Positions 1 to 64,000 of a stretch of 64,000 nucleotides of DNA are shown one piece after another. Source of the stretch: an uncultured Bacteroidales bacterium (lineage in GTDB: Bacteria > Bacteroidota > Bacteroidia > Bacteroidales > UBA932); NCBI GenBank assembly GCA_905235675.1, contig CAJONC010000013.1, positions 1 to 64,000 of the forward strand, given 5' to 3'. Position 1 is the stretch's first letter, and every line of letters begins with the position of its first letter. The position numbers and the translations under genes were made by a program. Under the pieces are notes generated by a model. The model was not told where the DNA came from, did not search any database, and saw nothing but the letters and a program-made list of their open reading frames with translations.

Positions 1-226
1 AACTGTCGGCCATCATACTAAGTTCACCGGGGTCGGCTTCGTTCAGCTGCCAGCCGGCCCAGCACTGAAGTACGCCTTCGTCATCGTAAGCGGCAAAATG
101 CCCCTGCAGATAGGCCAGCTCATCAGGCCTGACGAAGGTGCCGTCTTCGGCGTTGTCCTTCTGGCAGGACACAAATGCAAGTGTACCCAGCAAAAGGAAT
201 ACAAAAGTGAAAACGCTTTTTTTCAT
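1..226 (-). CDS. Partial lipoprotein (N-terminal part; runs off the left edge)
   Basis: Read by hand on the minus strand: MKKSVFTFVFLLLGTLAFVSCQKDNAEDGTFVRPDELAYLQGHFAAYDDEGVLQCWAGWQLNEADPGEL...; signal peptide plus lipobox Cys. Absent from the ORF track because it has no stop in the window. Confidence 0.75.
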   Translation of the reverse strand, partial: MKKSVFTFVFLLLGTLAFVSCQKDNAEDGTFVRPDELAYLQGHFAAYDDEGVLQCWAGWQLNEADPGELSMMADS

Positions 227-252
227 ATCTTATATCAATTATTATTCTTTAA

Positions 253-1950
253 CTATTCTTTGACGCAGCGGACAGGAAGGGCGATATATCGGTATTCATA
301 ATCAGATGTCCCCGGAGAACAATATGACCGATGCGGCGTAATATCCTTATTCGCATCCCTGGTCCAATACGTATCGCCATCGTAAACATACAACGAGTTG
401 CCCATATTGGTGAGATATCCGTAATTACAGGAAGTACCGGGAATATTGTCGGTGATTGACGGAACCCTGTACCCGGAAGGGCAGGGATCCCAAACCGTCT
501 TGCTGCCGCCTTCTCCCCACAAAGTGTCATCCTGACCGGAAGCACTTCCCGTGAACCAGTCAAATCCGCTGTCGATGCCTTCTATGAAATCGCAGGGATG
601 GGAAATGGAATAACTCAGCCCGTTTGTGCCTTGGTTTGCAGCATAGACCGATAATTCTTCCGTGAGAGGGTCTTTCCTGCCCCACTGGAAGTACAGCTGC
701 CCGCCCAGCGGCGGAAGGACATTCCCGGCGGGCTCCTCTGCCGTCACCCAGATCAGGTAGGACCAGAGGATGTTTTCATCGCGGTCCTTAATGGCCACCA
801 GGCTGCTGCCGGGCGTGCTGGAAGCTGTGACGGTAAGCGTGTTGTCGAAAAGACTGGCAGTAATAGGACTGCCGGAAGCACCATTGATGCCCGGCCCCCA
901 AAGCACATCGACCGAATTCGCCTCAGCAGCATTGGCCGGCAGACCGCTTCGATGCCAGGCACCGGCAATCTTGCGCGGACTCACGTCGAAGGAGACAGAA
1001 CTCTCAGCCCCCTCGGTCCTTAGGCAGAAGGTATTCTGCGGGCCATAGTAGGCTTGGGTGCAGTTGTCACGCCAAGTCATGCTCATGCGTTTATCCAAGG
1101 CCAAGGACTGCGTTTTTGATAAATCCTTGAATACTCCACGGGAGAAAGTTACACTGGGATCACTGGGATTATCGGGATCGACTAAAACTAATTCCCCATT
1201 TTGACTGTCAGTTTCCGCATAGATGGTCAGCCCCTTGCTGAAAGTGGTAGGCAGGATGACGATGTAATAATACGTATTTGCTGCGAAATATCCGCCATCC
1301 GGCGCCGTCAGTGTCACGATTTCCTCCGTTCCCGCCCCGGCTATCGGGTTCCCGCTACCATCAAAACTGAAACTGAAATCGCCGGCTATCTTCTCTCCGT
1401 TGTTGCCACGGATGCTGACGGACTTGATGTTTCTGTCTCCGCTCACTTTGAAGCGAAGGCCGCTGCAAACGTGTTTCAGCGCCACATTAGCTCCAGTGGC
1501 TTTGGCCGCAGTAATCAGTAGATTGTTTGCGAAAGAACCCGCCACGGCGGTCTGTGTGGCAGGAAGATTCATTCCTGCTACAGTAGTACCATCCGACGAG
1601 ATTGTTGCCGTTGAAGCGGGATAGAGCGTAATGAACTCATTGGAGGTCAAACCGGCAGGGGCTTCGCCTTTAAAATTTGCAGACGCTACTGGCTGGCTCG
1701 ATCCTTCTTTTGTGAACGGGTATCTCGTCCCATAATTGTCTATACTGGAATAGATGGAAACTTGTTCTTCGGCCACCCACAAGATTTTCGTGTCATCGTT
1801 GCCGTCGACCACCGTCTTGGTCCCGTCCCCATTCGGCATGGAGGCGCGCAGGGTTTGTTTCACCAGACCGGTAACCGGGTCGGGCGTTTCGGCCCGCTGG
1901 CAGGCCGTAAACAGAACGAAAAGTGCAAATATGAACTTATAAATCTTCAT
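253..1950 (-). CDS. Fimbrillin-like surface lipoprotein with C-terminal FISUMP-like domain
   Basis: Lipoprotein signal (MKIYKFIFALFVLFTAC); fimbrillin-like N-terminal part; C-terminal TVWDPCPSGYRVPS...RYIALPVRCVKE typical of FISUMP-type domains. Confidence 0.75.
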   Translation of the reverse strand: MKIYKFIFALFVLFTACQRAETPDPVTGLVKQTLRASMPNGDGTKTVVDGNDDTKILWVAEEQVSIYSSIDNYGTRYPFTKEGSSQPVASANFKGEAPAGLTSNEFITLYPASTATISSDGTTVAGMNLPATQTAVAGSFANNLLITAAKATGANVALKHVCSGLRFKVSGDRNIKSVSIRGNNGEKIAGDFSFSFDGSGNPIAGAGTEEIVTLTAPDGGYFAANTYYYIVILPTTFSKGLTIYAETDSQNGELVLVDPDNPSDPSVTFSRGVFKDLSKTQSLALDKRMSMTWRDNCTQAYYGPQNTFCLRTEGAESSVSFDVSPRKIAGAWHRSGLPANAAEANSVDVLWGPGINGASGSPITASLFDNTLTVTASSTPGSSLVAIKDRDENILWSYLIWVTAEEPAGNVLPPLGGQLYFQWGRKDPLTEELSVYAANQGTNGLSYSISHPCDFIEGIDSGFDWFTGSASGQDDTLWGEGGSKTVWDPCPSGYRVPSITDNIPGTSCNYGYLTNMGNSLYVYDGDTYWTRDANKDITPHRSYCSPGTSDYEYRYIALPVRCVKE

Positions 1951-2095
1951 ATCTCAAAGATTCCGTGGTATTCCCGAACGGGTCGGTCGCCAAAATAACA
2001 AGCGTAAGGGACATGTCCATCAGCACATTTCCTGCCTCAAGGCAAAGAATGTCGCACAGGGGCGTCATATATGGGCTTCTCAGTTTTTCCACCAT
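1937..2095 (-). CDS. Small ORF (52 aa) overlapping the start of the lipoprotein gene
   Basis: Hand translation MVEKLRSPYMTPLCDILCLEAGNVLMDMSLTLVILATDPFGNTTESLRYEDL*; overlaps the downstream ATG by 14 nt. TAATTTTG -7-like box upstream (plus-strand caaaatta at 2121-2128). Confidence 0.5.
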   Translation of the reverse strand: MVEKLRSPYMTPLCDILCLEAGNVLMDMSLTLVILATDPFGNTTESLRYEDL

Positions 2096-2305
2096 TTCAC
2101 ATGGAATGTAAAAAATCTTACAAAATTAGTCAAAATTCCCTGAAATTCAAACTTTTGGCCTTGTATCTTTCATCATGTACAACATTTTGATTATTTTGTT
2201 TTTTGTTCACAAGAACACACAAATTGGGACGCTACCGAAGTCCGATGCTCCGTAGCGGTCAAAATACTGGCGCTCAAGTTGCTGTAAATCAACAGATTAA
2301 ACAAA

Positions 2306-2335
2306 TCTCTCCCCTCGAAAACCGAAGGGGAGAGA
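2306..2335 (-). terminator. Rho-independent-like hairpin downstream of the HEPN/MNT pair
   Basis: Perfect 10-bp inverted repeat TCTCTCCCCT/AGGGGAGAGA with 10-nt loop; minus strand continues TTTGTTT. Confidence 0.55.
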
Positions 2336-2376
2336 ATGCGTCAAGTTCCTGTGCTACAAATAGTTAAGCGCCAGCG

Positions 2377-2715
2377 CTACTTAAGGTAACTCAGAATCTG
2401 GGATTTCAGAACCGGAAGATCCTGCTGAATCACATCCCATAGAATATCAAAATCTATCTGGTAATAATCGTGAACCAGTACGTGGCGCATTTTCTCAATA
2501 ACGGCCCATAGTGTCTCGGGATGGGATGACTTGAACTCGGGAGAAAGTTTATATACAGCTTCACCGATGACTTGAACATTGTGAACGACAGCGTGCAGAT
2601 GCAGGACATCACTAAGTAGTTCATCGTAGGAGAGTCCCTCGGTAAAATCCTCAATGTAGCCTATGGCTTCAAGGATATGCTGTAGTCGTCCACTATCTCT
2701 AACTGGCTCTCTCAT
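2377..2715 (-). CDS. HEPN domain protein (DUF86/HepT-like)
   Basis: 112 aa; Rx4H motif RHVLVH near the C-terminus; overlaps the adjacent MNT-type nucleotidyltransferase gene. Confidence 0.8.
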   Translation of the reverse strand: MREPVRDSGRLQHILEAIGYIEDFTEGLSYDELLSDVLHLHAVVHNVQVIGEAVYKLSPEFKSSHPETLWAVIEKMRHVLVHDYYQIDFDILWDVIQQDLPVLKSQILSYLK

Positions 2716-2992
2716 AGACTAAGATTTTATCTTTTTCTGCGCTTTCACGGGCAAAAGGAAGAAGATTGCCTTCCACGACTAAATCAATAGGTCGCCCCAA
2801 AAGCTGCTCCAAATCGACAATCATACCGAAAAACTGCAGGCCCATATGGGAGTCAGGCGTAAGAGTGACTAGAATATCCACATCACTGTTCCCACTCTCT
2901 TCTCCACGGGAGAATGAGCCGAACACCCAAGCCTTCTCAACAGGTTTGGATTTGAAATAGTTACTGAGTATTCCCTTTACCTTTGCGTCCAT
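2699..2992 (-). CDS. Minimal nucleotidyltransferase (MNT / MntA-like)
   Basis: GSFSRGEESGNSDVDILV matches the GSxxRG...SDxDxxV nucleotidyltransferase signature. Confidence 0.85.
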   Translation of the reverse strand: MDAKVKGILSNYFKSKPVEKAWVFGSFSRGEESGNSDVDILVTLTPDSHMGLQFFGMIVDLEQLLGRPIDLVVEGNLLPFARESAEKDKILVYERAS

Positions 2993-3104
2993 ATCATATG
3001 GCTTTTCGCAAAAGTAAGAAAGTTTCCAATCTTTTCAAAGAGCGCTGTTTATATTTTCTATTTTATCTGTCGTATCATCGACGCGATGAAAGCAATTTCT
3101 TCTT

Positions 3105-3149
3105 GACATGAACCCCGAAAGTTAGACAAAAAACTTTCGGGGTTCGTGT
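3105..3149. repeat. Long inverted repeat (terminator or IS-end remnant)
   Basis: AACCCCGAAAGTT (3111-3123), 8-nt loop, AACTTTCGGGGTT (3132-3144); pairing extends several bp outward with one G-U. Lies just beyond the stop at 3156 of the minus-strand lipoprotein. Confidence 0.6.
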
Positions 3150-3155
3150 GAACGG

Positions 3156-3997
3156 TTAAGGAGTAACAGTCCATGCGGGATCGTCAAGTGCAGGAAGTAC
3201 AAGAGCATCTCCATAATTGATTGTTCTCGTCTTCGTTGTCGTGTATGTAACGTCATCCGAAGTATCTGCTGTTCCTTTGGTGTCAGTGATTGTCAAGGTA
3301 TAAGGATGAGAAATGCCGTTATAATTAGTATACCGGAAAATATGATGCCTCCTTTATATACTATTCCATTGAATGCATCTCCGGGAGAAGAGTTTGACTG
3401 GCCGATTTCACCCTCTTCATCAACCAGGCCAAGTCTGGTTTTAAGAATATCATCACATGCGAACTGCAGGTTGTCCACATTGGCAGATTCTCCGGCCAGA
3501 AAGAATTGGACATATCCATTGGTCGGAACGGCCATATTGAGTGTGGCAGTCAAAACTCCAGCTGAAACAGTATATGGAACACTGTTACATTTCATATAGT
3601 AACCACATGTCGAATCAATGAAAACATACCACTTGAAATAGGAGTTGTATTGTATTTCAGAGAACGAACCCTGAGTATAAACCGCACTTAGGGTGCCGCT
3701 GGACGTGGCTGCAATCTCGGACTCCAGACTGCCCGTCCAGGCGGCGTTCCATTTGCCGCCGGCATAAGTCAGGGTCAGATATGCAGGGGTGGTATGATCC
3801 TCCGGTTTTCCGAAGAATACATAAACCTTGTCACCAGTCTCCCATCCGGTCTTGACGGCCTTGGTGTCCGTGGAGGTGATGATGTTGAGGTCCAGTTTAA
3901 GCGTCTGCTGTGGGGCGGAAACTTCCTCAATTTTGTTACAAGCGGCGAGAGCGATGAGCGCTACGCCGGCGATAGTGATTAGTGTAATTTTTTTCAT
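3156..3997 (-). pseudogene. Fimbrillin-like lipoprotein interrupted by an apparent 1-nt frameshift
   Basis: ORF 3293-4057 (true start likely 3997, MKKITLITIAGVALIALAACNK). Past about 3340 the natural sequence continues in another frame as RYTNYNGISHPYTLTITDTKGTADTSDDVTYTTTKTRTINYGDALVLPALDDPAWTVTP*, ending at 3156. Confidence 0.65.
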
Positions 3998-4001
3998 AAG
4001 G

Positions 4002-4133
4002 CTACCAGGGTTCTTCAGGGTTAAACGGTTCGATAAAGGTCGGCAAAAGATCACCACTTAACGCAATCACGCCTTCGAGGCGGACCGTGATTTCCTCGCA
4101 CTGTGGCGGGAGATACAATTCTTTTTCTTTCAT
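4002..4133 (-). CDS. Small ORF (43 aa) immediately upstream of the fimbrillin-like lipoprotein
   Basis: Hand translation MKEKELYLPPQCEEITVRLEGVIALSGDLLPTFIEPFNPEEPW*; stop 4 nt before the lipoprotein ATG. Confidence 0.5.
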   Translation of the reverse strand: MKEKELYLPPQCEEITVRLEGVIALSGDLLPTFIEPFNPEEPW

Positions 4134-4319
4134 ATTCACATTGACGATTTTTGAGTTTGATGGTTGAACGTTTCTCTGCCAAATGTCGCTCTTCAGGGTA
4201 ACAATTTTGTAGTACTATGTGGCCAAAATGCCTATCTGATGCAAATTAGTACTTTAGTACCAATGCGATACGCGTGTAATTCAGTGAAAAATATCTATTT
4301 TTGTCACAAAGCATAGCTT

Positions 4320-5714
4320 ATGACCATTGCCACGCTCATAATTGCCCTGGTACTAACCCTGAAAGACGACCCGCTTGCGCAGGCAAAGCAGGTCTTGGAA
4401 CGTCAGGATATGGACAGGGCCACGGAGCTCGTCATCGGAGTCATCGACGACGCCCGCAAGGACGGTGACAAAACCCTGCAGGCCGAGGCGCTCTGCCTGC
4501 TTTCCACCATCGATTTCCGCACCTGGCGCGACGCGCAGGCCTGGGAGCACGCCTGCCAGGCGGAGGACCTTGCCAGGGAGGTGAAAAATGATACCCTCCT
4601 TGCAGACGCCCTCATCAACAAAGGCAAAATCTGCATCTACCAGAATATCGACGGGGAGGGCATCTATCGCGACGAGGAAGGCCTGGCCCATCTGCAGGAA
4701 GCCTGGCGGTACAGCGCCTCCAGCACAGCCCGTCAGGTGGAAATCCAGTACAACATCGCCCAGGCCTACATCGGGATGAACCGGCTCAACAATCCCATCG
4801 ACCGGCAAATCTACGCCCTGGCCGGGAAAGCCATCGAAAGGGGTGATTCCATCGCGAAGAAAGCGGGCCTTACACCTGCACAGACACAGGCTTTTGCGTA
4901 TAAGATAAGGTATTATCAGCAGGGCGGGAACTACGAAGGCGGCATCGAAGCCTGCCTGCAGACACTGGAACTGACCGCCGACGACAATTATCTGATGCAG
5001 AGCCAGATTTATGACCATCTGGTGGCGCTGTATGCGATGGGCGGGGACATGGACAAGGCCGTGGACGCCCATCAGCGCTGCATGAATGCCCAGCAGTTCT
5101 ACATGCAGCAGAAGTCCGACCAGCTGCTTCAGGAAATGGAGACAAGCTATCACACCAGGGAGATGAAAAGCCGTATTTCCACCCTGAAAGGTGGCATTCT
5201 GCTGCTCGCCGTCCTCCTGCTCCTCCTTGTCGCCGCCATCGTCTACATCATCCTGCTCAACCGCAGGGTTGTCCGGCAATCCCGCGAAATTGCCCTGGCC
5301 GCAGAAGTGAAGGACAGCCTGATGCATTTGATAGCCAGGGAATTCACAGACAAGGCTTCCTTCGAAAAAATGCAGGACTTTGCCGATAAAATATCCCGGA
5401 TGGACGATGAGCAGATCCGCGAATGGTGCAGGGATGCCTTCGCCGGCAAGGAGGAAGTGGCTGCGGAAGTGGGCGAATATCTGGTCTCCCTGCAGCGCAA
5501 GCGTCGGCAAAAGGCCATGGAGACGGGCCTTACGGATCGCGAAATGGAAGTGATACGCTGCTGCCGCGAAGGTCTCTCCAACAGCGAGATTGCCGACAGG
5601 ATGTTCCTGAGCGTCAACACGGTCAAGAACCACAAACAGCGCATCTTCGCCAAACTGGATGTGCGTTCCGTCTCCGAACTCCTCGCCGTCTCCGAAAAGA
5701 TAGGGATTATTTGA
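4320..5714 (+). CDS. TPR-containing membrane regulator with C-terminal LuxR-type HTH
   Basis: TPR-like N-terminal repeats, TM segment GILLLAVLLLLLVAAIVYIILL, C-terminal LTDREMEVIRCCREGLSNSEIADRMFLSVNTVKNHKQRIFAKLDV. Confidence 0.8.
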   Translation: MTIATLIIALVLTLKDDPLAQAKQVLERQDMDRATELVIGVIDDARKDGDKTLQAEALCLLSTIDFRTWRDAQAWEHACQAEDLAREVKNDTLLADALINKGKICIYQNIDGEGIYRDEEGLAHLQEAWRYSASSTARQVEIQYNIAQAYIGMNRLNNPIDRQIYALAGKAIERGDSIAKKAGLTPAQTQAFAYKIRYYQQGGNYEGGIEACLQTLELTADDNYLMQSQIYDHLVALYAMGGDMDKAVDAHQRCMNAQQFYMQQKSDQLLQEMETSYHTREMKSRISTLKGGILLLAVLLLLLVAAIVYIILLNRRVVRQSREIALAAEVKDSLMHLIAREFTDKASFEKMQDFADKISRMDDEQIREWCRDAFAGKEEVAAEVGEYLVSLQRKRRQKAMETGLTDREMEVIRCCREGLSNSEIADRMFLSVNTVKNHKQRIFAKLDVRSVSELLAVSEKIGII

Positions 5715-5757
5715 GATACTCCAATCGTAATTAACTGAACATAAAAATATTAGCGCT

Positions 5758-7701
5758 ATGAAAAAAAGCTACATGATCCGCGTCAAAGCTGCTTTGACAT
5801 CAGTTCTCTGCGTTTTTTTGTCCGCTTTGCTGTCCGGCTGCACCGATACACAGAATCCCGATGTGCCGGAACCTGACGAACCGAAAACCGAAATTCAGCT
5901 GGAAAGCATAACCATTCAGTCTCGTTACACGACCATAAACCTGGAGGCAGGCGGAGACCCCATGACGCTGGGCGTGGCTATTGCTCCCCCCGATTATCCC
6001 GACCCTGTCGTAGAGTGGACGGCTGATTCCGACGTCGTCAGGCTTGAGCCGTCGGCCAACACCCTGGAATGTACGGTCTATCCCCTTGCGGAAGGTTCGG
6101 CCCGAATAGTCGTTTCCTGTGGCGGCAAGTCCGACAGCATTACGGCGTCGGTTGCTACACCCGCTCCGGCACCTGTGTATGAAAAAGCCAATTATGAAGA
6201 TTATCTCGGCGACTGGTATGTCTCCGGCACGCTGGGCGTGTACTTCCAGCAGTGGCATGAGATAGGACCGTACGATATGAAATACTGCATCAACGTCGCT
6301 CCGGACGCCGAAGGAACGGGCTACCGCATCACCCGCTGGGAAACACCGGCCACCATCAAGGATGCGCAGAACGCCTACTACAGCTGCCTGCATAAAGACA
6401 AAAACGGGCTGTGGCTCGACGACGTATATTCTTATTTCGGCCATACCGGATATTATTACCTCGCAGGTGTCGATATGTCGCTCGACGCAGGATACGATGA
6501 CGAAGAAGGGTATATGTATCTTCTTCCCCAGATCAGGTACATCAATTCCAGAAAGACGGAAACCATCGTCCTGAGCGTATCCCGCGGCGAAGTCGGCAGC
6601 CACGGCTTCACCAATCCCACCAGCGGGAACCAGATCGCCCAGTTCAGGAAACTGTCTGACGGGACGGTATCCGTCGTTTCTCCTGACGGCGCTACCAGGG
6701 CCACTGCGATGGGCTACATGAACCTCGACCCCGAATTGTACTATGTCGTCGCCAAAACGATATACAACAATCTCCCCGACTTCCCGCTGGTGATGACAAA
6801 GGCCTCCGGCGTCGCGACCGGCGTGAAAATCAACGAAATCATCGCTGGTACCAGCCAGATTTCCATCCTGGAGGAAGGGAAAACTCTCCAGGCCACGGCC
6901 ACCCTCGCTCCGGAAACGGCCGACCCTTCGCACCTTGAATGGTACTCCACCGACCCTGCCGTGGCGACAGTGGATGCTTCAGGGCTTATAACGGCCGTCT
7001 GTACCGGTGCCACCGACATCGTGGCCTATGCCGACGGCGCATGGTCGAGGGCGAACGTTACCGTCGTCAAGCCGGCCGTCTATAACGCGCCCTCCGAAGC
7101 AGTGGATCTCGGGCTCAGCGTGAAATGGGCGCCGTACAACGTCGGCGCCACCGCTCCCGAAGACTACGGCGGATACTACGCCTGGGCCGAAACGGACATC
7201 AAGTACTATGGGACTTATAAATATGCTGAAGAAGGCAGATTTGACCGTAACGGCAACCCCTCTGCCAACGGCCCCTATACCAGCAGGCCCACGAAGTACC
7301 TTGGTCAGGAAGACCATCTTGAAAACTCTGATGACGCCGCCCGCGTCCATTGGGGAAGCGGCTGGAGGATGCCCACCAAGGATGAGATTAACGAACTGAA
7401 GGAAAAATGCACCCGTCAGAATGAAAGGCTGAACGGAGTGGACGGCGTCCGTATCACCGGGCCAAGCGGCAACAGCATCTTTGTCCCTTATGCCGGCTAT
7501 ATCAGCATGGCGGAATTGAAGAGCGCGGGACAAGTTCTGATATTGTGGAGCGATACGGGTTTCCGTCCTTACGACCCTACCCCTTACCAAGCCAGTGCCT
7601 ATTACTATAGCACCAACTCAACCGACGTAGCCGGAGGATATGATGCTTCGGTAGGAGTGGACGGCCGTGCATTGGGCGCGAGCATCCGGCCGGTGAAGTA
7701 G
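5758..7701 (+). CDS. Lipoprotein with bacterial Ig-like (Big_2) repeats and C-terminal FISUMP-like domain
   Basis: Lipobox LLSGC; Ig-like segments; C-terminal EAVDLGLSVKWAPYNVGATAPEDYGGYYAWAETD. Confidence 0.75.
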   Translation: MKKSYMIRVKAALTSVLCVFLSALLSGCTDTQNPDVPEPDEPKTEIQLESITIQSRYTTINLEAGGDPMTLGVAIAPPDYPDPVVEWTADSDVVRLEPSANTLECTVYPLAEGSARIVVSCGGKSDSITASVATPAPAPVYEKANYEDYLGDWYVSGTLGVYFQQWHEIGPYDMKYCINVAPDAEGTGYRITRWETPATIKDAQNAYYSCLHKDKNGLWLDDVYSYFGHTGYYYLAGVDMSLDAGYDDEEGYMYLLPQIRYINSRKTETIVLSVSRGEVGSHGFTNPTSGNQIAQFRKLSDGTVSVVSPDGATRATAMGYMNLDPELYYVVAKTIYNNLPDFPLVMTKASGVATGVKINEIIAGTSQISILEEGKTLQATATLAPETADPSHLEWYSTDPAVATVDASGLITAVCTGATDIVAYADGAWSRANVTVVKPAVYNAPSEAVDLGLSVKWAPYNVGATAPEDYGGYYAWAETDIKYYGTYKYAEEGRFDRNGNPSANGPYTSRPTKYLGQEDHLENSDDAARVHWGSGWRMPTKDEINELKEKCTRQNERLNGVDGVRITGPSGNSIFVPYAGYISMAELKSAGQVLILWSDTGFRPYDPTPYQASAYYYSTNSTDVAGGYDASVGVDGRALGASIRPVK

Positions 7702-7725
7702 GCTTCCGGGGAGCCTGGAACTGCT

Positions 7726-8559
7726 TTACTTCAGTACGGATGCCAGTGCTGCCCGGAACTCCGGCATCGGGGTGTTGGAGTCCCGTTCAACAATCAGTGT
7801 CTTGAGCCCTGCGAAGGGCCGGATTTCCTCGTCGATTTCCTTCAGTGGCCGGTCGGGCCCGAAATACTCCCTGGCGAAATGGCGCCAGAATTCAATGGCC
7901 AGCGATTTGGGCATGTGGAAGGTCTCGGAAATGAATTCTTCGCTGCTGAGGTTGGAGCACAGATAGACCATGCCGACGTCAAATAGGTGGTTGCCGTAAC
8001 AGAAGTCGCCCAGGTCGATGAAATATCGTTTGTCACCCGCAAAAATGGCGTTGCTGAACTGCAGGTCTCCGTGGATTGCCGTGTCCTCGTCGGGGACGTC
8101 GGAGATGAAACGGCAAAGTTTGTCTTTTTCGGCGGTGGTGAAGAACGGGTTCGCTTCCAGAAGCCGGAAGTACCTGTCCTTCACGTTCTCGAACTCGGCG
8201 GGATTGACATGGACGTCGTGCAGCTGCAGGCACATCCGGGCAAATTCCGTGGCGTAGCGTTCCACTTCGGCAGGATTGTCGCCTGTCGCGCGGGAATAGG
8301 ATGTCTTTCCCACTATGCGGTGGAAACGTATGCCGTAGCGGCCGTCTTCCGTAACTACGTAATCGCCTGGTTCGGGCGTAGGAATGCCCAGGTCGTACAC
8401 TTTCCGGGACAGCAGCATTTCGTCGAGCGGCTGCTGAATCTTCCCCGGGAAATAGAGTTTGAGCATTATTGAAGGATCGCTGCGGTGGTCGTAGCTTTCG
8501 CCGTTGAACCCGCCACCGCTCAGGACATAGTCGTCGAGGGAGATTTTGATAGCTTCCAT
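7726..8559 (-). CDS. Aminoglycoside/choline-kinase-like phosphotransferase (APH fold)
   Basis: AIHGDLQFSNAIF and YFIDLGDFCYG match the HGDxxxxN and D(L)GD kinase motifs; start MEAIK preferred over the upstream Met. Confidence 0.7.
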   Translation of the reverse strand: MEAIKISLDDYVLSGGGFNGESYDHRSDPSIMLKLYFPGKIQQPLDEMLLSRKVYDLGIPTPEPGDYVVTEDGRYGIRFHRIVGKTSYSRATGDNPAEVERYATEFARMCLQLHDVHVNPAEFENVKDRYFRLLEANPFFTTAEKDKLCRFISDVPDEDTAIHGDLQFSNAIFAGDKRYFIDLGDFCYGNHLFDVGMVYLCSNLSSEEFISETFHMPKSLAIEFWRHFAREYFGPDRPLKEIDEEIRPFAGLKTLIVERDSNTPMPEFRAALASVLK

Positions 8560-8666
8560 TTTTAAAACATTTGCCGGTAAAAATACAATTTTTTTCCTGT
8601 TTTTGGCCGGATTTTGCCATGCGGACATGAATTATTCGTATCTTGTGCCTGCATTGAAAGATTTGT

Positions 8667-10673
8667 ATGAAAAAAGTTGTCGCTGTTCTGTCACTTTTCC
8701 TTTGTGGCATCATCTTTTTCCCCGCTTCGGCAAGGGATTGGAAGGTCAGGAATGTCACGGGTCTTCGCAAGGCCCTGGAATCTTCTGAGCCCGGGGACCG
8801 TATCCTGCTCAAGGGCGGAGAATACCGGCTTACGGAACCGCTGGATATCAAGCAGAAGGAAGGTATATATATGGGTCCTGCCAATGCTCGGAAACGAGTA
8901 GAAATCAAGGGCGGGGTTGAGATCCCGCGCAAAGCGTGGCGTGCCGGACGGCGGGGCCGGAAACTTTGCCGTATCGATATCTCCAACCTGCCTGTCGTCG
9001 ATTTCATTCAAAAAGGACATGGCAGGCTGAATAGCCCTTCCTGGTCTGAAATCTTCGCCGACGGGACTATCATGCGCCTGTCCCGCTGGCCGGACGAGGG
9101 GTGGATGCCGCTGGATTCGGTTGTGCGGACAGGCATCTCCGTTCGTTTCGACGGAGCCGGCTATCCGGGAGACCCTATACTCCAGATGTCCAGCCCGTCG
9201 GCCGATCCCACCATTTCCGGTGTCGCCGGCGACGAAGGCGCTTCAAGGGACGGTTCATTCGGAATAATATACTTCCGCGACGAACATCCGCTTGGCTGGG
9301 CCTGTCCTGAGATGGGTATACTGTCGGGATGTTTCCGTTACGGCTGGTCCGACGAGATGGTGAGAATACTGTCAGTCAACGCCGACCATACCCTGGAAGT
9401 CAGGGATACGACCTTTTACGGTTTTGGTGTCCGGCCGGGGGAGAATTTTCAGCATTGGTGCGTCTTCAACATGCCCGAAGAGGTAAATGAGGCGGGAGAA
9501 TACGCCCTGGATTCCGAGCGGCGCATACTCTATATGATTCCCCCGAAATCGGCGAAACGGATTGAGATCAGCCTTCTGGAAGATCCCCTGATCCGCATTT
9601 CCGGCTGCAGGGAAATCACCATCGAAGGCATACGCTTTTCCTGTTCACGGGGAGACGGTATAGGGATTTCCGGCTCGTTCGGGATAAGTATCGATGACTG
9701 CGACTTTTACAACCTGGGGGAAAGGGCCGTTACCATAGAAGCGGACTGCCGGAATTGCGGGCTGAGCCTTTGCAGGGTGTACGATACCGGAGCCGGAGGA
9801 GTGGTCCTGGACGGCGGAGACAGGCGCAGGATTATTAGGGGAGACAATTACGTGGAGGATTGCGTCTTCCACGACTACAACAGGCTGGAGAAGTCCATGC
9901 GCCCCGGTGTCACGATGCGGGGCCTTGGCAACCGTGTATCCGGCTGCGAGTTCTATAACTCCGACACACAGGCCATCCTGATGCACGGCAACGACCAGCT
10001 GATTGAACGCTGCGACATCCATCACGTCTGCCAGAAGGTAGATGACTGCGGCGCCATCTACTATGGCAGGAATCCTTCCGAACGCGGAAGCGTGATACGT
10101 TGGAATTATTTCCATGACATCATCGTTCCCCGTAATGTCCGCGCGATTTACCACGACGACGGCGCCTGTGCCTGTGAAGTGTACGGAAACGTTTTCAACC
10201 GCATATCCTCCCCGCCCGTCCAGATCGGAGGCGGGAGCGACATCGTCTATCACGACAACATTTTCATGAATCTGGACTGCGCCGCCATCAAGACAGACCG
10301 GCGGCTCAAGACCTGGGGTAAAGACCGGCTGCCGGCCCATTTCGCCTACATCGCCCAGGTGGACGGACCGGAGTTCAGGGAGCATTATCCCGAGTTCGCC
10401 TCTTACCTTGAAGGTGATACCTCGGAACCTTCGCGCAACGTCCTGGAGAGGAACGTCTTCTACAATGTGCGTTGGATTTTCGAAAAGGTGGAATGGAGCT
10501 CACGCGATTACAACGACCGCTGCGAAGGGACGGACAACTTCTTTTCGCGTATGACGGACAACTGGAAGACCACGGAGAACCCCGGATTCAAGGATATTGA
10601 CAACCCGCAGGCCGGCTTTGAGGCTGACCCGCCCCTGAAGGAGCATATCCCCGCCTTCCAAACAGCCTTCTGA
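8667..10673 (+). CDS. Secreted right-handed parallel beta-helix protein (possible polysaccharide lyase/hydrolase)
   Basis: Signal peptide; repeated beta-helix rungs (RISGCREITIEGIRFSCSRGDGIGISGS...). Confidence 0.65.
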   Translation: MKKVVAVLSLFLCGIIFFPASARDWKVRNVTGLRKALESSEPGDRILLKGGEYRLTEPLDIKQKEGIYMGPANARKRVEIKGGVEIPRKAWRAGRRGRKLCRIDISNLPVVDFIQKGHGRLNSPSWSEIFADGTIMRLSRWPDEGWMPLDSVVRTGISVRFDGAGYPGDPILQMSSPSADPTISGVAGDEGASRDGSFGIIYFRDEHPLGWACPEMGILSGCFRYGWSDEMVRILSVNADHTLEVRDTTFYGFGVRPGENFQHWCVFNMPEEVNEAGEYALDSERRILYMIPPKSAKRIEISLLEDPLIRISGCREITIEGIRFSCSRGDGIGISGSFGISIDDCDFYNLGERAVTIEADCRNCGLSLCRVYDTGAGGVVLDGGDRRRIIRGDNYVEDCVFHDYNRLEKSMRPGVTMRGLGNRVSGCEFYNSDTQAILMHGNDQLIERCDIHHVCQKVDDCGAIYYGRNPSERGSVIRWNYFHDIIVPRNVRAIYHDDGACACEVYGNVFNRISSPPVQIGGGSDIVYHDNIFMNLDCAAIKTDRRLKTWGKDRLPAHFAYIAQVDGPEFREHYPEFASYLEGDTSEPSRNVLERNVFYNVRWIFEKVEWSSRDYNDRCEGTDNFFSRMTDNWKTTENPGFKDIDNPQAGFEADPPLKEHIPAFQTAF

Positions 10674-11078
10674 TTACTGCTCGTCCACCCCTCGGTCTTC
10701 GCCTACGGGGCCGTAGTTGTCGGTGATGGCCTTGTTTACCCTGGGGGTGCTGAGCAGCTCATTCACTCCGAAAACAAGCAGGCAGACGCCTGCCGCCAGC
10801 CGCATCAGGTGAAGGCTGAAGTTGTTGAATATCAGCACTACCGCCAGTATCAGCACCAGCGCCGAGGTAAAGACGGATGCGGTGTTCAGCCCTGCGATGG
10901 CCTTGATGCTGCCGAATACGAGCAGTTGGCCCACTCCTATGGCAATCAGCAGTCCGGCCGCTATCTTCACGATAGCCAGGCCTATGTGGGCGTCGAAGAG
11001 CAGCAGCACTCCCAGCGCTATCGCGAGGAGGGCCCTGACTGTGCAAGATGTCTTGCTGCGGTATCCGAAAGTAATCAT
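10674..11078 (-). CDS. Small membrane protein, DUF308/HdeD-like
   Basis: Four predicted hydrophobic helices (RALLAIALGVLLLFDAHIGLAIVKIAAGLLIAIGVGQLLVFG). Confidence 0.55.
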   Translation of the reverse strand: MITFGYRSKTSCTVRALLAIALGVLLLFDAHIGLAIVKIAAGLLIAIGVGQLLVFGSIKAIAGLNTASVFTSALVLILAVVLIFNNFSLHLMRLAAGVCLLVFGVNELLSTPRVNKAITDNYGPVGEDRGVDEQ

Positions 11079-12277
11079 TCTGCTATGCAACTATCCATTA
11101 TTTCCCTGATAAGTTCCTTGTCGAGATCCTGTCCTATGAAGACTATCTTCTGCATCCTGTCTCCATATTCGGGATCCCAGTCGCGCCGGAGAGCCTCGTC
11201 CCTGAGCAGTACTTCTGCAAGCCGGTCCTTAGGCATCGCGGCGTACCACAGGCCCGCTTCGCGAAGCGATTTCTGCACTCCCGCCTGCTCGAAGAGATAG
11301 CATTTGTCGGGTTCGTCGGCGAAGTAGCAGAGGCCTTTGGCGCGGATGATGTTCGAAGGCCAGAGGCGGCCGACCGCGTAGTCGAACTTGTTGAGGTCGA
11401 GGGCGGGGCGCACATTATATACATAGGTTCCGATATTGTATTCTTCCACCTCTCCGCCTTCGTGGTGGTGGTGATGGTGCCCGCCGTGGCCGTGCTCTTC
11501 GTGCCCGTCATCATCATCATCGTCGTCGTCTTCGTCGTGATGGCCCTCGATTTCCGCAATCCAGGTTGCCGAGGTGGCGACTTTCTCGAAATCGAAGCGG
11601 CCGGTATCCAGCAGGGCGTCGAGATCGGTGTCGCAGTAGTCGCACTCGATGATTTCCACCCCCGGATTCAGGGTTTTGATTATGCTGCGGACGCGGCCGA
11701 GCTCTTCCGGAGTCACTTCCGAAGCCTTGTTGAGCAGCACAATGTTGCAGAATTCTATCTGCTCTATCACCAGGCGCTCGAGGTCTTCGTCGTCGAGATC
11801 TTCCCTTTCGAGGGCGTCGCCGCAGGCGAATTCGCTCTGCATGCGCAGGGCGTCCACCACTGTCACGATGCAGTCGAGCCTGGGGGTTATGCGGCCGTGC
11901 TGTGCAAGCTGTGGTACGGAGACTATGGTCTGTGCGATCGGCGCGGGCTCGCAGATGCCGCTGGCCTCGATTACTATGTAGTCGAACTTATCCATGCGGC
12001 AGAGTTCGTTCAGCTGGGCGACGAGGTCCATCTTGAGCGTGCAGCAGATGCAGCCGTTCTGAAGGGCGACGAGACTGTCGTCGGTGGATCCCACTATGCC
12101 GCCTTTCTGGATAAGGTCGGCGTCTATGTTCACTTCGCCTATGTCGTTCACTATCACTGCGAAGCGTATTCCTTTCTTATTGTTGAGGATGCGGTTGAGA
12201 AGGGTGGTCTTCCCGCTTCCGAGGTAGCCCGTCACCAGAAGGACGGGGATCTGCTTATCTTCGAGATTTATGGTCAT
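11075..12277 (-). CDS. COG0523 (CobW/YjiA-type) metal-associated GTPase with His/Asp-rich insert
   Basis: Walker A GYLGSGKTTLLN; CICCTL metal-binding motif; HHDEDDDDDDDDGHEEHGHGGHHHHHH insert. Confidence 0.9.
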   Translation of the reverse strand: MTINLEDKQIPVLLVTGYLGSGKTTLLNRILNNKKGIRFAVIVNDIGEVNIDADLIQKGGIVGSTDDSLVALQNGCICCTLKMDLVAQLNELCRMDKFDYIVIEASGICEPAPIAQTIVSVPQLAQHGRITPRLDCIVTVVDALRMQSEFACGDALEREDLDDEDLERLVIEQIEFCNIVLLNKASEVTPEELGRVRSIIKTLNPGVEIIECDYCDTDLDALLDTGRFDFEKVATSATWIAEIEGHHDEDDDDDDDDGHEEHGHGGHHHHHHEGGEVEEYNIGTYVYNVRPALDLNKFDYAVGRLWPSNIIRAKGLCYFADEPDKCYLFEQAGVQKSLREAGLWYAAMPKDRLAEVLLRDEALRRDWDPEYGDRMQKIVFIGQDLDKELIREIMDSCIAE

Positions 12278-12343
12278 AACTTTCGTTTTTGCCGGTATTC
12301 TGCAAATTTCGGGCGAATGACATTGTGTCAGTGGGTGGGGCGG

Positions 12344-12826
12344 CTATGCCGGCGCGATGAAGTACGACAGCGCGCCGAAGACGCCGAGGGAGGCGAGCAG
12401 CATTATCACTCCGGCGAGCAGGACTCCGAGCATGACGTAGAGTACGCTTTTCTTGAAGTCCATGTCGAGGAAGCTTGCGGCGAGGGTGCCTGTCCAGGCG
12501 CCAGTGCCGGGGAGGGGGATGCCCACGAATAGCAGCAGTGCGATGTAGAGCCCGTTTCCGGCCTTGGATTCAAGCTTGACGCGGCCTTTTTCGCCCTTTT
12601 CGAGGCACCATCTGCAGAAGCCTCCGATAAACTTGCGGTCCTTCCCCCATTCGAGTATCTTCCTGGCGAATAGGAAGATGAATGGGACGGGGATCATGTT
12701 CCCGATGACCGCGAGGATGAATGCGGGCACGAGGGGGACGTCCAGCGCCACTGCATAGGGAATGGCTCCGCGAAGCTCTATCAGCGGCACCATCGATATA
12801 AGGAATACTATAAGATATTTTTTCAT
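12344..12826 (-). CDS. Small multi-drug export family membrane protein (COG2426)
   Basis: MVPLIELRGAIPYAVALDVP...GNMIPVPFIFLFARKILEWGKD...GIPLPGTGAWTGTLAA. Confidence 0.8.
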   Translation of the reverse strand: MKKYLIVFLISMVPLIELRGAIPYAVALDVPLVPAFILAVIGNMIPVPFIFLFARKILEWGKDRKFIGGFCRWCLEKGEKGRVKLESKAGNGLYIALLLFVGIPLPGTGAWTGTLAASFLDMDFKKSVLYVMLGVLLAGVIMLLASLGVFGALSYFIAPA

Positions 12827-13239
12827 TTCAGGCCTTTTATTATCTCCACCATCCTGTCCAGCACTTCGGTCTGGGGAAAACTCTGTCCTTCGGGATCGGA
12901 CACCACGAGGTCAAGCACCGGCAGGGGAATCCTCCCTATCTTGAAAACCGCCTTGCTGCGCCTCAGGAAATATTCCGACTTCCAGTTGTTGTAGGGCAGC
13001 AGCGAGAGCAGCACCTGGGTGTCCCTTCGCACACGGTAGTGTTTGCGCGCATTGACTTTCACTATGGCTTTCACGGACTTCCCGAAGGCCTTGTGCACCG
13101 CCTCCTCGGCCAGGCCGGCATCGGGGGCGTCGGCGTCTATCATTACGGTGACGGCGTCGATGTCGCTCCAGTGCAGCAGCGAAGTGGGAAGCTTGCTGCC
13201 GGTGACACGATAGAGGAGCCTGACGAAAAAATTAGCCAT
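12823..13239 (-). CDS. Conserved hypothetical protein (DUF6913-like)
   Basis: 138-aa ORF overlapping its neighbours by 4 and 8 nt in an operon. Confidence 0.6.
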   Translation of the reverse strand: MANFFVRLLYRVTGSKLPTSLLHWSDIDAVTVMIDADAPDAGLAEEAVHKAFGKSVKAIVKVNARKHYRVRRDTQVLLSLLPYNNWKSEYFLRRSKAVFKIGRIPLPVLDLVVSDPEGQSFPQTEVLDRMVEIIKGLK

Positions 13240-14230
13240 TTACCTTGGAAATCAGTTCGTTTATCTCGAGTTTCGCCTCCCTCCAGCGGGGGACGTCTAT
13301 CTTGGTGCCCACCACTTCCACCACCTTGGCGGCGATGATGGAACCTATCTCCCCGCATTCCTTGAGGGGCATTCCGAGGGAATGGGCATAGAGGAAACCT
13401 GCCGCATAGGTGTCGCCTGCGCCTGTGGCGTCAATCGAGACCGCCGGCCAGGCGTTGACGAAATATTCTTCATCGCCGCTGCGCACCCAGCTGCCGTCCT
13501 TGCCCACTTTCACCACGGCGATCTTGCACAGCCCTGAAATTTCCGAGAGGGCGTCGTGCGGGTCGCCCAGTTTGGTGAACGCCCTGCTTTCGCTTTCGTT
13601 GGCGAATACTATGTCGACATATTTCTCCACGAGATTGTGCAGGAAGGCGTTGTTGCTCTCCACTACATTGTACGAAGCCATGTCTATTGAGATGATGCAC
13701 CCTGCCTCCTTGGCCATCTGCACAGCCTTTGCTATAAGTTCCTGGTTCTGAACCAGATATCCTTCGATATGAAAGTAATCGTAGCCTTCGAAATACTCGG
13801 GCCTGAGGTCCTCGGGGCCCATTTCGAGGGCGGCGCCCATGTAGTCGGCGAAGGTGCGTTCCGCATTAGCTCCGGTGATGAAGACCATGCAGCGTCCGGA
13901 CGACTTGTCGCTGTGGAGCATGGTGGTCTTTACCCCGAACTGCTCCATGGTGCTCTTGAAAAGATGGCCGAGTTCGTCGTCGCCTATCTTCCCTATGTAG
14001 CCGGAGGGCATTCCGAAAATCGAGGTACAGGTGATGGTGTTGGCGGCGGATCCGCCGGGGACATACTTGACGCCGACCTGCTTGAGGGCCGACCAGATCT
14101 GGTCTCCGGTTTCCATGTCCACATGCTGCATGCTCCCGAGTGGGAGATGGTATTCTTTGAGGAGGGTGTCATCCGGCAGGACTGCCAGAATGTCGGTAAG
14201 TGCGTTGCCTATTCCTAAAATTGACTTCAT
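13232..14230 (-). CDS. PfkB-family carbohydrate/adenosine kinase
   Basis: GGSAANTI near the N-terminus and DATGAGDTYAAGFLY catalytic signature; start MKSILGIGNALTD. Confidence 0.85.
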   Translation of the reverse strand: MKSILGIGNALTDILAVLPDDTLLKEYHLPLGSMQHVDMETGDQIWSALKQVGVKYVPGGSAANTITCTSIFGMPSGYIGKIGDDELGHLFKSTMEQFGVKTTMLHSDKSSGRCMVFITGANAERTFADYMGAALEMGPEDLRPEYFEGYDYFHIEGYLVQNQELIAKAVQMAKEAGCIISIDMASYNVVESNNAFLHNLVEKYVDIVFANESESRAFTKLGDPHDALSEISGLCKIAVVKVGKDGSWVRSGDEEYFVNAWPAVSIDATGAGDTYAAGFLYAHSLGMPLKECGEIGSIIAAKVVEVVGTKIDVPRWREAKLEINELISKVNG

Positions 14231-14293
14231 AAAGTTCCAATTGAAAGACAAAAATAGGCAAAATAATCGGGATTATGACTAAATTTGCCAGTT

Positions 14294-15277
14294 ATGAACA
14301 AAAAGCTCGGAAATGCCCTCAAATATATCCTCTCGTTCAGCCTGGCGGCGCTGCTGATCTGGCTGGCGTGCAGCGGCATAGACTGGGCTGAGTTCCTGGC
14401 CGGCCTGAAGGCCACCAGATGGGGCTGGATAGCGCTCTTTTTCGTTGCGGCGGTGCTCGCAATCGTGTTCCGCTGCCTGCGCTGGGTGCAGTTGCTGCGC
14501 CCCGTCGATGAGCATGTAACTTTCCGCAGGGTTTTCGATGCCACCAACATAGGGGCTATGGCCAGCATCGTTGTCCCCGGTTCGAGCGAAATCGTGCGCT
14601 GCGGCATTATCTCCCGCAAGGGGGCTTCTTTCCAGACCGTGCTGGGCACCATACTCGTGGAAAGGGCCTGGGATTTCGTGGCGATAGGAGTAATGTGCAT
14701 ACTCACCCTGTTCGTGGGGTGGGGGAGGTTCGGAGGCTTTTTCGTCGACAATATCTGGCATCCTGTAACCTCGCACAAAATCATAGTATGGGGGTTTGTG
14801 GCCCTGGTCGTGCTGGCGGTGCTGCTGGTTGCGGCCATACGCCTGCTGCGCGGCAGAAATTCATTCTTTGCGAAGCTGAACTATTATCTGGAAGGATTCG
14901 TGGATGGAATCAAGTCTTTCGCCAGGGTGGAGAACAAGCTTTACTTCCTCCTCAACACATTGGGAATCTGGGCCATGTATATGCTTATGAGCTGGCTGAC
15001 GCTGAAGGCCATCCCCGAACTTTCGTCGCTTACGCTTGCGGACGCCCTGTTCATCACGACCGTGGGGAACCTCGCCACACTGGTGCCGGTTCCGGGGGGA
15101 ATCGGAGCTTACCACTATGTGCTGAAAGTGTCGCTATCGGCCCTGTACGGCATTACCGAGGAGACAGGCCTGCTGTTCGCGATGCTGTGCCACGAGCTGC
15201 ACGCCGTGGCGGTGCTGCTGCTCGGTGTGGCATCTTATATCTCCCGTTCCTTTGATAAATTGAAGATTTATTCGTAA
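14294..15277 (+). CDS. Lysylphosphatidylglycerol synthase TM-region / flippase-like membrane protein
   Basis: Multi-TM protein with VPGSSEIVRCGIISRKGASF and LVPVPGGIGAYHYV motifs. Confidence 0.8.
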   Translation: MNKKLGNALKYILSFSLAALLIWLACSGIDWAEFLAGLKATRWGWIALFFVAAVLAIVFRCLRWVQLLRPVDEHVTFRRVFDATNIGAMASIVVPGSSEIVRCGIISRKGASFQTVLGTILVERAWDFVAIGVMCILTLFVGWGRFGGFFVDNIWHPVTSHKIIVWGFVALVVLAVLLVAAIRLLRGRNSFFAKLNYYLEGFVDGIKSFARVENKLYFLLNTLGIWAMYMLMSWLTLKAIPELSSLTLADALFITTVGNLATLVPVPGGIGAYHYVLKVSLSALYGITEETGLLFAMLCHELHAVAVLLLGVASYISRSFDKLKIYS

Positions 15278-15315
15278 ATTCGCAGGCTTATTCGAATTGT
15301 TTAAATTTTAGGTAT

Positions 15316-18009
15316 ATGAAGAAGTTTTTTCTGACCGTATTTTGCTCCCTGCTCGCAGTGGCTGTCCTGGCCCAGACTGCGGACATGATGTCCATGGCAA
15401 GGGCGGAACTCCAGAAAAGGAACCTTGACGAGACTGAAGTCAGGGCCAGGCTGCTGGGAAGCGGCATCGATGTTGACAATATCCCTCCCTCCGAGTACCC
15501 TGCATATCAGGACCGCGTGATGGCCATCATCAACCAGATGGAGGCGGAAAAGAAGGCTGCCGCAGGCGAGGGCTCCGGAACAGCCGCCGCTGCATCTGGC
15601 GCAGCCGCTGCTGCATCCGGTGCCGCCACCACCGCGTCGGAAACTCCCCAGACCACCACGGGCGAGGCCCGTGCCGAAGCCGCCCTTCAAGAGGCTCTGG
15701 CGGAAAATGGAGTATCTCCTACTGCAGGCAATGACATTTACGGCCACTCCTTCTTCACGGGACAGAGCCTTGATGTCTTCCGCACGACCGACGGAGCCCA
15801 GGCTCCCGACACCTATGTGCTTGCCGAAGGCGACGAGGTGCATATCTCCATTTTCGGATCTTCCCAGACCGAGATTCACCAGCGCATTGCAGCCGACGGT
15901 TCCATACAGCCAGCCGGTTCCACGAAGATCTTCCTCAAGGGAATGACACTCGCGCAGGGACGCACGGCAATAAGGAACAAACTCGCCGCATACTACTCCT
16001 TCGGCCCCGACCAGATTGCGGTCACTATCACCACCGCCCGCACCGTCACGGTCAGCATCTACGGCGAGGTCGGCGTACAGGGAGGATTCACCCTCAGTGC
16101 CCTGAATACTTCCTTCAACGCCCTTGCCGCTGCCGGAGGCCCCACCGCAATGGGATCTGTCCGCAACATCCAGCTTTTCCGCGCCGGCAAGGCCAGCAAG
16201 CTCGATCTTTACAAATTCATGACTACACCCAACGTGGGCACGCCTTACGACCTTCGCAACAACGATGTGATTTTCGTCCCCGTTGCTGAAAAAGTAGTCA
16301 GCATCGAGGGAACGGTAAAGCGCCCCATGCGTTATGAGCTGGTGGATTCCGAAGGACTCAGGGAGCTTATCGAATATGCAGGCGGCCTGACCGACGATGC
16401 ATATCCCGAATATGTGCAGATCGAACGCTACGACGGAGGCAGCAAGAAGTATCTCGAATACAACCTCAGGTCGGTAATGTCCGGAGGATCCAAAGTGGCC
16501 CTCGAAGCAGGTGACATTGTGCGCCTGCGCAACTCCGCGGAGCCTCTCGACCAGTATGTGTCGGTTTCCGGCGACGTTTACTACGGAGGCAACTATGCAC
16601 TTGAAGGGAATTCAAGCCTCAAGGCCCTCCTCGACAATGCGAAACCTACTTACACCGCCCGTACGGAATATGTCTATGTGGAGCGTACCCGTCCCGACGA
16701 GACCGTTGAGGTGCTGACCGTTCCCTTCCCCGGCGTGAACGGCAATCCCGATTTCACCCTGCAGGCCCGCGACGCAGTCCGTGTGCTTGATCAGGCATCC
16801 TTCCGCGACGTCGATTCAATTTCGGTCAAAGGTCAGGTGCGTGCACCTTTCACCCGCGACTTCGGGCTCAACGACCGCATGACCGTAAGCCAGGCAATCG
16901 AATATGCCAACGGCCTCAAGCCCAGCGTATTCCCCGTGGCATACATCTTCCGCCGCGACCTTACCAATGCCGACAAGATGGAATACATCCGCGTCAACCT
17001 CGACACCGACGGTGACACCCTGCTGCAGCCCGGCGACCAGCTCAATGTATATGACAATGCCAAATATACCAATATAGGCGAGGTCCGCGTAAACGGCGCC
17101 GTGAAGGAAACCGTCGCCACGGCCTATGATCCTTCGCTTACGGTGCATGACCTTCTGGCAATGGCCGGCGGTTTCACCGTGGGGGCCGCTTTCGACAGGG
17201 TTGAGGTGTTCCGCGTGAACATTGACAGTTCCGACGAGGCCAAGCTCGACCTCATTACCCTCAAAGTGGACGAAGAGTACAACCTCGTGGGCGGCGACTT
17301 CCAGCTTCAGCCCTACGACAACATAGTGGTGCGCATGACCCCGAACTTTACCATGGGCCGCCAGGTCGAAATCAACGGCCGCGTGAAATACCCCGGGGTA
17401 TATGTGCTCGACGACAACCGCACCCAGCTTTGGGAACTTGTCCAGAGGGCCGGAGGCCTGCTTGACGATGCCGACCCGTACGTAACCCTTTTCCGTACCT
17501 ACAACAACCGCGGCAACATCGGTGTCGACCTCAAGAAAGCCAGGAGCAACAAGGGCAAGGTCAACAGCGACCCCATCCTTATGGAAGGCGACGTGATTAA
17601 CATAGTGCGTCAGGAAAACACCGTTACCATACGTGAGACAGGTACCCGCATGGCCCAGTATGTTCCTGAAGGATTCTCTTCGCTCCAGACTACGTTTATA
17701 TATCAGGGCGACCACAGGGCCGACTGGTATATAAACCAGTTCGCAGGCGGATTCCAGAAGGCTGCCGACTACAACAGCGTGATAGTCACCCTGCCCAACA
17801 ATACCAATGTCGGAACCAAGAAAATCCTGGGCATACGCAGGTATCCCAAGGTGGAACCGGGCAGCGTGATAACCGTAAGCATGGACACCAAGAAGCAGGA
17901 GAAGCTCGAGCAGCCCAAGGAAAAGATAGACTGGAGCGCGGAAATGCGCAGCACCTTGTCCGCACTGACTTCCGTGGTATCCATCATATTGCTTCTCGAA
18001 AGGTTATAA
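15316..18009 (+). CDS. SLBB-domain polysaccharide export outer-membrane protein (Wza-like)
   Basis: Poly_export-type YVLAEGDEVHISIFG followed by multiple SLBB repeats (GEVGVQGGFTLS, GTVKRPMRYEL, GRVKYPGVYVL). Confidence 0.88.
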   Translation: MKKFFLTVFCSLLAVAVLAQTADMMSMARAELQKRNLDETEVRARLLGSGIDVDNIPPSEYPAYQDRVMAIINQMEAEKKAAAGEGSGTAAAASGAAAAASGAATTASETPQTTTGEARAEAALQEALAENGVSPTAGNDIYGHSFFTGQSLDVFRTTDGAQAPDTYVLAEGDEVHISIFGSSQTEIHQRIAADGSIQPAGSTKIFLKGMTLAQGRTAIRNKLAAYYSFGPDQIAVTITTARTVTVSIYGEVGVQGGFTLSALNTSFNALAAAGGPTAMGSVRNIQLFRAGKASKLDLYKFMTTPNVGTPYDLRNNDVIFVPVAEKVVSIEGTVKRPMRYELVDSEGLRELIEYAGGLTDDAYPEYVQIERYDGGSKKYLEYNLRSVMSGGSKVALEAGDIVRLRNSAEPLDQYVSVSGDVYYGGNYALEGNSSLKALLDNAKPTYTARTEYVYVERTRPDETVEVLTVPFPGVNGNPDFTLQARDAVRVLDQASFRDVDSISVKGQVRAPFTRDFGLNDRMTVSQAIEYANGLKPSVFPVAYIFRRDLTNADKMEYIRVNLDTDGDTLLQPGDQLNVYDNAKYTNIGEVRVNGAVKETVATAYDPSLTVHDLLAMAGGFTVGAAFDRVEVFRVNIDSSDEAKLDLITLKVDEEYNLVGGDFQLQPYDNIVVRMTPNFTMGRQVEINGRVKYPGVYVLDDNRTQLWELVQRAGGLLDDADPYVTLFRTYNNRGNIGVDLKKARSNKGKVNSDPILMEGDVINIVRQENTVTIRETGTRMAQYVPEGFSSLQTTFIYQGDHRADWYINQFAGGFQKAADYNSVIVTLPNNTNVGTKKILGIRRYPKVEPGSVITVSMDTKKQEKLEQPKEKIDWSAEMRSTLSALTSVVSIILLLERL

Positions 18010-18019
18010 TTTGCCGGAT

Positions 18020-19165
18020 ATGGACGAGAACAACAATTATAACAACCCTTACGAGGAGGAAGAAGGCCTGGATTTCATGGCCCTTTTCCGCAGGCTGTGG
18101 GACGGACGCAAGGCCATCATAATATGGACCGTGGTGTTCATGCTCCTCGGCCTCGTTTCGGCGCTCACGATGAAACGCACGTATTCCGTGAGCAGCGTGA
18201 TGGTGCCGCAGATGGCTTCCAAGAACAATTCCAATCTCAGCAGCCTTGCCGCACTTGCCGGCGTGGACCTGGGAATGAATACTTCCGGCACCGACATCTC
18301 CCCCCTGGTCTATCCCCAGATAGTGAGCAGCGTGCCTTTCCGCCTGGAGCTGATGAACACCCCCCTGCATTACGCGAAAGCCGACACTGCAGTCAGCATG
18401 CTGACCTATGCGAAGGAATACAACAAGCCTTCGTTTATGTCCAAGGTGAAGAAATATACCATAGGACTGCCTTTTGTGATTCTCGGCGCGATCTCGGGTT
18501 CGGATAAGAAGGAGGAAATTACCCTTCCTGCAGGCAACGATGCCGATGCCCCCAGGCCTGTAACCTATACAAAGGACGAGGGCAAGATGCTTCCAGTAAT
18601 AGCTGAGTGCGTTTCGCTCGCCATAGACAAGAAGGAAGGTCTCATCACCCTGAACGTTGTGGGATCGGAGCCTTTGCAGACGGCGGAGCTTGCCCTGAAG
18701 GCGCAGGAGATGCTGCAGCGCGAAGTTACCCGCTTCCGTACCGAGAAGGCCGAGCAGGATCTGGAATACATCCAGGACCGTTACAATGAGACAAAGGCCG
18801 AGGCGGAGAAGTATCAGAACCAGCTTGCCGCCATCAATGACAGGTCGCAGGATGTAATAGGGTCGCGTTCCAACATCCAGCGGGAGAGGATACAGCAGAA
18901 ATACAGCCTTGCCAACGCCATCTATACCGACATGTCCAAGCAGCTGGAACAGGCCAGGATGCAGGTGAAGAGGGACACACCGGTGCTTGCCATAGTGCAG
19001 CCGGTCACCCTGCCTTCAAAGCCTTCGAACAGCAAGGCCAAGACTTTGATAATATGGACGTTCTTCGGATTCATACTCGGATGCGGAGCCGTTTTCCTGA
19101 AGGGCTTCATCCCCAACTTAAAGAAGAAGTTCGAAGAAGCCGGAGAGGCTGACAAGGAAGAATAA
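18020..19165 (+). CDS. Wzz/chain-length-determinant family protein
   Basis: N- and C-terminal TM helices flanking a coiled coil; follows the Wza-like gene. Confidence 0.82.
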   Translation: MDENNNYNNPYEEEEGLDFMALFRRLWDGRKAIIIWTVVFMLLGLVSALTMKRTYSVSSVMVPQMASKNNSNLSSLAALAGVDLGMNTSGTDISPLVYPQIVSSVPFRLELMNTPLHYAKADTAVSMLTYAKEYNKPSFMSKVKKYTIGLPFVILGAISGSDKKEEITLPAGNDADAPRPVTYTKDEGKMLPVIAECVSLAIDKKEGLITLNVVGSEPLQTAELALKAQEMLQREVTRFRTEKAEQDLEYIQDRYNETKAEAEKYQNQLAAINDRSQDVIGSRSNIQRERIQQKYSLANAIYTDMSKQLEQARMQVKRDTPVLAIVQPVTLPSKPSNSKAKTLIIWTFFGFILGCGAVFLKGFIPNLKKKFEEAGEADKEE

Positions 19166-19171
19166 ACGGAT

Positions 19172-19245
19172 GGTCCCGTAGCTCAGTTGGATAGAGCAAC
19201 AGCCTTCTAAGCTGTGGGTCTTGGGTTCGAATCCCAACGGGATCA
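19172..19245 (+). tRNA. tRNA-Arg (anticodon TCT)
   Basis: Acceptor GGTCCCG/CGGGATC, D-arm GCTCAGTTGGATAGAGC, anticodon arm ACAGC-CTTCTAA-GCTGT, T-arm TTGGGTTCGAATCCCAA; 74 nt, no encoded CCA. Confidence 0.96.
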
Positions 19246-19252
19246 CTTCTTT

Positions 19253-20149
19253 TCAAATACGCTTTCCCTGAGTCCTGGTGCGGTAAGCCAGGGGAGTCTG
19301 CCCAGTGAGGCGGCGGAACACCGTAAAGAAATAGTCGCTGTTGTCGAAACCGAGATTGTAGGCAATCTCCTTTATTTCGGCAGGGCTGTTCGTGAGCATC
19401 TCCTTCGCCTTGTTTATCTTCATGTTGAGTATATATTTTGCGGGGGAGAAGCCCGTGTATTCCTTGAATATCCTGCGGAAAGACGAATAACTCACGCATA
19501 GCTCGTCAGCGAGGCTCGTGGGGGTGACGGTCACAAGGTTTTCGTTCACCAGCATCTTTGCGCGGACCACCATCTTGGCGGTGTTGGATTCGATGAAGTT
19601 TTCGTTGCGGTCGTAGTGGTACGCGAGGCCGAGGAGGGCGCTCACTATGCCTCCGAGAGCCTGCTGGAAGCCGGACTGCTGCATTTCCGCTATTTCTGTC
19701 GCGCGCAGGTAAAGGGCGGTGAGTTCATCGTGGAAAGAAACATCCAGAATCGGCCTGCTGCGGTTGAAGAAACCGTGGGACACCCTTGTGTCCATCATCG
19801 GCCCGTCGAAACCTATCCAGTATTCCTTCCAGCCGCTTTCCCTGTTGGGGCGGTAGTTGTGCCATTCACCAGGAAAGAGCAGAATCATGTTCCCCGCATG
19901 TATGGGAAGCTTGCGGTCACGGCCGAAAGTCTCGCAGGAGAACACACCGCTGCCTTCGGTGATGTACAGAAGCTGGTATTCGCTCAGTATCCTTCCCCTT
20001 TCGGGAGAGAAGAGGTATCTTGTAGGATGGTTGGATGGGGGATAATCGGCCCCGGGGCCGATTTCCTGATGTCCTACTGAATTTACCGCCAGCCCCCATT
20101 CGAGGTCCATGGGATTTACCGCGAGATACTTTAAGTGAATTGAGGTCAT
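19253..20149 (-). CDS. AraC-family transcriptional regulator (probable rhamnose regulator)
   Basis: C-terminal double HTH: SLADELCVSYSSFRRIFKEYTGFSPAKYILNMKINKAKEMLTNS...IAYNLGFDNSDYFFTVFRRLTGQTPLAYR; divergent from rhaB. Confidence 0.88.
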   Translation of the reverse strand: MTSIHLKYLAVNPMDLEWGLAVNSVGHQEIGPGADYPPSNHPTRYLFSPERGRILSEYQLLYITEGSGVFSCETFGRDRKLPIHAGNMILLFPGEWHNYRPNRESGWKEYWIGFDGPMMDTRVSHGFFNRSRPILDVSFHDELTALYLRATEIAEMQQSGFQQALGGIVSALLGLAYHYDRNENFIESNTAKMVVRAKMLVNENLVTVTPTSLADELCVSYSSFRRIFKEYTGFSPAKYILNMKINKAKEMLTNSPAEIKEIAYNLGFDNSDYFFTVFRRLTGQTPLAYRTRTQGKRI

Positions 20150-20230
20150 TTTTCAAAGTCTTGTTATCGCTCCGCAAAGTTAAAAAACTTAGGGAATAAA
20201 TAACTTTGAAAACACGAATAATAACACATT

Positions 20231-21652
20231 ATGGCAACATCTCACAAATTTCTCGCCTTCGACCTTGGTGCCACCAGCGGCCGCGCCATCGTGGGAGGAT
20301 TTGAAGACGGCCGTTTCGGAATGGAAGAAATTTACCGTTTCCCCAATGGTGTCCAGGAAATCTCCGGACGCTTCCATTGGAATACCGACGAACTCTTCGG
20401 TCACCTCAAGGAAGGGCTCCGCACCGCTGCCAGGCTCGGATACAAGATAGATTCCATAGGTATCGACACCTGGGGAGTCGACTTCGGCTGCATAGGTGCC
20501 GACGGAAACCTTCTGGCATTCCCGAGGGCCTATCGCGACCCTTACACCGAAGGCATCCCCGAGGAGGTCTTCCGCACTATTCCGCGCGAGGAGCTCTACG
20601 GAGTCACCGGAATCCAGATAATGAATTTCAACACCATCTTCCAGCTGTACGCGCAGAAGAAGGCGGGCTATGAACCCCTGCTGGATGCGGACAAGATTCT
20701 GTTCATGCCCGACCTGCTCTCTTATCTGCTCACCGGAAACATGGTATGCGAATATACCGACGCCTCCACTTCGGGGATGATGAACCAGTCCACCAGACAG
20801 TTCGAGAAAACCCTGCTGGAACGCCTCGGCATCAACCCCGGCATACTTCCCGCAATAGTCCAGCCCGGCACGAAGGTGGGCCTGCTCAAGCCTGAAATCG
20901 CGGCAGAGACAGGCATAGGACAGGTGCCCGTAATTGCGGTCGCAGGGCATGACACGGCATCGGCAATTGCAGCCGTACCTGCGTCCAACCCGCATTTTGC
21001 ATATCTCAGCAGCGGCACATGGAGCCTGATGGGAATCGAATCTCCCAAGCCCCTCATCTCCAGGGAGACCTGCAGCCTTAACTTTACCAACGAAGGCGGC
21101 ATCGAGGGTACCACCCGCTTCCTCAAGAACATCACCGGAATGTGGCTGCTCGAGCAGAGCCGCAAGGTCTGGGCAAAACAGGGCCGCACCTATACATATC
21201 CCGAAATCGAGGCCATGGCGAACGCTGCGGAAAGCTACGCCGGCATCATAGATCCCGACGCCCCCGAACTCGCCAATCCCGCCGACATGGTCGAAGCCAT
21301 CAGCCAGCTGCTCTGGAACTCCAACCAGCCCATCCCCGTCAACGACGCGGAGGTGGTGCGCTGCATCTACTGCAGCCTCGCGGCCAAATACAGGGAAGTG
21401 CTCGAAATCCTGCGCAACCAGGCATCCTTCACCATTGACACCCTGCACGTGATCGGCGGCGGTTCCGCCAACGACACCATGAGCCGCCTCACCGCCCAGG
21501 CTACAGGCGTCAAAGTGATAGCGGGCCCCGTGGAAGCCACTGCAATCGGCAACCTGATGATGCAGGCCAAGGCCGCCGGCCTGGTGAAAGACCGCTGGGA
21601 GATGCGCGAAATAATATCAAGAGAATTTAAAGTAAAAACCTTCAAAGCATGA
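20231..21652 (+). CDS. rhaB: Rhamnulokinase
   Basis: FGGY kinase N-terminus FLAFDLGATSGRAIVGGF; IDTWGVDFGCI; HVIGGGSANDTMSRLTAQATGVKVIAGPVEATAIGNLM. Confidence 0.93.
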   Translation: MATSHKFLAFDLGATSGRAIVGGFEDGRFGMEEIYRFPNGVQEISGRFHWNTDELFGHLKEGLRTAARLGYKIDSIGIDTWGVDFGCIGADGNLLAFPRAYRDPYTEGIPEEVFRTIPREELYGVTGIQIMNFNTIFQLYAQKKAGYEPLLDADKILFMPDLLSYLLTGNMVCEYTDASTSGMMNQSTRQFEKTLLERLGINPGILPAIVQPGTKVGLLKPEIAAETGIGQVPVIAVAGHDTASAIAAVPASNPHFAYLSSGTWSLMGIESPKPLISRETCSLNFTNEGGIEGTTRFLKNITGMWLLEQSRKVWAKQGRTYTYPEIEAMANAAESYAGIIDPDAPELANPADMVEAISQLLWNSNQPIPVNDAEVVRCIYCSLAAKYREVLEILRNQASFTIDTLHVIGGGSANDTMSRLTAQATGVKVIAGPVEATAIGNLMMQAKAAGLVKDRWEMREIISREFKVKTFKA

Positions 21653-22899
21653 AAGAATCAAATATCCTGAATGCATACGCAAATGCAAAAGAGCGTTATG
21701 CCGCCCTTGGCGTAGATACCGACAAGGCAATCGAATTACTTGAAAAACAGCAGATTTCCCTGCATTGCTGGCAGACCGACGACGTGTCCGGTTTCGAGAA
21801 CGACAGTTCGCTTACCGGAGGCATACAGGCAACCGGAAACTATCCCGGACGCGCCCGCAACATCGACGAAGTCCGTGCCGACCTTGAATTTGTAAAGACA
21901 CTGCTCGCAGGCAACCACCGCGTGAACATCCACGAAATCTACGGCGATTTCGGCGGCAAGTTCGTCGACCGCGACCAGGTGGGCGTGGAGCATTTCCAGA
22001 GCTGGATCGACTGGGCAAAGGACAACAACTTCAAGCTCGACTTCAATTCCACATCCTTCTCGCACCCCAAGAGCGGCGACCTTTCCCTCGCCAATCCCGA
22101 CAAGGAAATACGTGATTTCTGGATTGAGCACACCAAGCGCTGCCGCCGTATCGCCGATGCCATGGGCAAGGCCCAGAACGACCCCTGTATCATGAATATC
22201 TGGGTGCACGACGGACAGAAGGACTACACTGTCAACCGCAAAAAGTACCGCGAGATACTCGCCGAATCCCTGGATGAAATCCTCAAGGAGGATCTCCCCG
22301 GAATGAAGAGCTGCGTGGAAGCCAAGCTTTTCGGAATCGGCCTCGAAAGCTACACCGTCGGGTCCATGGACTTCTACGAAGGATACTGCGCCACCCGCAA
22401 GGTGATATACACCCTCGATACCGGCCACTACGAGCCCACCGAGAATGTCGCCGACAAGGTGTCCGCCCTGCTGCTCTACGTCCCTGAACTGATGCTGCAC
22501 GTCAGCCGTCCCGTCCGCTGGGATTCCGACCACGTCACCGTCATGAACGACATGACACTCGACTTCTTCAAGGAACTCGTCCGTTCCGACGCCCTCGACC
22601 GCGCACACGTGGGCCTCGACTACTTCGATGCATCCATCAACCGCATCGGCGCCTACATCATCGGAACCCGCGCCACCCAGAAGTGCATACTCAGCGCACT
22701 GCTCGAACCCCTCGACACCCTTCGCAAGCTCGAAGCCGAAGGCAAGGGCTTCCAGAAGCTCGCCCTCCTCGAAGAGGCCAAGACCCTGCCTTTCGGAGCG
22801 GTTTACGATTACTTCAACTACAAGAACGGAGTTCCCGTAGGCGAGGAATATATAGCAAGCATAGAGAAATACGAGAAGGAAGTCACGTCAAAACGATAG
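21649..22899 (+). CDS. rhaA: L-rhamnose isomerase
   Basis: AYANAKERYAALGVDTDKAIELLEKQQISLHCWQTDDVSGFE; overlaps rhaB by 4 nt. Confidence 0.93.
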   Translation: MKESNILNAYANAKERYAALGVDTDKAIELLEKQQISLHCWQTDDVSGFENDSSLTGGIQATGNYPGRARNIDEVRADLEFVKTLLAGNHRVNIHEIYGDFGGKFVDRDQVGVEHFQSWIDWAKDNNFKLDFNSTSFSHPKSGDLSLANPDKEIRDFWIEHTKRCRRIADAMGKAQNDPCIMNIWVHDGQKDYTVNRKKYREILAESLDEILKEDLPGMKSCVEAKLFGIGLESYTVGSMDFYEGYCATRKVIYTLDTGHYEPTENVADKVSALLLYVPELMLHVSRPVRWDSDHVTVMNDMTLDFFKELVRSDALDRAHVGLDYFDASINRIGAYIIGTRATQKCILSALLEPLDTLRKLEAEGKGFQKLALLEEAKTLPFGAVYDYFNYKNGVPVGEEYIASIEKYEKEVTSKR

Positions 22900-22902
22900 A
22901 CT

Positions 22903-23721
22903 ATGGCAGATTTATTTGATATCAAAGGACGTGTGGTGGTGATGACGGGCGCCTGCGGCGTGCTGGGCGCCACCATCGTCAAATACTTTGCAGCCCAGGG
23001 TTGCAAGGTTGTATTGCTGGACCTCGACAGGGCTGCCGAAAAGGGCAACCAGCTCGTGGCGGAAATCAAGGCTGACGGCGGAGAGGCTATGTTCCTTCCC
23101 ACCAATGTGCTCGACCAGGCCGTCCTCGAACAGAACCTTGCCGACATACTCGCCGCTTACGGCAGCGTGGACATCCTTCTGAACGCGGCCGGAGGCAACA
23201 TGGGCCCTGCGAACGTGACTCCGGAGCAGACCATCTTCGACCTCGACATCGACGCCACCCGCAAGGTTATAGACCTGAATACTTTCGGCACCATTATTCC
23301 TACCAAGGTTTTCGCCAAGGCAATGGTCGACCAGAAGAAGGGAAGCATCATCAACTTCTGCAGCATGTCCTCGTTCCGTCCGCTCACCCGCGTCGCCGGA
23401 TACGGCATCGCGAAGGCGGGCATGGCCAGCTGGACACAATGGCTTGCAGGTGAACTTGCAATCAAGTTCGGTGAAGGTCTCCGCGTGAACGCCATCGCCC
23501 CCGGCTTCCTGCTCACCAACCAGAACCGTACCCTGCTGACGAATCCGGACGGGAGCCTTACCGACCGTTCACACAAGATTATAGGCCACACCCCGTTCGG
23601 GCGCTTCCTCGAACCCGATGAACTCGTGGGTGCTCTGCATTATCTCGCGAGCGACGCCTCGAAGGGTGTCACCGGAACCATCGTCGCAGTGGACGGAGGC
23701 TTCAACAGCTTCACTATTTAG
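22903..23721 (+). CDS. SDR-family oxidoreductase (D-mannonate/fructuronate oxidoreductase-like)
   Basis: Rossmann GACGVLGATI, NAAGGN, catalytic YGIAK, C-terminal LASDASKGVTGTIVAVDGGFNSFTI. Confidence 0.82.
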   Translation: MADLFDIKGRVVVMTGACGVLGATIVKYFAAQGCKVVLLDLDRAAEKGNQLVAEIKADGGEAMFLPTNVLDQAVLEQNLADILAAYGSVDILLNAAGGNMGPANVTPEQTIFDLDIDATRKVIDLNTFGTIIPTKVFAKAMVDQKKGSIINFCSMSSFRPLTRVAGYGIAKAGMASWTQWLAGELAIKFGEGLRVNAIAPGFLLTNQNRTLLTNPDGSLTDRSHKIIGHTPFGRFLEPDELVGALHYLASDASKGVTGTIVAVDGGFNSFTI

Positions 23722-24578
23722 AAGCTTACTCCGAGGCTGAATCCGAAACTGTCCTGAAGGGTGTCGGACGCGAAAAGGCAGACCGCATCCAGGGTTACAT
23801 TGAAGAACTTTAATCCCAGTCCCGCGGAAGCGTAGGACGGGATTATTGTTTCTCCCCCATAGTGGTAGCCGCCGCGCACGAAAACCAGATCCGCAAATCC
23901 GTACTGTGCCCCTGCGGACACTCCGCTGCATCCGCTGAAGTAATAATCGATCTTGAACTTCGCTTCGAGCCTGTGCAGCCCCGATACTACATTTACATAC
24001 GACCCCGCCACCGTGAATGCGGAAGGCAGTGACCAGCTTCCGGTACCCGATTTGACTGCGGGGCCGAGGTTGGACACCCCTGCCTCATAGGCGAAGCCGC
24101 GGACTTTTCCCGCGAGGAAGATGTCGGCTGCCGTGGAGCTGATGCCATAATCTTCCAGCAACTGCTCTTTGGCATACTTGGCATTGACGCCTACCGACAG
24201 GAAGTCGACGAATTTGTAGCTGATACCTGCATCCGCCAGGAGCCGGTAAGGACTGAAACTGTCCCCGAAGGCGGGTTCGCCGCTTCCGCGGGTGAAGTCC
24301 AGGCTGAGGCCGAGATTGCCGAGCCTGCCTGCGGCTCCTCCTCCGAAATACTTGCATTCATCGTATTTCGGGAGATAGTCCAGATAACTTACGCCGGCCG
24401 CGAATCTGCAGTCCATGAACGGGACGGTGGCGGCTGAGCCGACCGAAGTGCCGCCCATTGCAAGGGAAGAAGGGTTGAAGTCCTGCTGCAGGAAGGGAAG
24501 TACTTCCGTGCCGGGGCCTCCGGCCATGGCTGCCGTAGATGCAAGGGAAAGCAATAATATGGTGAATGCCTTTTTCAT
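23718..24578 (-). CDS. PorV/PorQ-family outer-membrane protein
   Basis: Signal peptide then GTEVLPFLQQDFNPSSLAMGGTSVG...; beta-barrel-like alternation; overlaps the upstream T9SS cargo gene by 4 nt. Confidence 0.8.
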   Translation of the reverse strand: MKKAFTILLLSLASTAAMAGGPGTEVLPFLQQDFNPSSLAMGGTSVGSAATVPFMDCRFAAGVSYLDYLPKYDECKYFGGGAAGRLGNLGLSLDFTRGSGEPAFGDSFSPYRLLADAGISYKFVDFLSVGVNAKYAKEQLLEDYGISSTAADIFLAGKVRGFAYEAGVSNLGPAVKSGTGSWSLPSAFTVAGSYVNVVSGLHRLEAKFKIDYYFSGCSGVSAGAQYGFADLVFVRGGYHYGGETIIPSYASAGLGLKFFNVTLDAVCLFASDTLQDSFGFSLGVSF

Positions 24579-27038
24579 TTCTTGACTATGTTTTTATAGT
24601 ATGTTTTGCCGTTGTATTTGATTGTGACATTGTATCTGCCCGGAGCGAGGGATGACATGTCGACCGCGAGAGGCTGGAAGGCGCTGACGAAGCAGCTATC
24701 CTCGTAAACTGTCTTTCCGGTGGAACTGACAATCAGCACATAGGTCTCGGCACCTTCTTCGGTGCGTATGTTGAGCACGTCCTCCACTTGCACGGGGTAG
24801 GTTTCCGCGGGGTCTTCGGAAGATTTCACCAGTATGGGAATGAAAGACTCGCAGCTCTTTTCTCCATCGCTTGCAATCAGTGTGATTCGGGCATATCCCG
24901 GATTCCTGGCGTTGATTCTCAATATGTTGCCATTGGGTACCGGTGTGACGGCATCGCGGTTGTCAACGGAAACCATGTAACTGAGCTCATCTCCGTCGGG
25001 ATCGCTGAACAGTTCGTCCAGATTCCTGAAAGTGCTGGCTCCATAGTCATACAGCAGTATGCCCTCGGGCTGAGATTTGAGTACAGGGGCATTGTCTTCG
25101 GGGGTTGTGGCGGATTTTATTTCCGAGACTTCGGAAAAATTCCTGCTCCCGTCGTAGGCATAAAGCACTGTATAATAAGTGGTGGCGCTATTCAGCTCGG
25201 AAACTGTTCCGGATACTTTTTCCCCTGCCGCAGCGCCGTTGGCGCTTATTGTTGCCATGCTGACATTCTGCCCCGGGTTCTCGGGCGTGGCGTATGCCAG
25301 GGCATTGCGGTCCTTGCTTATCAGGCAGACGGCCCCCGACGCTTTCCCGTCGTCGACATCGGAAGGTACCGTGTAGCTAACCTCAATGGCCCTGTGCGCG
25401 GCGTCCAAAGAATACTCGCTGACTTTCTCGGGAGCTGTGACAGATACATTGCCGAGTTTGAAGGAAGCTGCGACATTTACCCACGGGCCTATATATTTGG
25501 AGCCGCTGGCAAGTAAATTGTCGGCGCCGTCAATCAGCAGGTGCGTGAGCTCGTCGTTTGTAAATCCCGGGCCGCCGAAGAAAGATACTATCAGTGCGGC
25601 GGCGCCGCTTATGTGCGGACAGGCCATGGATGTGCCCGACATGTAGCCATAGTTTGTGTAGTCGTAGTCGGACTGCTTTTCAGTTGCGTATGTATTGAAT
25701 ATCTGGCCGCGGCTGTATCCTTCGCCGTCGTAGGATGTTATGGAATCATTATTATACAAACCATCTCCTCCGGGGGCGCAGATGTCCACCCAGGGACCGT
25801 AATTTGAATAATATGCCCTGGTATGTCCGGCGGTGCCGGCGCTTACGGAAATCACAGGCTCGTATGCGCATATCACATCGTAATCGATGGCTTCATTTCC
25901 TGCGGCGAATATCACCACTCCACCCTTCATGGGTGAGTCCGCTTTCTGGTTTCCGCTGTTGTCGCAGCCGGCATATTTGATAAAGTAATCGATGGCTGAG
26001 CGCAGGTAATTCGGGATGCTTCCCTTTTTGTAACTCCAGTTCTTTGGCAGATACCTTGCCGTCTTCGTTTTCGTCGGCGTAATAACCCCAGCTGTTCTGG
26101 GAAATGACCGCCCCATGGTCCGCCCCCCATTTTATGGCGTTGGCCGTTTCACTGTCGCTGGCGCCTTTTTCTTTCGTGAAAATCTGGCAGCTCAACAGCC
26201 GGACACCTCCTTTTCCGGAGGCGAAATCCCCTCCTGCAATGCCTGCAACCCCGATTCCGTTGTTGCGTACGGCGGAGATGACTCCGGCCACGTGCGTCCC
26301 GTGGGAATCCGGAGTTATGGTATAATTCCTGTCAACGAAATTCCTGCTGCCCTCAGGTCCTGCGGGGATGCAGTTGGCGGCAAGGTCGGGATGGTTCAGG
26401 TCTATGCCTCCGTCCATCACGGCGACTATCACATCGGGATTGCCAGTGGTGTAATTTTCCCATACCGAAATCAGGCCAATGTCGGTCCCGTCATTTTTGT
26501 AAGTATCTATTCCCCATGCGGAATTGGCCCTGGTGCAGGCTATGTTGAGGGATTTGTCGTTGTACAGGTCCCACTGCCATTTGAAATACGGGTCGTTGGG
26601 GACGGCGCTGCACCGTCTGGTTTTGCGGGGGAACTCGACGCCGGTGATGCCGTCGACTGCGGAGAGGGCGGCTCCGGCCTTTGTGGCGGGGATGTCGTCA
26701 TTCAGCCTTACCCTGTAGAAGAGGTTCAGCCCTTCCCGCCGGGTGCGTTCCTCATACTCGCCGGCATCGGGGAAAACCCTTTCATAAGATTCGATTGCCA
26801 GTTCATCAATTGCGGAATCCATCGCCGCGGATTTGGTATGGAGGGTGTTGTTCCCGTTTGCCGCTTCGAGCATTTCGGCAAGTTCCGGAGTGACTTCTAT
26901 GATGGCGACTCCGCGGATTCTTGAACTTTGTATTTCCTCTTCATTGCCGGGAACAGCAGGCGCTTGTTCTTCGTTCTTGTTGCATGCGGCGAATATGGTA
27001 CAGGCCAGGGTGAGTGCGGGGACGAGAAATTTTTTCAT
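24575..27038 (-). pseudogene. Subtilisin-like (S8) serine protease with T9SS type A C-terminal sorting domain, split by a frameshift
   Basis: ORF 25893-27038 carries Asp (VIVAVMDGGIDLNHPDLA) and His (DSHGTHVAGVISA) motifs; ORF 24575-26116 carries Ser (SGTSMACPHISGAAAL) and Por_Secre_tail-like end (YNVTIKYNGKTYYKNIVKK). Frames meet at the T5 run at 26025-26029. Confidence 0.85.
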
Positions 27039-27048
27039 CAGTTGACGC

Positions 27049-27750
27049 TTATTGATTCACCACCTGCCAGTATCCGCCCTTGTCGGGCCCGATGCGGCGA
27101 AGCTTGCCGCTGTGCTTGAGATTGGCGAGGTGCTTTTCCACACCTTTGGCGGAGATGCCGAGAAGTGCGGCGAGATCGTTCGTGGTATAACGGGGATGGG
27201 CGGACAGGGTTTCGAGGATGATGCGGCTGTTCTTCGGCTTATCTTCCATCAGGTTCCTCGGGATGGCGGGGGCCTCCGGTTCGGTATCGAATTCCACCAG
27301 CATCATATTGGCCAGCAGGCTTGCCATCAGGCCGTTTCCCGAAGGCCAGAGCGATGCTTCTGCAATTTCGGAGCAAAGTTTTCCGGCTGCCTCCCTCAGG
27401 CCGTCCTTCCCGAGCCGGTTGGCGTGCATCCTTGTCTCGTTGGCATCGTTGCAAATCTTCTGCAGGGCGGCCTCCGACGATACGGCGCCGGCATCGAATC
27501 CCCTGTCTTTCAGCGCTATGGATGCAAGCCTCTTTATCCTGTAGCTGCTCCATCTCTGGTGCTGCCCCGCATCCTCGAAGGCGGCAAGGTAGGCGTCGCG
27601 CAGGTTCAGGTTGTTCATCTGCTCGGAGATGGTTTTCCCTTCGCTGCTGATTCCCTCGTCAAGAAGACGCGTGTTCTGCCTCAGGGTAAGGGTGGAACCT
27701 TCCTGCGCCGTGGAGGCGGTTATGATGGTGTACAGTAGCTCTTTTTCCAT
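27049..27750 (-). CDS. Degenerate Fic-family-like protein with C-terminal winged-helix domain
   Basis: STAQEG (S/T-xxx-E-G/N inhibitory motif), STLTLRQNTRLLDEGISSEGKTISEQMNNLNLRDAYLAAF typical of Fic N-termini; SLWPSGNGLMASLLANMMLVEFDTEP aligns with HPWADGNGRMSRLLMNxxxxEF; C-terminal HTH. Confidence 0.68.
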   Translation of the reverse strand: MEKELLYTIITASTAQEGSTLTLRQNTRLLDEGISSEGKTISEQMNNLNLRDAYLAAFEDAGQHQRWSSYRIKRLASIALKDRGFDAGAVSSEAALQKICNDANETRMHANRLGKDGLREAAGKLCSEIAEASLWPSGNGLMASLLANMMLVEFDTEPEAPAIPRNLMEDKPKNSRIILETLSAHPRYTTNDLAALLGISAKGVEKHLANLKHSGKLRRIGPDKGGYWQVVNQ

Positions 27751-27858
27751 AAAAACTGAAATGTGAATTACAAAAATATAAAAAAGCGCCTCAACTTGCA
27801 ATGCAGGCGTACACATATATTGCATTTTTTATGACTATATTTGTGAAAATTACAAGAT

Positions 27859-29244
27859 ATGTTCAGTAAAGAAACTTATACTTCCCGCCGCGCCGCCCTG
27901 CGAAAACTTCTCCAGGGAGAGAAAGGCATAGCCGTGTTCATCGGCAATGCCGAAGCTCCGGCGCAATACAGGGACAATTGTTACAAATTCCGTCAGGACA
28001 GCACCTGGCTGTATTATTTCGGGATAGACGAACCGCGCTTCGCTTCGGTGATTGACCTTGAAGACGGCACCGAAACCATCTTCGCCGACGACGTCTCGAT
28101 AGATGACATAATCTGGATGGGGCCCCAGCCTTCCGTCGCGCAGCAGGCTGCGGAAGCAGGGGTGGCGCATTCCGCAGCGTATTCCGGCCTCGGCTCCGCG
28201 GTCGGAAAGGCTCTCGCACAGGGCCGTCCCGTGCACACCATCCCCCCTTCGAGGTACTACAACACGCTCAAACTCAAGGAGCTGGGCATAGACGGGCAGC
28301 CTTCCGAAGCCCTGATCCGCGCCATTATCGCCATGCGCCTCGTCAAGACTCCCGAAGAAATCGCGGAACTTGACGCTGCCGGAGTGCTCGGGCAGAAGAT
28401 GCACACCGTCGCCCGCAAGGGCATACGCCCCGGCCGCGTGGAGCAGGAGATAGTGGGTGAAATGGAGGGAGTTACGCTCTCCGAAGGCTGGGGGGTGTCC
28501 TTCCCCACCATCCTGACGCAGCACGGGGAAGTGTTCCACAACCATGGCCACGCCGGAGTGATAGAGCCGGGAAAGCTGATGGTGGTGGATGCCGGCGCGG
28601 AGACGAACTCGCACTATGCTTCCGACTTCACCCGTACCTATCCCACCGGAGGGAAGTACAGCCCCAGGCAGAGGGATATCTATCAGATAGTTTATGACTG
28701 CCACGAACTGGCATTCTCCCTTATCCGGCCGGGTGTCCGCTACAGCGACGTTCACCTTGCCGTCGCCCGCCTGATGCTCGACCGCCTCGGGCAGCTCGGT
28801 CTCGTGAAAGGAGACCTGGACGAGATGGTGGCCGCCGGAGTCGCAGGGCTCTTCATGCCCCACGGCCTCGGGCACAATATGGGCCTGGACGTGCACGACA
28901 TGGAGGATCTGGGCGAAGATCTCGTGGGATATGATACGGATCAGCTCAGGTCGAAGCAGCTCGGGCTGGGATCGCTCCGCATGGCACGCAGGCTTGTTGC
29001 CGGAAATGTCATTACCGACGAACCCGGCATCTATTTCATACCCGACCTTGTCGAACTCTGGAAGAAGGAAGGCCGGCCGTTCGTGAACTATGCCGCCCTT
29101 GCGGAAGGGTACTATGATTTCGGAGGTATACGCCTCGAAGACGACGTGCTGGTAACCGGAGACGGAGCCCGCAGGCTCGGAGGCACCCGCCTGCCCGCAT
29201 CCCCCGACGAAATAGAAGCTGCAATGGCGGCCGACCGCGCGTAG
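27859..29244 (+). CDS. pepP: Xaa-Pro aminopeptidase (M24 family)
   Basis: AMP_N domain then VDAGAETNSHYASDFTRTYPTGGKY, PHGLGHNMGLDVHDM, DEPGIYFIP metal-binding motifs. Confidence 0.92.
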   Translation: MFSKETYTSRRAALRKLLQGEKGIAVFIGNAEAPAQYRDNCYKFRQDSTWLYYFGIDEPRFASVIDLEDGTETIFADDVSIDDIIWMGPQPSVAQQAAEAGVAHSAAYSGLGSAVGKALAQGRPVHTIPPSRYYNTLKLKELGIDGQPSEALIRAIIAMRLVKTPEEIAELDAAGVLGQKMHTVARKGIRPGRVEQEIVGEMEGVTLSEGWGVSFPTILTQHGEVFHNHGHAGVIEPGKLMVVDAGAETNSHYASDFTRTYPTGGKYSPRQRDIYQIVYDCHELAFSLIRPGVRYSDVHLAVARLMLDRLGQLGLVKGDLDEMVAAGVAGLFMPHGLGHNMGLDVHDMEDLGEDLVGYDTDQLRSKQLGLGSLRMARRLVAGNVITDEPGIYFIPDLVELWKKEGRPFVNYAALAEGYYDFGGIRLEDDVLVTGDGARRLGGTRLPASPDEIEAAMAADRA

Positions 29245-29292
29245 AATATTAAAACCTTTAAACCAAATGATAAAACAGTAAAAAACGAAACT

Positions 29293-30030
29293 ATGGGACT
29301 TTTGGACGGAAAAGTCGCCCTCATTACGGGCGCATCGAGGGGAATAGGCAAAGCTATCGCCCTCAAATACGCGGCTGAAGGAGCAGACGTGGCCTTCACC
29401 GACCTTGTAGTAAACCAGGAAACAGTAACTGAGATCGCCGCCCTCGGCCATAAGGTAAAGGCTTATGAGAGCAACGCCGCCGATTTTGAGCAGACACAGC
29501 AGGTCGTGGATCAGATTATGGCTGATTTCGGAAAGATCGACATACTGGTAAATAACGCCGGCATCACCAAGGACGGGCTTGCAATGCGCATGACCGAGCA
29601 GCAGTGGGATGCGGTTATAGCAGTCAACATGAAATCGGCCTTCAACTTCATCCACGCAGTGCTCCCCGCAATGGCCCGCGCCAAGAGCGGCAGCATCATC
29701 AACATGGCATCCATAGCCGGACAGATGGGAAATCCCGGGCAGATCAACTACGCCGCCACCAAGGCCGGCCTCATCGCCATGGCAAAGTCGGTTGCGAAGG
29801 AGATGGGATCGCGCGGCATACGAGCCAACAGCATCGCCCCCGGATTCATAGTCTCCGACATGACCAACGCACTTCCCGAAGCCGTGCGCGAGGAATACAT
29901 CAAGCAGATTCCCCTCCGCCGCGGCGGTACCCCCGAGGACATAGCCAATGCCGCGCTGTTCCTCGCAAGCGATCTCTCTTCGTATGTCACCGGCCAGGTA
30001 ATCGCCGTCAACGGTGGCCTCTACTGCTGA
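29293..30030 (+). CDS. fabG: 3-oxoacyl-[acyl-carrier-protein] reductase
   Basis: ITGASRGIGKAIA, NNAGI, YAATKAG motifs; canonical FabG length and C-terminus. Confidence 0.93.
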   Translation: MGLLDGKVALITGASRGIGKAIALKYAAEGADVAFTDLVVNQETVTEIAALGHKVKAYESNAADFEQTQQVVDQIMADFGKIDILVNNAGITKDGLAMRMTEQQWDAVIAVNMKSAFNFIHAVLPAMARAKSGSIINMASIAGQMGNPGQINYAATKAGLIAMAKSVAKEMGSRGIRANSIAPGFIVSDMTNALPEAVREEYIKQIPLRRGGTPEDIANAALFLASDLSSYVTGQVIAVNGGLYC

Positions 30031-30058
30031 TGTGCTTCTGTCGGTAGCCGACCTTGCC

Positions 30059-30739
30059 ATGCCGCGCAGATGCGTCTGTTGCGGCAGGCATCTCCTTTTG
30101 CAGGAAAGGGATATCTGTGTGTGCTGCAGGGCCGACCTTCCCGAAACTCATTTTGCAAGGCTTCGCGACAACTCCATGTCGGAAGCCTTCAACTCTTTGA
30201 TTCAAAGGGAGTCGGGCTCGCGTTTCATAGCTTTCGGATATGCCACGGCCCTGTTTTATTATCGCGGCGCTTACCGTGAAATAAGCAGAAGCCTAAAATA
30301 TCATCGCGGGTTTTCCGTCGGAAAGGCGTTTTCCAGGCAGCTTGCAGGGAGGATAGTCTCTTCTCCTTTATATTCCGACGTGGACGCCGTGGTACCCGTC
30401 CCCCTGCACTGGACCCGCGCCTGGAGCAGGGGATACAACCAGGCCCGTATCATCGCAAGGGAGATAGCCTCCGCCCTTGGCGTGCCGCTGCAGTCCGGGC
30501 TGCTGTGCCGAAGGCGCCGCACCCGCTCCCAGACCACCCTCGACTCCGGAAGGCGTGCGGCCAACACGCGGGGAGCCTTCGCGGTGAAGCGCCGCTGCAA
30601 AACCGGCTTCCGCCACATACTGCTGGTGGACGACGTATATACCACCGGAGCCACCACCCTCGCCTGCGAGCAGGCCCTGCACGATAACTTCCCTGCATGC
30701 AGGGTTTCGGTTGCCACCCTGGCATTTGTAGAACACTGA
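30059..30739 (+). CDS. ComF-family phosphoribosyltransferase-like protein
   Basis: Cys cluster CVCCGRHLLLQERDICVCC; PRPP loop ILLVDDVYTTGATTLACEQAL. Confidence 0.88.
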   Translation: MPRRCVCCGRHLLLQERDICVCCRADLPETHFARLRDNSMSEAFNSLIQRESGSRFIAFGYATALFYYRGAYREISRSLKYHRGFSVGKAFSRQLAGRIVSSPLYSDVDAVVPVPLHWTRAWSRGYNQARIIAREIASALGVPLQSGLLCRRRRTRSQTTLDSGRRAANTRGAFAVKRRCKTGFRHILLVDDVYTTGATTLACEQALHDNFPACRVSVATLAFVEH

Positions 30740-30751
30740 AATATCTTATAT

Positions 30752-31237
30752 ATGAGCGCTCTTGAAATTTTTGCAATCATCTGTGCGATACTGGGAATTG
30801 TCGGCAGCATAGTTCCCGGGCTTCCCGGCCCTCCCCTCAGCTGGCTGGGTCTGCTCCTGGTGTATTTTGCCGGCACGAGGGGAGAGTGTGATACCGTTAG
30901 CACCACCTTTCTCCTGGTCTGGCTTGGCATAACCACTCTTGTTACCGTGCTCGACTACGTTGTTCCTGCATGGACTGCCAAGGCTACCGGAGGACACAAG
31001 GCCGCATCATGGGGGGCTGTGATAGGGCTTTTTGCAGGAATGTTCCTGACTCCCGTGGGGATGGTTGCCGGTTCGTTCATCGGGGCCTTCGTGGGAGAGT
31101 ATTTCTTTGCGAAAAACGATGCGGCGAATTCAGTGAAGGCAGCTATCGGCGCATTTCTCGGCTTCATCCTCGGCACAGGCCTGAAGCTGATAGTCAGCGG
31201 GATAATGATGTTTTACATAATCAAATTCATAATATGA
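30752..31237 (+). CDS. DUF456 family membrane protein
   Basis: GSIVPGLPGPPLSWLGLLLVYF...GLFAGMFLTPVGMVAGSFIGAFVGEY glycine-rich helices. Confidence 0.82.
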   Translation: MSALEIFAIICAILGIVGSIVPGLPGPPLSWLGLLLVYFAGTRGECDTVSTTFLLVWLGITTLVTVLDYVVPAWTAKATGGHKAASWGAVIGLFAGMFLTPVGMVAGSFIGAFVGEYFFAKNDAANSVKAAIGAFLGFILGTGLKLIVSGIMMFYIIKFII

Positions 31238-32298
31238 AAAAGTTGCTGGTTTTTGTTGTGTCCACCTTTTTGTGTGTCTGCGCGTCCGCCCAGGTCTGGC
31301 ACGATGCCGAGACCATGCACGTTTATGGCAAGGCCGTAGATGACACCTACTCGCATTATGTGCGTTTCCCCGCCGACATCAACGAAATAGCCCGCAAGGA
31401 CCTGCAGTATCTCGGGCAGGATGCCGCCGGCCTTTATGTGCAGTTCCGCACGGATTCGCCTGCGGTGCATGTGCGCTGGACCTCGGTGAAGAAGCTTACC
31501 ATGTCGCACATGGCGTCGGTGGGTTCGAGGGGCGTTGACCTCTATGCGAAGATGGATGAGGGCTGGCGTTTCGTGGGAAGTGCCCGTCCGGCCCTCGATT
31601 ACAACGAGACCACCCGCTGCATAGTGAAAGATGTGGATGCAGGCTATCGCGAGTACAGGATGTATCTGTCGCTTTACGACGGCATAGGAAAGCTTGAGAT
31701 AGGCACGGAGCCGGGTTATGAGTTCATTCCGGAATCTGCCGGCAGGCGGGAGGCGCCTGTGGTGATGTACGGTACCAGCATACTGCAGGGAGGCTGCGTG
31801 TCACGCCCAGGAATGGCGGCGACAAATATCCTCGGGAGATGGCTGGACCGCGAGGTGGTGAACCTCGGATTCAGCGGCAACGCGAGGCTGGATGCTGAAA
31901 TTGCGCAGCTGATGGCGATGGTGGAGAATCCGGCTGTGTTCGTGCTGGACAATGTGCCCAACTGCACTGCAGATCTTATATTGGAGAAAGGGGAAGCCTT
32001 TGTGAGGATACTTCGCGCTGCCCATCCTTCGGTGCCGATAGTGTTCGTGGAGCAGGCCCCCTATGCAAACGATGCAATTTGCGCGTCTTCCGCGGAAAAA
32101 GTCCGTGGGAAGAATGGAGCCCAGCGTATCGTGTTCGAAAGGCTGGTTGCGGCGGGGGAGAAGAATCTGTATTTCGTCGAAGGTGACTCCCTCATTGGCT
32201 CCGATGGTGAGGCGACGGTGGATTATGTCCACCAGACCGACCTTGGCGCTATGCGCTATGCCGAAGCTCTCCGCCCTGTTCTTGAGCCTCTTCTGTAA
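31234..32298 (+). CDS. Secreted SGNH/GDSL-family hydrolase with N-terminal beta-sandwich
   Basis: Signal peptide MKKLLVFVVSTFLCVCASAQ; VVMYGTSILQGGCVSRPGMAATNILGR; start revised from ORF-track 30970 to 31234. Confidence 0.78.
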   Translation: MKKLLVFVVSTFLCVCASAQVWHDAETMHVYGKAVDDTYSHYVRFPADINEIARKDLQYLGQDAAGLYVQFRTDSPAVHVRWTSVKKLTMSHMASVGSRGVDLYAKMDEGWRFVGSARPALDYNETTRCIVKDVDAGYREYRMYLSLYDGIGKLEIGTEPGYEFIPESAGRREAPVVMYGTSILQGGCVSRPGMAATNILGRWLDREVVNLGFSGNARLDAEIAQLMAMVENPAVFVLDNVPNCTADLILEKGEAFVRILRAAHPSVPIVFVEQAPYANDAICASSAEKVRGKNGAQRIVFERLVAAGEKNLYFVEGDSLIGSDGEATVDYVHQTDLGAMRYAEALRPVLEPLL

Positions 32299-32333
32299 TT
32301 GCTTTTTCCGCTTCGCCGTCATAATTTCGTATT

Positions 32334-32357
32334 ATTTCCGTGCCCGTGCACGGAAAT
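32334..32357. promoter_or_regulatory. 24-bp palindromic operator candidate, copy 1 (upstream of GH28 operon)
   Basis: ATTTCCGTGC-CCGT-GCACGGAAAT: 10-bp perfect inverted repeat with 4-nt spacer, 14 nt upstream of TATCTTTG (32372-32379); exact reverse complement of 38692-38715. Confidence 0.8.
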
Positions 32358-32371
32358 TTGAAAATTGTTTC

Positions 32372-32379
32372 TATCTTTG
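32372..32379 (+). promoter_or_regulatory. Bacteroidetes-type -7 box for the GH28 operon
   Basis: TATCTTTG matches TAnnTTTG. Confidence 0.6.
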
Positions 32380-32405
32380 CAGATAGAACACTTGACTGAT
32401 GACCG

Positions 32406-33890
32406 ATGAAAATACTGAGAAGCGCAATTCTTATGGCATCTGCCGCCCTCATGGCGGCCTGCTGCAATTCCGGTAAAACCATGGACGCCCTATACGAAGG
32501 GCTTCCCTTCGACATGCCGAGGGTACAGGCCCCGGACATTCCTTCCCGTAGCGTCAACCTGCTTGACTTTGGGGGCGTGCCGGATGGCAAAACTTTGAAT
32601 ACCAAGGCTTTCGCCGATGCAATCGACGCCCTCGTTCAGAAGGGGGGAGGCCGTCTCGAAGTGCCCGCAGGGGTGTGGCGCACCGGCCCTATCGGCCTGC
32701 AGAGCCATATTGAACTCAATGTCTGCAAGGATGCAGTCATAGTTTTCGACCCCGACCAAAGCCTCTACCCCATAATCGACACCAACTTCGAAGGACTTGA
32801 TGTCCGCCGCTGCCTTTCACCCATTCACGCCGAAGGCGCCACTGACATTGCGATTACCGGAGGCGGCATAATCGACGGCAGCGGCGAATACTGGCGCGAG
32901 GTGAAGAAGCGCAAGGTCTCCGACGACCGGTGGAAGGAAATATTGAAGCGCGGCGGAGTCCTCAGTGACGACGGCAAGGTATGGTTCCCTGACGAGGGCT
33001 ACAAGAAGGCCCGTGCCACGGCAGGCAGCCTGAATTATCCCGATCCTTCTTTGGATGAAAACGAGATCAAGACTTTCCTGCGCCCCGTCATGGTGTCGCT
33101 GCGCAATTGCGAGCGAATCCTTCTACAGGACTGCACCTTTCAGAACAGTCCCTGCTGGAATCTTCATCCTCTTTATTGCAAAGATTTGATAATTAAAGAT
33201 ATAACGGTACGTAATCCGCATTATTCCGCCAACGGCGACGGTATAGACATCGATGCCTGCGAGAATGTGATTCTGACAGGATCTTCCTTCGATGTGGGCG
33301 ATGACGCAATCTGCATCAAGTCCGGCAAGGATGCCGACGGCAGGCGTCATGCACGCAAGTGCCGCAATCTTATTATCAGCGACTGCACCGTCTATCACGG
33401 GCATGGCGGTTTCGTCATAGGGAGCGAGATGTCCGGCGGAGTGGAGAATATCAAGGTGAGCGGCTGCCGTTTCATAGGTACCGACGTGGGACTGCGTTTC
33501 AAGAGCACCCGCGGCAGGGGAGGCCTGGTGAAGGATATCTGGTGCGACCATATCTACATGAAAGATATTGTGGCATACGGAGTTATCTTCAATCTTTACT
33601 ATGCAGGCGTGGCTGCCACCGATATGGCGGAAGGGCAGCTGGAGCCCGTGGTGGAGGTGGATGAAACTACGCCGGAAATGCGCGATATTAATTTTTCGGA
33701 CATACTCTGCGCCGGAGCGGGGCAGGCCATCTATATCAACGGTCTTCCCGAACTTCCGGTCAGCAATATCTCCTTCGCGAACTCCAACTTCACCGCCGGC
33801 AAACCCGCAGAAATCCACTTCGCCACCGGCATCACCTTCGACAACGTCCTGATTAACGGTGAGTCCGTTGCGAATACCCCTACTGAATGA
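32406..33890 (+). CDS. GH28 family glycoside hydrolase (polygalacturonase-like), lipoprotein
   Basis: Lipobox AACC; beta-helix with NGDGIDIDACENV, GDDAICIKSG, GHGGFVIGSEMSGGVEN motifs of GH28. Confidence 0.9.
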   Translation: MKILRSAILMASAALMAACCNSGKTMDALYEGLPFDMPRVQAPDIPSRSVNLLDFGGVPDGKTLNTKAFADAIDALVQKGGGRLEVPAGVWRTGPIGLQSHIELNVCKDAVIVFDPDQSLYPIIDTNFEGLDVRRCLSPIHAEGATDIAITGGGIIDGSGEYWREVKKRKVSDDRWKEILKRGGVLSDDGKVWFPDEGYKKARATAGSLNYPDPSLDENEIKTFLRPVMVSLRNCERILLQDCTFQNSPCWNLHPLYCKDLIIKDITVRNPHYSANGDGIDIDACENVILTGSSFDVGDDAICIKSGKDADGRRHARKCRNLIISDCTVYHGHGGFVIGSEMSGGVENIKVSGCRFIGTDVGLRFKSTRGRGGLVKDIWCDHIYMKDIVAYGVIFNLYYAGVAATDMAEGQLEPVVEVDETTPEMRDINFSDILCAGAGQAIYINGLPELPVSNISFANSNFTAGKPAEIHFATGITFDNVLINGESVANTPTE

Positions 33891-33974
33891 CAGATAGTTA
33901 CGTAAAATCGTCTGGTGAAAATGTACCAGACGAATATGAGTAAAAGATTGATAATCAGATATAAACTCGCAGCG

Positions 33975-35624
33975 ATGAAAAAGATAGGTATTTTGGCGAT
34001 AGTCTGGCTGCTTTGCAGCTCTTTCACCGTTCATCTGATGGGGGATTCCACCATGGCGGAGAAGGATCTGCAGAAGGCTGGGCCTGAAAGGGGCTGGGGA
34101 ATGATGTTCCAGAACTTTCTGGACGACGGTGCGACGGTTGTGAACTATGCGCAGAACGGCCGCAGCACCAAAAGTTTCATAGATTTGGGCCTGTGGGACA
34201 AAGTGAAAGACAACATTAAGTCCGGCGACTATGTATTTGTCCAGTTCGGTCACAATGACGCCAAACAGGACGACCCCGCCCGCTATACCGCTCCCTACGG
34301 GGCATATCAGGACAATCTCCGCCTTTTCGTCCGCACTGCAAAGGAGAAAGGCGCCCATCCCGTGCTGCTTACCCCCGTCGCCCGCCGCTGGTTCAAGGCC
34401 GACGGCCTCGACCGCAACTGCCACACCGACTATCCTGCCGCAATGAAGCAGGTGGCGGAAGAAGAGAACGTCCCTCTGCTGGACATCACCACGGCCACAC
34501 TCGACTGGCTTGAGGCACTTGGCGACGAGGGCTCCAAACCCTATTTCATGATAAGCACAGGCAAGAACGACAACACCCATACCGTGGCCTGCGGAGCGAG
34601 AAAGGTGACGGAAATAGTCTGCGAAAAGATAAAGGAACAGCTTCCTGAACTTGCGGAACATCTTGTAAGATACGACATTGTGGTGTCTGCGGACGGTCAT
34701 GGCGACTATATGACCGTGCAGGAAGCAATAAATGCCGTACCCGACTACAGCCACGATGTTATTACGCACATACGCATACGTGCAGGCATCTATAAGGAGA
34801 TGGTGACGATTCCCCACAACAAATTCCGCATCCGTATCAGCGGCGAAGGGGCCGAAAACACCATCATCACCTACGGCAAATACGCAAAACAGTTATGGCC
34901 CTCCGGCTTCCCCGTCGGCACTTCCGGCAGCGCCAGCGTCTATATCCATTCCAGCTACGTCACTATGGAAGACCTCACCATCGAGAATTCGGCGGGAGAA
35001 GGCAAGGATATAGCCCAGGCTGTGGCACTCTTCACCGACGGCGACTTCCTATTCTTCCACAGGTGCCGCTTCATAGGCAACCAGGATACGGTTTATACCT
35101 ACGGCCGTTACGGCAAGGACGGGGGAATCAAGCGCAACTATTTTCTGGACTGCTATATAGAGGGTACTACCGACTTCATATTCGGGCCGTCCGTCGCCTA
35201 TTTCGAGAACTGCACAATACATAGCAAGAAGAACAGCTATGTAACCGCCGCCTCCACCTTCGAGGGGCAGAAGTACGGATATGTTTTCAAAAACTGCAGG
35301 CTTACGGCCGCTCCCGGAATTGACAAATGCTATCTCGGACGTCCCTGGGGTGCTTATGCCAGGACGGTGTTCATAGAATGTGAACTTGGACCGCATATCG
35401 TCGCGGAGGGCTGGCACGATTGGGAGAAGCCCGGCAAGCCGGATACGAAAAAGAACTCCTATTATGCTGAATATCATAATTATGGACCCGGCGCTGCCGG
35501 CAAGAAGGAGCGCGTGAAGTGGTCGTATCAACTCAGCGAACGTCAGGCTGCGGAGTACTCCTTCGAGAAAGTGATGTTCCAGGCGCAGGACGGGATTGTA
35601 TGGAATCCTTATGAAAACAAGTAG
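33975..35624 (+). CDS. Bifunctional CE12 (rhamnogalacturonan acetylesterase) - CE8 (pectin methylesterase) protein
   Basis: N-terminal GDSTMAEK...NYAQNGRSTKSF...VQFGHND (SGNH/CE12); C-terminal SADGHGDYMTVQEAINAVP...FIGNQDTVYT...GTTDFIFG...YLGRPWG (CE8). Confidence 0.9.
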   Translation: MKKIGILAIVWLLCSSFTVHLMGDSTMAEKDLQKAGPERGWGMMFQNFLDDGATVVNYAQNGRSTKSFIDLGLWDKVKDNIKSGDYVFVQFGHNDAKQDDPARYTAPYGAYQDNLRLFVRTAKEKGAHPVLLTPVARRWFKADGLDRNCHTDYPAAMKQVAEEENVPLLDITTATLDWLEALGDEGSKPYFMISTGKNDNTHTVACGARKVTEIVCEKIKEQLPELAEHLVRYDIVVSADGHGDYMTVQEAINAVPDYSHDVITHIRIRAGIYKEMVTIPHNKFRIRISGEGAENTIITYGKYAKQLWPSGFPVGTSGSASVYIHSSYVTMEDLTIENSAGEGKDIAQAVALFTDGDFLFFHRCRFIGNQDTVYTYGRYGKDGGIKRNYFLDCYIEGTTDFIFGPSVAYFENCTIHSKKNSYVTAASTFEGQKYGYVFKNCRLTAAPGIDKCYLGRPWGAYARTVFIECELGPHIVAEGWHDWEKPGKPDTKKNSYYAEYHNYGPGAAGKKERVKWSYQLSERQAAEYSFEKVMFQAQDGIVWNPYENK

Positions 35625-36792
35625 AATAATTGCGCTTTTGTTTCTGGTGGCGGCCTGCAAACAGCAGGAGCCGATGTCCCTTCGTATGATGGAGTCCGAA
35701 ATGAGGCGCTGCCCGACTGCGGCAGAGCTTGACGGAATGGGCGGCAAACTGAAGTGGAATTATACCACCGGCCTGGAGTTGCAGGCGTTTCTGGATGCTT
35801 CCATGGCGTATAAGCAGCAAGATAATGTGCTGCAATACATTGACGCGTGGTATGACGCGATAATCCGCGAAGATGGCGGCGTGGGTGCCAACTATAAAAA
35901 ATCCAACTACAGTCTGGACCATGTCTGCCCCGCCCGCACCCTTTTCGACCTTTACGAACTTACCGGCAGGGAGAAATATCTCTCCTGCATGGACAGCATC
36001 TACATTCAGCTGCAACAGCAGCCCCGCACCGGGGCGGGAGCCTTCTGGCACAAGAAGATATATCCGAACCAGGTCTGGCTCGACGGCCTCTACATGGCGG
36101 AGCCATTCTATGCACAGTATAGCGCCACCCGTTTGAAAAGCACCCACGAAAGATACGTCAACTTCGACGACATAGCCGACCAGTTCCGCATAGCATATTC
36201 CAAATGCTATGACTATTCCACAGGTCTGCTGCGCCATGCCTGGGATGAGACCGGCAGTATGTTCTGGTCCGACCCTTACACGGGGAGGTCAGCCCATGCC
36301 TGGGGCCGTGCTATGGGCTGGTACCTGATGGCGCTGGTGGATGTTCTCGACCGGATGCCGGAGAATCATCCCGCACGCCCCGATATGCTTGGCATACTGC
36401 GCGGCATTCTGGAAACTCTTCCTAAGTACGCCGACGAAAAGACTGGGATGTGGTACCAGGTGCTCGACTGCCCCGGCCGCGAGGGCAACTACATAGAGTC
36501 CACCTGCTCCGCCATGTTCACTTATACCTACCTGAAGGCCGTTGAGAAGGGATATACCCCCGAATACTCTAAATACGCCCGCAGACTCTACCGCAGCCTG
36601 GTGAAGACTTTTATCCGGGAAGACCCCGACGGAACCATCACCCTTACGCAGTGCTGTGCGGTCGCGGGGCTGGGCGGAAAAGAGAATCGCAGCGGTGACT
36701 ATGACTATTACATCCACGAAAAAATAACCGAGAACGATCCCAAGGGCGTAGGTCCCTTCATCCGGGCGTCACTTATATACGAAAAATTATGA
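35611..36792 (+). CDS. GH105-type unsaturated rhamnogalacturonyl hydrolase
   Basis: Lipobox VAAC; WLDGLYMAEPFYAQYS, HAWDET...WSDPYTGRSAHAWGRAMGWY typical of GH105/GH88. Confidence 0.88.
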   Translation: MKTSRIIALLFLVAACKQQEPMSLRMMESEMRRCPTAAELDGMGGKLKWNYTTGLELQAFLDASMAYKQQDNVLQYIDAWYDAIIREDGGVGANYKKSNYSLDHVCPARTLFDLYELTGREKYLSCMDSIYIQLQQQPRTGAGAFWHKKIYPNQVWLDGLYMAEPFYAQYSATRLKSTHERYVNFDDIADQFRIAYSKCYDYSTGLLRHAWDETGSMFWSDPYTGRSAHAWGRAMGWYLMALVDVLDRMPENHPARPDMLGILRGILETLPKYADEKTGMWYQVLDCPGREGNYIESTCSAMFTYTYLKAVEKGYTPEYSKYARRLYRSLVKTFIREDPDGTITLTQCCAVAGLGGKENRSGDYDYYIHEKITENDPKGVGPFIRASLIYEKL

Positions 36793-38690
36793 AACATTTG
36801 AAAATAATACCTGCCATACTGGCCCTGGCGGGGCTGGTGGCGTGCAATGGCAAAAACGACGGACCTTCGACCGTTACAAAACTCGACGTCCCCACGGGGG
36901 TGGAGATGACGGCTGCAGGCGAAACTTCGCTGAGTTTCAAATGGGATGACGTCAACGGAGCCGAAAGCTATGAATGGAGGCTGAAGACCGGTTCCGCGGA
37001 AGCAATAACCGGAACAAGCGGCAGTACAAGCGTTACGGTGAGCAGCCTGTCGAAGGGAACGGAATACAATTTCTTCGTCCGCGCGAAAGCGGGAGAAATA
37101 GTATCGGGTTACAGTTATGCGGTGACAGGCCGGACTTCCGGTACCGCAGATCCCGAAACACCCGACGATCCAGACACTCCGGAGGACCCCGGAACTCCCG
37201 TTTCAGATGCGGTGTATGCAGAATTCATGATTCCTTCGGTCGAGGAGGACGGTGTAGCGCGGGCATTCCCGGGAGCGGAAGGCGGCGGAATGTACACCAC
37301 CGGCGGCAGGGGAGGCAAGGTGCTGCATGTTACGAATCTGAAAGATGACGGTTCCGAAGGTACGCTTCGCTGGGCCGTAAACCAGAGCGGTGCGAGGACT
37401 ATAGTCTTCGACGTAGCGGGCATAATTGAACTTCAGTCCGACCTGCGTATCCAGAGGGGCGACCTTACCATCGCAGGCCAGACGGCTCCCGGAGACGGTA
37501 TCTGCCTGAAGAATTATACTACAAACGTCGCCGCGGACAATGTGATAATCCGTTACATGCGCTTCCGTCTGGGAGACGAGGCGCCATGGACCTCCGCCCA
37601 GATTGAGGCCGGAAGTGCCGATGGTGAAGACGCCATCTGGGGACGCTATCACGACAATATCATCCTTGACCATTGTTCGATGAGCTGGAGCGTGGATGAA
37701 TGCGCCTCCTTCTATGGCAATGAAAACTTCACGATGCAGTGGTGCATGATTGCCGAATCGATGAAGAACTGCAAGCTTCACACAAAGGGAAATCATGGAT
37801 ACGGTGGCCTCTGGGGCGGAAAGAACGCTTCCTTCCATCATAATGTCCTTGCCCATCACGACAGCCGCAATGCGCGCATAGACCATCCTCATATCTATGA
37901 AGACCATAAGAATCCGGCCCGCCGCGGCAATGTTGACCTGCGCAACAATGTAATTTATGACTGGGGCGACAACAGCACCTACGGCGGTGAAGGCGGTCAC
38001 TTCAATCTCGTGAACAACTATTACAAGAAAGGTCCTTCGTCCAAGGACAGGAAGTATTTTGTCGATGCCTATGGCGTGTACACCAGCAAATGCTCCACCT
38101 GCAATGCTTCCAATATAGATGACGGTTATCCTGAACTCTATCTCGACGGGAATATGTACGCGCAGTATGCGTCAATGGATAACGGCCCCGCCGGGGTTTA
38201 CTGGCACAACGGCGGCGGACACGCCAATTACAATGTCACGGCTTCGTCTCCCCTTGCCATTCTCGGCAGGGAGGGCAGTAAGGCATACGCCACCACCCAT
38301 ACCGCAGCACAGGCATGTGAACTTGTAAGCGTATATGCGGGCGCCTCGCTTGCGAGGGATGCTGTCGATACCCGTATCGGTAATGATATCAAGAACGGTA
38401 CGGGCCGTATCATCAACGATATTTCCGATGTAAAGACGGCTTACGGCAGCGCCTGGCCGGCTTACAATGCCACCGAGGAGCAGAAGAATGCGGTAAGGGA
38501 TTCCGACGCCGACGGTATGCCCGACTGGTTCGAGGAACAGTTCGGCCTGAAAAAGTCCGACGCATCCGACGGCGCGCAGATACTGCTTGACAAAAACGGC
38601 AGGTACACCAATCTGGAAATGTACCTGCATTATCTCGTGCGTGAGCTGCTTGCAGCCCAGAATTCGGAGGGTGAATACAAAGAATTGTAA
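36789..38690 (+). CDS. Pectate lyase (PL1-type) lipoprotein with N-terminal Fn3-like domain
   Basis: AFPGAEGGGMYTTGGRGGKVLHVTNLKDDGSEGTLRWAVNQSGARTIVFDVAGII...ILDHCSMSWSVDE. Confidence 0.88.
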   Translation: MKHLKIIPAILALAGLVACNGKNDGPSTVTKLDVPTGVEMTAAGETSLSFKWDDVNGAESYEWRLKTGSAEAITGTSGSTSVTVSSLSKGTEYNFFVRAKAGEIVSGYSYAVTGRTSGTADPETPDDPDTPEDPGTPVSDAVYAEFMIPSVEEDGVARAFPGAEGGGMYTTGGRGGKVLHVTNLKDDGSEGTLRWAVNQSGARTIVFDVAGIIELQSDLRIQRGDLTIAGQTAPGDGICLKNYTTNVAADNVIIRYMRFRLGDEAPWTSAQIEAGSADGEDAIWGRYHDNIILDHCSMSWSVDECASFYGNENFTMQWCMIAESMKNCKLHTKGNHGYGGLWGGKNASFHHNVLAHHDSRNARIDHPHIYEDHKNPARRGNVDLRNNVIYDWGDNSTYGGEGGHFNLVNNYYKKGPSSKDRKYFVDAYGVYTSKCSTCNASNIDDGYPELYLDGNMYAQYASMDNGPAGVYWHNGGGHANYNVTASSPLAILGREGSKAYATTHTAAQACELVSVYAGASLARDAVDTRIGNDIKNGTGRIINDISDVKTAYGSAWPAYNATEEQKNAVRDSDADGMPDWFEEQFGLKKSDASDGAQILLDKNGRYTNLEMYLHYLVRELLAAQNSEGEYKEL

Positions 38691-38691
38691 A

Positions 38692-38715
38692 ATTTCCGTG
38701 CACGGGCACGGAAAT
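38692..38715. promoter_or_regulatory. 24-bp palindromic operator candidate, copy 2 (upstream of susC)
   Basis: ATTTCCGTGC-ACGG-GCACGGAAAT, exact reverse complement of copy 1; also 14 nt upstream of a -7 box (TATATTTG 38730-38737). Confidence 0.8.
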
Positions 38716-38729
38716 TCAAAAAAGTTGCA

Positions 38730-38737
38730 TATATTTG
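38730..38737 (+). promoter_or_regulatory. Bacteroidetes-type -7 box for the susC operon
   Basis: TATATTTG matches TAnnTTTG. Confidence 0.6.
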
Positions 38738-38774
38738 CAGCAAAGATACTTTTATTACACTAAACAATAACTCA

Positions 38775-41700
38775 ATGAAAAGTCTAGCAAAGAAATCAAT
38801 TTTCCTGCTTCTCTGCCTTGGGACCGCATTCTCGCTTTCGGCGCAGACCACCATCCGTGGCAATGTGTCCGACGAGACCGGTGAAGCCCTGATGGGCGCC
38901 GGAGTTGTGGTTGAGGGAACCACCATAGGCGTGGTTACCGATTTTGATGGAAACTACGAAATCGTAGTTCCGGCAGATGCCAGGAATCTGGTGTTCTCGT
39001 TCATCGGCCTGGCGGACCAGACCGTGGCGATTGCCGGCAAGACCGAAATCAACGTGATCCTGACGGCAGACCAGACCTTCCTCGACGAAGTGGTGGTGGT
39101 AGGTTATGCCACCGTCAAACGTCGTGACCTCCTTGGTTCCGTTTCGTCAGTAGGAGCCGACAAACTTGTGGAACAGCCGGTTACATCGGTATCGCAGGCC
39201 CTTTCGGGCAAGATGGCCGGTGTCTCCGTGGTAACCACCGAAGGCGATCCTGACGCCGACATCAAGATCCGCGTCCGCGGAGGAAGTTCGATTACCCAGG
39301 ACAACAGCCCTCTTTATATAGTGGACGGTTTTCCTGTAGAATCCATCAATGACATATCTTCCTCGGAGATTGCCTCCATCGACGTCCTGAAAGACGCTTT
39401 CTCCACCGCCATCTACGGTTCCCGCGGAGCCAACGGTGTAGTCATCGTCACCACCAAGAGCGCGGAGAAAGGCCAGAAACTCTCCGTGAAGTTCAATTCC
39501 TACTACGGCCTCAAGACCATGGCGAACAAGAACGCCATAGTCGCCATGGATGCCGAGAACTTCGTGAAGTTCCAGTATGAACTTGCCTCCATCAGGGACA
39601 ATGTCAGCAGCAACTATCTGCCTTACTTCGGTTCTTTCAGCGACATCGACCTTTACAGGGGAGTGCCTGTGAACAACTGGGTCGACGCAGTGTTCGGCAA
39701 CACCGGTTCTTCGTTCAGCACCGACTTTTCCGTATCGGGCAGCAGCGACAATGTCAACTGGACCATAGGCTATGCCCACATGGGAGACAATGCCATAATG
39801 ACCGGTTCCAATTATGTCCGCGACAACCTGAATTTCAAGGGCAACTTCAAGACATCCGAGCATACCAGCATCGATGCCAACATCCGCTTCTCCAACATCA
39901 ACGTGAACGGCAGCGGTGCCAACGGCATCAACGACACCGGCACCACCTCCGGCAACGGACGCCTGAAACATGCGGTTTCCTATGCTCCCATACCTGTTGC
40001 GGCCACTTCTTCGGATTCCGACCTCGAGCAGGACTATGGCGACAACGCCCCGCCGCTCCAGTCGGTTGCCGACAACGATTCAAAGCGTCTGCGTACCACC
40101 TGGAACGCCAATGCTGCCTTCAACTGGGAGATAATCGAGAATCTCCGCCTCAAGATAGAAGGTGGTCTGGAGGATTACCGTCAGGCGGACGACCGTTTCT
40201 ACGGCCTCACTACCTATTATGTGGCAAACAACTCCACGGTGAAGAATACCCCTTCCACCCAGCATGTAGAAGCGTTCCACACGCGTTACCGCAACACTAA
40301 CACCCTCAATTACGATTTCTCCAATCTTATCAGGGACAGCAGGCACAGCGTCAACGCCCTGCTCGGCGAGGAAATGACCATCACCAAGAGCAATACGCTC
40401 ACCAACATGATAGACGGTCTTCCCTTGTTCTACGACTCGAAGATGGCCTGGGCCTTCATGGCATCCGGAGTACCTTCCGTAGCCAATAACTACTATTCCC
40501 CCGACAACAAGCTCCTGTCGTTCTTCGGTCGCGTCAATTACGATTATGACCGTCGTTATTCGGTAGGTGTCACCCTCCGCGCGGACGGTTCCTCCAAGTT
40601 CTCCCGCGGCAACCGCTGGGGATTCTTCCCTTCGGCTGCGGCTTCCTGGACAATCTCCAACGAGTCCTGGATGGAAGGCACCCGCGGCTGGCTCGACCAG
40701 TTGAAACTGCGTTACAGCTTCGGTACCGCCGGCAACAACAACATCCCTTCCGGCCAGCTTACCAAAGAGTACGCATCTTCCACCACCTCATGGCTGTCGA
40801 TGGCCAACAACATCTTCACCGCAGGCAAGATACTGAACAACCCCGACCTTACCTGGGAAACCACTTATACCCATAACATAGGTTTGGATTTCAGCATGTT
40901 CCAGAGCCGCCTGAGCGGTAGTGTGGAAGTTTACCAGAACGATACCAAGAATCTGCTTATCAACTTCCCCATCCCCGGTTCGGGATATGACAGCCAGTAC
41001 CAGAATGTAGGATCCACCCGCAACCGCGGCGTGGAACTCAGCCTGAACATGCCTATAATCGCCACCAAGGACTTCTCCCTCAATCTCAGCGGCAATATCG
41101 CCTACAACATCAACAGGGTGACCGACCTCGGCGGACTGGAAAGCATAATGGCACAGTCCTACTGGGCTTCCACCGAAATCGGCGACGATTACATAGTGCA
41201 GGTAGGCCAGCCCCTCGGCAACATGTACGGCTATCAGAGCGACGGAATGTATTCCGTGAACGACTTCACCTGGGACGGCGCAAAATGGACGCTCAATGAT
41301 GGCGTGGTGGACTGCTCTTCCATCCTGGGCGCCGCTTACATGCGTCCCGGCGCACCCAAATACAAAGATAACTCCGGCGACGGCAAAGTCACCGTGGCAG
41401 ACCGCGACGTCATCGGCAACGCATCTCCCGACTTTACCGGAGGTTTCAGCCTGAGCAGCTACTTCAAAGGATTTGACTTCAGCGCCAACTTCAACTATAT
41501 GATTGGCAACGACGTTTACAATGCCAACAAGATTGAGTTCACTTCATCCCGCAAGTACTACAACCGCAACCTTCTCAGCATGATGGATGTGGACAAGCGC
41601 TGGACCAACGTGAACTGGGAAACAGGAGAACTCATCACCGATGCCGACGAACTCAGGAGAGTGAATTCCGGCAAGACCATGTGGAATCCCGCCGTCGGCA

Positions 41701-41993
41701 ACGCAATCTTCAGCGACTGGGCTGTCGAGGACGGCTCCTTCCTCCGTCTGCAGAGCGTAACCCTCGGTTATACCCTGCCCGAGAACCTGACCGAAAAAGT
41801 GAATCTCAAGAAGGTCCGCTTCTATGTCACGGGAACCAACCTCTTCTGCCTTACCAAGTATTCCGGCTACGATCCCGAAGTTGACACCCGCCGTGCCACT
41901 CCTCTGACTCCCGGTGTGGATTATTCCGCATATCCCAAGTCCATAGGCTGCGTCGCAGGCGTCAACATCACCTTCGGCAAGCGTTCCAAATAA
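38775..41993 (+). CDS. SusC/RagA-type TonB-linked outer-membrane transporter
   Basis: Carboxypeptidase-regulatory-like N-terminus, TonB-box region and plug (VVVVGYATVKRRDLLGSVSSV..., DNSPLYIVDGFPV..., YGSRGANGVVIVTTK), C-terminal barrel. Confidence 0.96.
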   Translation: MKSLAKKSIFLLLCLGTAFSLSAQTTIRGNVSDETGEALMGAGVVVEGTTIGVVTDFDGNYEIVVPADARNLVFSFIGLADQTVAIAGKTEINVILTADQTFLDEVVVVGYATVKRRDLLGSVSSVGADKLVEQPVTSVSQALSGKMAGVSVVTTEGDPDADIKIRVRGGSSITQDNSPLYIVDGFPVESINDISSSEIASIDVLKDAFSTAIYGSRGANGVVIVTTKSAEKGQKLSVKFNSYYGLKTMANKNAIVAMDAENFVKFQYELASIRDNVSSNYLPYFGSFSDIDLYRGVPVNNWVDAVFGNTGSSFSTDFSVSGSSDNVNWTIGYAHMGDNAIMTGSNYVRDNLNFKGNFKTSEHTSIDANIRFSNINVNGSGANGINDTGTTSGNGRLKHAVSYAPIPVAATSSDSDLEQDYGDNAPPLQSVADNDSKRLRTTWNANAAFNWEIIENLRLKIEGGLEDYRQADDRFYGLTTYYVANNSTVKNTPSTQHVEAFHTRYRNTNTLNYDFSNLIRDSRHSVNALLGEEMTITKSNTLTNMIDGLPLFYDSKMAWAFMASGVPSVANNYYSPDNKLLSFFGRVNYDYDRRYSVGVTLRADGSSKFSRGNRWGFFPSAAASWTISNESWMEGTRGWLDQLKLRYSFGTAGNNNIPSGQLTKEYASSTTSWLSMANNIFTAGKILNNPDLTWETTYTHNIGLDFSMFQSRLSGSVEVYQNDTKNLLINFPIPGSGYDSQYQNVGSTRNRGVELSLNMPIIATKDFSLNLSGNIAYNINRVTDLGGLESIMAQSYWASTEIGDDYIVQVGQPLGNMYGYQSDGMYSVNDFTWDGAKWTLNDGVVDCSSILGAAYMRPGAPKYKDNSGDGKVTVADRDVIGNASPDFTGGFSLSSYFKGFDFSANFNYMIGNDVYNANKIEFTSSRKYYNRNLLSMMDVDKRWTNVNWETGELITDADELRRVNSGKTMWNPAVGNAIFSDWAVEDGSFLRLQSVTLGYTLPENLTEKVNLKKVRFYVTGTNLFCLTKYSGYDPEVDTRRATPLTPGVDYSAYPKSIGCVAGVNITFGKRSK

Positions 41994-42012
41994 TCAATAG
42001 GAGGAAAGTGAT

Positions 42013-43857
42013 ATGAAAAATACCATGAAATACATCCTCGTTGCAGTTCTGTCAGGACTGAGCCTGGTCTCCTGTGAGAAATTCCTGGATTCGAGCTCAC
42101 CGTCCACCTTCGACGCTGCCACGGTTTACAGCAACTATTCCCTGACTGAGAATACAATCTTCTCAATCTCCCAGTCGTTCGGCGAGACCAACAACTATCG
42201 CGGCCGTTATCTTTCCTGGATAGGCCTTAACAGCGATATAGAGTGGTACAACACATTCAAGCCCACCGACGAAAAATACCAGATTGCAGGCTATTCCCAG
42301 CTGCCCAACAACAGCCAGCTGAACCTGAACAACGGACCGTTCGCCAAGATGTACGAAGCCATCGAGCGCGCAAACCTGTGCATCGAAGGAATACGTGAAT
42401 ATGGCAATCCTGAGGAAAATGCCGACATGGCATATCTTCTGGGCGAAGTTCTTACCCTCCGTGCGATGATTTACTACGACCTCGTGCGTGCCTGGGGCGA
42501 TGTCCCTGCACGTTTCGAATCAACTACCAGCGAAACCATCTACAGGAGCAAGGACAGCAGGGATGTGATATTCAAGCAGCTTCTTGCCGATCTGGATGAG
42601 GCTATTCCTTATCTGCCCTATCCAGGAGCCACTTCCGCCACATCCCGTACCGACCGCGTGAACAAGATGTTCGCCCAGGGCCTGTATGCACGTGTCGCCC
42701 TGATGGCCTCCGGCTACGCCCAGCGTCCCGACGAAGGCATGGTTGGAACCGGCGACATCGGCACCAACCGCCTTTCCGACGATCCCGAGCTCCAGAAGAG
42801 CGTCCTGTATCCCAAGGCCCTCAAGTATCTGGAGGAAGCCATCGCTTCGAATTCGGCTTCCCTCGAGGATTTCGAAACGCTTTGGAAGAACCAGAGCAAC
42901 CAGGACAACCTCGTGGCCGGTCCCGGACACGAACCCCTGTTCGTCATTCCCTTCTCCGACGGACGCGGACGCTGGAACTATACTTTCGCGGTCCGTTCCG
43001 AAGGTGCGAGCTATGCAGGCGGCGCCACTGTCACCCGCGGAGGTGATGCAGGCCCCGTACCTACCATGTGGTTCAAATACGATCCCAGGGATGTCCGCCG
43101 CGACATTACCTGCGTGAACTGGCGCTGGAATGCCAACGACGAGCAGGAGATGCCCGGAATCCAGAGGTGGTATTTCGGAAAATACCGCTGGGAATGGATG
43201 ACGAAGAATCCCTACAAGGGCGGCAACGACGACGGTGTAAAGCCGGTTGTTCTCCGCTATGCGGACATCCTGCTGATGGCTGCGGAGATTGCCAACGAGC
43301 AGGGCGACCTTGACGCTGCGAAGGGCTATCTTCTCCCCGTGCGCGAGCGTGCCTTCAAGGGCAACGAGCAGATGGCGGAGGATTACGTGAATGCCATAGG
43401 CGGCAAGGAAGCGATGTTCAATGCCATAGTGGACGAGCGTGCGTTCGAGTTCTGCGGCGAGATGACCCGCAAGTTCGACCTGATCCGCTGGGGCATGCTC
43501 AAGGAGAAGATGGATCAGGCCAAGGCTGAAATGAAGCAGCTGCGCGGCCTCACCGGCATTTTCGCCGACGTTAACCATCTGGGCGGAGATGTCTACTATC
43601 AGCTGGACGGGAACCGTCTGGTGATATACGGCTTCTCCGGCGAGGCGGTGAAACCCGCAGGCGCCTGGGAGAAGAAGGCTGAATACTTTACAAAGGTGGT
43701 GGACAGCAAGGGTGCCGACACCGGCCTCTATGACGACCTCATTGAAGGTATTTACGACCGCGACCCTGTCCAGTACATGTTCTGGCCCATCTACAACGAT
43801 ACCATGACCAACAGTCAGGGGATGATCAAGAACGACTATGGCTACGAAAGCATTTAA
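42013..43857 (+). CDS. SusD/RagB-type nutrient-binding outer-membrane lipoprotein
   Basis: Lipobox LVSC; ALTLRAMIYYDLVRAWGDVPARF-like TPR region; VVLRYADILLMAAEIANEQGD; RAFEFCGEMTRKFDLIRW. Confidence 0.95.
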   Translation: MKNTMKYILVAVLSGLSLVSCEKFLDSSSPSTFDAATVYSNYSLTENTIFSISQSFGETNNYRGRYLSWIGLNSDIEWYNTFKPTDEKYQIAGYSQLPNNSQLNLNNGPFAKMYEAIERANLCIEGIREYGNPEENADMAYLLGEVLTLRAMIYYDLVRAWGDVPARFESTTSETIYRSKDSRDVIFKQLLADLDEAIPYLPYPGATSATSRTDRVNKMFAQGLYARVALMASGYAQRPDEGMVGTGDIGTNRLSDDPELQKSVLYPKALKYLEEAIASNSASLEDFETLWKNQSNQDNLVAGPGHEPLFVIPFSDGRGRWNYTFAVRSEGASYAGGATVTRGGDAGPVPTMWFKYDPRDVRRDITCVNWRWNANDEQEMPGIQRWYFGKYRWEWMTKNPYKGGNDDGVKPVVLRYADILLMAAEIANEQGDLDAAKGYLLPVRERAFKGNEQMAEDYVNAIGGKEAMFNAIVDERAFEFCGEMTRKFDLIRWGMLKEKMDQAKAEMKQLRGLTGIFADVNHLGGDVYYQLDGNRLVIYGFSGEAVKPAGAWEKKAEYFTKVVDSKGADTGLYDDLIEGIYDRDPVQYMFWPIYNDTMTNSQGMIKNDYGYESI

Positions 43858-43869
43858 TACCGACGCGCT

Positions 43870-46800
43870 ATGAATTACAAGAATATAATCAAAACCGTGC
43901 TGGCGGCCCTGGCTTCCGCAGCCCTGTTTGCCGGCTGCGCCCGGGAAGAGTTCGTGGAGAATACCGAACTCACGTTGAAACGCTGCCTTGAGCCCCAGAA
44001 CCTTTCGGCAAGGGTTGATGCCGCCACCGGTGACAACGTTACCTTCGGCTGGGATGTCAACAAGGATGCCGGAGAGTTTGAACTCAGCGTATATACCGAT
44101 GAGGAGATGACCGTACTTGAAAAAATCTGGACACTGTCTCCCTCCGAAGTTCCCTTCACCGTCCGACTGACTGCGGATCAGAAATACTGGTTCACCGTCA
44201 GGGCCTACAAAGTGGACAAGGACGGCGTGAAAGTGGAAAGCACTTCGTCCAATCTTGCGGTTTACGACGGCAATGTGAAGACCTATGCCGTAAAGGACAA
44301 CCTCTTCCTCGAGGTAACAGGACGCAGCGAGACTTCCGTATCCCTTTCCTGGAGCAAGGAAGTCGCCGATTTCGAAGAAGTCACTGAAATCAGTGCGGTT
44401 CCCGTCAAAGGCGGAAAGACTGTGAAGTACACTCTGAGCGATGCCGACAGGAAGGCTGCTGCCGCGACTGTTCCGGGACTTGAAGCTTCCACCGAATATC
44501 AGATTACGCTGTTCTACATGAGCGCTTCCCGCGGAACCGTGGATACCTTCACCAAGGCCGCCAAGGGCAACGCTATCGTAATTTCCACTTCCGATGAACT
44601 CAAGACCGCCTTCCTGACGGGTGGCGAATACTACCTGAGCTACAGCGAAGAAGGCTATTCCATGGGAACTGCGAAGCCTGTGGCCGGAATCTCCATCGTG
44701 GGTGAACTCTCATCCGACGGATCCAAGCCTGTGGTAAGCGGAAAGATTGAACTGACCGCCGACCTCGCCACGCAGGGGGATGACCTGCATTTCGAGAACA
44801 TAAAGTTCGACGGTGCCGCCGGTTCCCGTATAGTGGAACATACCGGAGGATCTCCCGTGGTGGGCAAAGTCGAATTCGTGAACTGCGAAATCACCAACTT
44901 CATGTCCGGCTTCTTCTATGGCAACAACGCCAATGTGGTGAAGATAGGACAGTTTATCTTCGATTCCTGCGACATGTACGGGATTCTCGGAAGTGGCGGC
45001 GATGCCTTCGACATCCGTCAGACCACTGAAATCGACGAGATAGCATTCGTGAACAATACCATCTCCGACGGTATCCGCACACTGTTCCGCATCGATGCCT
45101 CCGATGCCATCAAGATCGGCCATATCGATTTCGAGAACAACACCGTGAAGAACGTCTCCACAATGGACGACGGCAACAACCGCGGCATCTTCGCCGTGCG
45201 CGTGGCCCACGAAATGACACTTAAGAACAACCTCTTCCTCTGGGAAGACGGCGGAAAGACCGACGACACCGACCGCTGCCAGCTCTTCCAGGTGAATGCC
45301 AATACAGTGGTTCCCACCTTCCGCACGGCTGCAGGCAACTACAGCTACGCCCAGGGCAAGGATTTCTTCACCCAGGTATCTGCCCAGACTGCCGGTTTCA
45401 TTTCCATGAACGTGGATCCCTGCTATAATTCCAAGGGCAACTTCTTCCAGCTTGCAGCACAGGATCTGATTGAAAATCAGGTGGGTGCGTCCAAGTGGTG
45501 GATTCCCTACGTGGAGAAACCCGAAGACCTCACCCAGGGAGTCATAACTGCGGCACATGTGTGGAACCTGCAGGATGCCAGCCTTTTCGCAGGCAATGTA
45601 AAGAACAGCCGCGTGCGTGACGAACTGATGCTTGTGGGCACCGAGGCGACTCCCCTGAATGCCGACGGCGGCATCAACTTCACCACGGCATCCGTCCTTT
45701 CCCGCAAGGGTGTCCCCACCGAGGGCTATGCCTCTTTCAAGGTGAACAAGGCCGGTTCCGTGGACATGCTCCTGAGCGACCCCGACAAGACCGGAGCCAG
45801 CGTGGTTGCAGCCCTCTACGACGACAACGGATTCAGCGTACAGGGCGGTGCAGTGGCATCATCCGCCAATCCGGGGGTACAGAAGATTGTTGTCCCCGAA
45901 GTGAACGGTGAAGGCACGATATACCTTTATTCGTCAGGCGCAGTATCCATCACCAAACTTGCCTGGAGCGAGGATGTGCTCGCAGGCAACCGCGTGCTGG
46001 AAACCCCGAAACCCGTCGTGGAGCCCGTTACCCTCACCGAAGGGGATGAAACGGCCGTTACCGTGACCTGGGAAGCCATCGACAATGCCGCCAACTACGT
46101 CGTCGTCTTCAACAAGCGCGCCCAGGAACCCCAGACCGAACTGAGTTTCACCGTTCCCGCCGAAGACATCGCCGAGCTGAAAGCCGGCCTGTACAGCTTC
46201 ACGGTGCAGGCGTTCCCGCGCGAAGACGATATCTACTATCAGAAGTCCGAGCAGGGCGGCGCTTCCTTTGCGATTCAGCCCAAGGGCCAGGCAGGGGAAC
46301 TTGTCGAAGTAACCCTCACCTGGGACTTCTCCGACGCCGATTGGCAGACTGAGTTCGCGAAACTGGGAGCTTCCAACACGGATATAGCTACCGCAGACTT
46401 TACGTTGAACGGCCTGCATGTATTCTGGTCCAACAAGAGCAAGTACAACACCACCTTCCTGCAGTGGGGAGGCAAGAGCTCCGGTACTGACCGTTACATC
46501 AGCTTTACTGCACCCGAGCAGGGAACGCTGAAAGTATGGGCGTCCAACACCGGCAGCTCCGAGGACCTTACCCGAATGGTGACGGTCGACGTGGACGGAG
46601 ACGTGCAGTCGCTTCCCGGCGGGTATTCGAGCAATACTCCTACGGAAGTGGAGTTCAGCGTGAATGCCGGCGAGGTTAAGATATATCCTACCGGAAACGG
46701 CCTGCGCTTCTACAAAGTGGAATTCACCTACAGCTATATGAAAGGCGGCAGTACCCCCGTTGAATATGACTGGGACTTCAGCACTTCCGACTGGCAGGCT

Positions 46801-47187
46801 GAATTTGCGAAACTCGGTGCCTCCAACACGGATATAGCTACCGCAGACTTCACTTACGACGGCCTGCATGTATTCTGGTCCAACAAGAGCAAGTACAACA
46901 CTACCTTCCTGCAGTGGGGAGGCAAGAGCTCCGGTACTGACCGCTATGTCAGCTTTACTGCACCCGAGCAGGGAACGCTGAAAGTATGGGCGTCCAACAC
47001 CGGCAGTTCCGAGGACCTTACCCGAATGGTGACGGTCGACGTGGACGGAGACGTGCAGTCGCTTCCCGGCGGATATTCGAGCAATACTCCTACGGAAGTG
47101 GAGTTCAGCGTGAATGCCGGCGAGGTTAAGATATATCCTACCGGAAACGGCCTGCGCTTCTATCATATTTACTATACAAACCAGTAA
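43870..47187 (+). CDS. PUL surface lipoprotein (DUF4957/DUF5123-like beta-helix, Fn3-like domains, duplicated C-terminal module)
   Basis: Lipobox FAGC; Fn3-like N-terminus; beta-helix segment; C-terminal tandem copies of WDF...LGASNTDIATADFT...LRFY. Confidence 0.75.
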   Translation: MNYKNIIKTVLAALASAALFAGCAREEFVENTELTLKRCLEPQNLSARVDAATGDNVTFGWDVNKDAGEFELSVYTDEEMTVLEKIWTLSPSEVPFTVRLTADQKYWFTVRAYKVDKDGVKVESTSSNLAVYDGNVKTYAVKDNLFLEVTGRSETSVSLSWSKEVADFEEVTEISAVPVKGGKTVKYTLSDADRKAAAATVPGLEASTEYQITLFYMSASRGTVDTFTKAAKGNAIVISTSDELKTAFLTGGEYYLSYSEEGYSMGTAKPVAGISIVGELSSDGSKPVVSGKIELTADLATQGDDLHFENIKFDGAAGSRIVEHTGGSPVVGKVEFVNCEITNFMSGFFYGNNANVVKIGQFIFDSCDMYGILGSGGDAFDIRQTTEIDEIAFVNNTISDGIRTLFRIDASDAIKIGHIDFENNTVKNVSTMDDGNNRGIFAVRVAHEMTLKNNLFLWEDGGKTDDTDRCQLFQVNANTVVPTFRTAAGNYSYAQGKDFFTQVSAQTAGFISMNVDPCYNSKGNFFQLAAQDLIENQVGASKWWIPYVEKPEDLTQGVITAAHVWNLQDASLFAGNVKNSRVRDELMLVGTEATPLNADGGINFTTASVLSRKGVPTEGYASFKVNKAGSVDMLLSDPDKTGASVVAALYDDNGFSVQGGAVASSANPGVQKIVVPEVNGEGTIYLYSSGAVSITKLAWSEDVLAGNRVLETPKPVVEPVTLTEGDETAVTVTWEAIDNAANYVVVFNKRAQEPQTELSFTVPAEDIAELKAGLYSFTVQAFPREDDIYYQKSEQGGASFAIQPKGQAGELVEVTLTWDFSDADWQTEFAKLGASNTDIATADFTLNGLHVFWSNKSKYNTTFLQWGGKSSGTDRYISFTAPEQGTLKVWASNTGSSEDLTRMVTVDVDGDVQSLPGGYSSNTPTEVEFSVNAGEVKIYPTGNGLRFYKVEFTYSYMKGGSTPVEYDWDFSTSDWQAEFAKLGASNTDIATADFTYDGLHVFWSNKSKYNTTFLQWGGKSSGTDRYVSFTAPEQGTLKVWASNTGSSEDLTRMVTVDVDGDVQSLPGGYSSNTPTEVEFSVNAGEVKIYPTGNGLRFYHIYYTNQ
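46321..47163 (+). repeat. Two tandem copies of a ~390-bp module, period 450 bp
   Basis: 46321-46713 and 46771-47163: the last ~340 bp of each are nearly identical at DNA level (few substitutions seen by eye). Confidence 0.9.
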
Positions 47188-47246
47188 TGACTTTTTGGGG
47201 ATCCGGGCCTGACCGCCCGGCTCCCTCCGACTTTAACAATAAGAAT

Positions 47247-48662
47247 ATGAGCTTTATCAACGAAGATTTCATGCTGCAGACCGACACTGCGAAGCAGCTG
47301 TACCATGAGCATGCGGAGCACATGCCCATCATCGACTACCACTGCCATCTTGTTCCCCAGCAGATTGCCGAGAACATACAGTTCCGCGACATCACCCAGC
47401 TCTGGCTGGTGGACGGACACTATGGCGACCATTACAAGTGGCGCGCGATGCGTGCCAACGGCGTGAGCGAAGACTATCTCACCGGAGGGAAGCACACGGC
47501 CTGGGAAACCTTCGGGAAATGGGCCGAAACCGTGCCCTACACCATGCGCAACCCCCTCTATCACTGGACACATCTGGAGCTGAGCCGCGTCTTCGGCATA
47601 GACAAACTCCTGTGCCCCGCCACCGCGCGTGAAATCTTCGACGAATGCAACGCCAAGCTCGCGACTCCTGAATACCGCGGACAGGCCCTTATCAGCAAAT
47701 TCAACGTCAAGGTGGTCTGCACCACCGACGACCCTGCCGACGACCTCCGCTGGCACAGGATGATAGCGGAGCATCCCTTCGGCACCAAGGTCGTTCCCGC
47801 CTGGAGGCCCGACAAGGCTATGGCTATCGAGGATCCCAAGGCCTACAAGGAGTATCTCGCCAAACTCGGCGAAGCTGCGGGGATGGAGATAGACTCCTAT
47901 ACTGACCTCATCGAAGCCCTGCAGAAGAGGCACGATTTCTTTGCAGCCAACGGCTGCCGCCTCTCCGACCACGGGCTCGAAACCTTCTACTCCGCCGACT
48001 ACAAGCAGCTCGAAGTTGAGGCCATCTTCAAGATGGTGCTCCTCGGCAAGCGCCCTTCGGAAGGCGAGCTGGAGAAGTTCCGCAGCGCCTTCCTGCACGA
48101 TATGGCGGTAATGGACGCCGAGGCAGGCTGGGCACAGCAGTTCCATGTGGGAGCCATACGCAACAACAACTCCAAGATGTTCAAGCTGGTAGGCCCCGAC
48201 ACAGGCTACGACGCCATCCACGACCTTCCTACCGCGGCCGCGGGCCACAGGTTCTTCGACCGTCTCGAAGCCGAAGGCAAGCTCGCCAAGACCATACTCT
48301 ACTGCCTCAATCCCAAGGATAACGAGGTGATGACGGTGATGGCCTACACCTTCAACGACGGCAGTTTCCCCGGCAAGATGCAGTTCGGCTCCGGCTGGTG
48401 GTTCCTCGACCAGGAAGACGGTATGCGCAAGCAGCTCAACGCTCTCTCCGCCCTCGGACTTCTCAGCCGCTTCGTGGGAATGCTCACCGACAGCCGGTCC
48501 TTCATCAGTTATCCCCGCCACGAGTACTTCCGCCGCATCCTCTGCGACGTGATAGGAAAAGATGTCGAAGAAGGCCGCCTGCCCGCTTCGGAGCTCGACT
48601 TCATAGGGAAGATGGTGGAAGACATCAGCTACAACAATGCCGACCGCTATTTTGGATTCTAA
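47247..48662 (+). CDS. uxaC: Glucuronate/galacturonate isomerase
   Basis: IDYHCHLVPQQIAENIQFRDITQLWLVDGHYGDHYKWRAMRANGV; C-terminal ISYNNADRYFGF. Confidence 0.95.
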   Translation: MSFINEDFMLQTDTAKQLYHEHAEHMPIIDYHCHLVPQQIAENIQFRDITQLWLVDGHYGDHYKWRAMRANGVSEDYLTGGKHTAWETFGKWAETVPYTMRNPLYHWTHLELSRVFGIDKLLCPATAREIFDECNAKLATPEYRGQALISKFNVKVVCTTDDPADDLRWHRMIAEHPFGTKVVPAWRPDKAMAIEDPKAYKEYLAKLGEAAGMEIDSYTDLIEALQKRHDFFAANGCRLSDHGLETFYSADYKQLEVEAIFKMVLLGKRPSEGELEKFRSAFLHDMAVMDAEAGWAQQFHVGAIRNNNSKMFKLVGPDTGYDAIHDLPTAAAGHRFFDRLEAEGKLAKTILYCLNPKDNEVMTVMAYTFNDGSFPGKMQFGSGWWFLDQEDGMRKQLNALSALGLLSRFVGMLTDSRSFISYPRHEYFRRILCDVIGKDVEEGRLPASELDFIGKMVEDISYNNADRYFGF

Positions 48663-48674
48663 CAAATCTGCAAT

Positions 48675-50114
48675 ATGGAAAGATTAAACCGTACAAGCGC
48701 CCCCCAGGCCAAGCAATATACCGAAAAGGTGATTCAGTTCGGAGAAGGCAACTTCCTCCGCGCATTCATAGAATGGATAATCTGGAAGACTAACCAGAAA
48801 ACCGATTTCAACGCATCCGTAGTGGTTGTCCAGCCCATTGACAAGGGCATGGTGGACATGCTCAACGAGCAGGACGGCCTCTATCATCTCAATCTGCAGG
48901 GGCTGCAGGACGGCAGGCCCGTCGACAGCATCGACCTGATTGACGTGATTTCCCGCGGCATCAATCCCTACCGCGACTTCCAGGACTACCTCAGGCTCGC
49001 GGAACAGCCCGAGATGCGTTTCATCATCTCCAACACCACCGAGGCGGGCATCGCATTCGACCCCTCCTGCAAGTTCACCGACGCACCCGCGAGCTCCTAT
49101 CCGGGCAAGCTCGTCCAGCTGCTTTACCATCGCTATGAATACTTCAAGGGAGACGTCACCAAGGGATTCATCATCTTCCCCTGTGAACTTATCTTCCTGA
49201 ACGGCAAGCACTTGAAGGAGTGCATCTACCAGTACATCGACCTCTGGAACCTCGGGGAAGGCTTCCGCAGCTGGTTCGAGACCGCCTGCGGAGTCTACTG
49301 CACCCTGGTGGACCGCATCGTGCCCGGATATCCCCGCGACAATGCCGCGGAACTCTGCGAGCGCGTGGGATACGAAGACCATCTGCTCGACAAGGCGGAA
49401 ATCTTCCACCTCTGGGTGATCGAGGCCCCGAAGGAGGTTGCCGAGGAGTTCCCTGCCGACAAGGCTGGCCTGAACGTGCTCTTCGTGCCCAGCGAGGCGC
49501 CCTACCACGAAAGGAAGGTCACCCTGCTGAACGGCCCCCATACCGTGCTGTCGCCCGTGGGATACCTCAGCGGGCTGAATACCGTGCGCGAATGCTGCGA
49601 GGATGAACTTATCGGCGCCTTCGTGAAGAAGGTGATGTACGACGAGCTCCTTCCCACCCTGAACCTCCCCGAAGAAGAGCTGCTGAAGTTCGCGGGCGAC
49701 GTTCTCGAGCGCTTCCGCAACCCCTTCGTGAAGCACTTTGTCACCAGCATCATGCTGAACTCCTTCCCCAAGTTCAAAACGCGCGACCTTCCCGGCCTCA
49801 AGACCTACCTCGAGCGCAAGGGAGAGCTGCCCAAGGGCATAGTGCTCGGCCTGGCGGCCATCTGCACCTACTACAAGGGCGGAAAGAGGGGAGAGGATGA
49901 GATAGTGGTGAACGACGACGAAGCCATCAAGAAGCTCCTGCTCGACCTCTGGGCGACGGGCGATGTGGCCGCCGTCGCGAAGGGCGTGCTCGCTGCGGAA
50001 TTCATCTGGGACGAAGACCTGAACGCCATCCCCGGACTTACCGCAATGCTCACCGACGACCTTGCCCTCGTGCAGAAGGAAGGCATGCGTGCCGCAGTGA
50101 AATCCATACTGTAG
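48675..50114 (+). CDS. uxaB: Tagaturonate reductase (altronate oxidoreductase)
   Basis: VIQFGEGNFLRAFIEWIIWKTN; mannitol-dehydrogenase-like C-terminus; sits between uxaC and uxaA. Confidence 0.93.
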   Translation: MERLNRTSAPQAKQYTEKVIQFGEGNFLRAFIEWIIWKTNQKTDFNASVVVVQPIDKGMVDMLNEQDGLYHLNLQGLQDGRPVDSIDLIDVISRGINPYRDFQDYLRLAEQPEMRFIISNTTEAGIAFDPSCKFTDAPASSYPGKLVQLLYHRYEYFKGDVTKGFIIFPCELIFLNGKHLKECIYQYIDLWNLGEGFRSWFETACGVYCTLVDRIVPGYPRDNAAELCERVGYEDHLLDKAEIFHLWVIEAPKEVAEEFPADKAGLNVLFVPSEAPYHERKVTLLNGPHTVLSPVGYLSGLNTVRECCEDELIGAFVKKVMYDELLPTLNLPEEELLKFAGDVLERFRNPFVKHFVTSIMLNSFPKFKTRDLPGLKTYLERKGELPKGIVLGLAAICTYYKGGKRGEDEIVVNDDEAIKKLLLDLWATGDVAAVAKGVLAAEFIWDEDLNAIPGLTAMLTDDLALVQKEGMRAAVKSIL

Positions 50115-50115
50115 C

Positions 50116-51651
50116 ATGGCGGATTTTATAAAGATAAACCCGGCCGACAATGTTGCCGTAGCGCTCCATCCCCTCCCTAAGGGGATGGCTGCTCTGGGCG
50201 TGACACTCCTGTGCGACGTGCCGCAGGGGCACAAGTTTACCCTGAAGGCTCTTGCCGAAGGCGATGACGTGATAAAGTACGGATATCCGATAGGGCATGT
50301 TACGAAAGACGTCCCCGCCGGCACCTGGATAGACCACTCCTGCATCAAGACCAAGCTCTCCGGCCTCCTGGAGTACACCTACAACCCTGTCCCTGAAGTT
50401 GAAAAGGAGCCGGAAATACCGACCGGCGAGCATTTTTCCTGCGAGCAGGCGGCATTATCCGGCGCAGCCCCCGCAACATTCCGAGGTTTCCGCCGTGCCG
50501 ACGGCCAGGTAGGCATTCGCAACCAGATATGGGTAATCCCCACCGTAGGCTGCGTCAACGGCATCTGCGAACAGATAGTCGGCAGATTCAAGGAAGAACT
50601 TGCAGAACAGCAGGCCGGCAACGTCGACGCCATCGTCTGCTTCCCCCACAACTACGGCTGCTCCCAGCTCGGCGGCGACCACGAAAACACCAGGCAGATA
50701 CTTGCCGACATGGTGCACCATCCCAACGCCGGAGGTGTGCTGGTAGTCAGCCTCGGCTGCGAAAACAACCAGCTGGACGCCTTCCGCGAACTGGTGGGCC
50801 CCGTCGACGGTGACCGTGTAAAAATGTTTGTATGCCAGAAAGTTGAGGACGAAGTCGGATACGGCGTGCAGTGCCTTCGCGAAATCTATGCTGCCTGCAG
50901 GGACGACGTGCGCGAAGAAGTTCCCGTGAGCGAACTTCGCGTCGGCCTCAAATGCGGAGGATCCGACGGCCTTTCCGGCATCACCGCCAACCCTCTTCTG
51001 GGCGTATTCTCCGACTGGCTCGTGGCACAGGGAGGCACTACCGTGCTGACCGAGGTTCCCGAAATGTTCGGTGCTGAAACAATACTGATGAACCGCTGCC
51101 AGGATGAGGAAACCTTCGCCCGGACAGTGGATCTGATAAATGACTTCAAGGATTATTTCATGAAGCAGGGCATGCCCGTGTACGAGAATCCTTCCCCCGG
51201 CAACAAGGCCGGAGGCATCTCCACCCTCGAAGAAAAGTCCCTGGGATGCACCCAGAAATGCGGATCTTCCATAGTGCGCGGCGTCCTGAAATACGGAGAG
51301 AGGCTGGACAGGAAGGGCTTGAACCTCCTAAGCGCCCCCGGGAACGACCTTGTGGCTTCCACCGCCCTTGCGGCCTCGGGATGCCAGATCGTTCTCTTTA
51401 CCACCGGCCGCGGCACCCCCTTCGGCAGTTTCGTGCCCACAATGAAAATATCCACGAATTCGCAGATTGCGGCCCTCAAGCCAGGCTGGATAGATTTCAA
51501 CGCCGGAGTTCTCGTGGAAGATGCCACGATGGACGAACTTGCGCTGCGCTTCCGCGACTATGTGCTCGCCGTCGCAAGCGGGGAACCCGTCAACAACGAA
51601 AAGCACTCGATACGCGAAATCGCCATTTTCAAGACAGGAGTCACACTTTAA
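50116..51651 (+). CDS. uxaA: Altronate dehydratase
   Basis: SAF-like N-terminus; GFRRADGQVGIRNQIWVIPTVGCVN; KCGGSDGLSGITANP. Confidence 0.95.
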   Translation: MADFIKINPADNVAVALHPLPKGMAALGVTLLCDVPQGHKFTLKALAEGDDVIKYGYPIGHVTKDVPAGTWIDHSCIKTKLSGLLEYTYNPVPEVEKEPEIPTGEHFSCEQAALSGAAPATFRGFRRADGQVGIRNQIWVIPTVGCVNGICEQIVGRFKEELAEQQAGNVDAIVCFPHNYGCSQLGGDHENTRQILADMVHHPNAGGVLVVSLGCENNQLDAFRELVGPVDGDRVKMFVCQKVEDEVGYGVQCLREIYAACRDDVREEVPVSELRVGLKCGGSDGLSGITANPLLGVFSDWLVAQGGTTVLTEVPEMFGAETILMNRCQDEETFARTVDLINDFKDYFMKQGMPVYENPSPGNKAGGISTLEEKSLGCTQKCGSSIVRGVLKYGERLDRKGLNLLSAPGNDLVASTALAASGCQIVLFTTGRGTPFGSFVPTMKISTNSQIAALKPGWIDFNAGVLVEDATMDELALRFRDYVLAVASGEPVNNEKHSIREIAIFKTGVTL

Positions 51652-51663
51652 AACCAACGGCTG

Positions 51664-52716
51664 ATGGACATCGGACAAAACGTTACAATCAAGGATATAG
51701 CCCGCCTGACCGGACTTTCCAAAGGAACGGTCGACCGTGTGCTGCACAACCGCGAAGGCGTCTCCAAAAAGAGTTACGCCAAGGTGATGCAGGTGATAAA
51801 AGACCTCGGTTACGAGCCCAACATCTATGCATCTCTGCTTGCACAGAACAAAAAGCGCCAGATTGCCGTTCTTCTGCCGAATTACAGGAAAGGGGAGTAC
51901 TGGGAACTGTGCGAGCAGGGCATCGCGAAGGGCGCTGAAATCGGAAAGCCTTTCGGAATCGAAATCCGCAGGGTAGGTTACAACCAGTACAATCTGGGAT
52001 CTTTCCGCAAGGCCTGCGAAGAAGTTCTTGAGATGGACCCTGCAGGGGTTATCCTCGCTCCGATGTTCAAGAAGGAAACCTTCGTTTTCGTGGAAAAACT
52101 GCATTCCATGGAGATTCCCTATGTGTATGTGGATACCAAACTGGAGAGCAACAACTATCTGGCTTATTACGGTATTCCGCTGTACCAGAGCGGATATCTC
52201 TGCGCGGCCATACTAACGGACAGGCAATGCCCCAAGGAGGTGGCCGCGGTGCGTATACAGCGCGACAAGCAGGGCCAGTCCGACCCTACAATCAACCGCA
52301 GGGAAGGATTTGAGGATTATATCTCCGAACGCTGGCCGCAGTGCCGGATCAGCAGTGTCTTCATAGATCCTAAGAAGCCGGAAGAGATAGACGGCATACT
52401 CGAGGAATTCTTCGCCGCGCATCCCGACGTATCGCACATCGCAATGTTCAATTCCAGGATTTACCTAATCACTCCATTCCTGGAAAGACATCCCGAAAGG
52501 CAGTTCAGGGTGGTCGGTTTCGACAACCTCTCCGCCAATCTCGCCGGTCTGAACAAGGGCGTAGTGACTGCACTTATCGCCCAGCGGCCCGGGCTTCAGG
52601 TACAGCACGCCATCGAAGCACTGACCGATCTGCTCGTCTTCGGCAAGGTCCCCGCCCGTAACGACAACTTCATGTCCATGGACATCCTTACCCGCTATAA
52701 TGCTGAATATTATTGA
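51664..52716 (+). CDS. LacI-family transcriptional regulator
   Basis: N-terminal HTH VTIKDIARLTGLSKGTVDRVLHNREGVSKKSYAKVMQVIKDLGYEPN. Confidence 0.93.
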   Translation: MDIGQNVTIKDIARLTGLSKGTVDRVLHNREGVSKKSYAKVMQVIKDLGYEPNIYASLLAQNKKRQIAVLLPNYRKGEYWELCEQGIAKGAEIGKPFGIEIRRVGYNQYNLGSFRKACEEVLEMDPAGVILAPMFKKETFVFVEKLHSMEIPYVYVDTKLESNNYLAYYGIPLYQSGYLCAAILTDRQCPKEVAAVRIQRDKQGQSDPTINRREGFEDYISERWPQCRISSVFIDPKKPEEIDGILEEFFAAHPDVSHIAMFNSRIYLITPFLERHPERQFRVVGFDNLSANLAGLNKGVVTALIAQRPGLQVQHAIEALTDLLVFGKVPARNDNFMSMDILTRYNAEYY

Positions 52717-52733
52717 TATACAACAAAACAACT

Positions 52734-53768
52734 ATGCCAAGAATCGTTACTTTCGGTGAGATAATGCTCCGGCTTGCGACGCCGGGTTATCTCCGTTTCT
52801 CCCAGGCAGACACTTTGAACGCCACTTTCGGCGGAGGTGAAGCCAATGTCGCGGTATCCCTTGCAAATTACGGCTGCGATGCTGAATTCGTTACACGTTT
52901 CCCTGACAACGATATAGCCAAAGCCTGCATCGCCGACCTCCACAAGCACGGAGTCGGCACAGGGAACTGCGTCTTCGGAGGCGAGCGCCTCGGAATCTAT
53001 TTCCTTGAAACAGGCGCAGTTGCACGCCCCAGCAAAGTGGTTTACGACCGCGCCCATTCCGCCATCTCCGAGATTCAGCCCGGCATGATAGACTGGGACA
53101 AGGTCCTCGAAGGCGCCGACTGGTTCCATTGGACCGGCATCACCCCTGCAATCAGCCAGGGCGCTGCCGACGTGTGCCTGGAAGCCGTAAAGGCCGCCAA
53201 CCGTCTCGGCGTCACCGTGTCTTGCGACCTAAACTACCGCAAGAATCTCTGGAAATACGGCAAGAAGGCCTCCGAAGTGATGCCCGAACTCGTGTCCTGC
53301 TCCGACATCATCCTCGGCAATGAGGAAGACGCTGAAAAGGTCTTCGGAATCAAGCCCGAGGGCTTCGATGTAACCGCCACCGGCGGCCAGGTAGACCAGC
53401 AGCGCTTCCAGAGCGTAGGCGAGCAGCTTATGGCTAAATTCCCCCGCGCAAAGAAGGTCATCATCACGCTGCGCGGCAGCATCAATGCCAACCACAATAC
53501 CTGGGGAGGTGTGCTCTGGGATGGTAAAACCCTCTACGAGTCAAAACGTTACGATATTACCCACATAGTCGACCGCGTAGGCGGGGGCGACTCCTTCATG
53601 GGCGGCCTGATATATGGCCTCCTCAACTTCGACGACCAGAAAGCCCTCGACTTTGCAGTCGCCGCATCCTGCCTCAAGCACACCATCTACGGCGACTATA
53701 ATCTCGTCACCGTAGCGGAGGTGGAGAACCTTATGAAGGGCGACGGCTCAGGAAGGGTATCAAGATAA
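52734..53768 (+). CDS. kdgK: 2-dehydro-3-deoxygluconokinase (PfkB family)
   Basis: TFGEIMLRLATPGYLRFSQADTLNATFGGGEANVAVSLA; VDRVGGGDSFMGGLIYGL. Confidence 0.9.
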   Translation: MPRIVTFGEIMLRLATPGYLRFSQADTLNATFGGGEANVAVSLANYGCDAEFVTRFPDNDIAKACIADLHKHGVGTGNCVFGGERLGIYFLETGAVARPSKVVYDRAHSAISEIQPGMIDWDKVLEGADWFHWTGITPAISQGAADVCLEAVKAANRLGVTVSCDLNYRKNLWKYGKKASEVMPELVSCSDIILGNEEDAEKVFGIKPEGFDVTATGGQVDQQRFQSVGEQLMAKFPRAKKVIITLRGSINANHNTWGGVLWDGKTLYESKRYDITHIVDRVGGGDSFMGGLIYGLLNFDDQKALDFAVAASCLKHTIYGDYNLVTVAEVENLMKGDGSGRVSR

Positions 53769-54566
53769 CGCCTTGTCATTTGTTTTCATAAAGATGAGCG
53801 CCATCAGCGGTAATGCCAGTATTGCCATGGTGGCGCTTATCGGCAGATAGATTCCGAAGTTGGCGTACTGCACCACCAGGAAGGTGACAAGCAGCAGGCC
53901 CACCCCCATCGCAGCGCTTATCAGGTAGTGCTTGCGTATGTCCGTGCTACTGCAGATCAGCCTGCTGAGGTTGGGGATGCCGAGGGAAATGAAGCCTATG
54001 GGCCCGCAGATGCTTACGCAACTCGTTACCAGGCACATTATTGCAAGCAGCATCAGGGCCTTGTCCCTGTTCGGGATTTCGCATTCGCCGCAGAAATGGG
54101 CGCTCAGCCTGCGGGCCTGGGTGAGAGCCGCGGCCAGCCCCACCGCAAACAGGCAGAGGGAGAAAATGATATCTGACGTGGTGACGCCTTCAAGCCTGAA
54201 ATTCGCCGCCCCCCAGAGGTAGTATTTCTTCAGCAGATCCCCGTTGGGTGCATTGGTAACCACTATGGTTCCGAGCGAGCCTATGAAAGTGCCGAACAGT
54301 ATTCCGAAAGTTATCAGCTGCTGGGTGCTCACCTTCAGGGTGACGAAGAAGCATATCAGCGTGCATATCAGGGTGCAGATGAAACTTCCCACCGTGAGGC
54401 TGCACCACCCGCTCATGGTTGCTGCGGCGGCTCCGAGGCAGGCCGCGCTGCCGAGTCCGAGGCTGTAGACGTCCCCCAGCTGGTTGCGCCAGAGATACTG
54501 CATCTGTATACCTCCCACCGGCAGGGCAATCCCCGACAGAATTACATATAAAAGACTGAGTATCAT
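53760..54566 (-). CDS. btuC: FecCD/BtuC-type ABC transporter permease, apparently N-terminally short
   Basis: 268 aa starting directly at SGIALPVGGIQMQYLWRNQLGDVYSLGLGSAACLGAA (internal in typical FecCD permeases); GPIGFISLGIPNLSRLI C-terminal motif; third gene of the riboswitch operon. Confidence 0.72.
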   Translation of the reverse strand: MILSLLYVILSGIALPVGGIQMQYLWRNQLGDVYSLGLGSAACLGAAAATMSGWCSLTVGSFICTLICTLICFFVTLKVSTQQLITFGILFGTFIGSLGTIVVTNAPNGDLLKKYYLWGAANFRLEGVTTSDIIFSLCLFAVGLAAALTQARRLSAHFCGECEIPNRDKALMLLAIMCLVTSCVSICGPIGFISLGIPNLSRLICSSTDIRKHYLISAAMGVGLLLVTFLVVQYANFGIYLPISATMAILALPLMALIFMKTNDKALS

Positions 54567-54570
54567 ATTC

Positions 54571-56526
54571 TTACCAATTTAATTCCAGGTTTATCATTGC
54601 GTTTGTGCCCGGCATGGGATAGCCCTGTACTATCTCGTAGCGCCGGTTGAAGACATTGTTGCAGCTGAGTCCGACCGAGAGCCCCGCACGGGGCAGGGGT
54701 ATGCTGCGGCGAATCGAGAGGTCGCTGGAGCTCCAGGGTGCGATGCGGTAGTCGGCGGTGTTCGCGGAGCGCGACCATCTTTCCCCTGTGAGGCCGGTGT
54801 CCCACGCAAGGGCCCATCTCTCCCACGAGGCCGTGAATGAGATGCTTCCGCTGTGCAGGGGGATGTACGGCAGCTGGTTTCCCCAGGTGAGGCTCCCCTC
54901 CGTACTGTGGTCCAGCGCCCTTTGCAGGGAGTACCTGAGGCAGAGGCTGAGGGAAAGCCCTTCGCGGAGATATTCCTCCTCAAGTTTCAGGTCCGCCCCC
55001 GTGATGTCGGCCCTGCCTATGTTGAGCATGGTCCAGCGGAACTGCGAGGAAGTGGGGATGGCAACTATTTTGTTGGTGACGCGGTTATAGTATGGAGATA
55101 TCCTCGCGAGCGTGTGCCAGGCTCCGTGCTGCCTTTCGAGCCTTATGTCCGCCCCTGCCTGCGAAGCGCTTTCCGGCTGCAGGGACGAATTCCCCATCTG
55201 GCTGTAGTAGAGGTCGTTGAAGGAGGGGAGGCGGTAAGTCTTCTTTGCGTAGATATCAAGTTCCAGCCAGTCGGCTGGAGTCCAGTACAGGCTTGCGGAG
55301 GGCATCCATGCGTTTCTAAAACCGTCTTCGCCGCTCCATCCTCCGGCCTGTGGAGTTTTCAGCCTGTCCCATGCCCCGAGGCAGACCATGCTTGCGGAAG
55401 CGCGGACTTTATCGTAGATCATGCGACAGGCAAGAGCCGCCCAGATGCTGGTCCGGCGGGGAGTCACGAACTGCCCCACGTCCGAATCGAGGGCGTTCTC
55501 CAGCAGGTCGGTGCTGAAGTCCACCGACCAAGGCTGCGAAATTGTATAAGATTGTGCGAGTGACAGATACGCCGATTTCTGACGGTAGTGGAGGTCGCAT
55601 GGTATGGCCATGGGATTCTTCTCCGGATGCGTGGCGTAGTGCATGTAGCTGTCGGAAAATTTGAACTTCAGCGCGGTGGAATAGCGGGTGGTCCAGTCCC
55701 TGTTCCATCCTCCCCGGATGAAGGCGTCCATGTCCTCCTGGCGTTCGGCGCTGAAGGGAAAGCCGGCCGCCCTGCGTATCACCGGCCCCGGGTAGCCCCT
55801 CTCCGAAGCATAGCCGCAGGCGTGCAGGTCCCATTCTCCTCCGGCGATGTTCCCGTAGAGGCGCCCTTCCAGCCGCAGTGCGCCAATGTCGCCGTTCTCC
55901 CTCACGAGGGTGGTGTCGAAGCAGGGATAGCGATACCTTCCGTTGCTTGTCAGGAACTCCGCTTCCGTCCTGAGGGCCAGGTTCTTTCCATGCAGTTTGT
56001 CCCATTTCACGGAGGGATTGAAGGTGCCGGATGAACCCCCGCGAAGCCTGAATTTGAGCGCATCGTGCTCCGGACGGGAGGCCTCCAGATGCACCGCAGC
56101 CCCCGAAGCATATTCCCTCGCGCTTTGCAGCCGATTGGAACTCATGGCGTTGAAAAGGCTTACGGAAGATATTCCTTCGGTGGAGAATCTGCCCAGATCC
56201 ACCTGCATGTTCTGGGCATTGTCAATCTGGACTCCGTCCAGGAAAATGCCCACGTGCTCGCTTCCGAGGCTGCGCACGTTCACCGTCTTGAGTCCTCCCA
56301 CTCCGCCGTAATCCTTCAGCTGCACCCCCGTGAAATGCCTCAGCACGTCCGCAACCTGCATGGGGATGGCTACCTGCGAAGGGATGAACAGTTCCTCCGA
56401 GGCGCGCACCACCGGCCTTTCCCTTGCCGACAGCACGCTTGCCGCGACGAGGGTATCCGCTTCCTGTGCGTTTGCCAGGCAGGAAACGGATGCAAAAATT
56501 ATTGCTATGAAATGCCTTCCGGTCAC
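54571..56526 (-). CDS. btuB: TonB-dependent receptor (BtuB-like corrinoid transporter)
   Basis: Plug domain VADVLRHFTGVQLKDYGGVGGLKTVNVRSLGSEHVGIFLDGVQIDN; C-terminal barrel ending YEIVQGYPMPGTNAMINLELNW; downstream of a cobalamin riboswitch. Confidence 0.85.
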   Translation of the reverse strand: MTGRHFIAIIFASVSCLANAQEADTLVAASVLSARERPVVRASEELFIPSQVAIPMQVADVLRHFTGVQLKDYGGVGGLKTVNVRSLGSEHVGIFLDGVQIDNAQNMQVDLGRFSTEGISSVSLFNAMSSNRLQSAREYASGAAVHLEASRPEHDALKFRLRGGSSGTFNPSVKWDKLHGKNLALRTEAEFLTSNGRYRYPCFDTTLVRENGDIGALRLEGRLYGNIAGGEWDLHACGYASERGYPGPVIRRAAGFPFSAERQEDMDAFIRGGWNRDWTTRYSTALKFKFSDSYMHYATHPEKNPMAIPCDLHYRQKSAYLSLAQSYTISQPWSVDFSTDLLENALDSDVGQFVTPRRTSIWAALACRMIYDKVRASASMVCLGAWDRLKTPQAGGWSGEDGFRNAWMPSASLYWTPADWLELDIYAKKTYRLPSFNDLYYSQMGNSSLQPESASQAGADIRLERQHGAWHTLARISPYYNRVTNKIVAIPTSSQFRWTMLNIGRADITGADLKLEEEYLREGLSLSLCLRYSLQRALDHSTEGSLTWGNQLPYIPLHSGSISFTASWERWALAWDTGLTGERWSRSANTADYRIAPWSSSDLSIRRSIPLPRAGLSVGLSCNNVFNRRYEIVQGYPMPGTNAMINLELNW

Positions 56527-57767
56527 TGCCAGACGGCGAAATGTCCGGGGCAGACACCTGAGGTCACGCTCCAGATGCGGGCGTTTTCATTGAAATCCAG
56601 CTGATAGCAGGAAACGCTTCCGGGATTGAAATAGTCGCCGGCATCGCCAACGATTGCGTAATGCGTGTCCAGCGTTCCAGGGCCTTTCACTACAGCCATG
56701 CCATAGGGTGTGCCGTCGAGCTCCAGCGGATACAGCTCTATTTTACCTTTGCCGGTCGAGACATCTTCTGTATGCACGGACCAGACGTTATATTTGTGAG
56801 TGGCGCTCCAGTCGAATTCATTCTCCGTGCCAATGCAATAGACCGTGTCCTCCAACAGGAAGGCACAGCTTACGTGCAGGGCTTCTTCCTTGATAATCGT
56901 TCCTTCTCCCACCCTTTGGACGTGTGAGGGGTCGGAGGCGGGGAAGGCGTACAACGCAGTATGTACGTCCCAGAAATTGCCGAGGTTTGTCACGTATATT
57001 GTGCCCTTGCCGTCGGAGAAAACCTGCTTGAGGTTCACCTCCACCTCCTGCGTGCCGGCAAGCTTGAAACTTTCGGTATCTATGATGCTTACGGTGTTGT
57101 CGTAGGAATATGCCGGCGGAAGCTGGCTGGAGATGCCTCCGGAGTTGGCAACATAGAGTTTCCCGTTGAAGCAGGCTATGCCTTCCGGCTGGTAGCCGAC
57201 TTCCACCGATCCTTCCACCTTCTTGGTACTCAAGCTGATACGGTAAACCTGCCCCTTGGGATTCTTGTAGTCGGTAACGGAATAATAGCCGCTGTCGTAC
57301 GAGCCTGTGGCGTAAGCTCCGGCCCAGGATGTTACATAGGCATACCGGTCGTCGAAGGCGATGCAGCGGGGAGTGGGAACGGCGATGGCGGCGATTTCGG
57401 TCTCGTCCTTTGCTGAGAGCACTTCCACTATGCCGGAATTGTTCACCGCAATCCAGACTTCGTCGCCGTGAATGGCGATGTCGTTTCCGGTGTCGCCGAG
57501 GCCCGCGGATTCGGAAGGATTCATCTTCCTGAATGCGGAAGTGACATAGTTGCCGTCGGAAATACGCAGAAAGTCGAGGGTGGCGTTGTTGGAACCCATC
57601 CCGCCTTCATTAAGCACGAAAATTTTTTTGAGGCCCTTGTCAAAACCCGAAACATCCACGGCCTCTCCGCTTAGTTCAGCGTCTTTGTAAACGATGGTTT
57701 CGGGATCTTTACGGCATGCACACAGGCCCAGCACGCCGCACAGCAGTAAAACTGTTGTCTTTTTCAT
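56523..57767 (-). CDS. btuG: BtuG-like surface lipoprotein (YncE/DUF5074-type beta-propeller)
   Basis: MKKTTVLLLCGVLGLCACRKDPE lipobox; repeated propeller blades (GNDIAIHGDEVWIAVNNSGIVEVLSAKD, GIACFNGKLYVANSGG); first gene after the cobalamin riboswitch; start revised from ORF-track 57818. Confidence 0.8.
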   Translation of the reverse strand: MKKTTVLLLCGVLGLCACRKDPETIVYKDAELSGEAVDVSGFDKGLKKIFVLNEGGMGSNNATLDFLRISDGNYVTSAFRKMNPSESAGLGDTGNDIAIHGDEVWIAVNNSGIVEVLSAKDETEIAAIAVPTPRCIAFDDRYAYVTSWAGAYATGSYDSGYYSVTDYKNPKGQVYRISLSTKKVEGSVEVGYQPEGIACFNGKLYVANSGGISSQLPPAYSYDNTVSIIDTESFKLAGTQEVEVNLKQVFSDGKGTIYVTNLGNFWDVHTALYAFPASDPSHVQRVGEGTIIKEEALHVSCAFLLEDTVYCIGTENEFDWSATHKYNVWSVHTEDVSTGKGKIELYPLELDGTPYGMAVVKGPGTLDTHYAIVGDAGDYFNPGSVSCYQLDFNENARIWSVTSGVCPGHFAVWQ

Positions 57768-57785
57768 TGAAAATAGATTTACGTT

Positions 57786-57935
57786 TTTGCCGGAGCTTGT
57801 CCCCGAGCTCCTTAGCATAACTTGACTGCGGCAGGTTCCTGGCTTGTTTTCACAGTTGCGGGCACAGTTCCGGACTTACACCGGATTCCCTTTTGAGCTC
57901 GCCGGTTAATCCCCTTTAAGAGCACCGTAATCCGA
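57786..57935 (-). ncRNA. Cobalamin riboswitch
   Basis: Minus strand: GGTGCTCTTAAAGGGGATTAACCGGCGAGCTCAAAAGGGAATCCGGTGTAAGTCCGGAACTGTGCCCGCAACTGTGA...GCCAGGAACCTGCCG; GGGAA-N-CGGTG...TCCGG-N-CTGTGCCCGCAACTGT is the hallmark core. TATCTTTG -7-like box just upstream. Confidence 0.95.
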
Positions 57936-57978
57936 GGCAAAGATAAAGTTTTTTATTGGTTTTTAGGCGACAAAAAAC

Positions 57979-57986
57979 TATATTTG
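57979..57986 (+). promoter_or_regulatory. -7 box candidate for the methyltransferase operon
   Basis: TATATTTG matches TAnnTTTG, only 6 nt before the likely ATG at 57993. Confidence 0.5.
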
Positions 57987-57992
57987 CAATAT

Positions 57993-59252
57993 ATGACAGG
58001 AAAAGAGAGAATTCGTACGGTCCTTGACCATAAGGAAGCCGACAGGGTGGCCATGGACTTTGGTTCCACGCCGGTGTCCGGCATGCATTGCAGGATTGTC
58101 GAGGCTCTGCGCCGCCACTACGGGCTGGACGACCATCCGGTCTATGTCCACGAAGCGGGGCAGATGCTCGGCTACATCGAGGACGACCTCGCCGAGGCGC
58201 TCGGCATCGATACCATAGGATGCTTTTCCCCGAACAATGCCATCGGGGTTCCCAACCGGGACTGGAAAGAATACAGGATGCCCTGGGGGCAGGTTGTTAT
58301 GCTTCCTGCCCGCATGGCGGATTCCTTCACTGAAAAAAACGGCGGACTCTACACCTATCCCGAAGGGGACAATACACTTCCTCCCTCCGGCTACATGCCC
58401 GAAGGAGGATATTTCTTCGATTCGATAGAACGCCAGAACGGGGAGATTGACGATGACAATCTCAATGTCGAGGACAATCTGCAGGAGTTCGGCGAGGTGG
58501 ACGACGCCACCCTCGAATACTGGAAAACCACGGTGGACAGGGCCGCGGAAAGCGGAAGGGCAGTGGTTGCCGGATTCGGCGGAATGGCCCTCGGCGATGT
58601 GGCGAGGATAATTTCAATGGCAATACGCGAGCCGAGGGGCATACGCAGCGTTGCAGAGTGGTACATGTCGACGGTATGCCGTCCGGATTACATAAAAGAG
58701 ATGTTCGACCGCATTTCCGCGCTTGCAGTCAGGAATCTCGAAAAAATTCACGATGTGGTGGGCGAGAAGGTGGACGTGGTCTATGTCTGCGGCGCCGATT
58801 TCGGCACACAGACCAGCCAGTTCCTTTCGGTGGACACTTTCCGCGAACTGTATCTTCCCTATTACAAGAGGATGAACGACTGGATTCACGGGAATACCAC
58901 CTGGAAAACTTTCAAACACAGCTGCGGCGCGGTATATCCCCTGATGGACAGTTTCATCGATGCCGGATTCGACATCATCAACCCAGTGCAGATTGCCGCC
59001 GCCGTAATGGACCCGCAGAAGCTGAAGGATGAATTCGGCAGCCGGATTACTTTCTGGGGCGGGGGAATCAATACCCAGAAAACCCTCCCGTTCGGCACTC
59101 CGGCCGAAATCCGCGAAGAGGTCTTCCGCCTTTGCGACATATTCTCGAAAGACGGAGGTTTCGTGTTCAATTCGATACACAACATCCAGGCGAACGTTCC
59201 GGTTGAAAATGTCGTTGCCTTGATGGAGGCAATAAAAGAAGTCAGGTCATAG
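57993..59252 (+). CDS. URO-D family corrinoid-dependent methyltransferase-like protein
   Basis: MTGKERIRTVLDHKEADRVAMDFGS...FKHSCGAVYPLMDSFIDAGFDIINPVQ...FWGGGINTQKTLPFGTPAEIREEV...GGFVFNSIHNIQANVPVENVVALMEA; next gene is a corrinoid protein. Confidence 0.85.
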   Translation: MTGKERIRTVLDHKEADRVAMDFGSTPVSGMHCRIVEALRRHYGLDDHPVYVHEAGQMLGYIEDDLAEALGIDTIGCFSPNNAIGVPNRDWKEYRMPWGQVVMLPARMADSFTEKNGGLYTYPEGDNTLPPSGYMPEGGYFFDSIERQNGEIDDDNLNVEDNLQEFGEVDDATLEYWKTTVDRAAESGRAVVAGFGGMALGDVARIISMAIREPRGIRSVAEWYMSTVCRPDYIKEMFDRISALAVRNLEKIHDVVGEKVDVVYVCGADFGTQTSQFLSVDTFRELYLPYYKRMNDWIHGNTTWKTFKHSCGAVYPLMDSFIDAGFDIINPVQIAAAVMDPQKLKDEFGSRITFWGGGINTQKTLPFGTPAEIREEVFRLCDIFSKDGGFVFNSIHNIQANVPVENVVALMEAIKEVRS

Positions 59253-59253
59253 T

Positions 59254-59871
59254 ATGGATAATCTTTACGAAGCAATTTTCAAAGGGAACGCCCCTGCGGC
59301 CAAAGTTTCGGTGCAGGAAGCCCTGAACGCATCCAGGACGCCCCAGGAAATCATCGATTCTTCAATGATTCCTGCAATGGAAGCCATAGGAGCGGAATTC
59401 GAAGCCGGACGGGTGTTCGTTCCGAACCTGCTTCTGAGCGCCCGCGCAATGAAGGTTTCCCTGGATATTCTCAAGCCGCTGATGGTCGCGGAGCAGTCCG
59501 CTTCCCTCGGCACCGTGGTAATCGGCACCGTGAAGGGAGACCTGCACGATATAGGCAAGAACCTGGTGGCTTCGATGCTCGAAGGCCGCGGATTCAAGGT
59601 GATAAACCTCGGCAACGATGTATCCAAGGAGCGTTTCGTGGAGGAGGCTGCGGCGAATGATGCCGACCTTGTCTGCCTGTCCGCCCTGCTCACCACCACC
59701 ATGGGCTATATGAAGGACGTGGTGGATGCGGTGCACGGGGCCGGCCTCAGGGCCAAGGTCATGATAGGCGGCGCTCCCGTGACAGCGGAATTCGCCGAGC
59801 AGATAGGTGCTGACGGATACAGTTCCAATGCGAACGATGCGGTAGCCCTTGCAAAACAACTGCTTTCATGA
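59254..59871 (+). CDS. Methyltransferase cognate corrinoid (B12-binding) protein
   Basis: GTVKGDLHDIGKNLVASMLEGRGFKVINLGNDVSKERFVEEA (DxHxxG cobalamin lower-axial motif); N-terminal helical cap; VMIGGAPVTAEFAEQIGADGYSSNANDAV. Confidence 0.95.
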   Translation: MDNLYEAIFKGNAPAAKVSVQEALNASRTPQEIIDSSMIPAMEAIGAEFEAGRVFVPNLLLSARAMKVSLDILKPLMVAEQSASLGTVVIGTVKGDLHDIGKNLVASMLEGRGFKVINLGNDVSKERFVEEAAANDADLVCLSALLTTTMGYMKDVVDAVHGAGLRAKVMIGGAPVTAEFAEQIGADGYSSNANDAVALAKQLLS

Positions 59872-60533
59872 TGAAGGAACGGGCTTTTTCCATAAGTCCG
59901 GACATCATACCCGAAAAAGATGTCTGGTTTGCGATGGGCTACAGGGATTCCGTCCCTGAGCCCCGCATCCGTGACATGGTGAACGAAGTGAAGGATCTGC
60001 TGGTTCCGAAGGCGGTCCTGAAATATATGTACGGGGAGTTCGAGGCGGAGAAGATATCTCCCCGCGAAATGCTCGTTGCCGGAAAACGCTTCCGCCCGGA
60101 AGGGATTATATGCTCCTATCTGCAGGGAATGACGCATGCTCTTGTCTTCGTTGCCACTGCGGGCAGGGAGTACGATGCGGCCGTGAAGGAGATGAACGCG
60201 CAGGGGGACATAGTGCAGGATTTCATTGCCGACGCCATCGGGACGGTGCTTGCGGAATATGCCGTTTCGGCCATTGAGGAAGATTATGAAGGGAAATACG
60301 GAATATCCCTTCCCTACAGCCCCGGCTACTGCGACTGGGACATACGCGAACAGCAGATACTCTTTTCCCTTTTCCCCGTGAATCCGTGCGGAATCGTCCT
60401 TTCGGATTCCTCGCTGATGAGTCCCGAAAAATCCGTCAGCGGCTTCTACGCCCTCGGAGAAACCCTTGTGAAACAACCATATCATTGTGAGATATGCAGG
60501 AACCCGGGTTGTTACAAAAGAAGGACGGCTTAG
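59868..60533 (+). CDS. MetH activation-domain-like protein (B12-dependent methionine synthase reactivation domain family)
   Basis: YGISLPYSPGYCDWDIREQQILFSLFPVNPCGIVLSDSSLMSPEKSVSGFYALGE...CEICRNPGCYKRR; matches the stand-alone MetH activation-domain pattern; overlaps the corrinoid gene by 4 nt. Confidence 0.82.
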   Translation: MMKERAFSISPDIIPEKDVWFAMGYRDSVPEPRIRDMVNEVKDLLVPKAVLKYMYGEFEAEKISPREMLVAGKRFRPEGIICSYLQGMTHALVFVATAGREYDAAVKEMNAQGDIVQDFIADAIGTVLAEYAVSAIEEDYEGKYGISLPYSPGYCDWDIREQQILFSLFPVNPCGIVLSDSSLMSPEKSVSGFYALGETLVKQPYHCEICRNPGCYKRRTA

Positions 60534-60541
60534 CGTCGGGG

Positions 60542-61969
60542 ATGAGCTCTTTCCGTTGGTGGATGTGCGCGATGCTTTTCTTCGCCACGACCATCAACTA
60601 CATGGACCGTCAGGTGCTGTCCCTCACTTATGAGGAGTTCATAAAGCCCGAGTTCCGCTGGACCGATGCCGAGTACGGGACAATTACCGGTTTCTTCTCC
60701 ATCTTCTATGCTGTCGCGTGCCTTTTTGCAGGCAAGTTCATCGACTGGATAGGAGTGAAGCGCGGTTACATCATCTCCATAGTGGTATGGTCCGTGGGTG
60801 CGTGCATGCACGCGGGCACCGCCTGGGCCACTGCAAGGCTCACCGGTCTCGATTCGGTGTCCGCCCTGAGGGCCCTGGACGCAGGGAGCAACATTGCCCT
60901 TGCGGTTTCCACCACCTCGGTTTATCTGTTCATGCTGTGCAGGGGAGTCCTGGCTTTGGGCGAGGCGGGCAATTTCCCGTCTGCCATAAAGGTTACCGCT
61001 GAGTACTTCCCCAAGAAAGACAGGGCTTTCGCCACCTCAATCTTCAATGCAGGGGCCTCCGTAGGCGCGATAGTCGCTCCTTTATGCGTGCCGACGCTAG
61101 CGAAGCATCTGGGCTGGGAGATGGCTTTCATAATAGTTGGCGGTCTGGGTTTCATCTGGGTTTTCTTCTGGGAATTCATGTACGATAAGCCGGAGGAGAA
61201 CAGGAAGGTGAATGCCGCCGAACTGGAGTATATAAATCAGGATTCCGGCCCGGAAGGCGCGGACGGCGGGGAAGATGCCTCAAAGAGCATCCCTCTCGGC
61301 AAGTGCCTGAAATACAGGCAGACCTGGGCGGCCATATTCGGGAAATTCATCTCCGACTGCGTGTGGTGGTTTTTCCTGTTCTGGGCGCCGTCTTATTTCG
61401 ATACCCAGTTCGGGGCCAAGGCCAGTTCCGTCGAAGGAAAGATGCTGCTTATCACCCTCTATGCCATCTGTGCGGTGCTTTCCATCTTCGGGGGCTATGT
61501 GCCCAAATACTTCGTGGAAAAGAAGGGTATGCATCCCTTCGATGCGAGGATGCGTGCTATGCTCATATTCGCGATGTTTCCATTGTTTGCGATACTTGCC
61601 CAGCCTCTCGGGGGATATTTCAATTCTCCCTGGTGGCCGGCGGTCCTGATAGGCCTTGCAGCCGCAGGACACTCCGCATGGGCCGCGAATGTGTACAGCT
61701 ATATAGGGGATCTCTTCCCCAAGAATACCATCGCTACCATGACCGGGCTTTGCACCCTTGCCGGAGGTATTTCCACAATGGCCCTGCAGAAGATAGCGGG
61801 GAATCTCTTTACCTATGCGGAGAATGCCGGCGCCGCCTTCACTTTCCTTGGATTTGAAGGAAAGCCTGCGGGATATTTCATAATTTTCTGTTATTGCGGC
61901 ATAGCATATCTTTTGTCGTGGGTAATAATGAAAGCCCTTGTTCCAAGTTACAAACCAGTTGAAATCTAA
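60542..61969 (+). CDS. exuT: MFS transporter, hexuronate (ExuT)-type
   Basis: MSSFRWWMCAMLFFATTINYMDRQVLSLTYEEFIKPEFRWTDAEYGTITGFFSIFYAVACLFAGKFIDWIGVKRGY; ACS/ExuT-like; followed by eda. Confidence 0.87.
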   Translation: MSSFRWWMCAMLFFATTINYMDRQVLSLTYEEFIKPEFRWTDAEYGTITGFFSIFYAVACLFAGKFIDWIGVKRGYIISIVVWSVGACMHAGTAWATARLTGLDSVSALRALDAGSNIALAVSTTSVYLFMLCRGVLALGEAGNFPSAIKVTAEYFPKKDRAFATSIFNAGASVGAIVAPLCVPTLAKHLGWEMAFIIVGGLGFIWVFFWEFMYDKPEENRKVNAAELEYINQDSGPEGADGGEDASKSIPLGKCLKYRQTWAAIFGKFISDCVWWFFLFWAPSYFDTQFGAKASSVEGKMLLITLYAICAVLSIFGGYVPKYFVEKKGMHPFDARMRAMLIFAMFPLFAILAQPLGGYFNSPWWPAVLIGLAAAGHSAWAANVYSYIGDLFPKNTIATMTGLCTLAGGISTMALQKIAGNLFTYAENAGAAFTFLGFEGKPAGYFIIFCYCGIAYLLSWVIMKALVPSYKPVEI

Positions 61970-61978
61970 TCATTTATT

Positions 61979-62644
61979 ATGGCAAAATACGATAAATTAC
62001 AAGTCCTGACAGCCATCCGCGACACCGGCATAGTGCCGGTATTCTACAATGGCGACCTCGAAATCAGCAAGAACGTGCTGAAAGCCTGTTACGAAGGCGG
62101 CATCCGCGCCTTTGAATTCGCAAACCGCGGCGACTTCGCCCAGGAAGTTTTCGGCGAACTCGTAAAATATGCAAACAAGGAACTACCAGGAATGATAGTC
62201 GGAATAGGTTCCGTGGTTGATCCCGGCACCGCCGCCCTCTATATCCAGCTCGGAGCCAACTTCGTGGTGGGGCCTCTCTTCAATCCCGCAATCGCCCCTA
62301 TCTGCAACCGCAGGAACATCCCCTACGCCCCCGGCTGCGGCAGCGTCAGCGAGGTGGGTGCCGCCCAGGAAGCCGGCTGCGACCTCTGCAAGGTCTTCCC
62401 CGGCGACGTCCTCGGCCCTGCGTTCGTCAAGGGCCTCCGCGCCCCCATGCCCTGGAGCAAACTCATGGTAACGGGCGGTGTCAAACCCACCCGCGAGAAC
62501 CTCGAAGGCTGGTTCAAGGCCGGAGTCTTCTGCGTCGGAATGGGCAGCAACCTCTTCCCGAAAGACGTCATCGCTGCGGGGCAGTGGAGCAAAATCTCCG
62601 AGCTCTGCGCGGATGCACTGGCAATAGTTAAGGAAGTAAGGTAG
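61979..62644 (+). CDS. eda: KDPG/KHG aldolase
   Basis: [86 protein letters not shown]. Confidence 0.93.
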
Positions 62645-62749
62645 TTTTTTACTTTTGTCAAGATGATTGAAATCGTTCATATTGATTCTCTGCACCTCCT
62701 CACCACTGGGGATAATTCTTTAGTATACAATAAGTTAACATATAATGTC

Positions 62750-62777
62750 GGCGTATCACCCTTAGGGGTGGTGCGCC
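62750..62777 (+). terminator. Strong hairpin downstream of eda / in the leader of the next lipoprotein
   Basis: GGCGTATCACCC-TTAG-GGGTGGTGCGCC, 12-bp stem (two G-U pairs), tetraloop, followed by only TTT. Confidence 0.5.
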
Positions 62778-62793
62778 TTTAACGTATTTAGCC

Positions 62794-63762
62794 ATGAAAC
62801 AAATTGCTTATCTGACCGCAGCGGCTTTGTTGCTTGTAGCCTGTGGAAAGGACAGTGGAGATAATGCACAAGAGCGTCGGGTTGTCACGGCCGAGGCCAC
62901 GGAGATTACTATGAGCTCTGCCATTCTTTACGGGTATGTCAACACAGAATATTTGTTGTTGGGAGGGGAAAGCGGGTTCATTGTTTCTACCTCCTCCACA
63001 CCTTCTCTGGATAATGGCTGGAAGGTTGTTTCCCAGGAAGTGGACAAAAACGGGAAGTATTTAGTTCAGGTTTCCGGCCTTACTTCTTCCTGCACATATT
63101 ACTATTTAGCTTTCTTGAGCACAGGGACTACCATCCTTGTGGGAGAGGTGAAGAGTTTTACCACCAAGGAGTTTGCCTTTGCAGCAATCGATATGGGGCT
63201 GTCTGTCAAATGGGCGAATGCAAATCTGGGTGCCACTGCACCCGAGGGATATGGCGATTATTACGCCTGGGGCGAGACAGAGCCTAAGGAGAATTACAGT
63301 TGGTCCACTTACAAGTGGTGCAACGGCTCATACGATAGCCTCACAAAGTACAATGTCTATAGTCATTATGGTATTGTCGACAATAATCTTGTATTGGACC
63401 TGGAAGACGACGTCGCCCACGTAAAACTTGCCGGGAAATGGAGGATACCTACCTCCGGTGAGATGTATGAACTTATATCTACATGGGACAATTCAAGTTA
63501 CCAGTGGGAGTTGAAGTCTCTGAATGGTCACGATGGTTGGCTGGTGACATATCTTGTAAACAATAACTCCATCTTCCTTCCTGCCGCCGGCTACCGGTAT
63601 GACAACGTGCTCAGCTATGACGGGGTGGGCTACTACTGGTCTTCTTCCTTCTTTTTGAACGGCGCTGCGATGTACATGCACGTCGATCACGTCCAAGTGT
63701 ACGGTACCGTAGACACATACTGTCGCCGCTACGGATTCTCAGTCCGTCCCGTTTCAGAATAA
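62794..63762 (+). CDS. Lipoprotein with FISUMP-like C-terminal domain
   Basis: Lipobox LLVAC; AAIDMGLSVKWANANLGATAPEGYGDYYAWGETEPKENYSW, as in the protein at 5758-7701. Confidence 0.78.
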   Translation: MKQIAYLTAAALLLVACGKDSGDNAQERRVVTAEATEITMSSAILYGYVNTEYLLLGGESGFIVSTSSTPSLDNGWKVVSQEVDKNGKYLVQVSGLTSSCTYYYLAFLSTGTTILVGEVKSFTTKEFAFAAIDMGLSVKWANANLGATAPEGYGDYYAWGETEPKENYSWSTYKWCNGSYDSLTKYNVYSHYGIVDNNLVLDLEDDVAHVKLAGKWRIPTSGEMYELISTWDNSSYQWELKSLNGHDGWLVTYLVNNNSIFLPAAGYRYDNVLSYDGVGYYWSSSFFLNGAAMYMHVDHVQVYGTVDTYCRRYGFSVRPVSE

Positions 63763-63769
63763 AGTCGAG

Positions 63770-64000
63770 CTAAGACCTGTGGCCCAGAATCACAACGTCC
63801 GGATGATTGCTCCGGATAAAGGGTGCAAAATAAATGGGGAGATAGGTAATGAATCCGTCTTTTTTTATGAGCCGTTCATTGGACAGGACGTAAGCGTCAT
63901 GGACGTGGTAGTCAGGATTTGCCAGGAAAGCATTGAGCGCCCTATGGATCGTATAGTCTTTCCCTGATTTCACCTCCACCGGCAGGATGGCAGCATGGTC
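63770..64000 (-). CDS. C-terminal part of an AAA ATPase with DUF4143 (runs off the right edge)
   Basis: Reads through the right edge: DHAAILPVEVKSGKDYTIHRALNAFLANPDYHVHDAYVLSNERLIKKDGFITYLPIYFAPFI; LPVEVKSGK...YLPIYF is the DUF4143 C-terminal signature. Confidence 0.75.
   Translation of the reverse strand, partial: DHAAILPVEVKSGKDYTIHRALNAFLANPDYHVHDAYVLSNERLIKKDGFITYLPIYFAPFIRSNHPDVVILGHRS

What the first reader, a model, noticed from the sequence alone, without database searches (positions are those of the whole stretch)
57993..60533. Three-gene corrinoid methyl-transfer module embedded in a pectin/uronate locus
Sequence: a URO-D family methyltransferase, a cognate corrinoid protein (DLHDIG motif) and a stand-alone MetH-activation-domain protein are packed with 1-4 nt junctions and run into an ExuT-type MFS gene and KDPG aldolase. 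Knowledge: such trios support O-/N-demethylation or methanol use in acetogens and methanogens; they are not a standard part of polysaccharide utilisation in Bacteroidota. Inference: this may be a demethylation or methyl-salvage system acting on a methylated plant sugar or aromatic, or on pectin-derived methanol, with the MetH-activation protein as a SAM-dependent reactivator in place of a RamA-like protein. No second methyltransferase (methyl-corrinoid to THF) is visible, so the acceptor is unknown.
Basis: partly seen in the sequence, partly recalled or inferred. Interest (0 to 1): 0.82.

Follow-up and report, generated by a model that had tools for sequence, protein, structure and literature searches.

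The report
B12 demethylase feeding methionine synthesis
In a gut/rumen-type Bacteroidales genome, three genes next to pectin-sugar genes look like the donor half of a B12-dependent methionine synthase that takes its methyl group from an O-methylated plant sugar or acid instead of from folate, which would be a new way to make an essential amino acid if experiments confirm it.

Summary
The trio is real: a URO-D-fold methyltransferase (MT1), a corrinoid protein and a stand-alone MetH-activation-domain protein, followed by a DgoT-like MFS carrier and KDPG aldolase. The missing acceptor has a strong candidate. The genome (96% complete) has no MetE, no MTHFR and no full MetH. It keeps only the homocysteine module of MetH as a separate 428-aa protein, with its folate domain degenerated. 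Among 151 genomes of the genus, 10 carry the trio. Eight of these lack full MetH; all 8 lack MTHFR, and 7 keep only the homocysteine module, which arose twice independently. None of about 57 MetH-less genomes without the trio shows this. In two other lineages a homocysteine methyltransferase lies in the MT1 cluster itself. MT1 relatives sit among sugar genes, and their zinc site (His-Cys-His) departs from the His-Cys-Cys of S-methyltransferases. Best reading: MT1 demethylates an imported O-methyl sugar acid, and the methyl goes via the corrinoid protein to homocysteine; the activation protein repairs the corrinoid. Every step is inferred from sequence. Relatives have an extra MtaA-like methyltransferase that has been lost here.

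The parts
57993..59252 (+). MT1, URO-D-family corrinoid methyltransferase (419 aa); proposed zinc site H309-x-C311...H396
   Evidence: Pfam URO-D; AF2 pLDDT 93, best PDB match MtaA/MtbA 4ay8/4ay7; H309, C311, H396 in 45 of 45
59254..59871 (+). corrinoid protein (205 aa), MtgC/MtbC/MetH-type, DLHDIG cobalamin motif
59868..60533 (+). stand-alone MetH activation-domain protein (221 aa), with four invariant Cys
   Evidence: AF2 pLDDT 89 and all 19 PDB fold matches at E<=0.001 are MetH activation domains or MetH pieces containing one
60542..61969 (+). MFS carrier, anion:cation symporter type (closest solved structure: D-galactonate transporter DgoT)
   Evidence: follows the cluster in the genus loci read this far
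61979..62644 (+). KDPG/KHG aldolase (Eda)
60509..60541 (+). deletion scar: first codons of the lost MtaA-like gene (TTGTTACAAAAGAAG...), overlapping the end of the activation gene, running directly into the MFS start
   Evidence: compared with L114, L117, L119; no second URO-D gene in the genome
57979..57986 (+). TATATTTG, Bacteroidota-type -7 element candidate, 14 nt before the MT1 ATG
   Evidence: similar elements at -31 in L117 and L119
57813..57944 (-). cobalamin riboswitch heading the divergent uptake operon
   Evidence: RF00174, 70.4 bits; also found beside MT1 in L117 and L119
56523..57767 (-). BtuG-like YncE-family surface lipoprotein (start moved to MKKTTVLLL, outside the riboswitch)
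54571..56526 (-). BtuB-like TonB-dependent receptor
   Evidence: TIGR01779, E 2.7e-24, below its cut-off
53760..54566 (-). BtuC-like FecCD permease
47187..53768 (+). hexuronate genes: UxaC, UxaB, UxaA, LacI regulator, KdgK
   Evidence: LacI and KdgK by profile; Uxa names by eye
33921..35624 (+). GDSL plus pectinesterase (CE8) protein, a possible methanol source in the same pectin region

Best explanation
The trio is the donor half of a folate-independent, B12-dependent methionine synthase. An O-methylated sugar acid (best guess 4-O-methyl-glucuronate or a similar methyl-uronate) enters through the DgoT/ExuT-like carrier. MT1 removes the methyl onto cob(I)alamin of the corrinoid protein, and the demethylated uronate goes to the neighbouring Uxa/Kdg/Eda pathway. 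The methyl-corrinoid protein then methylates homocysteine on the stand-alone MetH-derived homocysteine module encoded on another contig, giving methionine. The activation protein rescues oxidised corrinoid, probably with SAM as in MetH. The adjacent riboswitch-controlled BtuG/BtuB/BtuC system supplies the corrinoid. Shown by sequence: the protein families, gene order, co-occurrence, loss of folate motifs, and absence of MetE, MTHFR and full MetH from the assembly. Inferred: the donor, the protein partnership and every reaction.
For: 1) The genome has no full MetH, no MetE and no MTHFR, one Met_synt_B12 protein (this one) and one pterin-binding protein, which is FolP. 2) It has a 428-aa homocysteine module with intact zinc Cys (NC..., GGCCG) but without the folate motifs or the B12 and activation domains. 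3) Genus survey of 151 genomes: all 8 trio genomes without full MetH lack MTHFR, and 7 of 8 keep only the homocysteine module, against 0 of about 57 MetH-less genomes without the trio (Fisher p about 1e-8 ignoring kinship). 4) The module arose twice in the genus, in the G000 line and in a clade of six, from different MetH genes. 5) A homocysteine methyltransferase lies inside the MT1 cluster in L231 (Bacteroidia) and L186 (Bryobacterales). 6) Phaeobacter shows that a separate homocysteine module and a separate corrinoid protein can work together (PMC5764234). 7) Donor: 45 of 87 MT1 loci outside the genus have a sugar gene within three genes, the carrier is of the sugar-acid type, and the zinc site is His-Cys-His, whereas S-methyltransferases have His-Cys-Cys (PMC10418091). 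8) G000 has a MetY orthologue, so homocysteine can be made.
Against: No biochemical evidence exists. The homocysteine module is not linked to the trio in the genus. Two trio genomes (G311, G334) keep full MetH and MTHFR, so there the trio must do something else as well. One trio genome (G365, 88% complete) shows neither MetH nor a homocysteine module. Most genus members carry an additional MtaA-like methyltransferase with a thiol-type site whose role this model does not explain. MetY was not found in G314, G377 and G387, so there the pathway could only recycle homocysteine. Sugar genes differ between MT1 loci, so the donor may differ too, and 4-O-methyl-glucuronate is a guess. Absences come from draft assemblies.
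Confidence: 0.5

Rival explanations
1. Dissimilatory sugar demethylation is the purpose: MT1 strips the methyl from an O-methyl sugar so that the sugar can be catabolised, and the methyl is dumped on a thiol (or on folate in other lineages). The homocysteine module is incidental.
For: MT1 relatives lie in sugar-degradation loci. Most genus clusters carry an MtaA-like gene with a His-x-Cys...Cys thiol-type site. In L200 MT1 is clustered with RACo, MTHFR and a pterin methyltransferase. G311 and G334 have the cluster plus normal MetH and MTHFR.
Against: The window genome has lost the MtaA-like gene and has no folate methyltransferase or MTHFR. The trio is tied to MetH reduction in the genus.
Confidence: 0.22
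2. The donor is not a sugar but a methoxylated aromatic (lignin-type) or methanol from pectin, with homocysteine still the acceptor.
For: URO-D-family O-demethylases of phenyl methyl ethers are known (PMC10418091); a CE8 pectinesterase lies in the same region.
Against: Methanol uses MtaB (PF12176), which sits beside MT1 as a separate gene in L171, L213 and L214. No aromatic genes were seen among the recurrent neighbours, while sugar genes recur.
Confidence: 0.15
3. The stand-alone homocysteine protein works without the trio, with S-methylmethionine or a betaine as donor, and its co-occurrence with the trio is coincidental or due to shared ecology.
For: Other members of the homocysteine S-methyltransferase family use such donors (knowledge). 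The gene is unlinked to the trio in the genus.
Against: It descends from cobalamin-dependent MetH twice, each time only in trio genomes, and a distinct member lies inside MT1 clusters in two other lineages.
Confidence: 0.08
4. In this genome the cluster is decaying after losing its MtaA-like gene and does nothing useful.
For: Deletion scar between the activation gene and the MFS gene.
Against: All three reading frames are intact, active-site residues are conserved, dN/dS is low, and the gene overlaps are kept.
Confidence: 0.05

Closest known systems
Split methionine synthase of Phaeobacter inhibens (PMC5764234) and the MtgBCDE system of Ruegeria pomeroyi (PMC12478193)
   Same: Separate homocysteine-binding and corrinoid proteins make methionine; in Ruegeria the same corrinoid protein also takes methyl from a demethylated substrate (glycine betaine).
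   Different: Those systems keep a pterin (folate) subunit and Phaeobacter reactivates with a RamA-like protein. Here no folate subunit or MTHFR is found, the donor enzyme is of the URO-D family, and the activator is a MetH-type domain.
Folate-independent core methionine synthases MesA-MesD (PMC7857596)
   Same: Methionine made from homocysteine without methyl-folate; the corrinoid-linked ones are thought to take methyl from corrinoid proteins.
   Different: Mes proteins are MetE-type. Here the homocysteine enzyme is a truncated MetH, and the proposed donor is an O-methyl compound.
URO-D-family O-demethylases (OdmB, VdmB) with their corrinoid proteins (PMC3727330, PMC10418091)
   Same: Three-component logic and, for MT1, the same superfamily; zinc site without the full His-Cys-Cys set.
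   Different: Known ones act on phenyl methyl ethers, pass methyl to tetrahydrofolate and use an ATP-dependent activator.
Type 1 mlp gene clusters (PMC10418091)
   Same: URO-D methyltransferases plus a corrinoid protein without a folate methyltransferase; methyl-thiol and methionine-salvage roles proposed. The MtaA-like gene of the relatives resembles Mlps.
   Different: They have several His-Cys-Cys Mlps and a RamA-type activator and are thought to act on S/Se compounds; MT1 has a His-Cys-His site and no other URO-D protein was found in the window genome.

Membership tests
URO-D-family corrinoid methyltransferase (donor type) | URO-D/MtaA fold | tested here: met
   Pfam URO-D E 8.5e-18; AF2 pLDDT 93 with best PDB matches 4ay8/4ay7
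URO-D-family corrinoid methyltransferase (donor type) | zinc-binding residues at the MtaA positions | tested here: met
   H309 and C311 match the H-x-C motif; H396 aligns with the third ligand, Cys in MtaA; invariant in 45 sequences. Metal binding itself not tested
URO-D-family corrinoid methyltransferase (donor type) | cognate corrinoid protein and activator in the same cluster | tested here: met
   recurrent in relatives
MtaA/CmuA/SCMT subfamily (methyl to coenzyme M or another thiol) | His-x-Cys...Cys zinc site and NCBIfam score above cut-off | tested here: not met
   MtaA/CmuA models 40-46 bits against cut-offs of 235-400; third ligand is His
Aromatic O-demethylase methyltransferase (OdmB/VdmB/MtvB) | sequence clade and activity on phenyl methyl ethers | not testable with these tools
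   no such sequence available among the collections searched; no PDB hit
Methanol:corrinoid methyltransferase (MtaB) | PF12176 | tested here: not met
   MT1 has only URO-D; MtaB is a separate gene beside MT1 in L171, L213 and L214
Cobalamin-dependent methionine synthase MetH, split | homocysteine domain with its zinc Cys | tested here: met
   L126 2732-4018, PF02574 E 1.2e-83, Cys conserved
Cobalamin-dependent methionine synthase MetH, split | functional folate (pterin) domain | tested here: not met
   motifs GERTN, NSxSLK and SGGxSN absent and the domain truncated; the only other pterin protein is FolP
Cobalamin-dependent methionine synthase MetH, split | B12 domain and activation domain | tested here: met
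   supplied as separate proteins, the second and third genes of the trio; that they partner the homocysteine module is inference
MesA-MesD core methionine synthases | MetE-type catalytic domain (PF01717) | tested here: not met
   no match in the genome
RamA/RACo corrinoid activator | RACo/DUF4445 ASKHA domain | tested here: not met
   the window protein has Met_synt_B12 only; RACo occurs beside MT1 only in three other loci

The most novel reading that the evidence does not exclude
Methionine synthase rebuilt without folate: a B12-dependent O-demethylase that draws methyl groups from plant-polysaccharide sugars feeds the corrinoid protein, and a shortened MetH passes them to homocysteine, so that methionine synthesis is tied to glycan breakdown and MTHFR becomes dispensable. 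It evolved at least twice within one genus and exists as a gene cluster in other lineages.
Probability: 0.4. Interest if true: 0.86.

Novelty: new variant of a known kind. Interest (0 to 1): 0.72.

Why it matters
If true, it is a third logic for methionine synthesis besides methyl-folate MetE/MetH and the Mes proteins, with methyl groups from dietary plant sugars. It would explain how gut Bacteroidales without MTHFR, MetE or full MetH could still make methionine, and such genomes would otherwise be scored as methionine auxotrophs. It also suggests a function (anaerobic O-methyl-sugar demethylation) for a large uncharacterised URO-D subfamily found in Bacteroidota, Planctomycetota, Verrucomicrobiota, Acidobacteriota and Spirochaetota. 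For O-methyl sugars, the paper search turned up only an aerobic P450 route (6-O-methyl-galactose, PMC10033563).

Tried and rejected
MtaA/CmuA membership for MT1: rejected on score and zinc site. Methanol as the MT1 substrate: disfavoured because MtaB is present as a separate gene in related loci. A second folate methyltransferase: none in the genome apart from FolP. The 738-790 aa HCM-like protein of G357 and G368 as another methionine synthase: the G357 copy lost its zinc Cys. Riboswitches in front of the homocysteine gene: none found. Near/far enrichment p for sugar genes is not used as a test, because the sugar clusters were chosen for being frequent near MT1. A second Fisher test (MTHFR) used rounded counts and is not cited. 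Paper searches for corrinoid demethylation of methyl sugars or 4-O-methyl-glucuronate found nothing.

Full report
Check of the observation. The three genes are as described. MT1 (57993-59252) is a URO-D-family protein, the second is a corrinoid protein with the GDLHDIGKN motif (59254-59871), and the third is a Met_synt_B12 activation-domain protein (59868-60533), with a 1-nt gap and a 4-nt overlap between them. An MFS carrier (ATG at 60542) and KDPG aldolase follow. Upstream on the plus strand lie UxaC, UxaB, UxaA, a LacI regulator and KdgK, and further away a GH28, a GDSL/CE8 pectinesterase and a GH88 protein. The cluster has the GC content of its surroundings (0.551 against 0.55 for the window).

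Divergent from MT1 runs a minus-strand operon of a BtuG-like lipoprotein, a BtuB-like receptor and a BtuC-like permease, headed by a cobalamin riboswitch at 57813-57944. Two other genomes with the cluster (G365 in L117, G334 in L119) also have a cobalamin riboswitch divergent from MT1, and L117 has the same three uptake genes. In these three a Bacteroidota-type TAnnTTTG element lies 14-31 nt before MT1.

Methionine synthesis in this genome. The assembly (2.2 Mb, 96% complete) contains one Met_synt_B12 protein, the one in the trio, no MetE-type domain, no MTHFR and no full MetH. Its only pterin-binding protein is a FolP. On contig C30 it has a stand-alone homocysteine S-methyltransferase of 428 aa. 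Alignment shows that this is the N-terminal module of MetH with its zinc cysteines intact. It is followed by a short remnant of the folate domain that lacks the GERTN, NSxSLK and SGGxSN motifs, and the B12 and activation domains are gone. A MetY orthologue (69%) is present, so homocysteine can be made.

Genus survey. Of 151 genomes, 10 carry MT1 at 80% identity or more. Two of these (G311, G334) have full MetH and MTHFR. The other eight have no full MetH and all eight lack MTHFR. Seven of the eight have a homocysteine-module-only protein (six of about 470-500 aa, plus the window genome's 428 aa); the exception is G365, 88% complete. Among the genomes without the trio, about 57 lack MetH and none shows a homocysteine-only protein of this type; a divergent 777-aa match in G308 was not inspected. 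Fisher p is about 1e-8 but ignores kinship. A maximum-likelihood tree of the homocysteine domain puts the window genome's protein inside one group of full-length MetHs of the genus (100/99 support with two of them) and the six others in a separate clade nearest the MetH of G334, so the reduction happened twice (bootstrap values are rough). The six share purifying selection on both the module (dN/dS about 0.08-0.10) and its folate-domain remnant.

Wider context. MT1 relatives at 52-59% identity occur in Bacteroidota, Planctomycetota, Verrucomicrobiota, Acidobacteriota, Spirochaetota and others. Of 87 non-redundant loci outside the genus, 45 have a sugar-metabolism gene within three genes: Gfo/Idh oxidoreductases, sugar porters, GH120-type, GH29, GH2 and GH3 enzymes, ROK and hexokinase-type kinases, 3-keto-disaccharide hydrolases, SusC. 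A set of loci carries the corrinoid protein, the activation protein and an MtaA-like protein. L231 (Bacteroidia) and L186 (Bryobacterales) have a homocysteine methyltransferase within the cluster. L200 (Phycisphaerales) instead has a RACo activator, a corrinoid protein, an MTHFR and a pterin-type methyltransferase, the classical folate route. L171, L213 and L214 have a separate MtaB methanol methyltransferase beside MT1.

Active site and structure. AlphaFold2 gives MT1 a confident model (pLDDT 93) whose best PDB matches are the M. mazei MtaA/MtbA-type methyltransferases, then URO-D and MetE. H309, C311 and H396 are invariant in 45 sequences. H396 falls on the third zinc ligand of MtaA by alignment, where thiol methyltransferases have Cys. 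Kountz and Balskus note that UroD-family S-methyltransferases have His-Cys-Cys and O-methyltransferases replace one or both Cys (PMC10418091; they name carboxylates or non-coordinating residues, so His is an extension of their rule). The activation protein folds like the MetH activation domain (all 19 matches at E 0.001 or better). It has four Cys, C155 and C207-x2-C210-x4-C215, invariant in 13 relatives; the best solved relative 1j6r has no Cys at the C155 position.

A lost gene. In the genus clusters read through, the order is MT1, corrinoid protein, activation protein, an MtaA-like URO-D protein of about 325 aa with a His-x-Cys...Cys site, and the MFS. The window lacks the MtaA-like gene, and the genome has no other URO-D protein. 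The first codons of that gene survive where they overlap the activation gene and run straight into the MFS start. So the window genome keeps the donor half and the homocysteine module without it. Its role in relatives (a thiol acceptor, or another donor) is unknown.

Interpretation. The most economical reading is that MT1 passes a methyl group from an O-methylated sugar acid to the corrinoid protein and that the reduced MetH passes it to homocysteine. The sugar-acid part rests on the carrier type (DgoT is the closest solved relative), the neighbouring uronate genes and the sugar context of relatives; 4-O-methyl-glucuronate is the best single guess, not a result. A stand-alone homocysteine protein with a stand-alone corrinoid protein is known to make methionine in Phaeobacter (PMC5764234), and coupling of demethylation with methionine synthesis is known in Ruegeria (PMC12478193). 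Both keep a folate subunit, which is missing here.

Limits. All absences are from draft genomes, and the largest genus genome with both systems (G311) has 5% contamination. Kinship among the trio genomes lowers the weight of the count; the two independent reductions and the two clusters elsewhere are the stronger argument. MetY was not found in G314, G377 and G387, so there the route may only recycle homocysteine.

Noticed in passing
window 53760-57944 (-): Cobalamin-riboswitch-controlled BtuG/BtuB/BtuC uptake operon divergent from MT1; a divergent cobalamin riboswitch also lies beside MT1 in L117 and L119, with the same uptake genes in L117.
   Followed up: yes
L114, L117, L118, L119 and other genus loci: MtaA-like URO-D protein (about 325 aa, His-x-Cys...Cys) between the activation gene and the MFS gene, deleted in the window; acceptor unknown.
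   Followed up: partly
window 59868-60533 and alignment A3: Stand-alone activation proteins carry four invariant Cys (possible Fe-S or zinc site), and the SAM-motif Arg is Pro in the genus.
   Followed up: partly
L129:5608-7824 (G357); also seen in G368: A 738-790 aa protein with a homocysteine-methyltransferase-like domain that lost its zinc Cys in G357, next to V-ATPase-type genes.
   Followed up: no
L138, L147, L149, L150: More distant MT1 paralogues (about 32-34%) in polysaccharide loci with GH29, mutarotase, SusC/D or permease genes; they may demethylate other O-methyl sugars such as methyl-fucose.
   Followed up: partly
L133 and L230: MT1 clusters with a CobW-type GTPase next to an MtaA-like gene (fused to a thioredoxin-like domain in L133).
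   Followed up: no
L111:18391-18493 and L114:19143-19245: RT-5 sRNA (RF03026) near the cluster in two genomes.
   Followed up: no
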